A stretch of 48,826 bases of DNA. Source: a virus. A model generated the notes under the pieces. That model made no database searches. It was not told where the DNA came from and saw only the letters and a program-made list of their open reading frames with translations. The number at the start of each line of letters is the position of its first letter. Position 1 is the first letter of the stretch. Of this stretch, positions 1-48,826 are shown in pieces. The stretch is from IMG/VR virus record IMGVR_UViG_3300047548_000375, positions 1 to 48,826 of that record; one strand, given 5' to 3'. The position numbers and the translations under genes are program-made.

Positions 1-2
1 CT

Positions 3-2570
3 GACGATGATAATAGTTACGATAAAATTGAAGCAGCTAGATTATCAAACTATTCTAATCCTGCAACAGCTAGAGGAAGCGAACAAATAAGTATCATAAA
101 TGCAGCAGCGGCAGGATCTACTCTTGCGGGCAGTGCCAATGCAACTGGAAATAATACCATACAAAAAAATGTAGGTAAAAGCACTAAACCTGGATCCAGA
201 TTACACAACCCGTTAAGTAATTTTAGTAGCTATACCTACCAATTGAGTTTGTATATGATTACTCCTGATGCCCACGCAGCATTTGTTGCATCCGGTAGAA
301 AAGATATTAATGCATTTACAAAATCAGGAGCTAATTCAAATTCAGGTGGAGCCTATTTAATATTACAAAGCGGTGGAGTTAATACTAATTTGGATAAAAG
401 ACCACCAGATATAAAATATGATTATTATATTGATGATTATTATATTGATGATTTAAAAATTACAAATGCGATATCAGGTAAAGAAACCGCAACTTCAAGT
501 AATATTACAAAAATATCATTTAACATTATTGAACCAATGGGATTTTCTCTTATTACAAAATTAAAACGAGCAAGGGAAAAACTAGCAAAAACAAGTAAAA
601 TACCCAACATTGAAAAGGCATTAGATCCAAGTAAGCATTTTTTTATATTAGGAATTAGATTTCAAGGTTACGATGCTAATGGTGAAATCGCAAATGCCAG
701 CACGTATTTTAGCGATGACACATTTAACACAGCCTCTGATGCAAGTGGTGTGTATGAAAGATTTTACGATATTAGAATACAAAAAATGAGTTTTAAATTA
801 GGTGGCACATCAACAACGTATGCAATAAATGCAGTTTGTGTGCCTTCTGATATTGGTTTAAATATTGCCAGAGGAACAGTAGACTCAAATATTGAAATCG
901 TAGCAGACACTGTGGGGAACGCTCTTAACGGTTCTGGGCAAGGTATTACGAGTTTATTTCAAGCTATTAATGCAAACCAAATAAAAGCAAAAGATGGGTC
1001 AAACAGCAGAGAATTCCCAGATGTTTATTCTGTAAGATGGCTAGGCGATGGCTCTGATAATATTAAAAACGCCAGATTAAAAAGTGTAGCAAACACAGAC
1101 AAGAAAAAGTCTGCACCAAGTTCGGTAGATAACACATCACAAGTAACTGACGCCGCTGCCCAACGAGCAGTATACGACAAACAAAAAGTTAAAATTGGCA
1201 TAACTCAAGGAACGCCAATTCTACAAGCAATACAAAAAATTATTAAACAAAGTTCATATCTAGAAGATGCACTAAAAACATTATTTAAAAGTGAAGAAAC
1301 CCCAAACGAAGATACAAATTCGCCTGATAAAGTTGAACAAAAAGACACACCAAATTTACGATGGTATAATGTAAGTACAGAAATAGAAGTTATAGGTTTT
1401 GATACAAAAATTAATGATTTTGCCTATAAAATAACATATGTGATTCAACCATATGATACTCCTGCTGCGGTAAGCCCATATGGACGAGCATCAAAATATT
1501 ATGGGCCGCACAAAAGATATCAATATTGGTATACAGGAAAAAACAGTGAGGTTATAAGTTTTGACCTACAGTTTGATAACACCTATTTCAATGTTACATT
1601 TAATCCAAATGGAGATCCTGCAGCATCAGGAGGAGCAGCCTCAGTACCACAATTAGGCGGAAAACCTACATCACAAGATAGAACAGGATATTTAAGTCCA
1701 GGCGCTGAAGCACAAAATACATATGTTAATAGTTTGTTTGACCCTGGTGCTTATTCTAAAGCAAAGTTACAAATATTAGGAGATCCAGATTATTTGATGA
1801 GAGAAACAGCCCCCGGCGTAAATGAGGTATACAGGCAGTTTTATCAAAGTGATGGATACACAATTAATCCAAATGGCGGACATGTTTTTATAGAAGTAGA
1901 ATTTAATGAAGCTATTGATTACAACGACCAAACTGGAACAGTAGATATTAACGATAGTATCTTCTTTTGGAATTATCCAGACAGCATAAGAGCAAAAATA
2001 AAAGGTCTTAGTTATCAAGTAACTGAATGTGAAAGCACTTTTAAAGCTGGTAAGTTTACTCAATCATTGTCAGTTGTGTTTAATACTATGCCAGAAGCTA
2101 CGTCAGCAGCAAAAGAAAAAGCCGATGATATATCATATGAGACTGCCGAAAGTGCTAGATTTGCTAGACAAGGAAATGCAGATGTTCGCACGGGTAATAA
2201 ACAGGGTAGCACAACACCTACACCAGGAGCTAGTGCAGGTAGCACTTCTGCAGGTACAGGACTAACATCGGACGTTATTACTCCGCCTAGCAATGTTGTA
2301 CAATCACTATCCGAAGAAGAAGCAGAAGTATTAAGAGAAACAAGAAGAGGTACTGTGCCCTCAGAAACTGCACCAACTAATAATGCTGCAAATCCAATAG
2401 TAGCAAATGACGACAGCGTATCAAATTCAGGAAGTACTCAAGCAGGTACGGCAGCAAATACAGCCGCAGGCTCAGATACAAGAACCGCTGCAACTGAAAC
2501 ATTAACTGACGCAAGAATCGGAGAAGCTGGTACCAATTTAGCAAATTTTAACGCCCTTAGTGGTGTATAA
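3..2570 (+). CDS. Large virion structural protein, probably baseplate hub-like (5' end outside window)
   Basis: The reading frame is open from base 3, so this is the 3' part of a longer gene; the TTG at 243 is not its start. In-window codons before 243 encode an Asn/Ala/Ser-rich stretch leading directly into the phrase SNFSSYTYQLSLYMIT. About 855 residues are visible. The middle is Tyr/Asp/Asn-rich beta-type sequence without a catalytic motif that I recognise. The last 150 residues or so are low-complexity Ala/Thr/Ser/Gly sequence. A tandem five-residue repeat (DYYID twice) lies near base 420. The gene ends 14 bases before the gp5-like spike gene, so a baseplate hub or central tail role (the place of T4 gp27) is likely. 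That role rests on position and general composition, not on a residue-level match. Confidence 0.6.
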   Translation, partial: DDDNSYDKIEAARLSNYSNPATARGSEQISIINAAAAGSTLAGSANATGNNTIQKNVGKSTKPGSRLHNPLSNFSSYTYQLSLYMITPDAHAAFVASGRKDINAFTKSGANSNSGGAYLILQSGGVNTNLDKRPPDIKYDYYIDDYYIDDLKITNAISGKETATSSNITKISFNIIEPMGFSLITKLKRAREKLAKTSKIPNIEKALDPSKHFFILGIRFQGYDANGEIANASTYFSDDTFNTASDASGVYERFYDIRIQKMSFKLGGTSTTYAINAVCVPSDIGLNIARGTVDSNIEIVADTVGNALNGSGQGITSLFQAINANQIKAKDGSNSREFPDVYSVRWLGDGSDNIKNARLKSVANTDKKKSAPSSVDNTSQVTDAAAQRAVYDKQKVKIGITQGTPILQAIQKIIKQSSYLEDALKTLFKSEETPNEDTNSPDKVEQKDTPNLRWYNVSTEIEVIGFDTKINDFAYKITYVIQPYDTPAAVSPYGRASKYYGPHKRYQYWYTGKNSEVISFDLQFDNTYFNVTFNPNGDPAASGGAASVPQLGGKPTSQDRTGYLSPGAEAQNTYVNSLFDPGAYSKAKLQILGDPDYLMRETAPGVNEVYRQFYQSDGYTINPNGGHVFIEVEFNEAIDYNDQTGTVDINDSIFFWNYPDSIRAKIKGLSYQVTECESTFKAGKFTQSLSVVFNTMPEATSAAKEKADDISYETAESARFARQGNADVRTGNKQGSTTPTPGASAGSTSAGTGLTSDVITPPSNVVQSLSEEEAEVLRETRRGTVPSETAPTNNAANPIVANDDSVSNSGSTQAGTAANTAAGSDTRTAATETLTDARIGEAGTNLANFNALSGV
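420..449 (+). repeat. 15-bp direct tandem duplication inside the hub-like gene
   Basis: The 15-base unit GATTATTATATTGAT occurs twice in direct succession with no mismatch. It encodes DYYID-DYYID in frame and is followed by another Asp. It looks like a recent in-frame slippage duplication. Confidence 0.8.
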
Positions 2571-2584
2571 TTGAGAGAAACAAA

Positions 2585-5500
2585 ATGCCAAATAATGTAT
2601 TCAAACCAAGAGGTGCAACAAAAGCAAGTAAACCAGACGCCGGCGGCGCAGTATTGCGTTCCGTACCTGTATTTGGGGTAGTTAAAGATAACATAGATCC
2701 TATCAGATCAGGAAGATTGCGTGTTTATGTTGCTGATTTCGGAGGGCAAGATCCTGATGATGCTGATTCTTGGCTCACTGTAAATTATATGACTCCTTTT
2801 TATGGTTTGACACAAGGCGATAGCCCCAAAGAAGGATACGGAACATATTTACAAAATCAAAGTGCTTACGGTATGTGGTACAGTCCTCCTGATATCGATA
2901 CCACGGTTATCTGTATATTCATCAACGGCGATCCTGAATACGGTTATTGGATAGGTTGTGTTCCAGAACCAGAAGCACTATATACCGTACCTGCTTTGGG
3001 ATCAGCAGAAACAGTTGTAGTAAATCAAAATGAAGGTAATAGTTATGGTGGTGCAACAAAACTTCCAGTATCAAATATTAATAAAAACAATCAAAAACTC
3101 AATGAATCCCCCACTTTTTTCAATGAACCAAAGCCTGTTCATAGTTATCTAGCAGGTGTCTTAAATCAACAAGGTTTAATTCGTGACACAATAAGAGGAA
3201 CTATAGGAACTAGCGCACAAAGAGAATCACCTTCAAGGGTTGGATGGGGAGTTAATACTCCAGGTAGACCTATATATGAAGGTGGATTCACTGACGAAAC
3301 TATTGCTGATGCTGCCAATCAAGGTGTTCAGCAAAGTGGACTAAAGGTAATATCCCGTAGGGCCGGTCATAGTATTGTTATGGATGATGGTGATCTAATA
3401 GGACGTGACCAATTAATTAGATTACGCACAAGTTTGGGTCACCAAATATTAATGAGTGATGATGGACAATGTCTGCACATCATCCATGCAAATGGTCAAA
3501 GCTGGATAGAGTTAGGAAAAGAAGGTACAATTGACATGTACGCAACTAACTCTGTAAATATCAGAACACAAGGGGATTTAAATTTACATGCTGATAACAA
3601 CATCAACATGCACGCCAAAAAAGATTTAAATATTTACGCCGAAAACATCACAACAAATAGTGACAAAAAAACCAATATGAAAGTTGGAGCTGATTATACT
3701 ACCTCAGTTCAGGGAAAAACTACATTGAAAACTACGGGTGCTATGAGTTTTTCATCGTCCGGCGAAGCTAGTTTTGCAAGCTCTAATCTTACTTTTATAA
3801 ATGGTAGAAAAATAAATCTTAACACAGGACAAGCATCTACTGTACCACAAGAAGTACAACCTATATCAATTAATGCACATACTGATACGTTGTACGATAG
3901 TCAAAAGGGCTGGGTAGCGGCGCCCGGATCTTTATTAAGTATAACAAGCAGGGCCCCCACACATGCACCGTGGGCTAACGCCAATCAAGGCGTAGATGTT
4001 AAGGTAAACAACAACGCCGATGCTAACTTTCCTAGTAACCCTGCGCCCGCAATTCAAGCATCAAATGCGGCATTGCCAACACCGAATACTCCAGTAAATC
4101 CTAGTGTAGTAGCTACTGTTCCAGTAACTGGTGCAATAAGCAAAACGTTGGATAAAAACGTAACCGGTGCAATGATAGGTCAAGTTTCTACTATAGCACA
4201 GTCTACTCCTGTAGTAGCAGATGCGATTAAAAACGGGGCCGGCGTAGTAACCAACACTGTCAATGGTAATGTTAAAAAAATTGCTGCAATCGGTAAAATG
4301 GCACAAACACCACAGCAATTAGAACAGGCAGGAGTTTTAAAGGTCGGCTCAGCGGCATTAGTAAACAATTTAGTTCAAGTTGGTAAAACCGTGTCACAAG
4401 CATTAACCCCTAATCTGTTTACAGGAAAACCCGGTGCAGAAAACTTAACCAACTACTTGAATAATCCAACAGCACAAGTTCAAACACAAGTGGCAAATTT
4501 TCAACAGGCACAAACACAATTAACTCAAACTGGATTAATTACCGGTAAAGAAAGTCCGGGACAATTGGCCGGTGTTGTAACTGCAGGAGCAACAGCAGGA
4601 ATTGCAGCTACTGTTGGTGCAGTTAAATCGGCATCGGGTATATTAGGTCAGGGTATAGTTGGACCAATAAATTCATTATCTGGTTCGTCTAATAATCTTT
4701 TAGGATCACCGCAGGGTTTAATTAGTTCAGGAAACTTTGCAGGTAACTTGGCAAATAAAATTACTGGCGGAATAAGTTCTATAGCAAGCTCTCTAAGTGG
4801 ATTGACAAGGAATTTAACAGGTGGTACAGAAAGTTTATTGAATTCTGCTAAGGGTATTGCAGGAAGCGCATTTGCAGCTATCAAAAACTCAATGCCAAAC
4901 TTAATACCAGGTGTTCCTCAAAACTTAAAGAAAATTGCAGACGAAGTATATGCTAAAGCACAAAACTCAGGTACTTCATTAGAATCAACATTAACAAATG
5001 CAAAAACTGCATTGAATACATCGGGAAGTAATGCAAGTAGTATCGCTTCGGGTATTTCATCATCCGCTATAACTTCAGCAGCATCTAGCGCAGTTTCATC
5101 TTTAGCTCAAACAGCGAATAATAGCGCCGCATTATTGACTCCTTCATCTATATCAACTGGATTAGGAGCACTTCCTGGCGCACAAAATGTAGTATCTTCT
5201 CTAGTTAATAATGGAAAAAATGCAATACCTCTTGTCCCAGGTACAGCCAATATTTCTATTGCTTTAAATCAAATAACCTCCGCAGTTGGATCAGGGCAAG
5301 CACTTGGAAACACAGCCAGCAACTTATTAAACAAATTAAAAACTCCAGGAGAATCATTACAATCTTTAGCTAGTGTTGGGTTACCGGCATCCGCTACTGC
5401 TGAACTTAATGCAGCAATCAGTTCACTAAGTTCGGGAGGGTCTGTGCCTATAAAATTACCAGTAGTAAGCATAAACACGGTAGATAGAACAGCAATCACC

Positions 5501-5878
5501 TCACAATTGAGTGCTGTATTTGAAAACTCAAAAATACCAATTCCAAACTATTTAGGCAACCCCGCCACACTTGGGCCAACAGAAGGAACCGCAGCCCTAA
5601 GTGCCAGCGCCGAAAGACTAACTAATATTGGTAACTTACAGGCACAACTTGACCAATTAGTAGATGAAAGGTTTGACTTAGCTAAGGCTCAACGCAATGC
5701 AGTACAAACGTTGAATGAAGCAAAAACTACATTACCTGCAGGAGACCCCGCAATAGAAGCAGCAATTGCTGCGGTAAAAGCCGCCACAGATGCAGTAGCT
5801 ACATTAGACAAAAAGATTTTAGATATTAGAACTCAAATAGCAGGATTGACCGACACCGTCCCTGTAGCTCAAGCATAA
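2585..5878 (+). CDS. gp5-like baseplate central spike protein, no lysozyme domain
   Basis: This is a 1097-residue homologue of the T4 gp5 / VgrG-type spike, the membrane-puncturing tip of contractile tails. Residues ~27-140 match the N-terminal OB-fold: FGVVKDN, then IRSGRLRVYVADFGG, and later GMWYSPPDIDTTV and GDPEYGYWIG. Residues ~250-400 carry the C-terminal beta-helix: RRAGHSIVMDDGD, LGHQILMSDDGQ, then short alternating strands such as DLNLHADNNINMHAKKDLNI. The T4-type lysozyme domain that normally separates these parts is absent; only ~110 unassigned residues lie between them. After residue ~480 comes a long Ala/Ser/Thr/Gly low-complexity tail, and the last ~70 residues look coiled-coil forming. 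The start ATG follows a GAGAG ribosome site. The next gene is gp25, as in cyanophage-type tail clusters. Confidence 0.85.
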   Translation: MPNNVFKPRGATKASKPDAGGAVLRSVPVFGVVKDNIDPIRSGRLRVYVADFGGQDPDDADSWLTVNYMTPFYGLTQGDSPKEGYGTYLQNQSAYGMWYSPPDIDTTVICIFINGDPEYGYWIGCVPEPEALYTVPALGSAETVVVNQNEGNSYGGATKLPVSNINKNNQKLNESPTFFNEPKPVHSYLAGVLNQQGLIRDTIRGTIGTSAQRESPSRVGWGVNTPGRPIYEGGFTDETIADAANQGVQQSGLKVISRRAGHSIVMDDGDLIGRDQLIRLRTSLGHQILMSDDGQCLHIIHANGQSWIELGKEGTIDMYATNSVNIRTQGDLNLHADNNINMHAKKDLNIYAENITTNSDKKTNMKVGADYTTSVQGKTTLKTTGAMSFSSSGEASFASSNLTFINGRKINLNTGQASTVPQEVQPISINAHTDTLYDSQKGWVAAPGSLLSITSRAPTHAPWANANQGVDVKVNNNADANFPSNPAPAIQASNAALPTPNTPVNPSVVATVPVTGAISKTLDKNVTGAMIGQVSTIAQSTPVVADAIKNGAGVVTNTVNGNVKKIAAIGKMAQTPQQLEQAGVLKVGSAALVNNLVQVGKTVSQALTPNLFTGKPGAENLTNYLNNPTAQVQTQVANFQQAQTQLTQTGLITGKESPGQLAGVVTAGATAGIAATVGAVKSASGILGQGIVGPINSLSGSSNNLLGSPQGLISSGNFAGNLANKITGGISSIASSLSGLTRNLTGGTESLLNSAKGIAGSAFAAIKNSMPNLIPGVPQNLKKIADEVYAKAQNSGTSLESTLTNAKTALNTSGSNASSIASGISSSAITSAASSAVSSLAQTANNSAALLTPSSISTGLGALPGAQNVVSSLVNNGKNAIPLVPGTANISIALNQITSAVGSGQALGNTASNLLNKLKTPGESLQSLASVGLPASATAELNAAISSLSSGGSVPIKLPVVSINTVDRTAITSQLSAVFENSKIPIPNYLGNPATLGPTEGTAALSASAERLTNIGNLQAQLDQLVDERFDLAKAQRNAVQTLNEAKTTLPAGDPAIEAAIAAVKAATDAVATLDKKILDIRTQIAGLTDTVPVAQA

Positions 5879-5881
5879 ATA
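5874..5881 (+). promoter_or_regulatory. T4-type late promoter octamer upstream of gp25
   Basis: CATAAATA matches seven of eight bases of the T4 late promoter TATAAATA. It overlaps the stop codon of the spike gene and ends 16 bases before the gp25 ATG. Confidence 0.6.
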
Positions 5882-5897
5882 TTTTATAGGATAAGAT

Positions 5898-6350
5898 ATG
5901 CCAACATATGTAGGGTTTTCAACAATTAATGCTAATAAGCCAAAAACTACCCGAGCACAACCCGGGATAAATGGCGGAACCGGTAGCATACTTCAACCGA
6001 TAATTTTAGGTAAAAAATTTAGAGTGGTCGATGCTCCTTTGGTTTTAAGGGATTTCGTCAACTCACTAAACATAAAAAAAGGGGAAAAAGTTGGTCAACC
6101 CGGTTACGGTACGGATATTTGGAGTTATATATTTGAACCCAATGACGCTGATACCCAATTTAGAGTTGAGGAAGAAATAAGACGGGTTGCCAGTTTGGAC
6201 CCTAGGTTATTAGTAAATGATGTTAAATCTTATGTCCAACAAAACGGAATTTTAATAGAAGTCGAAATAGCGGTACAACCTTTTAATAATGCTGAAGTAG
6301 TTAACGTATTTTTTAATAACTTAACAAATCAAGCAGTTCTTCAATCCTAA
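5898..6350 (+). CDS. 25: Baseplate wedge protein gp25
   Basis: The 150-residue protein has the gp25/GpW family pattern, part of the wedge core and sheath-nucleating ring of contractile tails. Visible marks are the segment VLRDFVNSLNIKKGEKVGQP ahead of GYGTDIWSYIFEPND, then an acidic helix (FRVEEEIRRVASLDPRLLV) whose DPR triplet corresponds to the conserved EPR of the family, then a closing beta segment. T4 gp25 is 132 residues, so the length is normal; the extra residues are an N-terminal Gly/Thr-rich lead. The start is supported by AGGATA about five bases upstream. It sits between the gp5-like and gp6 genes. Confidence 0.88.
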   Translation: MPTYVGFSTINANKPKTTRAQPGINGGTGSILQPIILGKKFRVVDAPLVLRDFVNSLNIKKGEKVGQPGYGTDIWSYIFEPNDADTQFRVEEEIRRVASLDPRLLVNDVKSYVQQNGILIEVEIAVQPFNNAEVVNVFFNNLTNQAVLQS

Positions 6351-6371
6351 AAAACCATGGTTTTCATTTAA

Positions 6372-6379
6372 GATAAATA
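6372..6379 (+). promoter_or_regulatory. T4-type late promoter octamer upstream of gp6
   Basis: GATAAATA lies 17 bases before the gp6 ATG, the same spacing as the copy before gp25, in the 46-base gap between the two genes. Confidence 0.6.
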
Positions 6380-6396
6380 CTTAAAAGAGAAAACTT

Positions 6397-9300
6397 ATGG
6401 CTACAAGTTCAAGACAATCAGCATTATTTGGTGTAAACGATTGGCAAGCAATCTACCAAACGTTCCGCGAAGCAGATTTTAGAAGCTATGATTATGAAAC
6501 ACTTAGAAAAAGTTTCATAGATTATTTGCGGATATATTATCCTGAAACATTCAACGATTATATTGATAGTAGTGAATTCATTGCGCTACTAGATATTATT
6601 GCCTACATGGGTCAAGGTTTAGCATTCCGTAATGATTTAAATACTCGTGAAAACTTCATTGATACTGCGGAACGCCGAGATAGCGTTATAAAACTTGCAA
6701 ATTTAGTCAGCTATAATCCAAAAAGAAATAATGCAGGTCAAGGTTACATAAAAGTTACAAGCATAAGTACAACTGAAAGTATAACAGACTTAAATGGATT
6801 TAATTTACAAAATCAAATTGTTCTTTGGAACGATCCCGCAAATCCAAATTGGCTAGAACAATTTAATACTGTTGTCAATGCCACACTAATTAATAGTCAG
6901 CGTGTAGGGCGCCCGGGCAATACTGCGGATATTTTAGGTGTAAAAACTGACGAATATGCTATCAATATTCCACCCAACTCACTTCCAGTAGCACCCTTTA
7001 CATCTACAGTAGATACTATCAACATGAGATTTGAACTTGTATCGGTAACTAGTGTTGATGAGGACTATGTATATGAAATTCCCCCTGCACCGTCGGGCAA
7101 ATTTAATATGTTATACCGTAACGATAAATTAGGTTACGGTAGCCCAAACACCGGATTTTTCTTTTATTTTAAACAAGGTGCATTGCAGGCTTATGATTTC
7201 AACTTAGCACAACAAATCAGTAATCAAATTGTAGACGTAGACATTCAAGGTATTAACAACACCGATACATGGCTATACCAACTTAGTACAGATAATGGAG
7301 CAAGAACACTTTGGACACAAGTAGAAAGTGTTTATGCTAACTCACAGTTACAAACTGAAACAAGCAACAAAAAAATATTTTCAGTAGTTTCAAGATTTAA
7401 CGACCAAGTTAGTTACACATTTGGTGATGGGGTATTTTCCGAAGCACCTGTTGGAACTTTTAGAGCATATGTTCGTGCAGGTAACGCATTGACATATACT
7501 ATTGATCCTTCAGAAATGCAAGGGATTCAAGTTACATTTCAATATATAAGCAGAGCAGGTCGAACAGAAGCACTTACAGTAGGATTAGAATTACAAAACA
7601 CGGTCTCAACCGCACAAGCCAGAGAAACATTAGCAGATATTAAATTACGTGCCCCTGCTCGCTACTATACACAAAACAGAATGGTTAATGGTGAAGATTA
7701 CAATAACTTCCCGTATACACTATACAACTCTATTATTAAAAGTAAAGCTATTAATCGTAGTTCTGTAGGAGTTTCTAAAAATTTAGATTTATTAGATCCT
7801 ACAGGAAAATACTCTAGCACCAATTCTTTTGCGAACGACGGTGGTTTATACCAAAACAGCGATGACGGTTGGTTACTGTTAACTATCAATAATACCGGAG
7901 ACATTATTCAGTTTTTAACTGATACATTGTCAGGTGAGTTGGCAGACACTAGAGCAAAGCAATATTACCTACAAAATTTTTCAAGATATAGTATAAACAC
8001 AGCTTCAGGAGATGGAACTGTTTATTGGAATACTAGCACCGTTAATGCTAATAGTATTACTGGTTATTTTTACAATATATTCGGAGCTGCTAATACACCT
8101 ATACCAATTGGTCCTTATTCGTCAAATAATGCAAAGTATATTACAAAAGGAGCAATGATTAAAGTTATTGCACCCGATGGATATTATTTCGATAATAATA
8201 ATCGATTGGTTGCTGGCATACCTACAGGGTCGAACTCTACATTTTACTGGACTACTGTTATAGGAGTTGTTGGTGATGGATACAATAACGGTCAAGGTAA
8301 CTTTAGCAATGGTATAGGACCCATAACATTAAATAACTATGTTCCAAATGGTGCTATTATAACTGAAGTTATTCCAGCATTCAGTAATACATTACCTAGC
8401 CTAGTACTAGAAGAATGCAGGATTAGAATGGAACTAAATCAAAATTTTAGTTTAGTATTCAATAATTCATTATTAATGTCACAATCACGATGGAGCGTTG
8501 AAGATTACAATGCACCTAATTGGTTTGTAAATTTTGAAAGCACCGGTGACAATACGTACCGTGTGTACTATAAATCATTGCGTTATTATTTTGGTAGTGT
8601 GAGTGACACAAGATTTTGGTTTGAAATTGGTAAATTAGTTTATGATCCAGTGACCGGTAAAATCCTATCAGATAACGTCAAAGTATTAGCTACTAATACC
8701 CAACCTAATAATAATAATCCTTTAACAAAACCAGTCGATATGTCAGTAGTAGGACAAACAGTCGAAAGTGATGGTTATGTCAACGATTTTGAAGTTGAAG
8801 TATCCAGTATTGATATTAATAATAGAGAAATTATTTTAGATCCTGATTTTTTCACTACAGTAACAGGTTATGTAACTGGGTCATCAAATATAGGAATATA
8901 TACCTTTTTTGAATTAATTCAAGACGCAATTAATTTGTCAAGATACCAACTTATAAATTCGAGTGATGTAGCATATCAATATCCAAATAAAACAAGTATA
9001 GAAACTATAAAGTATGAGTATCCTTTGGGACAACTATTTTACGCATACAGCGAAAATAAATTTTATAAAACAGTACAAGATACAACAATAACAACTCCAT
9101 ATTATATTGTTACTGAACAGACACAATATTTGATGCGCCCCGGACGTCAAGGTTTACAATTCCAGTATCGTCATAATAGTAATAATACTACTAGAATTGA
9201 TCCTGCCACTACAAATATTATTGATTTATATTTGGTGACACAGGCTTATTATACTGCATATCAGAATTGGATACAGGATACTACAAACACAATACCAAAA

Positions 9301-9768
9301 CCAGCTATTCCTACAATCAATGAGTTACAACAGGCATACGGTAGAGTGGATGATTATAAAATGCTAACTGACAGCGTTATATTAAATAGTGTTAGATTTG
9401 TTCCTTTATTTGGATCCAAGGCTGCCCCACAATTAAGAGGAACAGTCAAAGTAATCAAATCCAACTCAACAAATGCCAGTGACAGCGAAATACGAAGTGC
9501 TGTTTTGTCTGCCATGAATAGTTATTTCAATATTAATAATTGGAATTTTGGGGACACCTTCTATTTCAGCGAATTAAGCGCATATTTACACGTACAACTA
9601 GGTAGTTTGGTTAGCTCAGTTGTACTAGTACCAAACGACCCCACAATGAACTTTGGAGATTTGTATGAAATTAAATCGGCCCCATTTGAAATTTTTGTAA
9701 ACGGAGCAACAGCAAATGATGTAGTTGTGATTGCAGCACTTACGCCCGCACAATTACAAATAAGATAA
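6397..9768 (+). CDS. 6: Baseplate wedge protein gp6
   Basis: The 1123-residue protein belongs to the T4 gp6 family, the main scaffold of the baseplate wedge and inner ring. The family signature is in the first ~120 residues: SRQSALFGVNDWQAIYQTFR, then FIDYLRIYYPETFNDYI, and then LLDIIAYMGQGLAFRNDLNT followed by REN, ending in LANLVSYNPKRN. A second conserved block near residues 405-430 reads KLRAPARYYTQNRMVNGEDY. T4 gp6 is 660 residues, so this copy is nearly twice as long; the extra mass lies mostly in the Tyr/Asn-rich second half, as in the enlarged gp6 of marine T4-like phages. The start has GAGA at 6387-6390. It lies after gp25 and before the giant structural gene. Confidence 0.88.
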   Translation: MATSSRQSALFGVNDWQAIYQTFREADFRSYDYETLRKSFIDYLRIYYPETFNDYIDSSEFIALLDIIAYMGQGLAFRNDLNTRENFIDTAERRDSVIKLANLVSYNPKRNNAGQGYIKVTSISTTESITDLNGFNLQNQIVLWNDPANPNWLEQFNTVVNATLINSQRVGRPGNTADILGVKTDEYAINIPPNSLPVAPFTSTVDTINMRFELVSVTSVDEDYVYEIPPAPSGKFNMLYRNDKLGYGSPNTGFFFYFKQGALQAYDFNLAQQISNQIVDVDIQGINNTDTWLYQLSTDNGARTLWTQVESVYANSQLQTETSNKKIFSVVSRFNDQVSYTFGDGVFSEAPVGTFRAYVRAGNALTYTIDPSEMQGIQVTFQYISRAGRTEALTVGLELQNTVSTAQARETLADIKLRAPARYYTQNRMVNGEDYNNFPYTLYNSIIKSKAINRSSVGVSKNLDLLDPTGKYSSTNSFANDGGLYQNSDDGWLLLTINNTGDIIQFLTDTLSGELADTRAKQYYLQNFSRYSINTASGDGTVYWNTSTVNANSITGYFYNIFGAANTPIPIGPYSSNNAKYITKGAMIKVIAPDGYYFDNNNRLVAGIPTGSNSTFYWTTVIGVVGDGYNNGQGNFSNGIGPITLNNYVPNGAIITEVIPAFSNTLPSLVLEECRIRMELNQNFSLVFNNSLLMSQSRWSVEDYNAPNWFVNFESTGDNTYRVYYKSLRYYFGSVSDTRFWFEIGKLVYDPVTGKILSDNVKVLATNTQPNNNNPLTKPVDMSVVGQTVESDGYVNDFEVEVSSIDINNREIILDPDFFTTVTGYVTGSSNIGIYTFFELIQDAINLSRYQLINSSDVAYQYPNKTSIETIKYEYPLGQLFYAYSENKFYKTVQDTTITTPYYIVTEQTQYLMRPGRQGLQFQYRHNSNNTTRIDPATTNIIDLYLVTQAYYTAYQNWIQDTTNTIPKPAIPTINELQQAYGRVDDYKMLTDSVILNSVRFVPLFGSKAAPQLRGTVKVIKSNSTNASDSEIRSAVLSAMNSYFNINNWNFGDTFYFSELSAYLHVQLGSLVSSVVLVPNDPTMNFGDLYEIKSAPFEIFVNGATANDVVVIAALTPAQLQIR

Positions 9769-9795
9769 GTAATATATAACAACTAGAGAGTTATA

Positions 9796-12700
9796 ATGGC
9801 AGCAAGAATTAGAACTTTAAATTTTTTACCTGAAGTATTCAGAACACCAACTAACGCACAATTTTTAGGTGCTACGTTAGACCAAGTAGTAGATCAACCT
9901 AATACGATGCGTATTCAAGGTTACATTGGTAGTAAATTTGGTTATGGTATAAATGCTAAAGACAAGTATGTTGTAGAACCAACAAAAATTCGTACAGACT
10001 ATCAATTAGATTCAGGCGTTGTATTTACAAAAACTAATACAGCAATTGCAACGGATTTTATCACGTATCCTGGCATTATTGATGCATTAAAGTTAAATGG
10101 TGGTGTTACAAACAACAATGACAGATTATTCAATAGTCAATTCTATTCTTGGGATCCATTTATTAACTTAGATATGTTGATTAACTTCAACCAATATTAT
10201 TGGTTGCCAGAAGGTCCACCATCTGTAACAATTGCCACAGACATTGTTTATAATATTCAAAATTATATTGTAAATGATAATTCAAATTCTTATCTTATTT
10301 CAAGTGATATAAATCCGGCAGGATCTTCAAATCCAGTGTTAACACTTATTCGTGGAGGTACATATACCTTTGCAGTCGATCAAAGTTCTCAGTTCTGGAT
10401 TCAAGGAAAACCTGGAGTGACTGGATTCGATCCTCAGCAACCTAATGTACAAACACGAGATGTTTATGGTGTATCGAATAACGGTATCGAATCAGGTGTC
10501 GTTACATTTAATGTTCCATTTAAAAACGCAGAAGGCGATTATAATTTCCCTGGAGATAATACAGTAGACCTTGTAGCTACTGCACCGTTCGATTCAATTC
10601 AAGGGCAATTACTAAGTGATGTTGAAGATATTGATGGAGTCACCTCACTTGCAGGACTAACTGTAATGTTCTACAATACCGGTGATCCCAATGAACAAGA
10701 TTACTCTGGAAATTTTTATCAAATTACTTACTCAGGCGATCTAAACAATCCTACCATTAGTTTGAACCCATATGGATTAATTCCAATTAATGAAAAAATC
10801 ACTATAAATTTTGGAACTCAGTGGAAAGCTAGAAATTTCTATAAAAATTCTTCTGGTTCAATAACATTAATTCCTTATTTGAGTAGTTTATTGGATACAC
10901 TGTACTATCAAGACGGTTCTAATCCTAATAAAGTAGGTATTATTAAATTAATTGATAGTAATATTACTAACCAAATCAATGTATTAGACATATTGGGTGA
11001 AAAGAATTATACTGCACCCAACGGAGTAGTATTTACTAATGGATTAAAAGTAACGTTTGATGGTAGTATTTTTCCTGAATCCTATAAAACAGGTGAATAC
11101 TATGTACAAGGTGTAGGTACCGCAATTGAGTTAATTAATACTACTGACCTAATTGTTCCGGAACCATTCTCAGAGGGTATATATGTACCTTATGATACTG
11201 CTCCATATGATATAGGAAATTACGATATAACATTGTATGTTCCTGTTAAGCAAGATTATATAACTATTGCCAGAAATTGTATAGATAGAAATCCATGGAG
11301 TAGAAGCAATCGTTGGTTTCATGTAGATGTTATTAACAGTACAGCGACCTATAATAATGATCCAAGCATTGTTACAACTTATGCGACTCAAGATAACAAA
11401 GCAAAACGCCCTATCATTGAATTTTATCCAAATTTAAAATTATTTGACAATTGTATTGTTGGTAAAAAACCAATTGATTTTTTTGATTCAAGGACAACTG
11501 ACGCCTTTAATCAAGTAGCAGGTCAAACTAATTATTATCCTGATGTAGAAATTTATACTAGTCAAACTGCAACAATTAATTCAGTTGTATCTGGTACCAG
11601 CACAACGATAACAATCAATTCTAGTGACGTTTTTGCTTTTAATGATAACAATCAAATTGTAGCAGGTGTATTCCAAGTTGGACAATATATTACTGACACA
11701 CTTGAGGTATTACCTAGAAACGCACAAATTACTAGTGTCACTGGCACAAACACACTAACTATTACAGTAGAATGGGAGAATCCAACTTCTATCGTAACAA
11801 CAACTGGTATTGGGTTAATAGCCAACGACATTCAAAATAATAATTTTTCATTGTTTGACGGAGCAAGAATAGTATTTTCTGCGGATACAAATCCTGATGT
11901 TAAGAACAAAATTTATACCGTTCGCCTATCAACGGTTACCGGTTCGGTACCTACAATAACACTTACTGAAGCCGAAGATGGCTTAGTGTTAGAAAATGAA
12001 GGCACGTTCGCCTTCAGGGGTTACTATAATCAAGGAAAAGATTTCTATTATTATTTCAATGACGATCCAACTGTTTTAGCAAATCAATGGAAACAATCAC
12101 AACAAAAAACTATAATTAATCAAGCACCATACTTTGATATTTTCGATAATGATGGTATTAGTTTTGGAAACAAAACAGTTTATGTTGGATCATCTTTTAC
12201 TGGCAATAAGCTATTCAGTTATGGTATTGGAATAGGAGTTAATGATGCAATATTGGGATTCCCCCTACGTTACAGTTCTGTAAATAATGTAGGTGATATT
12301 AGCTTTGATGTACCGCTAAATTCAGAAACATTTACTTACGTCAGAGGTCAACTACCAGAAACTAAAAAAGTAAACACTGGATATGTATTTAATTATAGTG
12401 ATTTGACAACATACACCCGAGCTTTGGGATGGCAAACTGCTGTTGCTGAAAGTCGTCAATATCAAATATTTTCATTTAACTACATAGCAAATAGTCAAAC
12501 TACAACTTATACTTGTGATATTGCAGCAGCAACCGACACTGTTTGGCCTAATATTCAAGTCTATGTTAACAATGTATTGCGACCTAGAGATTCATATACC
12601 TATGAAATAAATGAAAATAATACAGTTATAACATTTACAGTACCTAACCCTTATGAAGATACTGTGGTAGAAATAGCATTATTAAGCGATCAGGTAAGTG

Positions 12701-15700
12701 CCACCGCATATTACCAAATACCTAATAATTTGCAAAACAACCCATTTAACGAAGATATCACTGCTGCTAACGTTGGTGATATCCGCGGTCAATATCAAAG
12801 TATTTTCTATAATAACCCTGATACAACAGGAACGGTGTTTGGTGCAAATAACTACCGTGATTTGGGTAATCTAGTACCATGGGGCAATAGAATTATCCAA
12901 AACAGTGCAAGTTTGGTATTACCAGGTACTTTCCTAAGAAAACCCGGAGTCAATTTAAGCAATGCATTGCAGTACAATAGCAATCAATATATTTTGTTTA
13001 AAACATTATTAATGGACACCATCAATAATACAGAATATAATGTATATCAAACTCCTGCAATGATGTTAGATGATGCACTGGACCAAATTACAGAATCTAA
13101 GGTAGACACAGCACCATTCTTTTGGTCTGATATGCTACCCGGTAAATCAACATTCATCACTAACTCATATTCATTTTCGAATTCATTAGATGTTAGTCGT
13201 TATCCTCTAAGTAGAATTTACGATTTTACAAAAGCAAATTACTACGGGGTGTTGGTCTATTTGACTAGAACTGTAAATGATTTTACAACTGTTACTCAAT
13301 TAATTAAAGATGTTGACTATACAGTTAGTACAGACAGTCCATCGTTAACAATAGATACTGATTTATTGCCAGGCGACATAATTACTATCAAAGAATATAA
13401 TCAAACGTATGGTTCTTATGTACCTAACACTCCTACTAAGTTAGGTCTATACCCATCATTCATTCCTGCCGTCGTACTAGATGAAAACTATACTAACCCA
13501 ACATATTTCATCCGCGGTCACGATGGTTCATACACAAAACTATACGGTGAATATATTGACGGTAATTTAATTGATTTCCGTGATAAAGTATTACTTGAAT
13601 TTGAAAAAAGAATTTATAACAACTTAAAGTTAAGTAACGTTATACCAATTAGAGATTATAATGTTGTTCCTGGATTCTTCAGAGACAGTGATTATTCATA
13701 TGATGAATTTATGACCATCTACTCTCAGTATTTCTTAAACTGGGTTGGAGAAAATCGAGTCGAATACAAAGAACACATTGGATATACACCATCTAACGAA
13801 TTTTCGTTCAATTACAATCAATCAGGTAATAAGATTGATAAGAGTCAAATATTGCAAGGTTATTGGAGAGGAGTCTATCAGTATTTTTATGACACTTCAC
13901 AACCTGACGTAGCACCATGGGAGATGATTGGATTTGCCGATAAACCAACATGGTGGGAAAATCGCTATGGTCCTGCACCATATACATGTGACAACTTGGT
14001 CTTATGGGGAGACTTAGCTGCGGGTATTAATTGGAATAACGGAGATCCAGTAGTCATTCCACAGTGTGTTCGTCCCGAATTACTACAAGTGATACCCGTA
14101 GACAGTTCTGGCAATTTACTATCACCTTTTGATAGTATTGTTGGAAACTACAACGACACAACTTTCCGTAATGCATGGAAAGTAGGTGATGTTGCACCTA
14201 CTGAATTTGCTTACCGCAGAAGTAGTTCATGGCCATTTGATTTAATGAAGATAATGGCGCTAACTAAACCTGCTCAATTTTATAATTTAGGTGTCGATAT
14301 CGACAACTACAAGTATAATGAAGAATTTAATCAATTCTTAGTTAATGACAGAAGCCATCTAGTTATTTCTGACGTTGAAATTTATGGTAATGGTACAGCT
14401 AAGACAAGTTATATTAACTGGATAGTTGATTATGAAAAACAAGTTGGTATAGATAGCACTCAAACAACTACTGACTTATTAGATAATTTAGATGTTCGTT
14501 TGATATACCGCGTCGCAGGCTTTACTGATAAGACTTTAATTAATTTTTATGTTGAAAAAGGAACACCCAACAGTAGAAATGCTAGTTTGTTAATTCCATC
14601 AGAAAGTTTGAATGTATTGTTATATGATAACACTCCATTCAATAAGATTGTATATAGTGGTGTCATTGTACAAAACTCCGGTAATGGATGGAAGGTTTAC
14701 GGAAATTCACAAACAAAAACATACTTCACTGTAAGTAAACCAAAAATCAATGGTAATTACAAGCTAGTTACTATTGAAGGTGAATCCGTTCAGCTTGCTA
14801 TTGACTATTTTGAAAATAGTGAAATATTAGTACCTTATGGTACTGAGTTTGTAAGCAAACAAGACTTGGCACAATTCTTAGCTAGCTATGGAAATTACTT
14901 ACAAACACAAGGTGTTCAGTTTGACGAAATCGAAAGTGGAATTGATATTAACTGGCAACAAATGGCTGCTGAATTCTTATATTGGACACAATCAGGTTGG
15001 GGTTTGGGAAGTATAATAAATCTAAATCCCGCAGCGAATGCAATAACAATTGATAAAGATAGCTGTGTTGTTCAACCATTAACACTTCAAAGACAAAATT
15101 TTATTTTGAATCAAAACTTGTACCCAATACAAGCAATTGATTTATCAGTTACAAGAGATGGTACTGCATTTAATGCTAGACCATTAAATCAAGGTGACAC
15201 TGTTGCTTACGGACAATTTAATATAACCAACTTTGAACATGGTATCGTGTTTGATAACGTTACATTGTTCAATGATGTATTGTATAATCTAGTAACTGGT
15301 TTGCGTCAAAATCGTATCTTTACTCGTGGTACTAAAACAGCAGAATGGAACGGTACAATTGATGCTCAAGGTTTTATTCTCAACCAAGACAATATTCAAG
15401 AATGGAACAATATTACAAAGTACACAAAGGGTTCTATTGTAAAATACAAGAACAAATACTGGGTAGCCTTAAAAGTATTAGAACCAAGTATTATATTCGA
15501 TGCTGAATATTGGAAAGAAACTGATTACGACGAAATACAAAAAGGTTTGTTACCTAACCCAAGTACACGCAGCTACGAATCTACGTTGTACTATGATACA
15601 AACACACCTAATTTGAACAAAGACAGCGACCTGTTAAGCTGGTCATTAATCGGATATCGTCCTCGTGACTATCTTGCTCTTGCTGATTTGACAGATATCA

Positions 15701-18700
15701 CCCAGATCAATGTTTATAAAAACATGATTAAAGAAAAGGGTACTAGAGTTGCTACAGAAAACTTTAGAGGTATACAGTTACCTCAAGGTGGCATTGATTA
15801 TGATGTGTATGAGAGTTGGGCTATCAAAACCGGTGAATTCGGTGGTGTGTTAGACAATAATTTTATAGATTTTAAGTTAAATCAATCTCAATTAACAGCC
15901 AACCCAAGTATTGTAGGTTTAACAACCGGAACATATACTGATGGTGTACAGCAAGAAGTCCCGTTGTATAGCATATTTAATTATGGCAGACCTATAACTA
16001 ATCCAAATGTCTTGCCTACATTACCTACCAACACACCTAACAAAACTTTCCCTGATGCAGGCTATGTAAACTTTAACGACATTACTACATTTGGATATTA
16101 TTACAATGATTTAAATACTGCCCAAACTCCATTGAGTCAATTATATGTAGGTGAATATGTTTGGATTGCTGATTATCAAGGAACTTGGCAAGTATATACA
16201 CCGATATCAAATGGTGTATTAATTCAGGTAGTTAATAATCTTGACAATACAGTAACACTAGAATTTGCAGAACCTCATGGTCTATCCAAATATGAGACTA
16301 TAGCAATCATTAATTTCAATGACGCTATTAATGGATATAGAGTAGTGCAGTCAGTGGTAGATAACTATAAGGTCGTAGTGCCATTATCATTGGTATCTTC
16401 TGTTTTAAGATTAACGGGTTCTGGAATTGTTATGAGATTCCAGTCACAACGTATTAATCAACCTAGCGATGCTATTAATTTACCTTTATTAAACACAGAA
16501 TTTGTTAAAAATAAAATTTGGGTAGATACTGATACTACAGGCGACTGGGCGGTATATCGTAAAGGTATTAATTATTCCTTTTCGAAAGAAATAACAAAAG
16601 ATAACTCATCAAAATTAGGTAGTGCCGTCGCAACAACTAATACATTAGGATATTTAGTTGCCGATAATGGTCTAGGTAAGGTATATCGCTATATATATAA
16701 TCCAGTTTTCGACACTTACGAGATACGACAAGAATTAACAGGAGGTTCAAGTTTTGGTACTTCTATAAGTTACAGTGGTTCTATTTTTGCAATCAGTCAG
16801 CCAACCGGAACACTAATAACCGATAGAAAAATAAAAATCTATAACCTAATAGTAAATGTTGGAGAAAATAGACTAGATGAAATTCAAACTATTTTAGCCC
16901 CAGATGGTGTAACTAATTGGGGAACAAAAATAGAATTTTCAGGAGATGGTAACTGGTTGTTCATAAGTGCCCATGAACAAAATTTAGTTTATGTATACAG
17001 AAAATCTCAATTAACTGACTTGTATGAGTATAGCACCGTCTTAACAGTAACAGGATTGGCAACTGGAGACAATTTTTCATATTCATTAGCAACTAATTAT
17101 TATGGTAATACTGTAGCAGTCGGAGCGCCCGGCGCGGATACAGGAACCACCAATAATACAGGTAAAGCATTTATTTTTGAAAGATTGATTCAGAATTTTG
17201 AAGCACAATATACCAGCCAAGAATTTGTACCGCAAACTTTTAATTTAGTATTCAACTCTAAAACACAAAAAACTGTAGCTACAGCTATATTAAGTGATGC
17301 AATTACATTGGATAGTGTTATTGGAATTAGTATTAATATGCCAGTAGTTTTTACTGGTACTGTATTTGGTGGTATCCAAGAAAATAAAGTTTATTATATA
17401 CAAGACATTTCAGGATCAACCATAAAGCTATCGTTGACTAGAGACGGCGCGCCACTAACATTGGTCGATAGTTCAGGTACAATGAATGCAAATGTTCAAA
17501 CAGAACCGCTATACGTTAGTGTAAATGGCACATTGATTTCTGATATTAATTATGCTGTTATTGATTCTTCTTTAGTTATATACAGATCATTAACTGCTGG
17601 TGATATTATTACTGCCAGCGGATCTTCTTTTGTAATGGTGCAAGAGGTTAGTGCTTCGGGTGATATAACTATAGGACAGCAATATGGCTACAGTGCTGAT
17701 TTGGACACATATGGAAATGAATTATTAGTAGGGTCTCCATATCAAATTAACACAGATAACAAAGAAGGTGTTATATACCGCTATACTGATGGTGGTGGAA
17801 AATATGGAATAATCATAGGAACCTCTGATTGCCAACTTACAAATTCAGCAATTATTTTATTAAATGGATATGCAGTGACATTGCCTGCAGGCAATGCATC
17901 TGTAGTAGCCGGTGCGATTGTCTCAGCAAATGTAACAAATATCACAGCATCTGCAATTAACAATAAACTTGTTATTTCACTTGTTAATGCTAACATAGCA
18001 ACAATAAATGACAAAATAGATATTGCAGCATTGGATACTAACGTATTGAGCCAATTGGGTCTTTACAAATATACATTAACTCAGCAAATAACTGATCCAC
18101 ATCCAGCCGGTAGAACTCAATTTGGTACAGTAATAAAATTCAACAATAATGGATCTTTTGTAACAAGCGCACCTGTATCAGCAAGATATCAATTAACCAC
18201 ATTCGATTCTACTGATGATGAAAATTATAACAATGATACATTGTTTGATAATAACACCACACAATTCTTAGATATTGCGACAAACGCAGGTGCAGTGTAT
18301 ATGTTTGATTATTTAGGTAATTATAATGAAAACCTAAATAATGTTGGAAACTTTGTATACGCTCAAAGCGTAAATGCATTGAACATAGAATATGGTTCTC
18401 AGCCATATTATGGCACAGCACTAGATTTTAACGATAACAAAGTTATTATTGGTACGCCTAACTTTAGGCCCGGTTTTGTTAACGGTCAAGTAATTGTATA
18501 CGAAAATCAATCGGGACAAACTAATTGGTCTGTATATCGCAAACCACAACAACCAGTTGACATAAATGGAATTCAAAACGCACAACTTTATAGTGCAAGC
18601 ACAAATAATACATTAATTAATTTGGATTATTTTGACCCACTACAAGGCAAATTGCTTGGCGTTGTAGCACAAAATTTAGACATTATTTCTAATGCTGACC

Positions 18701-21700
18701 CTGCATCATACAACAGTCCCGACGCCACACAATCAGGTTCCATAGTATGGGGAGCAAAACAAGTTGGTCAACTTTGGTTTGACACAAGCACTACGAAGTT
18801 TGTCAACTACCATCAATACAATGATGTAGTTTACAACAGCAAGTGGTGGGGTCGTGTATTCCCAGGAAGTAATGTTGCAATATACAGCTGGATCACCAGC
18901 AATGTATTGCCATTGTTCTATACTGGTCCTGGAACACCGCGCAGTTTAGATGATTACTCTATAGAATATGTATTAAATTCTACAGGGGCAATAACACCCG
19001 TTTACTTCTATTGGGTTCGTAACACAAATATCGTTTTCAACCAAATAGGAAAAACATTAAGTGACACTGTATGTGAATCTTATATTTCTGCACCTCAATC
19101 AACAGGAATATCATACTTTGCTCCATTGCAATCCAATGTTATGGGCTTGTATAACAGCGGAGAATACATCAATAGCACAGACACTGTAATGCATATAGGA
19201 TTTGCTACAGGAACTAACGATGATGTTTCTCACAGTGCTTATAGTTTGATTCGTGATGGTTTCTTTGATGATTTCTTGCCCGGTATTCCTGGTGTAGCCG
19301 GAGTTACTAGACCAGAATCATTATATGGTAGAATGCTAGATAGCATGAGTGGGGTAGATGAGGCCGGTGCAGTTGTTCCTGATCCATATCTACCAAAACC
19401 AGTACAGTCTGGTATATTAGCTCGTCCTCGCCAGAGCTTTTTCTACAACCGTTTCGGAGCATTAAAGAATTATCTGACATATGCTAATGAATTATTAAAA
19501 CAACAACCGTTTGTTGAAACCTCATTATCTTATTCATTCTTAACTAAACAAGGTGAAATCAACCCAAGCACAGGATTACCTTTCTATGATACTAAAGACT
19601 ATTGGGAATATGTGAACTGGTGGGCACCTGGTTATAACGACAGTACACGTGCGGCTACCATGGTAGATTACTACTACCAATTGGCAACAATTAATGCACA
19701 AAATGGTTTGATTGTTTCTGTAAAACAAAACGGTGATGGACTACAAGAAACATACCGTTATGATAGCACCTCTGCTACTTGGGTACGCATAGGATTACAG
19801 AACGGGACAATCCAATTTAAGAGTTCATTGTGGGATTATGAAACTGCACGTTTAGGTTTTGGTGATAATTTCTTTGACACTACTCCCTTTGATGTATATC
19901 CAAGTGAAGAAACAAGAAACATAGTAAGATTCTTAAATGAAGACACCCCGGAAGAATTTTTATTCTTTAGAAATAAAGGATTAATATTATTATTCAATTA
20001 TATTATTAGTGAAACCATAGAAAGTCAAAACTATATTCCTTGGTTAAACAAAACTTCATTTATTGACGTTGCACACACAATTCGTGAATTGGTACCATTA
20101 GAAGTATACCAAAGTGATAATCAAGATTTCTTGGCAGGGTACATCAATGAAGTTAAACCATATCATGTTGTTGTTAAGGACTTCTTGTTTAAGTATACAG
20201 GAATAGATTTGTGGGCAGGAAATATAACTGATTTTGATTTGCCTGCACAGTATAACACAAGTCTACAGCAGTATATTACTCCTGAATTAGTATTTGCAAA
20301 CCCAAGCAGTAATAGTGAATTTTTACCGACCAACGCTATTTGGGAGAACCCAGAGTACAATAATTGGTACAACAATTATGGGGTAAGTATTACCGGTGTA
20401 GAAAACTATCCTATAGCAATATTGTCATCATACCTAACATTGAATTCTACATCATTGGTTGTCGATAATGTATATGGATTTCCGATCAACGGTGTAATTA
20501 AAGTGTATGATCCAATGGATCCTGAAACCGATTTAACTAAAAAGGCATATGAATTAATTGCTTACTCAAGTGTAGATCGAGCATATGGAACATTAAACGG
20601 ATTAACTCGTGGCATAAACGGATCTACTATTTCTACTCATTTGCCTGGACAACAAATTTATATAGATTTGCCAGCAGTTTTAGTATTGAATGGTGGCCGC
20701 GGATATGCTACTCCTCCAAAGATTACTGCATATATTGATACCACACTATATCCAGCTCCAAGACGTGAAGCAATACTAAGACCAGTCATGGGTGTTGGTA
20801 CGCTATTAAGTGTAGAAGTAGTCGATCCCGGAGAAGGTTATGTTGTATTACCGGAGATCGTAATTGAGCCAAGTGACACTATTACTTTTTCAAGTAGTGA
20901 TGTAGATTTGGTTAAAAATACTATTGCAATTCAAAGTCAAATACTTGAAACCGGAGATTTGGTAAAATATGTTGTGGGATCCGATACTACTGCTATTGGC
21001 GGAGTTAAAAACGATCAATATTATTACATAAACGTATTAGAAACAGTACCAAACTTTGTCATAGCATTGTACACAAGTTACGCTGATGCTTTACAAGACA
21101 GAGATAGAGTAGTATTTTTACATACGGGAATAGGTTCTAACAATACACTAGAAATAAGTGCGAGAGCAAGTTGCATTACTAATGCGCTACCAATCCGCGA
21201 AAACGTAACTACGCTAAGATATGACAGAACATCATATACTTCACGAGTTCTTGAATGGATACCTGGCAATTTCTATGGAAGTTTTTACGCAGGTTCATTA
21301 CTAAATTCAGAACAAGTAGCAAGTTCTTCAATATCAATTGCACCACCTGAGTTTGGTTACGAACCACCTATAAATGATATTCTAGCAAGTGCTCAAGGCG
21401 CAACTTTTGAAATTCAAAATATTAGAAATGATGAGACTATTACTTGGAGTTCATTAACAAGAAATATTACTGGAATTAACTCAGTTACTGATGTTATAAC
21501 TTTGACACCTTTTTCGTCAACTGAATCAAATGCATCTGGGTCTACTATTGGTTTCTACGTAGGAATGCCAGTAAAATTTGAAGGTTCTATAGTTGGAAAC
21601 ATTGTATTAGATTATACATACTACATAACAGAAATAATCAGCGAAACAGAATTTAAGATTAACCTATCTATGGCAGGAACTGTGTTGAATCCTGCAGGAT

Positions 21701-24700
21701 TGACAATGTATGTAGGTGAAGTAACAAATACTGGAGTTGTAACTATTCAGTATCCCGGTATATTGACCGCTACGAAAACAGAGAAAACGACAAATTATAT
21801 TACATTACCACTTACTACTAGTGGAAAATACGGCACTACTGGTTTCTATACGGGGCTACCGGTATTTTTTACTGGAAGCACGTTCGGTAACATCGTTGAA
21901 AACGAAAATTATTATGTAGCTAGTGTCGTAGACAATCAAACATTTACTATATCTACAAACAGCGACCCTACACAAGTCACAGTAGAACAAACTGAAATTA
22001 TAGGTAATTTTGTAAAACTAGACGATATAAGTGATCTACAGATTAATACCCCGGTAATTATTACAAATATGGTTATAAGTGGATCTCCTGTAACTAACTT
22101 TGGTGGAATAATTTCTGGAGCAGTTTATTACATCGCTTCTATCGACTATGGATTAAGTAAAGTAACACTATCAGCTACGTTTAACGGCGGCCCAATAACT
22201 ATTACTTCGGATGTTGTTGCCGCGCCAAACACTTATGCAACATTGGTAAGTCAAAGTGACGCTGTTCAATTAACTAATGCAACAGGAACCATGTCGTGCA
22301 ATGTGGGGCTACCGATTAGCCCCGGACAAATTAATGGACAGAAATTTACTTTCTACAAAACATCAGGTGAATTCACTAATAGTGGAACTGGCTACACAGG
22401 ATCTTATAGTAATTTAATTACAAGAGAAACAGTTGCAACAGTATCAGGCGAAGATTATCTGTATCTAAATGTTTTAACCGGCGGCCTAGAAAATCTATAT
22501 GTAAATATGCCTTTTAAACTTGCCGTTGGTATAGGTGGTTTAGTTGCAAACACAACATATTATGTAGAAAGCATGGGTAGTATATCTTCAATAGAAGTTA
22601 CTAGCTCGTCATCTTTTGGTAATAAGTTTAGTTGTAATAGTACTGCAGGATTTTACCCAACAATGCCAATATCTTTCGTCGGCGGAGTGTTTGGTTTTTC
22701 AGGTATAGAATCACTAGTAACATACTATATTGAATCTGTAGTAAGCAACACAGAGTTTACTATTTCTGAGTCTCCGGGTGGAGCACCTATAACATTAGTT
22801 ACTGATATTGGTTTAATGTTATTAAATGGTGATGACCCTTGGATCACAGTAAAAGATAATCTAGGAACACATATTGCATTAACAGATAGCACTACTGCAA
22901 CCACCTTAACACAGAATCCAACATCTATACCATACTTCTATGTAAATTACATATTAGGTGGATACTCTGTAATAATTAAAGATCCGGGTGAGGGGTTTGC
23001 ATACAATAATAATATTACATTACTAGGTTCTAATTTTGGTGGTATCAATGGTCTTAACGATGTAATAGTCAATGTTAGCGGTGTAGGTAGTAATGGTCAA
23101 ATAACATCTACTATTATTTCTGGAACACCTCCCGGATTAACTCAAGAATGTTATCTAAAAGTTATTAGTCCTACTGAATTAGAAGTTTATGCTAATGATC
23201 GTATGACTATTCCTGTAAGCGGAACCGAACTTTTAACAACATATAGTGGTGTAGTATCAACTACAGTCACTGCGTTAACAAACCCTAATATTACAGTGAC
23301 AAGTACTTCTGGTTTTGAAGTAAATGATCCAGTTGTCTTTACCGGTGACGTAGTGGGCAATATTGTTTTAGGACAAACATATTATATCAAAACAATAACA
23401 CCAACGTTGACCATTAGTGAAACGGTCGATGGTACTGTATTTGATCCTGGCACATTGTCTGGTTTAAATTTCACTATGGCTAAAACAGGGGATTATGTAT
23501 TCTTGTTTGAACCATTTGAATTCGAACAAAGTATTGTCAGATATAACAATAGACTATACCAGTGTATTGTAAGTAATAACGATACAGAATTTATTATAGG
23601 CAAATGGGAACCATTAGATAGTGGTAGCAGAATATTAAATGCCTTAGATAGAATTATAGGTTACTATAATCCAACTGTTAATATGCCAGGAAGAGACTTA
23701 ACACAATTAGTTTCTGGGGTAACATTCCCTGGCTCATCATATTTAGGCAATGCGTTTGAACCAGTAGACCAGTTTGCACTCGATACTGAATTACAGGATC
23801 AACCTTTTTATCCAGCAACAATAAACAACAAAGCAATATTATGGGATGGTGCAACATATATTAGCGCAACAACATCATCAGCGTACTCAGCTTTAATTAA
23901 TAGTATGACTGGAAATAATTGGACATTAACAAAGTTAAGCAATAATCCAGTTAATTTAACAGACATAGCATATGCTAATGGTAGGTATGTAATCACTACA
24001 AGTAATCCAGCAACACCTATCTACACAAGTACAAATGGAGTTGTGTATACAACCGGTCCATCCTTGACAGTACCTTCTAATAGTTTAACAAGTGTATACT
24101 ATGGAAGCGGCGTGTGGATAGCAGTAGGAGAAAATCTAGTAAGAAGTACAAATACATTAAGCTGGACTGAAAACTTTAATTTCGGTAGCTCTTCCGGATA
24201 TCTAACTGATGTAACATATGTCAACATCGGAGGAAATTATATTGGTTGGTTAGCAATAGGAAATCGAACTGTTAACGGCAATGACAAAACTATTCTGTTA
24301 GAAAGCACTGACAATGGACTAAGTTGGAACATAATTAATGAAAATGTTACTACTATAATTACTGATGCTTATGTAAATGCTTTAACTAGCGGAAATGGTA
24401 TAATAGTCATTGTAGCTGACAATGGCAGAATATTTACAAGCACAAATGGTTGTCAAACCAACACAGAACAAACATCAGGAACATTAGACAATATCAATGA
24501 TATTATATATGGTAATGGATATTTTGTTGCTGTAGGCGATAATGGATTAATATTAACCAGTACTGACGGATCTTTATGGACAACAAGAACTTCTAGTACA
24601 ACTAACAAGTTAAATGCTGTTATCTACAATAGCACCGATTCTAAATTCATTACAGTTGGCGAAAATAACACAATTTTAATAAGTTCAGATAACGGTGTTA

Positions 24701-27700
24701 CATGGGTTGCAAGCGCATCTTTCATAGAAGAACAACCAGTATATACTGTACAGGGTGGTTTGTTCACTGATGGATATGGTCCAGAAGAATTAGTTCCAGG
24801 AATAGTAACCGACAATCTATCTATGATAGTTAATACTCGTCCAGGAACAAACTGGCCTGTTGGTCAATATGGACATACAGGCTTTAATGTAGTATCAGTA
24901 GAAATAACTCCTAGCTACCCACAGACTTTATATTCATTCTTGAATTTAGTTGAAAATCCAGCATTCATTGCACTATATGATATTGATCCTAGTGTTGGTT
25001 TAAGTACAAGAATTTATGAGGGTTATGATTACAGTATAGATTGGGTGTTAAAAACAATTACTTTAAATACAACATTAGCACCAAACCACATTCTTGGTAT
25101 TAATTTATATGAGGTTGGAAATGGTGACCAATTAGAAAGATCAAATTCTCAAGCGATTCCTTTAATTACAAATCCTGTATCTGGATTTACAGAAATTCCG
25201 TTAACTTGCAATTATTCTGCTAATAGATTTAACGGCAACGGAGTTATCAGACCTAGCACTGAAGGCATACAAATTGAATGTACTGAAACTGAAAGCGGAA
25301 GTAACACAATTACTTGCAGCGATGTATCTATATTCAGTTTAAATATTCCTATTAAATTCCAAGGCGGCCTAATAGGTGGAATAGAACCTGATCAGGTCTA
25401 CTATGTAAAAAATATCAGCTATGCTACCAATAAGATTACTGTAGCATTGCCCCCATTAGTAGATGGAATTGCAGGTCCTGTTTATGAATTAACTGATGCG
25501 ACTGGTTCTATGTATGCAGTTATACAAGAAGGTACTGGTTTAGTTTGGACTGATCCGTTAGTTGTACACAATGGAACCGAATTGGTTTTAGGTGAATATA
25601 GTATTGTCACTCAAACTAAGAGCGGCACCAACTCAATTGTTGCTAACACTAGTGTTACACTGGACATAAATGATCCTATAGTATTTTGTAATTGCATAAC
25701 ATTTACTGGAGTATTGACACCATTTACAACATATTACATCAGTAGTATTGTTGATGATAATGAGTTTACTGTTTCTGAAACTATAGGTGGAAGCACAATA
25801 GTACTACAAGATACTGCCGGCTTCTCTGCATTTGTAACTAATGATTATGCAGTAACACAGGCACCTGTAGGGACTAAGGCTCAATTGGTGTTCGCTGACC
25901 AATATACACAAGAAAATGATTTCATAACATTTGCTTTATTTGGGGAAACAGAACCAGTACAATATTCATACAGTATACCTGAAACTCAAATATATGAGGC
26001 TTCTGGCGGAGAAACTCAACTCTATCTAATAAATTACATAGGCGGAGAAAATCCAGAAAATGCTGTTGTTGAATTAAATGGTTTAAGATTAACTTACGAA
26101 AGTGATTACTTTATAGATGGATCGACACAAATCTTACATCTAACCTCTAGTTTAACATTAGGTGACTTATTAGCTATTACTACATACAACAGTACAGAAA
26201 GACAATATCTACATACTATCATAGGGGGTTCATATATTGGTGCAAACACAATAACTTTAAATATTGGTTCAAGCACGCACTTCACCGGTTTTTCAGAAGA
26301 AGCAACTGCCGGTTCATTCATAATTGGCACAACGTACCAAATTACCAGTGTAGGTACAACTGACTTCACTTTAATTGGCGCAGCATCAAACACAGTGGGT
26401 GAGATATTTACTGCCACCGGTCCAGGAGCGGGCACAGGTACAGCTGGAGTGGGCTATGGTGATGTGTGGTCACCTGGACCAGACTACTTAACGTTGTCGG
26501 TTGGAGACACCAGTGACTTAGTTCCTAACATGGGAATTATATTTGAACCAGTATTTGGTGTAATTGAAGAAGAGGTTACATACTATATCAGTGAAATTAT
26601 AGATTCTACTTCTTTTAGTATATCACTTACTCCGAATGGTGCACCGTTGTCACTAACAAATGCAACTGGATCAATGATTGGTTATATAAGTCCTGCAATA
26701 GTATCTAAGATTGTTGCAGTTAACAATGTATTATCAACTCCGTTAGCCATAACGTCAGTAACCGGCACAACAGCGCCAACTACAATAACATGCGGTTCAA
26801 CTAATGGCTTTGTTGTTGGACAGCCCGTCTTGTTTAAAAATCCAACAGCTACAGGATTTGGTGGGATAAGCGCCGATGGCGTAACTTACTGGATTAGCAA
26901 TGTTTTAAGCAGCACAGAGTTTGAAATTTCAAAAACACAAGGTGGAAGTGCGTATACGGTAACTACAGACACCGGAGCAATGTATGCATGTGTAGGAGGA
27001 AACGAAACAGTTACAATAACCACACAAGATCCGCATACTTTGGTTAACAATAATCTTGTTAGAATAGATGGGACTTTGGGATCTGTTCAATTAAATAACA
27101 ATACTTATTATGTTAGAGTTGTGTCAAATACTGAATTAGCATTATACAATCAACCATATCAACCTGAAAATTATGTAGCTAACGATACAGTAACTAATGT
27201 ATCTAACTATTTAGGCGGTGGGTATGTATGGATAGATAAACAATTTACCTTGACATATGCAGTTGCTTCTGCAACTTCAGCTATAGACAATACAATTACT
27301 GTAAATTCTACAGAATATTTAGAGATATACACCCCGGTATATTTCTCTGGCAATGTATTTGGAAATGTAGTAGAAGGTGCTAGATATTATGTCAATAGTA
27401 TAGATCCTGCTACTAAAAAGATAACTATATCAGAAACCTATCGAGGTGAAGAATTTGTTTTATCGACAGCTTCAGGTTCTATGGGCGTTTCAATGTGGGA
27501 GCAAGGTAATGTAGACAGAATTTGGGTAACAATTAATGGATATAGAGTACCTTCAAGCTCGCTGTATATTAATGAAAATAACAATCTAAGTATATTAACA
27601 ACCGTAAACCTCGGTGATATTGTAATTATTACTACTATGATACCTACAGCAAGTCCAAATGCACTAACTTATATTAATAATGTTAACAGATTTAATATAC

Positions 27701-28305
27701 CAACTGTTTACCGAGCAAACACACTTAATACAACTTGGTTAACTAATCCACTAAGAATATCAGATTCTACGATATATGTAGAAGATGTTTCAAAAATAAC
27801 TACGAATATAGTTCAAAATGAAACAGCAACTATTATAGGTGGCATATGCGATATTGGGCTAGATGCGGATAAACATACTATTGCTCAGATTATTGTGGTA
27901 AACAATACAACATCTACTACATTAGCATCGTCTTCCTACAATCTAAAAATTGTAGATACCGCTCCGGTGTTGGAAATAACCAGTGGAGTATCTAATGGTG
28001 ATAGCCTAACAGTCACTATAATTTTAGGAAACTTAATATATATTGCAGGAGAACAAATAAAATATACTATTGTAGACTTCGATGCTAATACATTGTCAGG
28101 GTTACAGAGAGGCACTAACGGTACAAGTGCAAGAGACTATGTACCGACGTATGAAAAAGTATATGGAATCTTGTCAGATAATTTGTTATCTAACTTAAAC
28201 TATCATTTAACATGGAATTCATATGATTATAATCCAACTTTAGGCGACCCGTTGCAAATTAGTACAACAAGTGCAGCTAATTTCTTAAATTTGGAGTCTT
28301 TTTAA
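9796..28305 (+). CDS. Giant 6169-residue virion structural protein at the gp7 position
   Basis: This single uninterrupted frame of 18.5 kb follows gp6, where T4 has the wedge protein gp7. The N-terminus (RIRTLNFLPEVFRTPTNAQF, later LDQVVDQPNT and GSKFGYGINAKD) is of a type I recognise from large structural proteins of marine T4-like phages. Residues ~2270-2915 show about seven FG-GAP/integrin-like blades (KLGSAVATTN, SSFGTSISYSG, NTVAVGAPGAD, NELLVGSPYQ, NKVIIGTPNF), interrupted by inserts. Residues ~4675-4975 show a second propeller of BNR/Asp-box type (TSTDGSLWTTRTS, ESTDNGLSWN, SSDNGVTW). About twelve copies of a ~55-residue domain lie between residues ~2510 and 5900. No transmembrane segment or catalytic motif was seen. 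It is probably a wedge or peripheral baseplate component reaching to the fibres; that role is inferred from position. The ATG follows AGAGAG. Confidence 0.75.
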   Translation: MAARIRTLNFLPEVFRTPTNAQFLGATLDQVVDQPNTMRIQGYIGSKFGYGINAKDKYVVEPTKIRTDYQLDSGVVFTKTNTAIATDFITYPGIIDALKLNGGVTNNNDRLFNSQFYSWDPFINLDMLINFNQYYWLPEGPPSVTIATDIVYNIQNYIVNDNSNSYLISSDINPAGSSNPVLTLIRGGTYTFAVDQSSQFWIQGKPGVTGFDPQQPNVQTRDVYGVSNNGIESGVVTFNVPFKNAEGDYNFPGDNTVDLVATAPFDSIQGQLLSDVEDIDGVTSLAGLTVMFYNTGDPNEQDYSGNFYQITYSGDLNNPTISLNPYGLIPINEKITINFGTQWKARNFYKNSSGSITLIPYLSSLLDTLYYQDGSNPNKVGIIKLIDSNITNQINVLDILGEKNYTAPNGVVFTNGLKVTFDGSIFPESYKTGEYYVQGVGTAIELINTTDLIVPEPFSEGIYVPYDTAPYDIGNYDITLYVPVKQDYITIARNCIDRNPWSRSNRWFHVDVINSTATYNNDPSIVTTYATQDNKAKRPIIEFYPNLKLFDNCIVGKKPIDFFDSRTTDAFNQVAGQTNYYPDVEIYTSQTATINSVVSGTSTTITINSSDVFAFNDNNQIVAGVFQVGQYITDTLEVLPRNAQITSVTGTNTLTITVEWENPTSIVTTTGIGLIANDIQNNNFSLFDGARIVFSADTNPDVKNKIYTVRLSTVTGSVPTITLTEAEDGLVLENEGTFAFRGYYNQGKDFYYYFNDDPTVLANQWKQSQQKTIINQAPYFDIFDNDGISFGNKTVYVGSSFTGNKLFSYGIGIGVNDAILGFPLRYSSVNNVGDISFDVPLNSETFTYVRGQLPETKKVNTGYVFNYSDLTTYTRALGWQTAVAESRQYQIFSFNYIANSQTTTYTCDIAAATDTVWPNIQVYVNNVLRPRDSYTYEINENNTVITFTVPNPYEDTVVEIALLSDQVSATAYYQIPNNLQNNPFNEDITAANVGDIRGQYQSIFYNNPDTTGTVFGANNYRDLGNLVPWGNRIIQNSASLVLPGTFLRKPGVNLSNALQYNSNQYILFKTLLMDTINNTEYNVYQTPAMMLDDALDQITESKVDTAPFFWSDMLPGKSTFITNSYSFSNSLDVSRYPLSRIYDFTKANYYGVLVYLTRTVNDFTTVTQLIKDVDYTVSTDSPSLTIDTDLLPGDIITIKEYNQTYGSYVPNTPTKLGLYPSFIPAVVLDENYTNPTYFIRGHDGSYTKLYGEYIDGNLIDFRDKVLLEFEKRIYNNLKLSNVIPIRDYNVVPGFFRDSDYSYDEFMTIYSQYFLNWVGENRVEYKEHIGYTPSNEFSFNYNQSGNKIDKSQILQGYWRGVYQYFYDTSQPDVAPWEMIGFADKPTWWENRYGPAPYTCDNLVLWGDLAAGINWNNGDPVVIPQCVRPELLQVIPVDSSGNLLSPFDSIVGNYNDTTFRNAWKVGDVAPTEFAYRRSSSWPFDLMKIMALTKPAQFYNLGVDIDNYKYNEEFNQFLVNDRSHLVISDVEIYGNGTAKTSYINWIVDYEKQVGIDSTQTTTDLLDNLDVRLIYRVAGFTDKTLINFYVEKGTPNSRNASLLIPSESLNVLLYDNTPFNKIVYSGVIVQNSGNGWKVYGNSQTKTYFTVSKPKINGNYKLVTIEGESVQLAIDYFENSEILVPYGTEFVSKQDLAQFLASYGNYLQTQGVQFDEIESGIDINWQQMAAEFLYWTQSGWGLGSIINLNPAANAITIDKDSCVVQPLTLQRQNFILNQNLYPIQAIDLSVTRDGTAFNARPLNQGDTVAYGQFNITNFEHGIVFDNVTLFNDVLYNLVTGLRQNRIFTRGTKTAEWNGTIDAQGFILNQDNIQEWNNITKYTKGSIVKYKNKYWVALKVLEPSIIFDAEYWKETDYDEIQKGLLPNPSTRSYESTLYYDTNTPNLNKDSDLLSWSLIGYRPRDYLALADLTDITQINVYKNMIKEKGTRVATENFRGIQLPQGGIDYDVYESWAIKTGEFGGVLDNNFIDFKLNQSQLTANPSIVGLTTGTYTDGVQQEVPLYSIFNYGRPITNPNVLPTLPTNTPNKTFPDAGYVNFNDITTFGYYYNDLNTAQTPLSQLYVGEYVWIADYQGTWQVYTPISNGVLIQVVNNLDNTVTLEFAEPHGLSKYETIAIINFNDAINGYRVVQSVVDNYKVVVPLSLVSSVLRLTGSGIVMRFQSQRINQPSDAINLPLLNTEFVKNKIWVDTDTTGDWAVYRKGINYSFSKEITKDNSSKLGSAVATTNTLGYLVADNGLGKVYRYIYNPVFDTYEIRQELTGGSSFGTSISYSGSIFAISQPTGTLITDRKIKIYNLIVNVGENRLDEIQTILAPDGVTNWGTKIEFSGDGNWLFISAHEQNLVYVYRKSQLTDLYEYSTVLTVTGLATGDNFSYSLATNYYGNTVAVGAPGADTGTTNNTGKAFIFERLIQNFEAQYTSQEFVPQTFNLVFNSKTQKTVATAILSDAITLDSVIGISINMPVVFTGTVFGGIQENKVYYIQDISGSTIKLSLTRDGAPLTLVDSSGTMNANVQTEPLYVSVNGTLISDINYAVIDSSLVIYRSLTAGDIITASGSSFVMVQEVSASGDITIGQQYGYSADLDTYGNELLVGSPYQINTDNKEGVIYRYTDGGGKYGIIIGTSDCQLTNSAIILLNGYAVTLPAGNASVVAGAIVSANVTNITASAINNKLVISLVNANIATINDKIDIAALDTNVLSQLGLYKYTLTQQITDPHPAGRTQFGTVIKFNNNGSFVTSAPVSARYQLTTFDSTDDENYNNDTLFDNNTTQFLDIATNAGAVYMFDYLGNYNENLNNVGNFVYAQSVNALNIEYGSQPYYGTALDFNDNKVIIGTPNFRPGFVNGQVIVYENQSGQTNWSVYRKPQQPVDINGIQNAQLYSASTNNTLINLDYFDPLQGKLLGVVAQNLDIISNADPASYNSPDATQSGSIVWGAKQVGQLWFDTSTTKFVNYHQYNDVVYNSKWWGRVFPGSNVAIYSWITSNVLPLFYTGPGTPRSLDDYSIEYVLNSTGAITPVYFYWVRNTNIVFNQIGKTLSDTVCESYISAPQSTGISYFAPLQSNVMGLYNSGEYINSTDTVMHIGFATGTNDDVSHSAYSLIRDGFFDDFLPGIPGVAGVTRPESLYGRMLDSMSGVDEAGAVVPDPYLPKPVQSGILARPRQSFFYNRFGALKNYLTYANELLKQQPFVETSLSYSFLTKQGEINPSTGLPFYDTKDYWEYVNWWAPGYNDSTRAATMVDYYYQLATINAQNGLIVSVKQNGDGLQETYRYDSTSATWVRIGLQNGTIQFKSSLWDYETARLGFGDNFFDTTPFDVYPSEETRNIVRFLNEDTPEEFLFFRNKGLILLFNYIISETIESQNYIPWLNKTSFIDVAHTIRELVPLEVYQSDNQDFLAGYINEVKPYHVVVKDFLFKYTGIDLWAGNITDFDLPAQYNTSLQQYITPELVFANPSSNSEFLPTNAIWENPEYNNWYNNYGVSITGVENYPIAILSSYLTLNSTSLVVDNVYGFPINGVIKVYDPMDPETDLTKKAYELIAYSSVDRAYGTLNGLTRGINGSTISTHLPGQQIYIDLPAVLVLNGGRGYATPPKITAYIDTTLYPAPRREAILRPVMGVGTLLSVEVVDPGEGYVVLPEIVIEPSDTITFSSSDVDLVKNTIAIQSQILETGDLVKYVVGSDTTAIGGVKNDQYYYINVLETVPNFVIALYTSYADALQDRDRVVFLHTGIGSNNTLEISARASCITNALPIRENVTTLRYDRTSYTSRVLEWIPGNFYGSFYAGSLLNSEQVASSSISIAPPEFGYEPPINDILASAQGATFEIQNIRNDETITWSSLTRNITGINSVTDVITLTPFSSTESNASGSTIGFYVGMPVKFEGSIVGNIVLDYTYYITEIISETEFKINLSMAGTVLNPAGLTMYVGEVTNTGVVTIQYPGILTATKTEKTTNYITLPLTTSGKYGTTGFYTGLPVFFTGSTFGNIVENENYYVASVVDNQTFTISTNSDPTQVTVEQTEIIGNFVKLDDISDLQINTPVIITNMVISGSPVTNFGGIISGAVYYIASIDYGLSKVTLSATFNGGPITITSDVVAAPNTYATLVSQSDAVQLTNATGTMSCNVGLPISPGQINGQKFTFYKTSGEFTNSGTGYTGSYSNLITRETVATVSGEDYLYLNVLTGGLENLYVNMPFKLAVGIGGLVANTTYYVESMGSISSIEVTSSSSFGNKFSCNSTAGFYPTMPISFVGGVFGFSGIESLVTYYIESVVSNTEFTISESPGGAPITLVTDIGLMLLNGDDPWITVKDNLGTHIALTDSTTATTLTQNPTSIPYFYVNYILGGYSVIIKDPGEGFAYNNNITLLGSNFGGINGLNDVIVNVSGVGSNGQITSTIISGTPPGLTQECYLKVISPTELEVYANDRMTIPVSGTELLTTYSGVVSTTVTALTNPNITVTSTSGFEVNDPVVFTGDVVGNIVLGQTYYIKTITPTLTISETVDGTVFDPGTLSGLNFTMAKTGDYVFLFEPFEFEQSIVRYNNRLYQCIVSNNDTEFIIGKWEPLDSGSRILNALDRIIGYYNPTVNMPGRDLTQLVSGVTFPGSSYLGNAFEPVDQFALDTELQDQPFYPATINNKAILWDGATYISATTSSAYSALINSMTGNNWTLTKLSNNPVNLTDIAYANGRYVITTSNPATPIYTSTNGVVYTTGPSLTVPSNSLTSVYYGSGVWIAVGENLVRSTNTLSWTENFNFGSSSGYLTDVTYVNIGGNYIGWLAIGNRTVNGNDKTILLESTDNGLSWNIINENVTTIITDAYVNALTSGNGIIVIVADNGRIFTSTNGCQTNTEQTSGTLDNINDIIYGNGYFVAVGDNGLILTSTDGSLWTTRTSSTTNKLNAVIYNSTDSKFITVGENNTILISSDNGVTWVASASFIEEQPVYTVQGGLFTDGYGPEELVPGIVTDNLSMIVNTRPGTNWPVGQYGHTGFNVVSVEITPSYPQTLYSFLNLVENPAFIALYDIDPSVGLSTRIYEGYDYSIDWVLKTITLNTTLAPNHILGINLYEVGNGDQLERSNSQAIPLITNPVSGFTEIPLTCNYSANRFNGNGVIRPSTEGIQIECTETESGSNTITCSDVSIFSLNIPIKFQGGLIGGIEPDQVYYVKNISYATNKITVALPPLVDGIAGPVYELTDATGSMYAVIQEGTGLVWTDPLVVHNGTELVLGEYSIVTQTKSGTNSIVANTSVTLDINDPIVFCNCITFTGVLTPFTTYYISSIVDDNEFTVSETIGGSTIVLQDTAGFSAFVTNDYAVTQAPVGTKAQLVFADQYTQENDFITFALFGETEPVQYSYSIPETQIYEASGGETQLYLINYIGGENPENAVVELNGLRLTYESDYFIDGSTQILHLTSSLTLGDLLAITTYNSTERQYLHTIIGGSYIGANTITLNIGSSTHFTGFSEEATAGSFIIGTTYQITSVGTTDFTLIGAASNTVGEIFTATGPGAGTGTAGVGYGDVWSPGPDYLTLSVGDTSDLVPNMGIIFEPVFGVIEEEVTYYISEIIDSTSFSISLTPNGAPLSLTNATGSMIGYISPAIVSKIVAVNNVLSTPLAITSVTGTTAPTTITCGSTNGFVVGQPVLFKNPTATGFGGISADGVTYWISNVLSSTEFEISKTQGGSAYTVTTDTGAMYACVGGNETVTITTQDPHTLVNNNLVRIDGTLGSVQLNNNTYYVRVVSNTELALYNQPYQPENYVANDTVTNVSNYLGGGYVWIDKQFTLTYAVASATSAIDNTITVNSTEYLEIYTPVYFSGNVFGNVVEGARYYVNSIDPATKKITISETYRGEEFVLSTASGSMGVSMWEQGNVDRIWVTINGYRVPSSSLYINENNNLSILTTVNLGDIVIITTMIPTASPNALTYINNVNRFNIPTVYRANTLNTTWLTNPLRISDSTIYVEDVSKITTNIVQNETATIIGGICDIGLDADKHTIAQIIVVNNTTSTTLASSSYNLKIVDTAPVLEITSGVSNGDSLTVTIILGNLIYIAGEQIKYTIVDFDANTLSGLQRGTNGTSARDYVPTYEKVYGILSDNLLSNLNYHLTWNSYDYNPTLGDPLQISTTSAANFLNLESF
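17338..27490 (+). repeat. Dispersed ~55-residue protein-level repeat modules within the giant gene (about 12 copies)
   Basis: A recurring module has the layout: small-x-P-[VI]-x-F near its start, then G..FG.I (often with NIV), a YY[IV] core, a [ST]..[FI].[IV][ST] strand, and a closing T..G.M. Approximate copy starts are 17338, 21562, 21853, 22048, 22504, 22660, 23323, 25342, 25669, 26527, 26818 and 27331. Examples are MPVVFTGTVFGGIQENKVYY, LPVFFTGSTFGNIVENENYY and TPVYFSGNVFGNVVEGARYY. The copies are diverged in DNA, so the duplication is old. Confidence 0.75.
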
Positions 28306-28306
28306 A

Positions 28307-28318
28307 GATAAATAAATA
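28307..28318 (+). promoter_or_regulatory. Double overlapping T4-type late promoter octamer
   Basis: GATAAATA (28307-28314) overlaps AATAAATA (28311-28318) in the 15-base gap after the giant gene. The first octamer ends only six bases before the ATG of the 50-residue gene, which would place transcription start at or next to that ATG. Confidence 0.55.
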
Positions 28319-28320
28319 TT

Positions 28321-28473
28321 ATGAATACACTGGAAAATAAGCAAGAACTACCGGAGCCAGACTACATCGGGCCAGAACCAGATGAGTCTGGTGGGTTTTA
28401 TTTTTCGTCTTTTTTGAAAATAACCGATCCAAATACCAAAGAAGTTTTAGTTGAAACACGAGGCGATATCTAA
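28321..28473 (+). CDS. 50-residue protein resembling the N-terminus of the next gene product
   Basis: The frame ATG...TAA encodes 50 residues (starts MNTLENKQELPEPDYIGPEP, ends KEVLVETRGDI). Its second half, GGFYFSSFLKITDPNTKEV followed by LVETRGDI, aligns with residues ~10-33 of the following protein (DGFLKIYDPNNGEVFVDKHN). This supports it as a real gene, possibly a short paralogue or detached domain of that structural family. It ends in a one-base TAATG overlap with the next start, so translation is probably coupled. No ribosome site is visible upstream, and the late promoter lies immediately before it. Function is unknown; a minor virion or assembly role is suggested by its place in the tail cluster. 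Confidence 0.65.
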   Translation: MNTLENKQELPEPDYIGPEPDESGGFYFSSFLKITDPNTKEVLVETRGDI

Positions 28474-29093
28474 TGTCAGGAATACAATTAACATACAAAA
28501 TTGATGGTTTTTTGAAAATTTACGACCCCAATAACGGGGAAGTTTTCGTAGATAAACACAATGCTATCAACTATGAAAATATGTCAGAAGCTATTGCTGA
28601 CACATTAAGCAGCCGTGGATATGGCGAAATTTATCAAATGGCATTTGGAAACGGTGGAGCAAGCGTAGATGAAACTGGTATTATCACGTACCTGCCCCCT
28701 AACGTTACAGGGCAAAATGCTGCTCTTTATAATCAGACCTACGCCAAAATTGTTGATGATACCAGTGTTTTCAACTTAGACCCTACACGCAACAAAATGA
28801 CAGTTTCTCACACTGTGGGAAAAGTCTACACTGACATTTTGGTACAATGTTTATTAGACTACGGCGAGCCGTCAGGACAAGATGCATTTGATAATAGCAC
28901 ACAAACTGATAGTAGTTATATTTTTGATGAATTGGGATTATTGGCAAATTACGGAACAGATGAATCCGGAAATATATTAACTAGGTTATTGACACATGTT
29001 ATATTTCACCCAGTCCAAAAATCATTAAATAGACAAATTCAGATAGATTATACCGTTAGAATCCAAGCACTAACAAACCTAGTCACAATTTAA
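28473..29093 (+). CDS. Conserved T4-like (cyanophage-type) virion structural protein
   Basis: The 206-residue protein has the sequence style of a structural protein that I recall as conserved in T4-like cyanophages and related marine phages. Marks are GFLKIYDPNNGEVFVDKHNA near the start, YENMSEAIADTLSSRG, then MAFGNGGASVDETGIITYLP, PPNVTGQNAALYNQTY, and DYGEPSGQD at residues ~130-138. The C-terminal part (YIFDELGLLANYGTDESG) resembles the same family. No enzymatic motif is visible. It overlaps the 50-residue gene by one base and is followed by a late promoter and the fibre gene. The exact location in the virion is not known to me; baseplate or fibre attachment is plausible. Confidence 0.72.
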   Translation: MSGIQLTYKIDGFLKIYDPNNGEVFVDKHNAINYENMSEAIADTLSSRGYGEIYQMAFGNGGASVDETGIITYLPPNVTGQNAALYNQTYAKIVDDTSVFNLDPTRNKMTVSHTVGKVYTDILVQCLLDYGEPSGQDAFDNSTQTDSSYIFDELGLLANYGTDESGNILTRLLTHVIFHPVQKSLNRQIQIDYTVRIQALTNLVTI

Positions 29094-29101
29094 GATAAAT
29101 A
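29094..29101 (+). promoter_or_regulatory. T4-type late promoter octamer upstream of the tail fibre gene
   Basis: GATAAATA starts one base after the upstream stop codon and ends 25 bases before the fibre ATG, which also has a GGAG ribosome site at 29114-29117. Confidence 0.6.
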
Positions 29102-29126
29102 AACAAGAATACCGGAGTTATAAGAA

Positions 29127-30344
29127 ATGGCATATACAATCGTTAAAAGTGATGGAAATATATTAACTACCATTGCTGACGGAACTATTAATACTACCAG
29201 CACAAGCATAGGTTTACCGGGTAGAAACTATGCAGGATATGGACAGACATTAGATACAAACTTTGTTCACCAATTAGAAAATTTTGCAGCATCAAACCCA
29301 CCTGCTAACCCTCTTAGGGGCCAACTATGGTATGATATAGATAATGGCCTATTAAAATTGTGCCCAAACGACGGTCAATCAAATGCTAATGCTTGGGTTA
29401 CAGTTGCAGTTAGCTCAAATACAGCTACTACTACTTTTGGTTCTCTAACAGTTACAGGTAATATACAAGCAAATAATATTTCAGCAAATAATAGTATTAC
29501 AGCGAATAGTATCACAGTGGCTTATGCAACTGTAACTGCTAATGCTATTATAGCTAATGCTAATTTGACTGGTACGACAACTGCTGCTAATTTAACAACA
29601 ACATACATAACAACCGGCGGAAACACAACTCCAGGGACAATAGTTGGAACATGGACATTAGATGGTGGACTAACCGGAAACTCTTTTATTGTAACTAATG
29701 GTAATATCATTGCTTCAACCGGGATTAAAACAGATAATTATTACTATGCTAATGGCGCTCCCTTCAATCCCACAGGCACCTATAACAATGGTAATGTTTT
29801 TGATTATCTAACTGGTTCTAATTCAGTAGTACAATTTACCGGTAACATTGCTCCTACAAGAGTCACAACATCTATAATTACTACCGGCGCAAATACTACG
29901 GCAGGAAATATTACAGGTAACTGGACATTAACAGCAGGTTCTAGATTCAATGCAACATATGCTGACTTAGCAGAGCGTTTTGAAGCTGACCAATATTATG
30001 ATGCCGGAACTGTTGTCGAATTAGGTGGTGACAAAGAAATTACCGCAGTTCAGTATGAATTGTCAGAAGATGTATTTGGTGTTGTTTCTGATACAGCTGG
30101 TTACTTGATGAATGCTGCTGCCGGCGACGACTCTACTCATCCCCCTATAGCTGTCGGCGGCCGCGTTAAGGTAAAAGTTATAGGAAAAGTTCGCAAGGGT
30201 CAACGACTTGTCAGTGCAGGTAAAGGTATTGCACGTGCCGCTAAGGCAGGAGAAGCAACTGCGTTTAATATAATTGGCCGATCATTAGAACAAAAGACAA
30301 CAGATGATATTGGTACCGTAGAAGCCTTTGTTAAGATAAATTAA
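29127..30344 (+). CDS. Tail fibre protein with C-terminal peptidase-G2-like domain
   Basis: The 405-residue protein starts with a cyanophage-type fibre head (AYTIVKSDGNILTTIADGTI, later PLRGQLWYDIDNGLLKLCP). Its middle is Thr/Asn/Ala-rich beta repeat, with two imperfect copies of the pattern ITTG.NTT.G.I.G.WTL at bases ~29608 and ~29878. From residue ~277 the sequence NATYADLAERFEADQYYDAG leads into TVVELGGDKEI, DVFGVVSDTAGYLMNAAAGD, HPPIAVGGRVKVKVIGKVRK and GQRLVSAGKGIARAA. That is the style of the peptidase-G2-like C-terminal domain found on many phage fibres, which in characterised relatives acts as an intramolecular chaperone and cleaves itself off. Whether this copy cleaves cannot be seen. 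Role: host contact or fibre assembly. Confidence 0.75.
   Translation: MAYTIVKSDGNILTTIADGTINTTSTSIGLPGRNYAGYGQTLDTNFVHQLENFAASNPPANPLRGQLWYDIDNGLLKLCPNDGQSNANAWVTVAVSSNTATTTFGSLTVTGNIQANNISANNSITANSITVAYATVTANAIIANANLTGTTTAANLTTTYITTGGNTTPGTIVGTWTLDGGLTGNSFIVTNGNIIASTGIKTDNYYYANGAPFNPTGTYNNGNVFDYLTGSNSVVQFTGNIAPTRVTTSIITTGANTTAGNITGNWTLTAGSRFNATYADLAERFEADQYYDAGTVVELGGDKEITAVQYELSEDVFGVVSDTAGYLMNAAAGDDSTHPPIAVGGRVKVKVIGKVRKGQRLVSAGKGIARAAKAGEATAFNIIGRSLEQKTTDDIGTVEAFVKIN
30335..30342 (+). promoter_or_regulatory. Weak late-promoter-like octamer
   Basis: GATAAATT differs from the other octamers in its last base and lies within the end of the fibre gene, 12 bases before the next ATG. It may be chance; the next gene also has an AAAGGATAT ribosome site and could be read through from upstream. 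Confidence 0.25.
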
Positions 30345-30354
30345 AGGATATCTA

Positions 30355-31305
30355 ATGACCTACGCACAATACGACTCAATTCAGGCAACTGATTTCAACA
30401 CTCTAGTTGGTGCAAATGTAACATCAACGGCAAATACATTAAATGTAACATGGTCTACTGGTTCTGGCCAAGCAGGCTATGGTCAGGCAGCAGAAGCGAA
30501 TGTCGCAACCGGAGATATTGTAACTGCAAGCAAATGGGCAAATTTAGTTAATAAAACGGCCAATGCAGCCAGCCATCAAGGTACATCTATAGGAACTGTC
30601 ACTACACCTGTTGTAGGTGGTACGATAACGTACCAAGCAAATATTGCTACAAACTTACAGAGCATCTATACAAGTAGAGGAAATGCAGTTGCTCAGGGTA
30701 CGACCACTGCAAATACCCAAACAACAACTGGTACATGGGGTGATTATGCAAATTTTGCATTTACCTGTACTTTTGCAAACGGTGACGCGGCCAGATATTT
30801 CTTTAATGCCGGCGGACAACTAAAACTAACTTGTACGCATTCCAATACCTCAGCCGGTATTAATGCAGCTTTCAATACGTTAGCGACACAAACCGGTACA
30901 ATAGTTATAAGTGGACAAAATTCGGGAACCCGACAAATAGCAGGATCTTCTTTTAGTGGAGTAACAAAGGTTGGTGGAAGTGGAACCGTTGCTAGTATTG
31001 GTACCAACAATGGATATTTTGGACTCAGTACAGGAAACACAACTATTTTTGACCAAGACTCTGGTATTTCTCCTTATACAACACGAGTTCAAATTAATTA
31101 TATTGCAAGAACAAACGGTGCAGTAGGTAGTAATGGTGATAATGGTAATGTAGTTAGTGTATTTTGTGTTTTTGATAAAATTAGTGGAAACGGAACAGTT
31201 GGCAGCGGTTCAACATGTACATTAACTGTGGTTCCACCCTCAACTACCTACATTGCTAATACCTGGGGCACAATTACTTTAGTGGGCACTAATACAGTAG
31301 CTTAA
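30355..31305 (+). CDS. Tail fibre or tail-associated structural protein
   Basis: The 316-residue protein is rich in Thr, Asn, Ala and Gly and is predicted beta-rich. Residues ~135-185 (FANGDAARYFFNAGGQLKLT, then FNTLATQTGTIVIS) match a type of domain I have seen in tail or fibre proteins of marine phages, but I cannot give it a name. The C-terminal part (VFCVFDKISGNGTVGSGSTC) resembles the closing beta sandwich of the same proteins. It has no catalytic motif or transmembrane segment. It follows the fibre gene by 10 bases and is the last clearly structural gene before the enzyme cluster. Confidence 0.6.
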   Translation: MTYAQYDSIQATDFNTLVGANVTSTANTLNVTWSTGSGQAGYGQAAEANVATGDIVTASKWANLVNKTANAASHQGTSIGTVTTPVVGGTITYQANIATNLQSIYTSRGNAVAQGTTTANTQTTTGTWGDYANFAFTCTFANGDAARYFFNAGGQLKLTCTHSNTSAGINAAFNTLATQTGTIVISGQNSGTRQIAGSSFSGVTKVGGSGTVASIGTNNGYFGLSTGNTTIFDQDSGISPYTTRVQINYIARTNGAVGSNGDNGNVVSVFCVFDKISGNGTVGSGSTCTLTVVPPSTTYIANTWGTITLVGTNTVA

Positions 31306-31327
31306 TTTTTTCTACAGATAATATCCA

Positions 31328-31335
31328 TCTAAATA
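31328..31335 (+). promoter_or_regulatory. Late promoter (TCTAAATA type) at the head of the enzyme operon
   Basis: TCTAAATA matches the CTAAATA form of late promoter common in cyanophages. It ends 17 bases before the ATG at 31353, which also has an AAGGA ribosome site at 31342-31346. I see no other good octamer at the start of the following eleven overlapping genes, so it may drive the whole run to 41379. Confidence 0.6.
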
Positions 31336-31352
31336 CTGCACAAGGATTTAGT

Positions 31353-31658
31353 ATGGATGTTAAAACGATAATATCGGACGCAAAAGCAAGATTCAACCAC
31401 AATTCTGCAAAAGAATATTTGAAAGAAAAGTACACTAGCAAGTTACTTATAGCCGACCAGTCTGGTCTCTGGAAAGCCAATCTCGAAACAATCAATTTTT
31501 TAAATACCCAACAAACTGAGTTTGTAGTTTTGATGGATATTTTTGACAATCCAGTGAAGGTTAATAGATTAGATTTATTAACTAAATTATCAGAAACTTA
31601 TAATACAGTTATGCACGAATGGTTCACTGAGTGGACAGATTTGGAGAAAAAGAGATGA
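31353..31658 (+). CDS. Conserved 101-residue phage protein of unknown function
   Basis: This short, charged, mostly helical protein (DVKTIISDAKARFNHNSAKE near the start; FVVLMDIFDNPVKVNRLDLL in the middle; VMHEWFTEWTDLEKKR at the end) resembles a small conserved gene that I recall from T4-like marine phages near the tail cluster, but I know no function for it. It has no cysteine pairs, transmembrane segments or signal peptide. It is the first gene behind the TCTAAATA promoter, and its TGA overlaps the next ATG in the arrangement ATGA. Confidence 0.6.
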   Translation: MDVKTIISDAKARFNHNSAKEYLKEKYTSKLLIADQSGLWKANLETINFLNTQQTEFVVLMDIFDNPVKVNRLDLLTKLSETYNTVMHEWFTEWTDLEKKR

Positions 31659-32467
31659 GTAGAGGGGTAATTCTATTTGCCTTTAATTCACCGGAGTATA
31701 ATTATGTAAAAATGGCAAACTACACTGCTAAAAGGGTAAAACATTTTTTAGATTTACCAGTAACGCTAATTGTAGACCATAACTCAATAGATTCAGTATC
31801 ACCAGATACCTTTGATAGAATCATCACAGTAGATAGCGATTCAAATAATAATTTTCAAGGTAGAGTTTGGCTTAATAAAGGTCGTTATCAAGCGTATGAT
31901 TTAAGCCCATACGAAGAAACTTTATTATTAGATGTTGACTATGTTATCAACAGCAATAAACTTCTTAAAATTTTTGATTTTATGGATGATTTTTGTTGTC
32001 ACAATACAATTACTTATTTGATGGATAATGATGGTCACACAGAAAAATTTAACCCCAATAATTTAAGTATAGTCACATTATGGGCTACTGTAGTGGCCTT
32101 TAAAAAAACCAAACGTGTTAAACAGATATTTGAGTGTTTAAAAATGGTTCAAGAAAATTATGAACATTACAGTAACATTCATAAATTTTCAATTGATACA
32201 TATAGAAACGATTATGGATTAACTATAGCATTGAAAATTGTTAATGGGCATAGTGATATTAAAACAGATATTATTCCTTGGAATTTGATACACATATTAC
32301 CTGAAACAAATATTTATAAAAGTAAGGATGAACCTTTCAATACAGAATATACAATTTTATACACTAAATGGCGTCGTGGAAAAAGCAAAAAAGAATATAT
32401 TACTTTAAAAGACATGGACTTTCATGTTATTGATAAAAACATATTTTTGGAGTTGATAAATGAATAA
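31655..32467 (+). CDS. GT-A glycosyltransferase-like protein
   Basis: The start is taken at 31655 (MSRGVILFAFN), which has GGAG at 31643-31646 and overlaps the preceding stop as ATGA; an upstream in-frame ATG at 31631 lacks that support. The 270-residue protein begins with a beta strand and a helix (YVKMANYTAKRVKHFLDLPV), as in nucleotide-diphospho-sugar transferase folds. It has a DxD-type element at residues ~90-100 (ETLLLDVDYVI), the expected metal/sugar-nucleotide site. The next gene product is a paralogue: the stretch around SPYEETLLLDVDYVI aligns with SPYEYTIKLEADMFI there. The overall pattern resembles GT8-type or related GT-A enzymes, but donor and acceptor cannot be named. Confidence 0.5.
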   Translation: MSRGVILFAFNSPEYNYVKMANYTAKRVKHFLDLPVTLIVDHNSIDSVSPDTFDRIITVDSDSNNNFQGRVWLNKGRYQAYDLSPYEETLLLDVDYVINSNKLLKIFDFMDDFCCHNTITYLMDNDGHTEKFNPNNLSIVTLWATVVAFKKTKRVKQIFECLKMVQENYEHYSNIHKFSIDTYRNDYGLTIALKIVNGHSDIKTDIIPWNLIHILPETNIYKSKDEPFNTEYTILYTKWRRGKSKKEYITLKDMDFHVIDKNIFLELINE

Positions 32468-33254
32468 AGGATTTATCATCTTAGCACAAAATACCACAGA
32501 TACTGATTATATTAAATGTGCAGAAGTTTTAGCTAAAAGCATAAGAAAAGTAATGCCATCGTCAAATATTTCTTTACTAACAACTAATGTAACTGAAAAT
32601 TTAAATTTTGATAATGTAATACAATTGCCCTATGGTGATTTAGAACCAAATAGTAATTGGAAATTAATCAACGATTGGCAAGTATATGAATCCAGCCCAT
32701 ATGAATATACTATCAAATTAGAAGCAGATATGTTTATTCCTAAATCTATAGATTATTGGTGGGATGTTTTATCTTTAAAAGATATTGTTGTATCCACAAC
32801 AATTAGGAGTTATAATCAACAAATAACTGAAAATAGATTTTACAGAAAATTTATAGATGCTAATAAATTGCCAGATTGTTATAATGCTATTACATATTTT
32901 AAAAAATCAAAAACAGCAGAACAGTTTTTTAATATAGTTAGAAATATATTTGAAAATTGGGAAGAGTATAAATCGATACTTCAGTGTAAAAACGACGAAG
33001 AAGTTACTACAGATTGGGCATATGCATTAGCCAGTCATATTATTGGGGTTGAAAAAACTACACTACCTTCATTTACAGAGATGAGTATGGTTCACATGAA
33101 ACAAATGATTAATAATCTAAACACAAATGATTGGACCGACGAATTGATATATGAAATATTATCACACACAATAAGAATAAACACCGTGCCACAAAAATAT
33201 CCCATTCACTATCATGTAAAAAAATTTGCAAATGAGTTGGAGAAGTATGTATGA
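32460..33254 (+). CDS. Second GT-A glycosyltransferase-like protein, paralogue of the preceding gene
   Basis: The 264-residue protein has the same architecture as its upstream neighbour: an N-terminal strand and helix (KGFIILAQNTTDTDYIKCAE) and an acidic site at residues ~80-97 (SSPYEYTIKLEADMFIPKSI), where ExDM replaces DxD. Later it reads TTDWAYALASHIIGVEKTTL, like the C-terminal acceptor region of GT-A enzymes. The changed acidic motif could mean altered metal use or loss of activity. The ATG overlaps the previous gene by eight bases (ATGAATAA) and has GGAG at 32449-32452. It is probably a glycosyltransferase or a glycosyltransferase-derived binding protein; the substrate is unknown. Confidence 0.48.
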   Translation: MNKGFIILAQNTTDTDYIKCAEVLAKSIRKVMPSSNISLLTTNVTENLNFDNVIQLPYGDLEPNSNWKLINDWQVYESSPYEYTIKLEADMFIPKSIDYWWDVLSLKDIVVSTTIRSYNQQITENRFYRKFIDANKLPDCYNAITYFKKSKTAEQFFNIVRNIFENWEEYKSILQCKNDEEVTTDWAYALASHIIGVEKTTLPSFTEMSMVHMKQMINNLNTNDWTDELIYEILSHTIRINTVPQKYPIHYHVKKFANELEKYV

Positions 33255-33616
33255 GCGTAATTGCTAAGGTTGTAATAATAAACGGTGAAGAGCAGGTTCT
33301 TTTCGAAGAAGTTGAGAATACTGAAGTAGAATTTCGATTGTATTATGATAACGATGGCAAAGTATTATTCTATACATGCGAAAAGCCTGAGGGAAATTAT
33401 ATCGTTATTGATAGCCAAACATATGCTGAAATGCGCCATGATATAAAAATTGTCAATGGGCAAATAACAAAACTTGTTCCCGGAATAATAATTTCTAAAC
33501 TTAAACCTAATTCACATGAAGGAACAATATGTGCCGAAGAAGATGTGAGTATTGTCGTTACTGAAGAATTTAAAGACAAGAGAAAATGGAAATTTCATGA
33601 ATATGAACTCAAATGA
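33251..33616 (+). CDS. Hypothetical 121-residue protein
   Basis: I do not recognise a function. The protein is acidic and beta-rich at the start (VIAKVVIINGEEQVLFEEVE), with a short segment EGNYIVIDSQTYAEMRHDIK followed by IVNGQITKLVPG that resembles small phage proteins I have seen but cannot name. It has no membrane segment, signal peptide or paired cysteines. Translation appears coupled to the previous gene (ATGA overlap, GGAG at 33239-33242). Its last 20 bases overlap the next gene in another frame. Confidence 0.6.
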   Translation: MSVIAKVVIINGEEQVLFEEVENTEVEFRLYYDNDGKVLFYTCEKPEGNYIVIDSQTYAEMRHDIKIVNGQITKLVPGIIISKLKPNSHEGTICAEEDVSIVVTEEFKDKRKWKFHEYELK

Positions 33617-34556
33617 TATAGTTGATGTTGCGGATTTAGATTGCATATATCTTAGCTACGACGAGCCGCAGAAAGAAGAATTTTGGCTCAAAGTAAAGAA
33701 TATGGTTCCTTGGGCAAAGCGTGTTGACGGGGTTAAAGGTAGCGATGCGGCGCACAAAGCTGCGGGAGAAGTCAGTGACACTGAAAGATTTATTTTAATT
33801 GACGGCGACAACATGCCCAATGAAGAATTCTTTAATATTCAATTAGATTTTACCGACAAAGATCCTATTTACAAAAAAGCGCAGTTTCGCTGGAAAGCAA
33901 TAAATCATATCAATGGATTGTGTTATGGTAATGGCGGCATGAGTAGTTGGACAAAAGAATATGTGGCTAATATGAAAACACACGAACATCAAACAGACGG
34001 TGATGTAACTCGCATCGCTGATTTTTGTATGGATGCAACTGATAACATCTATTGGGCAATGTGGGACTGCTACTCAACTACATACCCTAATTACACTCCT
34101 TTTCAAGCATGGCGTGCGGGTTTTCGTGAGGGTGTCAAGATGGTACTAAATAAGGGATTAGTGCCTACTGTTGATGATTTTAAAGAGTCAGTTTCTGACC
34201 GCAATCTAAACAATTTAACTGTTTGGCATAATGTTGGTGCAGATGTTGAGAATGGTATATGGGCTATTTATGGTGCTCGTCTAGGAACCTATATGACTTT
34301 ATTAACTAATTGGGACGCAAAAAATGTTCAATGGTTCGATAACTATATTCAAATGTGGGAAGAACAAGAATACAGAAACCCAGTAACAGAGGCAGAGATT
34401 ATTGGTCAGGTCCTTAAAGATAAATTAGGATTACCTATGTGTATACTTGATTCTGAGCAAAGCAAGTTTTTTAAAAGACACTTAAATAGCAATAGGTATA
34501 ATCGAGGACCTTTGGTTCGTGAAATGGATGTAATTAGAGAAATTGAAGGATGGTAA
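33597..34556 (+). CDS. GT-A-like protein of a T4-like marine phage family
   Basis: The start at 33597 (MNMNSNDIVDVADLDCIYLS) is preferred over 33552, because the 15 codons before it lie wholly inside the preceding gene and have no ribosome site, whereas TGGA lies six bases before 33597. The 320-residue protein resembles a family I recall from T4-like cyanophages. Marks are LDCIYLSYDEPQKEEFW, PWAKRVDGVKGSDAAHKAAG, RFILIDGDNMPNEEFF (a DxDN element, as in GT-A sites), then HINGLCYGNGGMSSWTKEY and YSTTYPNYTPFQAWRAGFRE. A sugar-nucleotide transferase role is inferred from the DGDN element and fold pattern; no activity is known to me. It ends as a TAATG overlap with the first radical SAM gene. Confidence 0.55.
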   Translation: MNMNSNDIVDVADLDCIYLSYDEPQKEEFWLKVKNMVPWAKRVDGVKGSDAAHKAAGEVSDTERFILIDGDNMPNEEFFNIQLDFTDKDPIYKKAQFRWKAINHINGLCYGNGGMSSWTKEYVANMKTHEHQTDGDVTRIADFCMDATDNIYWAMWDCYSTTYPNYTPFQAWRAGFREGVKMVLNKGLVPTVDDFKESVSDRNLNNLTVWHNVGADVENGIWAIYGARLGTYMTLLTNWDAKNVQWFDNYIQMWEEQEYRNPVTEAEIIGQVLKDKLGLPMCILDSEQSKFFKRHLNSNRYNRGPLVREMDVIREIEGW

Positions 34557-35503
34557 TGGAACACAAATATTATAAGTTAGTTCATAGTAACCCGGCGCAC
34601 GAAGATTGGTTTGTAGTTAATTGGTGTTTAGGAAATACGTGTAATTTTTCGTGTTCTTATTGTCCATCCCACTTACATGATGGTTCAAAACCATGGCCTA
34701 CACTAGAAAACATAAAAGCGTTTATAACAAAAACTGTTGAGCAAACTTATCCCAGAAAGGTATATTTTGAATTCACAGGAGGCGAAGTAACACTGTACAA
34801 ACACTTTATTGAAATATGTCAGCATTGTACGGATCTAGGTGCTAAAGTTGGTTTGATTAGTAATGGGTCACGCACACTACGTTGGTGGGAAGAAAACAAA
34901 AAATACTTTGACCACGTGTGCTTGAGTTTTCACCCGCAATTTGCAGATGCTGACCATTTTATTGAAGTTGTCAAATTGTTACATGAAGATATAAGAACTC
35001 ACGTGAACATCATGATGGATCCTGACATGTTCGATTATTGCTATGCTATTGCAAATAAAATTAAAAACTTAGGCAACCTAAGTATGGCATTGCAACCATT
35101 AATTCATGATTTTGGCGATACGTTATATGATTATACACCTTCTCAGAAAAATATATTTGATAAGCAACATGAATTGATTACTAGACATATTAAATTTACA
35201 AAATCTTTTGACTATTATAGAGGTGCAATGAGATTGTTGTATAACGATGGAACTTCTGAAATAAGTAGCGCACACAGATTTATAAGTTTTAAAACTAATG
35301 ATTGGAGTGGTTGGAAGTGCTATACTGGTGTAGAACAAGTTGTTGTTGACATGGATGGTAGTATTTGGCGAGGTTGGTGTCGTGTGGGCGGTCTCATTGG
35401 TAACATTATTGATAAAGAATTGGTTATCCCTACAGAACCTATTATTTGCAACAAAACAATGTGCCATTGTAATTTTGATATTATGTCTACCAAAGAAAAA
35501 TGA
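34556..35503 (+). CDS. Radical SAM protein with C-terminal SPASM/twitch-like domain
   Basis: The start at 34556 (MEHKYYKLVHSN) is chosen because GAAGGA at 34545-34550 lies five bases upstream; the in-frame ATG at 34550 overlaps that site. The 315-residue protein has the SAM/[4Fe-4S] motif C29-x3-C33-x2-C36 (NTCNFSCSYC). Its glycine-rich motif reads FTGGEVTL instead of GGEP. The C-terminal third holds Cys255, 275, 298, 303 and 305 around GWKCYTGVEQVVVDMDGSIW and CRVGG, an auxiliary Fe-S domain of SPASM/twitch type. The same domain is found at the N-terminus of the minus-strand protein at 43939. As a radical SAM enzyme it would cleave SAM to a 5'-deoxyadenosyl radical; the substrate is unknown. 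Confidence 0.85.
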   Translation: MEHKYYKLVHSNPAHEDWFVVNWCLGNTCNFSCSYCPSHLHDGSKPWPTLENIKAFITKTVEQTYPRKVYFEFTGGEVTLYKHFIEICQHCTDLGAKVGLISNGSRTLRWWEENKKYFDHVCLSFHPQFADADHFIEVVKLLHEDIRTHVNIMMDPDMFDYCYAIANKIKNLGNLSMALQPLIHDFGDTLYDYTPSQKNIFDKQHELITRHIKFTKSFDYYRGAMRLLYNDGTSEISSAHRFISFKTNDWSGWKCYTGVEQVVVDMDGSIWRGWCRVGGLIGNIIDKELVIPTEPIICNKTMCHCNFDIMSTKEK

Positions 35504-36861
35504 AAAACCCATTAGATACAACATGCGATTTAAAATGGAATTACCCTATATTTGGTATGGATCGAGGAGAATTCAGAAGTTGTTGCAGAACACCAACTAA
35601 TCTTGTATCCGAGAAAGACTTGCAAGAATTTGGTATAGATGCATTTTTGAATTCTCCTAAACAACGACAAGAACGATTAGACTTAATTCAAGGGATAAGA
35701 ACAGAAGCATGTGCTAGCTGCTGGCGTTTAGAAGACTCAGGTATTCAGAGTCCTCGCCATCATCCTAAACAGATGTGGTGGCAATTAATTAAATCAGAAC
35801 AAGTTAGACCAAGTGAATATTCGGATGGGAAACTAAAACTAGAACTAAGCAAAATAAATGATATAAATCATCCTGCTCTTTACAGTTACAAGCCATATAT
35901 GCTTGAAATAAGCATGGGCAATACATGTGATTTAAAATGTATGTATTGCAGCCATCATTACTCTACTCAGTGGGCAACTGAGAGGATTAAGTTTGGTGAG
36001 ATAACACAAGAACAATACGACAGAGAATTTCCTAAGGCACCCCCTAGTTTCGAAGGTAAATTTTGGGAATGGTTCAATCAATATGGTCGTTATAGTATTA
36101 CACGATTAGGGTTAATCGGTGGCGAGCCATTAATCATGCCAGAGTTCTATACATTTATGGATAAAGTAATTGCTAGTGTAGAAGAAATCAATAACCAACG
36201 TAAGGAAAAGATTACCTTGTGGATCGTTAGCAATTTGAATACGCCGCCAAACTACTTACAGCGTGTAATGGAATACTTACCTAAGATATCTAAAGTGTTT
36301 AAGCTAGAGATATTAGGTAGTATGGAAAGTGTAGGACCTAAAGCAGAATATATTCGCAACGGTGTAAGTTGGGACCGATTTACTAAAAATGTCGATACTA
36401 TACTAAGCAACAAAAACTTAGAGTTTGACTTTGGTTTTATTATGAGTCTGAACGCACTAAACATGACAAGTGTAAAAGATTTTATTGCATATACAAAAGA
36501 GTTACACGAGAAGCACGGCAGGTCAGTGACACTAAAGCAAAACTTAATCAGTTTTCCTAGCTGGCAAAGTCCTATGATATTATCACAGGAGTTTATCCCA
36601 TATATTGAAGATACTATTAAGTATCTTAACCAGAATGCTGGTAGTATGCCTGTTGTTAAAGATCCATTAGGATCATGGTCAGCTTACGCAAAGTTCTTGC
36701 AGACAATCATCGATGGAATTAATAACCAAAATATTGATAGAACACACGATAGAAAGAAATTTGCTGAATGGTTCGATACGTATGACAGTAGACGAAATTT
36801 GAATCTAGTATCAGTATTTCCAGAATATACTAATTTTTATAATATGTGTAAGAGCCTATGA
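35500..36861 (+). CDS. Radical SAM protein with N-terminal twitch domain
   Basis: The 453-residue protein has an auxiliary-cluster-type domain first (Cys9, 28, 29, 71, 74; ending CASCWRLEDSG) and then the radical SAM core with C143-x3-C147-x2-C150 (GNTCDLKCMYC) and the SAM-binding IGGEPLIMPEF. This order matches the family named twitch domain-containing radical SAM protein, whose function is not known. The protein at 44997-46352 is a full-length paralogue with identical N-terminal cysteine positions. It overlaps the previous gene as ATGA. Other visible core segments are LWIVSNLNTPPNYLQRVMEY and KLEILGSMESVGPKAEYIRN. Confidence 0.85.
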   Translation: MKNPLDTTCDLKWNYPIFGMDRGEFRSCCRTPTNLVSEKDLQEFGIDAFLNSPKQRQERLDLIQGIRTEACASCWRLEDSGIQSPRHHPKQMWWQLIKSEQVRPSEYSDGKLKLELSKINDINHPALYSYKPYMLEISMGNTCDLKCMYCSHHYSTQWATERIKFGEITQEQYDREFPKAPPSFEGKFWEWFNQYGRYSITRLGLIGGEPLIMPEFYTFMDKVIASVEEINNQRKEKITLWIVSNLNTPPNYLQRVMEYLPKISKVFKLEILGSMESVGPKAEYIRNGVSWDRFTKNVDTILSNKNLEFDFGFIMSLNALNMTSVKDFIAYTKELHEKHGRSVTLKQNLISFPSWQSPMILSQEFIPYIEDTIKYLNQNAGSMPVVKDPLGSWSAYAKFLQTIIDGINNQNIDRTHDRKKFAEWFDTYDSRRNLNLVSVFPEYTNFYNMCKSL

Positions 36862-38228
36862 TTAATAAAAAGAACTTTATACCTATAATAGAGCAGAATC
36901 CACAAAAGGTTAATCTTGCACGAGCTATAGCAGAAGAATTAGATGATAAGTATGACCTAGACTTGAAATCGGTTGTATATGGTAATGGCGACTGGACAGA
37001 TGGATTACGAAAAAAAGTTCCACCGAATCTATGTTTGTACCCATTCACGCATTTTCAATTAGATCCTGATGGTAGAGCAAGACCGTGTTGTAAGTATAAA
37101 GTAGGTGATGCATCTTGGCAACAAAATGTTCCCAAATTACCTGATGTAGACATAGGTGAATTATGGGACCAAGAAGAATTTCAATTATTGCGTGACCAGT
37201 TTTTACGAAATATGCGTCCTAGTGGTTGCAAGGCATGTTGGGATGAAGAGGCGGCAGGTATTAAGAGTATGCGTATGCAACGTGAAGAATGTGGTACACA
37301 ACATCCATTCGCTACATTCTTTCATCACATACCCAGAACTTATCCAAAGACATTAGACTTGAAACTTAGTAATCTATGTAACTTGAAGTGTAGAATATGC
37401 ACTCCGTTTTTAAGCAGTCAGTGGATTAAAGAAACAAAAGACTTGAATGTTATTGATATGGGGTTCCAAGAGAGCTTTGTCAATAACTCACGTGAAAAAT
37501 TCAGCGCTAATCCTAATAACGAAGAAATTTTAAAGCAGTGGGCCCCTACGATTGACTTTTTAGAATTTTACGGTGGCGAACCATTAATGCAACAGGAGCA
37601 TAACAAAATTTTAAGAATAGTCACCGAGCACGGAAAACCATCAAATACAGGACTGTACTACAACACCAATGGAACAATATGTGATGAAGAATTCTTTAAG
37701 CTATGGGCATCATTCAAAGAAGTTATAATTAACTTTAGCATAGACGATATCGGTGAACGTTTTGAATACCAGAGAAAAAATGCTAAATGGAATGAAGTAT
37801 TGAAGAACATAGAAATGTATAAAGAGTATAGTAAAAAATATAATGTGAATATGACATTAAAATTTTATACTACTGTTGGTATATTGAATGTCTTTTATTT
37901 GGATGAGTTTATAAACTATGTAAAACAGTATAACATACCTGTAATGTTAAACATGGTTCATTATCCTCATCATTTTTCAATTGTAAACTTACCCGACAAA
38001 GTTAAGCATGTCATAAAAGAAAAGCTATTAACAATTGATGAACAAAACATTTTGGATCCATGGTCGCCCAAAATAGAAAATATAATTAATTTCATGTATG
38101 GCAATACAATTGACGATAAAATATATAAATTGTTTTTTGAAAAGGTAAATATACATGATGCATACAGAAACGAATCATTTGAGACAACGTTTCCTGAATT
38201 TTATAAAATATTAAAATCACATGAATAA
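36858..38228 (+). CDS. Radical SAM protein with N-terminal twitch domain
   Basis: The 456-residue protein carries ~55 extra residues at its N-terminus, then an auxiliary Fe-S domain: Cys59 (LCLYPFTHFQLDPDGRARP), Cys77-78, Cys124 and Cys127 (CKACWDEEAAGIKSMR). The core has C174-x3-C178-x2-C181 (LCNLKCRIC) and FYGGEPLMQQEH. The LDPDGRARPCC stretch is typical of SPASM/twitch cluster ligands, but found at the N-terminus rather than the usual C-terminus. It is closely related in layout to the next protein, including the CxxCWDEEAAG element. ATGA overlap with the previous gene. The substrate is unknown. Confidence 0.85.
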   Translation: MINKKNFIPIIEQNPQKVNLARAIAEELDDKYDLDLKSVVYGNGDWTDGLRKKVPPNLCLYPFTHFQLDPDGRARPCCKYKVGDASWQQNVPKLPDVDIGELWDQEEFQLLRDQFLRNMRPSGCKACWDEEAAGIKSMRMQREECGTQHPFATFFHHIPRTYPKTLDLKLSNLCNLKCRICTPFLSSQWIKETKDLNVIDMGFQESFVNNSREKFSANPNNEEILKQWAPTIDFLEFYGGEPLMQQEHNKILRIVTEHGKPSNTGLYYNTNGTICDEEFFKLWASFKEVIINFSIDDIGERFEYQRKNAKWNEVLKNIEMYKEYSKKYNVNMTLKFYTTVGILNVFYLDEFINYVKQYNIPVMLNMVHYPHHFSIVNLPDKVKHVIKEKLLTIDEQNILDPWSPKIENIINFMYGNTIDDKIYKLFFEKVNIHDAYRNESFETTFPEFYKILKSHE

Positions 38229-39390
38229 TACTTTTTGTGTCATGCCATGGGTGAATTTATCCACTGATGTTAACGGATCACTACGGCCTTGCTGTAAATT
38301 TGCACAGCCTGACCCACGAAATGAATATCAATTACCTAATATGAAAGAAGGTAGTTTAGATGTATTATGGAACGATGAAAGATTTCAGAATCTCAGACAG
38401 GCATTCTTAGATGGTAAAAAGCCAAAAGAATGTCAAAGTTGTTGGGATGAAGAGGCCGCAGGAGTACAAAGTTTTAGAGTACAATTTGCAGAACATAAAA
38501 AGATTGATTTAACTAAAATAGAATTTACGCCTATTGCTAAAAATGGCCCACGGGCATTAGATTTAAAATTGAATAATGTTTGTAATTTGAAATGTAGGAT
38601 ATGCGGAGCACAAGCAAGTTCTACGTTCCTAAAAGAATATCAGGAACGATTCAATATCAAAGTTGAAGATGGTGCATATTGGTTATCAAACAAAATACTA
38701 GGAACACAAAACGAATCTGTAATTGCGGAATGGGCAAAAGATTTGGTTCATTTAGAAGTCACTGGAGGCGAACCAATGGCTAGCCCCGAGAATATCAAAG
38801 TGTTGGAATTGTTAATCAGTGCAGGTAAATCGAAAGAAATTACTATATTGTTAAACACTAACGGTACACTATACAATAAGAGATTTATTGATTTGTTATT
38901 ACAGTTTAAAACAGTTACCTTATGTATATCAATTGACGATATACATGAAAGACTAGAGTATGAAAGATATCCAACTGAATGGAATGTGATTCAAGATAAT
39001 CTTCAAAAGTTTTTAAAATTGCGTGAGGAAAATCGTAATTTGTTTTTAACACTATGCCCTACTGTTAGTAACTTTAATGTTTATTACCTAAATGAATATG
39101 TTGCTTGGGCTAAACAGCTAAATATTCATACCTATTATAATATATTACATTATAGTCCTAGTCACAGTATTAAGAACTTGCCAGACCATTTAAAAAACAT
39201 AGTAGCTGAAAGATTAACATTACCTGAATTTACAGAAGTTAAAAGGTTTCTATTACTGGACAGGGATAATGATAATCTTATTCAAGAGTTTATAAAAACC
39301 ACTGTTGAATTAGATGAATATAGAAAACAAAGTTTTGAACAAACATTCGGTGAGTGGGGTAAATTAGTGATGAGATGCAAAAATGGATAA
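38221..39390 (+). CDS. Radical SAM protein with N-terminal twitch domain
   Basis: The 389-residue protein has the compact form of this architecture. Auxiliary-domain cysteines are Cys6 (FCVMPWVNLSTDVNGSLRP), Cys24-25, Cys71 and Cys74 (CQSCWDEEAAGVQSFRVQ). The core motif is C121-x3-C125-x2-C128 (VCNLKCRIC), followed by EVTGGEPMASPEN and ILLNTNGTLYNKRF, the usual strand and Asn-Gly turn of the SAM-binding half barrel. It shares the segments LDLKL.N.CNLKCRIC and ISIDDI.ER.EY with the upstream protein, so the two are paralogues. Its start overlaps the previous gene by eight bases (ATGAATAA). Confidence 0.85.
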   Translation: MNNTFCVMPWVNLSTDVNGSLRPCCKFAQPDPRNEYQLPNMKEGSLDVLWNDERFQNLRQAFLDGKKPKECQSCWDEEAAGVQSFRVQFAEHKKIDLTKIEFTPIAKNGPRALDLKLNNVCNLKCRICGAQASSTFLKEYQERFNIKVEDGAYWLSNKILGTQNESVIAEWAKDLVHLEVTGGEPMASPENIKVLELLISAGKSKEITILLNTNGTLYNKRFIDLLLQFKTVTLCISIDDIHERLEYERYPTEWNVIQDNLQKFLKLREENRNLFLTLCPTVSNFNVYYLNEYVAWAKQLNIHTYYNILHYSPSHSIKNLPDHLKNIVAERLTLPEFTEVKRFLLLDRDNDNLIQEFIKTTVELDEYRKQSFEQTFGEWGKLVMRCKNG

Positions 39391-40555
39391 TGTATTAAGT
39401 CAAATAGAAGTAGAAAAGTATAATCAGAAACGCAGAGACTTTGACAAGTCTAGAGAAATCAATACAATTAGTCCCTGTGTCGCACCATATAATAATATGT
39501 ATTTTACAACAGAAGGACATGCTGCACCTTGTTGGCTGTTAGTGGGCCATTTAGAAAAATGGGGCCCAAATAGGTCTATTCGTGATATATGGTTCGGTGA
39601 ATATTTTACACAATACAGAGAGAATTTAAAGAAAAATACTTTCAATAGTAAATGCAGAGTATGTAAACAGAAAATAGAAGCTGATACTTGGCCTCTTGCT
39701 ATGGCATATGATGGGTTTAAAGTAAAAGATTATCCAACATGTTTAGAATTAGAGTTAAGCAATCAATGTAATTTAGAATGCGTAATGTGTGAGGGTAGAT
39801 TAAGTTCTGGTATAAGAAAAAATAGAGACAAAATGCCACCGTTACCAATGGTATATGATGACAGTTTTGTAGAACAGTTAAAAGAATTTATTCCGCATTT
39901 ACAAGAATTAAGATTTAACGGTGGCGAACCATTTGCACAAAAAATTGTTTATGACATTTGCATGTTAGTTGCCGAATTAAATCCTGGATTAAGAATTAAT
40001 ATTGCAACAAACGGAACCGTATATAATAAACAAGTTAGAACTATACTAGATAAATGTAATATCCATTTAAATATTAGTATTGATAGCCTGGATAAACAGA
40101 ATTACGAATCAATACGTATTAATGGTGACTTTGATGTACTAATGGAAAACTTCAAAATCTTTAATCAGTATTGTAAGGACAATAATCGTGGGCTAAGTGT
40201 CATGGTAAATCCTATGCGTAATAACTGGTGGGAAATGCCCAACTTTGTTAGATTCACTAATAACAATGGTGTACATTTGTGGTATAATACTATTCATCAC
40301 CCTGAACATTTAGGTATTTGGAATTTACCTAGTAATACTTTAAAAGAAATACTAGTAACCTTAACTCCTGTAGTTGACGAGTTAAAACCCATAGACCATT
40401 CTAATTATGTAGCTCATGGTAATTGGGAAAAATTTGACCACTTTGTTAATAAACAAATAACGAATTGGTATAATAAACAATTAGCTAGAGAACAAGAAAC
40501 AATTAGAAATACCATACCAATAATAGAAGCAAATAGTTATAGGGGTTTAAAGTGA
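39383..40555 (+). CDS. Radical SAM protein with variant N-terminal twitch domain
   Basis: The 390-residue protein has the radical SAM motif C129-x3-C133-x2-C136 (QCNLECVMC), RFNGGEPFAQKI and NIATNGTVYNKQ. The N-terminal auxiliary domain is altered: Cys32 (PCVAPYNNMYFTTEGHAAPC), a single Cys50 followed by Trp where the sister proteins have a Cys pair, then Cys91 and Cys94 (KCRVCKQKIEADTW) without the following CWDEEAAG. It may therefore ligate its auxiliary cluster differently. The eight-base overlap with the previous gene is ATGGATAA. Reaction and substrate are unknown. Confidence 0.83.
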   Translation: MDNVLSQIEVEKYNQKRRDFDKSREINTISPCVAPYNNMYFTTEGHAAPCWLLVGHLEKWGPNRSIRDIWFGEYFTQYRENLKKNTFNSKCRVCKQKIEADTWPLAMAYDGFKVKDYPTCLELELSNQCNLECVMCEGRLSSGIRKNRDKMPPLPMVYDDSFVEQLKEFIPHLQELRFNGGEPFAQKIVYDICMLVAELNPGLRINIATNGTVYNKQVRTILDKCNIHLNISIDSLDKQNYESIRINGDFDVLMENFKIFNQYCKDNNRGLSVMVNPMRNNWWEMPNFVRFTNNNGVHLWYNTIHHPEHLGIWNLPSNTLKEILVTLTPVVDELKPIDHSNYVAHGNWEKFDHFVNKQITNWYNKQLAREQETIRNTIPIIEANSYRGLK

Positions 40556-41379
40556 AGAAAATTTTATTAAATGGCTGTAGTTTTGTTGCAGGAGATGCAC
40601 TGACATGGAATACGCACTACCATGATATTGATTGGATGAAACACATTTTTTATAGAAAATTACACCCTGTATATACAAGCAAGCAAGTACAACAATTTTA
40701 TCTAAATTATAAAGATAATTTACGAGGGAAAGATAACCTTAGTGGTCAATTAAATAAAATATTGAACGTTGATGTGGTCGATATTTCTGAAGATGGTAAT
40801 TCTAATGATGCTATAACCGTAAAAACTATTTCTTACCTAGAAAAATTGTCTGCTGAAGAAAGAAAAAACTATCATGTTTGTGTAGGTTGGACTGAATTCA
40901 CTAGAAGAATGGTTTGGATGTCAAATTTTAATACATTTTTCTCACTTCACAATTCACATTTAAATAATTCAACTTTTGAAGATAGACACCAATTTATTAA
41001 AGAAGTTATAGTTAATTCTCCTGACCAGGATCATTACACTAATTTTTTTAATAATGTTTTTTTCCTACAATGCTATCTGAAACTAAACAACATATCATAT
41101 ACTTTTTGGAGAAGTTTGGGTAACTCGTCGTCTATGTTTACAACATCTGATGATTCAATAGCAATAAAAAATATGCACCTACGGCATGATAAAATTTTAA
41201 ATAAAGAAGATTGGATCAGCTTTGATAATGAAGAATATCCATGGTTAGGAAAAGTTTGGTGGGATATTCTTAGTGAAAACAAACACACTATTAATAATGA
41301 AAATCTCCACCCTAATTTGGAAGGAGTTATTCAATTTTCTAATAGAATTGCTCCTAAAATTAAGCCGCTCGTTCAATAA
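40552..41379 (+). CDS. SGNH-hydrolase-like protein
   Basis: The GTG start at 40552 is supported by AGGGG at 40541-40545 and by a GTGA overlap with the previous stop. The 275-residue protein opens with KKILLNGCSFVAGD, which matches SGNH block I with Gly-Cys-Ser in place of Gly-Asp-Ser. An Asn-containing segment (EDGNSNDAITVKTISYL) fits block II/III, and the C-terminus has NLHPNLEGVIQFSNRI, where HPN resembles the block V His. SGNH enzymes often remove or add acyl groups on glycans; that would fit the neighbouring sugar-related genes, but activity is not shown. It overlaps tail-to-tail by 20 bases with the minus-strand gene at 41360. Confidence 0.55.
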   Translation: MKKILLNGCSFVAGDALTWNTHYHDIDWMKHIFYRKLHPVYTSKQVQQFYLNYKDNLRGKDNLSGQLNKILNVDVVDISEDGNSNDAITVKTISYLEKLSAEERKNYHVCVGWTEFTRRMVWMSNFNTFFSLHNSHLNNSTFEDRHQFIKEVIVNSPDQDHYTNFFNNVFFLQCYLKLNNISYTFWRSLGNSSSMFTTSDDSIAIKNMHLRHDKILNKEDWISFDNEEYPWLGKVWWDILSENKHTINNENLHPNLEGVIQFSNRIAPKIKPLVQ

Positions 41380-43939
41380 CAATTAACCCTTCGACTTGAT
41401 TGCTAATCTTCCAATTAGAATCTAGAAACAAATTAACACCCTTTGTTATTTTATCATCCGACTCATATTGATGAACTAACATTTTTCCTTCTTTGGTTAA
41501 TATGTTGGAGAAGAACGTTAGGTTGTTTAGTAATCTATCAGTGTCGGGTATTGAAAATAATATTAGGTCGATTGATGCAGGCCATTTATAATAATTAGGT
41601 TCGGCATAAGGATCTATAATATTTGATATATTCTTAAATTTCTGCAAAAGAAAGTTTCTTGCTAGCCTACCAGTCAAATCTTCATTTTTTAATTTTTGAA
41701 TATTCTCTAACCACGAATATACTTTTTCTTTTGGAATGGATAACTGTCTTGCTAAATCTAATAATTGTATAACTAACCACGGTTCATCTGTTTGTGGCAT
41801 TAAAGGATGTTCTTCATTTGCATGAAATGGGTTGCAAGTAATCACGTTTAATGTTTTATTAGCGTTCGCAATTATTGCGGCTCTACCACCGGGATTGTGT
41901 CCAATATCAACTGCGTCTCCGTTCGCCGGAGTATTTCTTGCAATTTCATGTAGAAAATTTCTTTCTGCGATTGCCATGGAAGAAAAACAACTTTCTAATG
42001 TTAACTCTGCAGGTCTTGTATCAGTTGCTATATAGAATATTTTTCTTAGAGTTGTCTTTTTGCTAGTAACCCATGTACCAGATGATTCGTATGTGTACTC
42101 AAAATCTTCTACTCCGGGTATATGAGTTTCAGTATGAGTAAATTTGTACGTGTTCAGCACACTGTAATTACCTTTGTCATCAATTTTAAATCTAATTCTC
42201 GCATTGAATGAATATTTGTCAGGATCCATTGCAAAGATAAAATCTTGTCTGTCTAGTTCATCACTGAAATTTAAAGTAATTTCATACCCTCCCTTGATTC
42301 TCCATAGCATTCTTAGGAAGCCAAATACTTCATTCATAATACTATTGGCAAAATCACCGTGTTCTGAATTGATTATGTTGTAGTCAAAATCTTCATAGTC
42401 AATTTCAGTTGAAATTTCCTCAGTATCAAAATCTATAGAAAAATGTTTGGTTATATCACCTACAGAATGCACATTTGTTAATGTTCCTCCGTATTGTTTG
42501 CACAGATACAACCAAATATGCATGAGTTTGATTCTAATCATTCTATGCAATCTAGTATTCTTCATATCTAGTGTATACCATCCACCTAAAAATGGTTTGT
42601 TTCGTGGGTTTATGTTATACTTTTCACGATTGTCATAGTCTGAGCCGTAGTTGTCTCCTAGACCGGGCCCCGGGCTTACGGCAAGAATCCTAGCTCTATG
42701 GTTCCATAACATGTTAAAGCTGTGCGTAAATGCCTCTATATCTTCTCCGGGCGCGCCTATCACCCAACATGCAGAGACTTGCATCCCTGCTTTAGCACTG
42801 TCGATTAAATTTTGATTTATTTCAGCTACTGTATTTTTCTTGTTAATAAGTTTCAATACCTTGTCGCTACCGGTTTCAATACCATAATTAAACCCCTGAC
42901 ATCCTGCAGCCTTCATTAATTTGTAAAATTCTAAATCCATCCTACCGTCGCATCTAGCGTAGCCCCACCAGGTTATACCTAAATTTCTTTCGACTAAACC
43001 CTCACAGAATTTTCTAAACTCTTTTAAGTTCCCGTTCATTAAGCTATCAACAAAGGACACAAAGTTTATACCATATTTGTTAACCTGATATTCTAGTTCA
43101 TCGATGACGTTAACGGATCCTCTGTCTCTGAATTTCCAATAATATACTTCTGTACAATAACTACACTTAGCAATACATCCTCTACTAATTTCAGCACATA
43201 TAGAATTTTTACCCCAGTACTTTTCTAAATCAAAGTCTGAATAGTCAGGGTATGGCAAGCTGTCAATATCAATACGTGTGTCGCTGTATAAACTTCCGAT
43301 TGATGTTTTATTTGGTTTAATTCCCTGTTCCCAATTACTTAGGAAATCTAAGATGTGCTGTTCACTTTCCCCTATAAAATAGTAATCAGCCTCCGGTATC
43401 ATTTTAAAATTGCGTTCGTGGCACTGCGGACCGCCCATGATTATTGTAACATTGGGTTTAATTTTTTTAATTTCTCTTATCATCCACTCAGTAGGATGCA
43501 AATTGGTATAATATGTACTAAATCCTATGATATCAGTATCTTCTTCCAGTATTTTGTTTAAGTAGTTTCGAAGTATGGATTCGTATGTAGGATGAATTCT
43601 TTTTGAATATTCTGGTTCTTGCCACCAATAATAGTTTGCACCATTCCATGCATCAGCTAAATCGGGATTAGCCTCTTTCAATGCATAATGTGATTCAACG
43701 TTGAAATCAAAGACTCTGGTATAATATCCTGCTTCTCTAGTCAATGCTGATAGTCTTGCTAGATTATAGGGAGGCATGTATATAGCCCAGCTACCTAATA
43801 CACATAATGTTATTTTAGTTTTTCTAGTAGCGGAAATGACACCAACTGGTTTTACATTTAATCTAAGTTTTCTTTCATTTGGTGCTGTATTTTTAGGGAA
43901 CACATTCTCCGCTAACCAAGTATCTTTATCCATTGCCAT
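41360..43939 (-). CDS. B12-binding-type radical SAM protein fused to a C-terminal methyltransferase-like domain
   Basis: The 859-residue protein has three parts. Residues ~40-200 form a Rossmann, cobalamin-binding-type domain (YMPPYNLARLSALTREAGYY, DIIGFSTYYTNL, KPNVTIIMGGPQCHE). Residues ~245-460 are the radical SAM core with C255-x3-C259-x2-C262 (SRGCIAKCSYC), NYGIETGSDKVL and a G-A-P-G-E element. Residues ~660-859 look like a class I SAM methyltransferase: motif-I-like AVDIGHNPGGRAAIIANA, then NVITCNPF, SIDLILFSIPDTDRLLNNLT and a closing strand pair. The classic DxHxxG cobalamin-ligand motif is not visible, which is common in this superfamily. Class B enzymes of this type often methylate unreactive carbons. 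It is last in a three-gene minus-strand run; its start overlaps the previous stop as TAATG. Confidence 0.8.
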   Translation of the reverse strand: MAMDKDTWLAENVFPKNTAPNERKLRLNVKPVGVISATRKTKITLCVLGSWAIYMPPYNLARLSALTREAGYYTRVFDFNVESHYALKEANPDLADAWNGANYYWWQEPEYSKRIHPTYESILRNYLNKILEEDTDIIGFSTYYTNLHPTEWMIREIKKIKPNVTIIMGGPQCHERNFKMIPEADYYFIGESEQHILDFLSNWEQGIKPNKTSIGSLYSDTRIDIDSLPYPDYSDFDLEKYWGKNSICAEISRGCIAKCSYCTEVYYWKFRDRGSVNVIDELEYQVNKYGINFVSFVDSLMNGNLKEFRKFCEGLVERNLGITWWGYARCDGRMDLEFYKLMKAAGCQGFNYGIETGSDKVLKLINKKNTVAEINQNLIDSAKAGMQVSACWVIGAPGEDIEAFTHSFNMLWNHRARILAVSPGPGLGDNYGSDYDNREKYNINPRNKPFLGGWYTLDMKNTRLHRMIRIKLMHIWLYLCKQYGGTLTNVHSVGDITKHFSIDFDTEEISTEIDYEDFDYNIINSEHGDFANSIMNEVFGFLRMLWRIKGGYEITLNFSDELDRQDFIFAMDPDKYSFNARIRFKIDDKGNYSVLNTYKFTHTETHIPGVEDFEYTYESSGTWVTSKKTTLRKIFYIATDTRPAELTLESCFSSMAIAERNFLHEIARNTPANGDAVDIGHNPGGRAAIIANANKTLNVITCNPFHANEEHPLMPQTDEPWLVIQLLDLARQLSIPKEKVYSWLENIQKLKNEDLTGRLARNFLLQKFKNISNIIDPYAEPNYYKWPASIDLILFSIPDTDRLLNNLTFFSNILTKEGKMLVHQYESDDKITKGVNLFLDSNWKISNQVEGLIVIERAA

Positions 43940-45000
43940 TATTTTCTATCTCCGAATAGTAAGAAATCTTCTTTCTTGTACCCGACCATAATCTCAGATC
44001 CTGAACCTTCATTAGGTGCGCTGTTTTTATTATTAAGACTTCCCCTAATAGGAACAATAGCCCAAGTGCAATAGTCTTTGAAGTATGGTAAATTCTTTAA
44101 TTCTTCTTCCAGGCTAAGTGTTTCTTCAACATTGTGTGGTGCCATCATAAACTTAACTTCTAAGTGACCTACACCTACATTTTTATTTTCAGCTTTTTCT
44201 TTTGCGACTGCTTCAACAACTTTAACGAATTTTGCTCTATCGTAGAATTCAAAGTGTACTGATAAGTTCAAATCACCGTAGTGAATAATTTCCTGATAGT
44301 AATCGGGCTTTCGACTTCCATTACTGTGCAAGCTAACGTGATGCCCACATGCGTTTAAATAACGTAGCCAATCTAAGAAATCTTTGTTAACTGTGGGCTC
44401 GCCACCGCTAATAATGAAATTAACGCTTTCTCCCTTAGTAAACTTACTTTCAATCAAGTGAGTAGCTCGCATTAATTCTTCTAGTGATTTATGTGGATCA
44501 GTATTGTTATGAATCCATGGCCAACAATAACTGCAATCATAATTGCATCGACGACCTATTTCCCAGTAAATTTGCTTCTGCGTACTAGCATGAGTTCTTT
44601 CCATACTAACAAAATCGGTTAAGTCTGGTTTATGCAATTCGGGTTGTACGGGTAAATTTTGTCCTTTTCTTAATGTACCTACAAATTCTATTTTGCTTGC
44701 TTTTGGAATAAACAAATCAGCACCACAGCTACATACATTTTTTGTACAGTCGATCCAATCGTTTGGTACATTAAAATCATCCCACACACTTCCTAATTTA
44801 CCACCTACTCGGCAACTTGCAGTCCAAACACCGCCATCCATGTCTATGAATAAACTATCAACACCTGCCCCACACTTCCATCCTGTAAGATAATTAAGTC
44901 TCGCACCTACTAATTCGTCAGTGGACCAATCTCTCCATTTACCTTCACTATTGTATGTTCTAATGGGTTTGCCGGGTGTAAATTCATAATTGTCTGTCAT
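43939..45000 (-). CDS. Radical SAM protein with permuted N-terminal SPASM/twitch-like domain
   Basis: In this 353-residue protein the auxiliary Fe-S domain comes first: Cys43, 63, 85, 90 and 92 around GWKCGAGVDSLFIDMDGGVW and CRVGGKLGSVW. The core follows with C152-x3-C156-x2-C159 (RRCNYDCSYC), IISGGEPTVNKDF and SLHSNGSRKPDYY. The cysteine spacing (20, 22, 5, 2) is almost the same as in the C-terminal domain of the protein at 34556 (20, 23, 5, 2), so the domain order is reversed between the two. GGAG precedes the ATG, which overlaps the upstream stop (ATGA). The phrase WEIGRRCNYDCSYCWPW is reminiscent of QueE-like organising radical SAM proteins, but no specific reaction can be named. Confidence 0.83.
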   Translation of the reverse strand: MTDNYEFTPGKPIRTYNSEGKWRDWSTDELVGARLNYLTGWKCGAGVDSLFIDMDGGVWTASCRVGGKLGSVWDDFNVPNDWIDCTKNVCSCGADLFIPKASKIEFVGTLRKGQNLPVQPELHKPDLTDFVSMERTHASTQKQIYWEIGRRCNYDCSYCWPWIHNNTDPHKSLEELMRATHLIESKFTKGESVNFIISGGEPTVNKDFLDWLRYLNACGHHVSLHSNGSRKPDYYQEIIHYGDLNLSVHFEFYDRAKFVKVVEAVAKEKAENKNVGVGHLEVKFMMAPHNVEETLSLEEELKNLPYFKDYCTWAIVPIRGSLNNKNSAPNEGSGSEIMVGYKKEDFLLFGDRK

Positions 45001-46352
45001 TGTGTTTCTCCACAGCGTTTATAAAAATCTTTAAATTCAGGGAAAGTTTCTATAAAATTAAGACCGCGCAATTCATCAAAGTCTTTGAACCAAGAATAAA
45101 ATTCTTTTCTTAATTCTTTTTGGTCAGTGTCGCTATTTTTTATACTATCTCTTAAATTTATTAAAAAGTTTGTGTATGTATCCCAACGTCCAAAATGGTC
45201 ATGAAAGTTAGGCATCGATTCTTGCACAGAAGTGATCCATTCTATTGCATCGGTGAGATAGTCAGCAAAATCAGGAGTAAGTATGAAAGGAGTATGACAA
45301 TTAGGCCATGTTACGATGTTTTGTTTTAACATCACTGGTTTTCCTGTAGTTTGACTTATATTATATACCCATTGCAAAAACTTTTTGTATCTAGGAATAC
45401 TCAGTGCAGTAATACTAGGTAAAAACCCCAACGTAACCCTATCATTCTCTTTAGTTGCATCGAATAACTTATATACATTATTTTCAAAACGCTTCCATTC
45501 TAAACCGTTCCTAATGTATTCAGCTTGTTCTTCTGTACTTTCCATGCTAATTAAAATTTCTAATTTGAATTTTTCATTTAACTTAGGAAGATAATTCATT
45601 AACCTGTTGAAATAATTTTCAGGTGTATGTAAATTAGTTACTATCCATATTGTTGTGTCATTATTAGGTACATCTTTGTATACTTCTAACAATCTATCGA
45701 TAAATGGATAAAAGTCAGGCGTGATTAATGGCTCGCCTCCTATAATGCCAATTCTATTCAAACTATGCTTTGCTTCTTGATCTACCCATTTCCAAAATAA
45801 GTCAATGAATTCTTGGTTAGGTGATCCCGATACTTCATTGTATGTTTCTTGAGAAATTTTAAATTTTTTCAAACTCTCAGTAGCCCATTGACTGCTGTAC
45901 ACGTGGTTACAATACATGCATTTTAAATCGCATGTATTTCCTAAACTGACTTCTAGCATGAATGGTTTATGGCTTCTGAGAATCTTAGAATCCAATGTTA
46001 CTTGCTCTGACACTACATCCATGTTTGAGTCAGAAAACTCCTCAAACATATTTAGGTTATGTGCCATATTTATAAATCCTTCATGGCTGTTTCCCCTAAG
46101 GCTAACTGCACCTTTATCTTCTATCTGCCAGCACTGCCCGCAATCACCGTGCCTTTCACCCTTAATCATTTCAAATCTTCTTTGTATCTGATATTCTGTA
46201 TTCAAAAAAAGATTAATGTCATAAGTAGACATATCCTCTTTGCTCACTGATTGAAAGGGAGTTTTACAGCAAGTTCTTATTTGATTTCTGGTTAAACTGA
46301 TATTGGGATAACCCCAGCGTAAATGACAAAGACTTTTTTCGTATGGAGGCAT
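44997..46352 (-). CDS. Radical SAM protein with N-terminal twitch domain, paralogue of the gene at 35500
   Basis: The 451-residue protein is a full-length paralogue of the 453-residue protein at 35500. The auxiliary-domain cysteines occupy the same residues (9, 28, 29, 71, 74), and CGQCWQIEDKG matches CASCWRLEDSG. The core has C141-x3-C145-x2-C148 (GNTCDLKCMYC) and IGIIGGEPLITPDF, followed by IWIVTNLHTPENYFNRLMNY as in the sister protein. It is first in the minus-strand run and has a CATAAATA octamer 19 bases upstream, with no clear ribosome site. The substrate is unknown; the duplication suggests two related substrates or sites. Confidence 0.85.
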   Translation of the reverse strand: MPPYEKSLCHLRWGYPNISLTRNQIRTCCKTPFQSVSKEDMSTYDINLFLNTEYQIQRRFEMIKGERHGDCGQCWQIEDKGAVSLRGNSHEGFINMAHNLNMFEEFSDSNMDVVSEQVTLDSKILRSHKPFMLEVSLGNTCDLKCMYCNHVYSSQWATESLKKFKISQETYNEVSGSPNQEFIDLFWKWVDQEAKHSLNRIGIIGGEPLITPDFYPFIDRLLEVYKDVPNNDTTIWIVTNLHTPENYFNRLMNYLPKLNEKFKLEILISMESTEEQAEYIRNGLEWKRFENNVYKLFDATKENDRVTLGFLPSITALSIPRYKKFLQWVYNISQTTGKPVMLKQNIVTWPNCHTPFILTPDFADYLTDAIEWITSVQESMPNFHDHFGRWDTYTNFLINLRDSIKNSDTDQKELRKEFYSWFKDFDELRGLNFIETFPEFKDFYKRCGETQ

Positions 46353-46361
46353 GTTGAAACT

Positions 46362-46369
46362 TATAAATA
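46362..46369 (+). promoter_or_regulatory. T4-type late promoter, exact TATAAATA
   Basis: This is the only perfect TATAAATA at a gene boundary that I noted in the window. It faces the micro-ORF and carbamoyltransferase and ends seven bases before the ATG at 46377. It forms half of an inverted repeat (ATAAATA-GT-TATTTAT, 46363-46378) with the opposing octamer. Confidence 0.65.
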
Positions 46370-46371
46370 GT

Positions 46372-46379
46372 TATTTATG
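46372..46379 (-). promoter_or_regulatory. T4-type late promoter for the minus-strand radical SAM run
   Basis: On the minus strand the octamer reads CATAAATA and ends 19 bases before the ATG at 46352. It sits two bases from the plus-strand TATAAATA, so the two promoters point across each other. Confidence 0.6.
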
Positions 46380-46487
46380 AGTATAAGTATGGGATTTTTT
46401 AAAAATTGGATATCAAAGTTAATCAGAGAATACAAATATCGCAAGAGACTAAAAGAACTCAAAAAGCGTGACCCTTTTATTTACTAA
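46377..46487 (+). CDS. 36-residue basic micro-protein ending DPFIY, paired with the carbamoyltransferase
   Basis: The frame ATG...TAA encodes 36 residues: an amphipathic start (MGFFKNWISKLIREYKYRK from the second Met) and a Lys/Arg-rich end (KRLKELKKRDPFIY). The stop is one base before the carbamoyltransferase ATG, which argues for coupling. Small proteins with a terminal PFIY element occur beside NodU-type carbamoyltransferases (the DUF5989 type); the resemblance here is limited to that ending. An internal ATG at 46389 would give 32 residues. The first ATG lies only seven bases from the late promoter octamer, so the message may be almost leaderless. Function unknown; a partner or anchor for the enzyme is possible. 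Confidence 0.55.
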   Translation: MSISMGFFKNWISKLIREYKYRKRLKELKKRDPFIY

Positions 46488-46488
46488 A

Positions 46489-47964
46489 ATGAATTATTTA
46501 GGTATTTCTTCTGGTTTTCATGATGCAGCAGTCACGTTATTAAACCATGACGGGTCTATATTATTTGCTGGACACAGTGAAAGATATAGCAAGAAAAAAC
46601 ACGACAAATCACTTTCTATTGATTTAATAAAAGATGCAACCAAATATCAAACAGACGCCTCTGAGATTCATTATTACGAAAGACCTTGGTTAAAGTCATT
46701 GAGACAATTACGATCAGGAGAATCTATTTCACATTTGACTGCCAGTAATGCTATAGGACAACAGTTCTTAACTTTATTAGATAATCCAAAGATTCATACA
46801 TATAACCATCATTTATCTCACGCAGCCGCGGGATTTCAAACAAGTCCATTTGAAGATGCAACCGTTGTGGTGATTGATGCCATAGGTGAGTTTGATACCA
46901 TTACTATATGGGATGCTAGATATGATGAAAACGGATTTGCAAAATACAAAAAGTTGTATAGCAAAAAATATCCTAACAGCATTGGATTGTTCTACTCTGC
47001 AATGACTAAAAAAGTAGGATTGCAACCAATGGATGAAGAATATATTTTGATGGGTATGGCAGCATACGGTCAACCTAAATATTTAACTGAAATGTTATCA
47101 TTATTTGATAGTGTTTCGGACGTACATTTAAAAGAAAATTTACATATAGGTGTTCCTGACAATTTCTTAGATTATGCGGACCCAATGGACATTGCGAGTA
47201 GCGCACAACATTTAGTTGAATGGATGATTAAACAAGTGATAGCTAGAGCTAGATACTTGGGCTCCAGTAAAAATCTAGTATACGGTGGCGGCGTAGCATT
47301 AAACTGTCTTGCCAATAGGTTATTAGGAGATTACTTCGAAAACATTTGGATTATGCCTAATCCCGGAGATGCAGGAAGTAGTCTTGGCGCAGCGGCCTTA
47401 GGATACGGCAGAAAGTTAAATTGGACTGATGCATATTTAGGTCATGATATACCCGGGGCGTACCCCACAAATCGTTTACTAGACCACCTTATGACTGATA
47501 AAATAGTAGGTGTAGCTAGTGGACGAGCCGAATTCGGTCCTAGAGCTTTAGGAAATCGTAGTTTATTAGCGGATCCAAGAGGTTTCGAAATTAAGGATAA
47601 AGTAAATGCAATCAAACGTAGACAAAAATTTCGACCCTTTGCCCCTGTTATTTTGGAGGAATATATTGATAGTTACTTTTATATGCCTCGCAATTGGAAT
47701 AACAGTAGGTATATGCAAGTCATCGCTACTTGTAGGAATCCTGACTTATTTCCTGCTATCGTTCACCATGATGGGACTAGTCGTGTACAGAGCGTACCAA
47801 AAAATGGTACGGGAATCAGAGAACTACTAGAAAAGTGGTATATTCTAACTGGCTGTCCTATGCTACTTAACACATCGTTAAACATCCGCGGTGAACCAAT
47901 GGTTAATAATAGACATGATGCTGATAGGTTTGAAAATCTATACGGCGTTAAAGTCATGTCATAA
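46489..47964 (+). CDS. NodU/CmcH-family O-carbamoyltransferase
   Basis: The ATG at 46489 (MNYLGISSGFHDAAVTLL) is preferred over the in-frame GTG at 46468, since family members start with this Kae1-like strand and the ATG abuts the micro-ORF stop. The 491-residue protein has the expected motifs: the metal-site region NHHLSHAAAGF near residue 105, VVVIDAIGEFDTITIW, GGGVALNCLANRLL near 265, PNPGDAGSSLGAAALGYG, and the C-terminal YrdC-like part with AEFGPRALGNRSLLADPR, FRPFAPVI and NTSLNIRGEPMV. The family moves a carbamoyl group from carbamoyl phosphate via carbamoyl-AMP to a hydroxyl of a sugar or small molecule. Typical members are ~550-600 residues, so this one is short but complete. The acceptor is unknown; the neighbouring sugar-related genes suggest a glycan. 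Confidence 0.88.
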   Translation: MNYLGISSGFHDAAVTLLNHDGSILFAGHSERYSKKKHDKSLSIDLIKDATKYQTDASEIHYYERPWLKSLRQLRSGESISHLTASNAIGQQFLTLLDNPKIHTYNHHLSHAAAGFQTSPFEDATVVVIDAIGEFDTITIWDARYDENGFAKYKKLYSKKYPNSIGLFYSAMTKKVGLQPMDEEYILMGMAAYGQPKYLTEMLSLFDSVSDVHLKENLHIGVPDNFLDYADPMDIASSAQHLVEWMIKQVIARARYLGSSKNLVYGGGVALNCLANRLLGDYFENIWIMPNPGDAGSSLGAAALGYGRKLNWTDAYLGHDIPGAYPTNRLLDHLMTDKIVGVASGRAEFGPRALGNRSLLADPRGFEIKDKVNAIKRRQKFRPFAPVILEEYIDSYFYMPRNWNNSRYMQVIATCRNPDLFPAIVHHDGTSRVQSVPKNGTGIRELLEKWYILTGCPMLLNTSLNIRGEPMVNNRHDADRFENLYGVKVMS

Positions 47965-47972
47965 GTAGTTAC

Positions 47973-48826
47973 ATGTTAAGAGATGTATTTTATTATGGCA
48001 AAAAACCCAATGCACACCCAAGAGAAAGGTTTGTGACTTCTTTAGAAGAAGCAAAAAGATTATCTACAACAGAACATTTTTGGATAATTGACGAATTTTC
48101 TGATTATAGAAATTTTGATTGGGATTTTGATTTTGAGTTCATGCCCGGAAAAGATATATGGGCAAAAGATCATAACAATATTTGGCCAAGTCATTATCAA
48201 AAAGACAGCGGAACTTGGTTGTGTTCATTAAACCTAGATGCTTATAACGTATATAGAACTGATGTAGATCCTATTCCTAGAAAAAATGAAAGAGCCAGTA
48301 ACTGGGAAATTGTTACGCCTATCGACGAAACACTTTTTGATTTTAAATGGCATCCAGATCCAACAGACCCTCCTTATATACATCAATTCGGCACTCAGTG
48401 GAATAAAACAGGTGGTCCAAGGTATGTCGTAAAAAATGCCACACATATAAAATACTGTGATGACCAAATTGCAATTGCACTACCTGATATGAAAAATTGG
48501 GTTATTCCTGAAAATATAGATGTTAGTAATTTTGATTTTAGCTGGTGTCCAGACCCAGCAGACCCTCCTTATATACATCAATTCGGCACTCAGTGGAATA
48601 AAACAGGTGGTCCAAGATATGTTGTAAGGGATGCAACACAAATAAAGTATCGTATCGACCAAATAGCAATAGCATTGCCTAATATGAAAAATTGGGTTAT
48701 TCCTGAAAATATAGATGTTAGTAATTTTGATTTTAGCTGGCATCATGATGAAACAGAACCCAAATACATCTATCAATTTGGTACATTAATGGACAAAAAC
48801 GATGGTCCTAAATATGAGCCATTGGA
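47973..48826 (+). CDS. Tandem-repeat protein of unknown function (3' end outside window)
   Basis: The frame starts at ATG 47973, eight bases after the carbamoyltransferase stop, and is still open at the window edge (284 complete codons). It starts MLRDVFYYGKKPNAHPRERF and contains HFWIIDEFSDYRNFDWDFDF. At least three 65-residue units follow, each opening FDF.W.PDP..PPYI, then FGTQWNKTGGPRYVV and WVIPENIDVSN; an earlier, diverged unit starts near residue 52 (FDFEFMPGKDIW). The sequence is rich in Trp, Asp, Pro and Tyr and lacks a signal peptide. I have an impression of similar FDFSWHPDP-type repeats in other marine phages, but know no function. Its place next to the carbamoyltransferase makes it a possible glycan-binding, scaffold or substrate protein; this is inference. 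Confidence 0.65.
   Translation, partial: MLRDVFYYGKKPNAHPRERFVTSLEEAKRLSTTEHFWIIDEFSDYRNFDWDFDFEFMPGKDIWAKDHNNIWPSHYQKDSGTWLCSLNLDAYNVYRTDVDPIPRKNERASNWEIVTPIDETLFDFKWHPDPTDPPYIHQFGTQWNKTGGPRYVVKNATHIKYCDDQIAIALPDMKNWVIPENIDVSNFDFSWCPDPADPPYIHQFGTQWNKTGGPRYVVRDATQIKYRIDQIAIALPNMKNWVIPENIDVSNFDFSWHHDETEPKYIYQFGTLMDKNDGPKYEPL
48336..48826 (+). repeat. 195-bp tandem repeat, 2.5 units in window
   Basis: Units begin at 48336, 48531 and 48726 (the last is cut by the window end), each 195 bases or 65 codons. The first two share an identical 58-base block (48364-48421 and 48559-48616), and the two copies of the segment coding MKNWVIPENIDVSNFDFSW are nearly identical in DNA. The third unit has diverged at HHDETEPKYIYQFG. 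The near-identity points to recent duplication or gene conversion. Confidence 0.9.

Follow-up and report, generated by a model that had tools for sequence, protein, structure and literature searches.

A phage-borne island of unusual composition, with eight radical SAM enzymes and a putative role in glycan modification

The window analysed here is the whole of a linear 48.8-kb virus record (IMG/VR IMGVR_UViG_3300047548_000375, positions 1 to 48,826), whose baseplate wedge protein has its nearest relatives in jumbo myoviruses of the RaK2/121Q type. Between positions 34550 and 46352 it carries eight consecutive radical SAM (rSAM) open reading frames, arranged as two convergent operons without gaps: R1-R5 on the plus strand and R6-R8 on the minus strand. 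Gene overlaps of 1-20 bases run throughout the cassette, the sole gap being the 115 bases from R8 to the carbamoyltransferase gene, and scans for sigma70 promoters and terminators gave counts not above those of shuffles. An earlier note on this DNA had placed the cassette directly after the tail-fibre genes (29127-31305); s101, two GT-like genes, s121 and p334 in fact intervene. The features of the region are as follows.

29127..30344, plus strand: TF405, tail fibre or spike protein with a C-terminal chaperone-type domain (Pfam Peptidase_G2, IMC autoproteolytic domain, E 1.6e-7; PHROG virion structural matches)
30355..31305, plus strand: TF316, putative tail fibre protein, Thr/Gly/Asn-rich (T 18%, G 13%), assigned by composition and by its place ahead of the cassette, which relatives keep; no family match in PHROG or Pfam
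31353..31658, plus strand: s101, small conserved protein, kept in order between the tail-fibre and GT-like genes; no PHROG match
31631..32467, plus strand: GT278, GT-A-like protein, DxD at residues 101-103 in 29/29 aligned sequences; no Pfam match
32460..33254, plus strand: GT264, GT-A-like protein, (E/D)xD at residues 88-90 in 29/29 aligned sequences; no Pfam match
33251..33616, plus strand: s121, small conserved protein, order kept in relatives
33600..34556, plus strand: p334, putative GT-A glycosyltransferase, start assumed near 33600 (mechanical ORF 33552-34556)
34550..35503, plus strand: R1, rSAM core followed by a C-terminal auxiliary cysteine domain, the conserved anchor of the cassette (Pfam Radical_SAM E 6.6e-12)
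35500..36861, plus strand: R2, N-terminal-twitch rSAM (NF033640, 256 bits)
36858..38228, plus strand: R3, N-terminal-twitch rSAM (NF033640, 331 bits)
38221..39390, plus strand: R4, N-terminal-twitch rSAM (NF033640, 312 bits)
39383..40555, plus strand: R5, divergent N-terminal-twitch rSAM (NF033640, 154 bits; Pfam SPASM and Radical_SAM)
40552..41379, plus strand: SGNH-like hydrolase/acyltransferase-like protein (DUF6071-like), GCSF motif near the N-terminus, weak Pfam DUF6071
41360..43939, minus strand: R6, B12-binding rSAM with a long C-terminal extension (Pfam B12-binding and Radical_SAM)
43939..45000, minus strand: R7, N-terminal auxiliary cysteine domain followed by an rSAM core (Pfam; R1-R7 profile comparison)
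44997..46352, minus strand: R8, N-terminal-twitch rSAM related to R2 (NF033640, 238 bits)
46468..47964, plus strand: CTase498, O-carbamoyltransferase, NodU/Nol-like (Pfam Carbam_trans_N and _C; PHROG 1601 E 7.7e-94)

The rSAM assignment was borne out for all eight proteins, on the strands that the earlier note had given: each has one CxxxCxxC motif (R1 C31, R2 C143, R3 C174, R4 C121, R5 C129, R6 C255, R7 C152, R8 C141), a pattern that composition shuffles yield in 0.15-1.8% of cases per protein, and 8/8 have independent Pfam or NCBIfam rSAM matches. Seven of the motif positions in that note stand; its C29 for R1 holds only from the second ATG at 34556, which is the start in most relatives, and becomes C31 from 34550. 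The NCBIfam search that it had proposed placed R2, R3, R4 and R8 above the curated cut-off (170 bits) of NF033640, a family of N-terminal-twitch rSAM proteins, with R5 just below. R1 (21.5 bits) and R7 (28.3 bits) also scored below 170 and reached no curated NCBIfam family cut-off, and R6 was not among the matches listed for NF033640. The Pfam rSAM scores of R2 and R8 (23.8 and 26.4) are slightly below the Pfam cut-off of 29.5, and both proteins are above that of NF033640.

Extra cysteines of SPASM/twitch type had been ascribed to seven of the eight proteins. The number is right, but two types are present: R2-R5 and R8 have an N-terminal twitch, whereas R1 and R7 share a distinct auxiliary domain with five cysteines, C-terminal in R1 and N-terminal in R7. 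Among aligned relatives of R1 the invariant cysteines are C31/35/38 together with C257, C277, C300, C305 and C307. R6 is the protein that lacks twitch-type cysteines and has, alone of the eight, a B12-binding domain ahead of the rSAM core in their place; its sole match in a sequence search of the PDB is 6fd2, an apramycin enzyme of an aminoglycoside pathway, and by eye its C-terminal extension resembles a class I methyltransferase, which it may be. The predicted structure of R1 (pLDDT 85.5) has viperin as its top PDB fold match, and its other fold neighbours include peptide and protein maturases (EpeE, SkfB and SuiB, and the sulfatase maturase anSME), sugar enzymes (DesII, BtrN, SpeY) and the nucleoside enzyme BlsE, while weak sequence matches link its core to EpeE/YydG and SkfB. 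Because these neighbours include both peptide- and sugar-acting enzymes, the fold leaves the substrate of R1 unfixed.

Immediately upstream, p334 has a D68-x-D70-N71 motif that is invariant in 23 aligned sequences. A sequence search of the PDB gave no match; the fold matches of its model (pLDDT 88) are nearly all GT-A or nucleotidyltransferase structures, the best supported being a capsid glycosyltransferase of PBCV-1 at E 1.3e-3, a weak match that falls short of E 0.001. In four lineages a profile search found the p334 domain fused to the N-terminus of R1. No initiating glycosyltransferase was identified. The DUF6071 match of the SGNH-like protein, weak in the window, exceeds the Pfam cut-off in a relative (L012).

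Profile comparison revealed that R1 and R7 are circular permutants: they consist of the same two domains in swapped order, core-auxiliary in R1 and auxiliary-core in R7. The auxiliary domains share 38% identity (E 1.5e-20; score 101, against at most 24 in 40 column shuffles) and the cores 29% (E 9e-21), whereas comparisons of core with auxiliary domain gave no match. Across all fetched loci we counted 90 distinct core-auxiliary and 72 distinct auxiliary-core ORFs, and the window holds exactly one of each. Since R1-R7 tandems exist, tandem duplication is a natural explanation for the permutation and may be its origin.

The distribution of this gene set was examined by scanning 2.9 million viral contigs, from which loci were collected through R3 (n=20), R7 (n=49) and R1 (the best 80 of 88 contigs, collapsed at 95% identity to 51 lineages); many of these contigs are fragmentary and partly redundant, and genes in relatives were called as mechanical ORFs. 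The order tail fibre, s101, GT278, GT264, s121, p334, R1 is widespread among them, although the upstream tail-fibre/GT block is missing or different at some R1 loci (e.g. L091-L094). Where upstream context sufficed, p334 lies within three genes upstream of R1 in 33/47 lineages, or 37/47 if R1 proteins with a long fused N-terminus are included; with enough downstream context, two or more rSAM genes are present in 47/47 lineages and five or more in 25/47. In the larger contigs the twitch rSAM genes are mostly concentrated at the cassette site. Absence of co-occurrence in related phages, which the earlier note had named as evidence against a common pathway, was thus not what we found. Its suggestion of a dedicated tailoring pathway for a glycan, peptide or virion surface gains from the recurrence of the set, in numerous phage lineages, beside genes for tail fibres and GT-like proteins, and the glycan branch is favoured. 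Neither R1, p334 nor GT264 matched anything in 50,697 phage records, and that collection accordingly yielded no cultured phage with R1.

The two permuted genes also delimit the cassette. Conditional on the R1-, R3- and R7-based searches from which the lineages were drawn, R1 and R7 flank variable cargo on opposite strands in 23/23 contigs that have both, enclosing 2 to 10 genes. Close copies of R7 are convergent with R1 in 15/15 lineages; in other lineages a remoter relative of R7 shares the strand of R1 (19/19) and in 15 of these is the immediately next gene. R7 is common rather than universal, since several phage contigs (G016, G288, G289, G292, G303) have R1 alone, some of which may be accounted for by contig ends. 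Cargo turnover between phages is strong, and in the smallest sets no more than two or three genes are enclosed, such as those for a sulfotransferase-like protein, a methyltransferase and a DUF6492 protein. Non-rSAM cargo ORFs include 40 sulfotransferase-like (a cluster named partly by motif), 27 SGNH-like, 8 methyltransferase, 6 NTP-transferase and 6 UDP-sugar dehydrogenase sequences, and HAD phosphatases and nucleotidyl- and cytidylyltransferases also occur across the phages; these families are a surface-glycan tool kit. By a simple hydropathy scan, none of 180 bracketed cassette ORFs has two or more predicted TM segments, and a scan of the same type found one ORF with four among 203 cargo ORFs.

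Outside phages, R1 occurs sporadically in Bdellovibrionota, with more distant forms in a Clostridium and a planctomycete; the contig at L159, binned with a gammaproteobacterium, is that of a phage. A search of 273 genomes from two Bdellovibrionota classes gave five with R1 at E <1e-100, and R7 is present in 5/5; other genomes have weaker R1-like and R7-like matches with the partner absent. Neighbours at single bacterial loci include two flagellins at L155, an ABC transporter of Wzm/Wzt-like type at L156, a DegT-type sugar aminotransferase at L157 and, at L158, a GT2 glycosyltransferase; another R1-R7 pair (L183) is without obvious glycan neighbours. Resolution in the R1 tree is poor, and the tree gives no direction for transfers between phages and bacteria.

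From gene content and synteny we propose, with roughly even confidence, that the cassette is a phage glycan-tailoring island downstream of tail-fibre genes, in which a conserved rSAM pair is combined with exchangeable decorating enzymes and the acceptor is most plausibly a virion protein. GT278, GT264 and p334, as DxD-type, GT-A-like proteins, would build a short sugar chain or attach it, and on this chain R1 and R7 would carry out a conserved radical step, perhaps as partners. The exchangeable cargo between them (here the twitch proteins R2-R5 and R8, the B12-type R6 and the SGNH-like protein; in relatives sulfo-, methyl-, nucleotidyl- and cytidylyltransferases) would determine the final decoration, to which the carbamoyltransferase would also contribute. 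A glycan as the target of tailoring is favoured by the cargo, by the p334-R1 fusions and by part of the bacterial context; the aminoglycoside-pathway match of R6 points the same way. The near absence of membrane proteins from the cassettes speaks against an export pathway and for a probably cytoplasmic acceptor, and the conserved position of the tail fibre makes it the obvious candidate; the outcome would be a variable glycan coat on a virion protein such as the fibre. A bolder extension, which we regard as speculative and unlikely, is that R1 and R7 are permuted partners, as a heterodimer or in successive steps, in one radical reaction on a tail-attached glycan. They would then be a new kind of rSAM system, a matched pair produced by gene duplication, whose conserved end sequences permit decoration genes to be swapped by recombination.

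The cassette might instead alter the surface polysaccharide of the host during infection, e.g. for superinfection exclusion or as an aid to release, and leave the virion untouched. Decorations of the O-carbamoyl, sulfo, SGNH and methyl types are characteristic of envelope glycans, and the exporter at L156 lies at a homologous bacterial locus; however, the hydropathy scan of the phage cassettes found no flippase, polymerase, ligase, ABC exporter or other clear multi-TM protein, and the kept position behind the tail-fibre genes points to late expression alongside virion parts, so that we judge host modification rather unlikely. That the rSAM enzymes act on protein side chains in the manner of RiPP maturation, with a tail-fibre protein as substrate, would suit the sequence and fold matches of R1 to peptide maturases and the Thr/Asn/Gly-rich composition of TF316 and TF405. 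The gapless layout leaves no room inside the operons for a stand-alone peptide precursor, and no precursor gene was seen in them, although a substrate might be encoded elsewhere, for instance as a tail-fibre protein; RiPP maturase equivalogs all scored below their NCBIfam cut-offs, and the cargo bears the marks of sugar-nucleotide chemistry. Protein side-chain modification thus appears unlikely.

Two further readings carry very little weight. R1 and R7 would be viperin-like, and would produce an antiviral nucleotide or act in conflicts between phages, if one followed the R1 fold match and the PADLOC pVip matches (E 6.9e-19 for R1, 2.3e-15 for R7), but the latter cover only about 100 core residues and the cargo is of glycan type. 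Viperin identity itself was rejected on the NF038283 scores of 64 bits (R1) and 45 bits (R7), far under the cut-off of 180, and on domain make-up, since both proteins have the extra five-cysteine domain, which to our knowledge does not occur in viperins; such a role is thus highly improbable. A chance pile-up of unlinked metabolic genes in a hot spot, for which the strong cargo turnover might speak, seems just as remote given the R1/R7 bracketing in 23/23 contigs, the p334-R1 fusion and the repeated co-occurrence of R1 and R7 in bacteria.

If the glycan-tailoring reading is right, environmental phages possess a modular means of re-decorating a surface glycan through radical chemistry, comparable to O-antigen variation, though virus-encoded. 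Several rSAM families that lack an assigned function (the twitch family NF033640, R1 and R7) would fall into one pathway, the rSAM superfamily would gain a clear case of circular permutation, and phage tail evolution would be tied to sugar chemistry. The pair in Bdellovibrionota would provide a second, cellular setting.

The abundance of rSAM genes is, as the earlier note held, generally rare in a phage, but it is not unique. The marine T4-like contig TARA_ERS488813_N000010 has 12 rSAM genes, read in the excerpted text of Nishimura 2017 (PMC5332604) as Fe-S related auxiliary metabolic genes; by description only, both it and the window are phage contigs rich in rSAM genes, and paired permutants, tail-fibre linkage and glycan cargo go unmentioned in those excerpts. 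Beyond that paper, the searchable open literature, outside which most subscription papers and preprints lie, yielded nothing relevant on virion glycosylation with rSAM enzymes and no description of paired permutants or a tail-linked cassette. The cultured Vibrio phages KVP40 and K566 have several rSAM genes of twitch type that are distant kin of R4 (~20-27% identity), those of KVP40 near QueC-like and nadV genes, and the two regions fetched are devoid of R1/R7-type core or auxiliary domains. NF033640 takes in R2, R3, R4 and R8 and leaves out R1, R6, R7 and, by its cut-off, R5; we know of no member with a known function. The enzymes BtrN, SpeY, DesII and AprD4, of aminoglycoside or sugar pathways, have an rSAM core with or without an auxiliary cluster and act on sugars or cyclitols, the first three being fold matches of R1 at 11-18% identity and 6fd2 the sequence match of R6. 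Among twitch/SPASM or B12 sugar-pathway rSAM enzymes we are aware of no permuted pair. Bacterial O-antigen and capsule clusters differ from the window, which has rSAM flanks, adjoins tail-fibre genes and in our searches contained no polymerase, flippase or exporter, but they share its plan of conserved ends around variable, sugar-modifying cargo.

The proposed glycan-tailoring island may extend outside the window, as gene content beyond R7 in its relatives suggests. On the far side of R7, many of these carry very large ORFs with a second glycosyltransferase domain resembling p334, the putative GT-A protein encoded directly upstream of R1. In the relatives' contigs L022, L025-L029 and L055-L057, these are minus-strand ORFs of 1187-1477 aa (measured stop to stop), which adjoin R7 or lie near it and have the p334-like domain close to the C-terminus. 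Among near-identical contigs, R2, the twitch radical SAM gene following R1, is a single reading frame in L032 and L104 but is divided into pieces of 73 and 372 aa in L058 and L103, reflecting either mutation or an assembly error.

Two further features belong to the window itself:

9796-28305, plus strand: ORF of 6169 aa, rich in Ser, Thr, Asn and Gly
48335-48744: tandem repeat in which a 195-bp unit is present twice, the copies being 88% similar

The ORF has only marginal family matches (FG-GAP, BNR and similar), and its position points to a giant tail or adhesin protein. The repeat lies close to the contig end, downstream of the carbamoyltransferase gene.

Related genes were also found in other settings:

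G008:C1:8807-9970 and 44098-45312: two additional twitch radical SAM genes on a 524-kb viral contig, both distant from its own cassette
L155:1722-8051: R1-R7 tandem flanked by two flagellin genes in a Bdellovibrionaceae MAG

The L155 tandem is adjoined by a protein with a marginal GDSL match, and the gene setting hints at flagellin modification. Among cultured phages, Vibrio phages K566 (L190) and KVP40 (L191) both carry clusters of radical SAM genes, with one convergent pair in KVP40.
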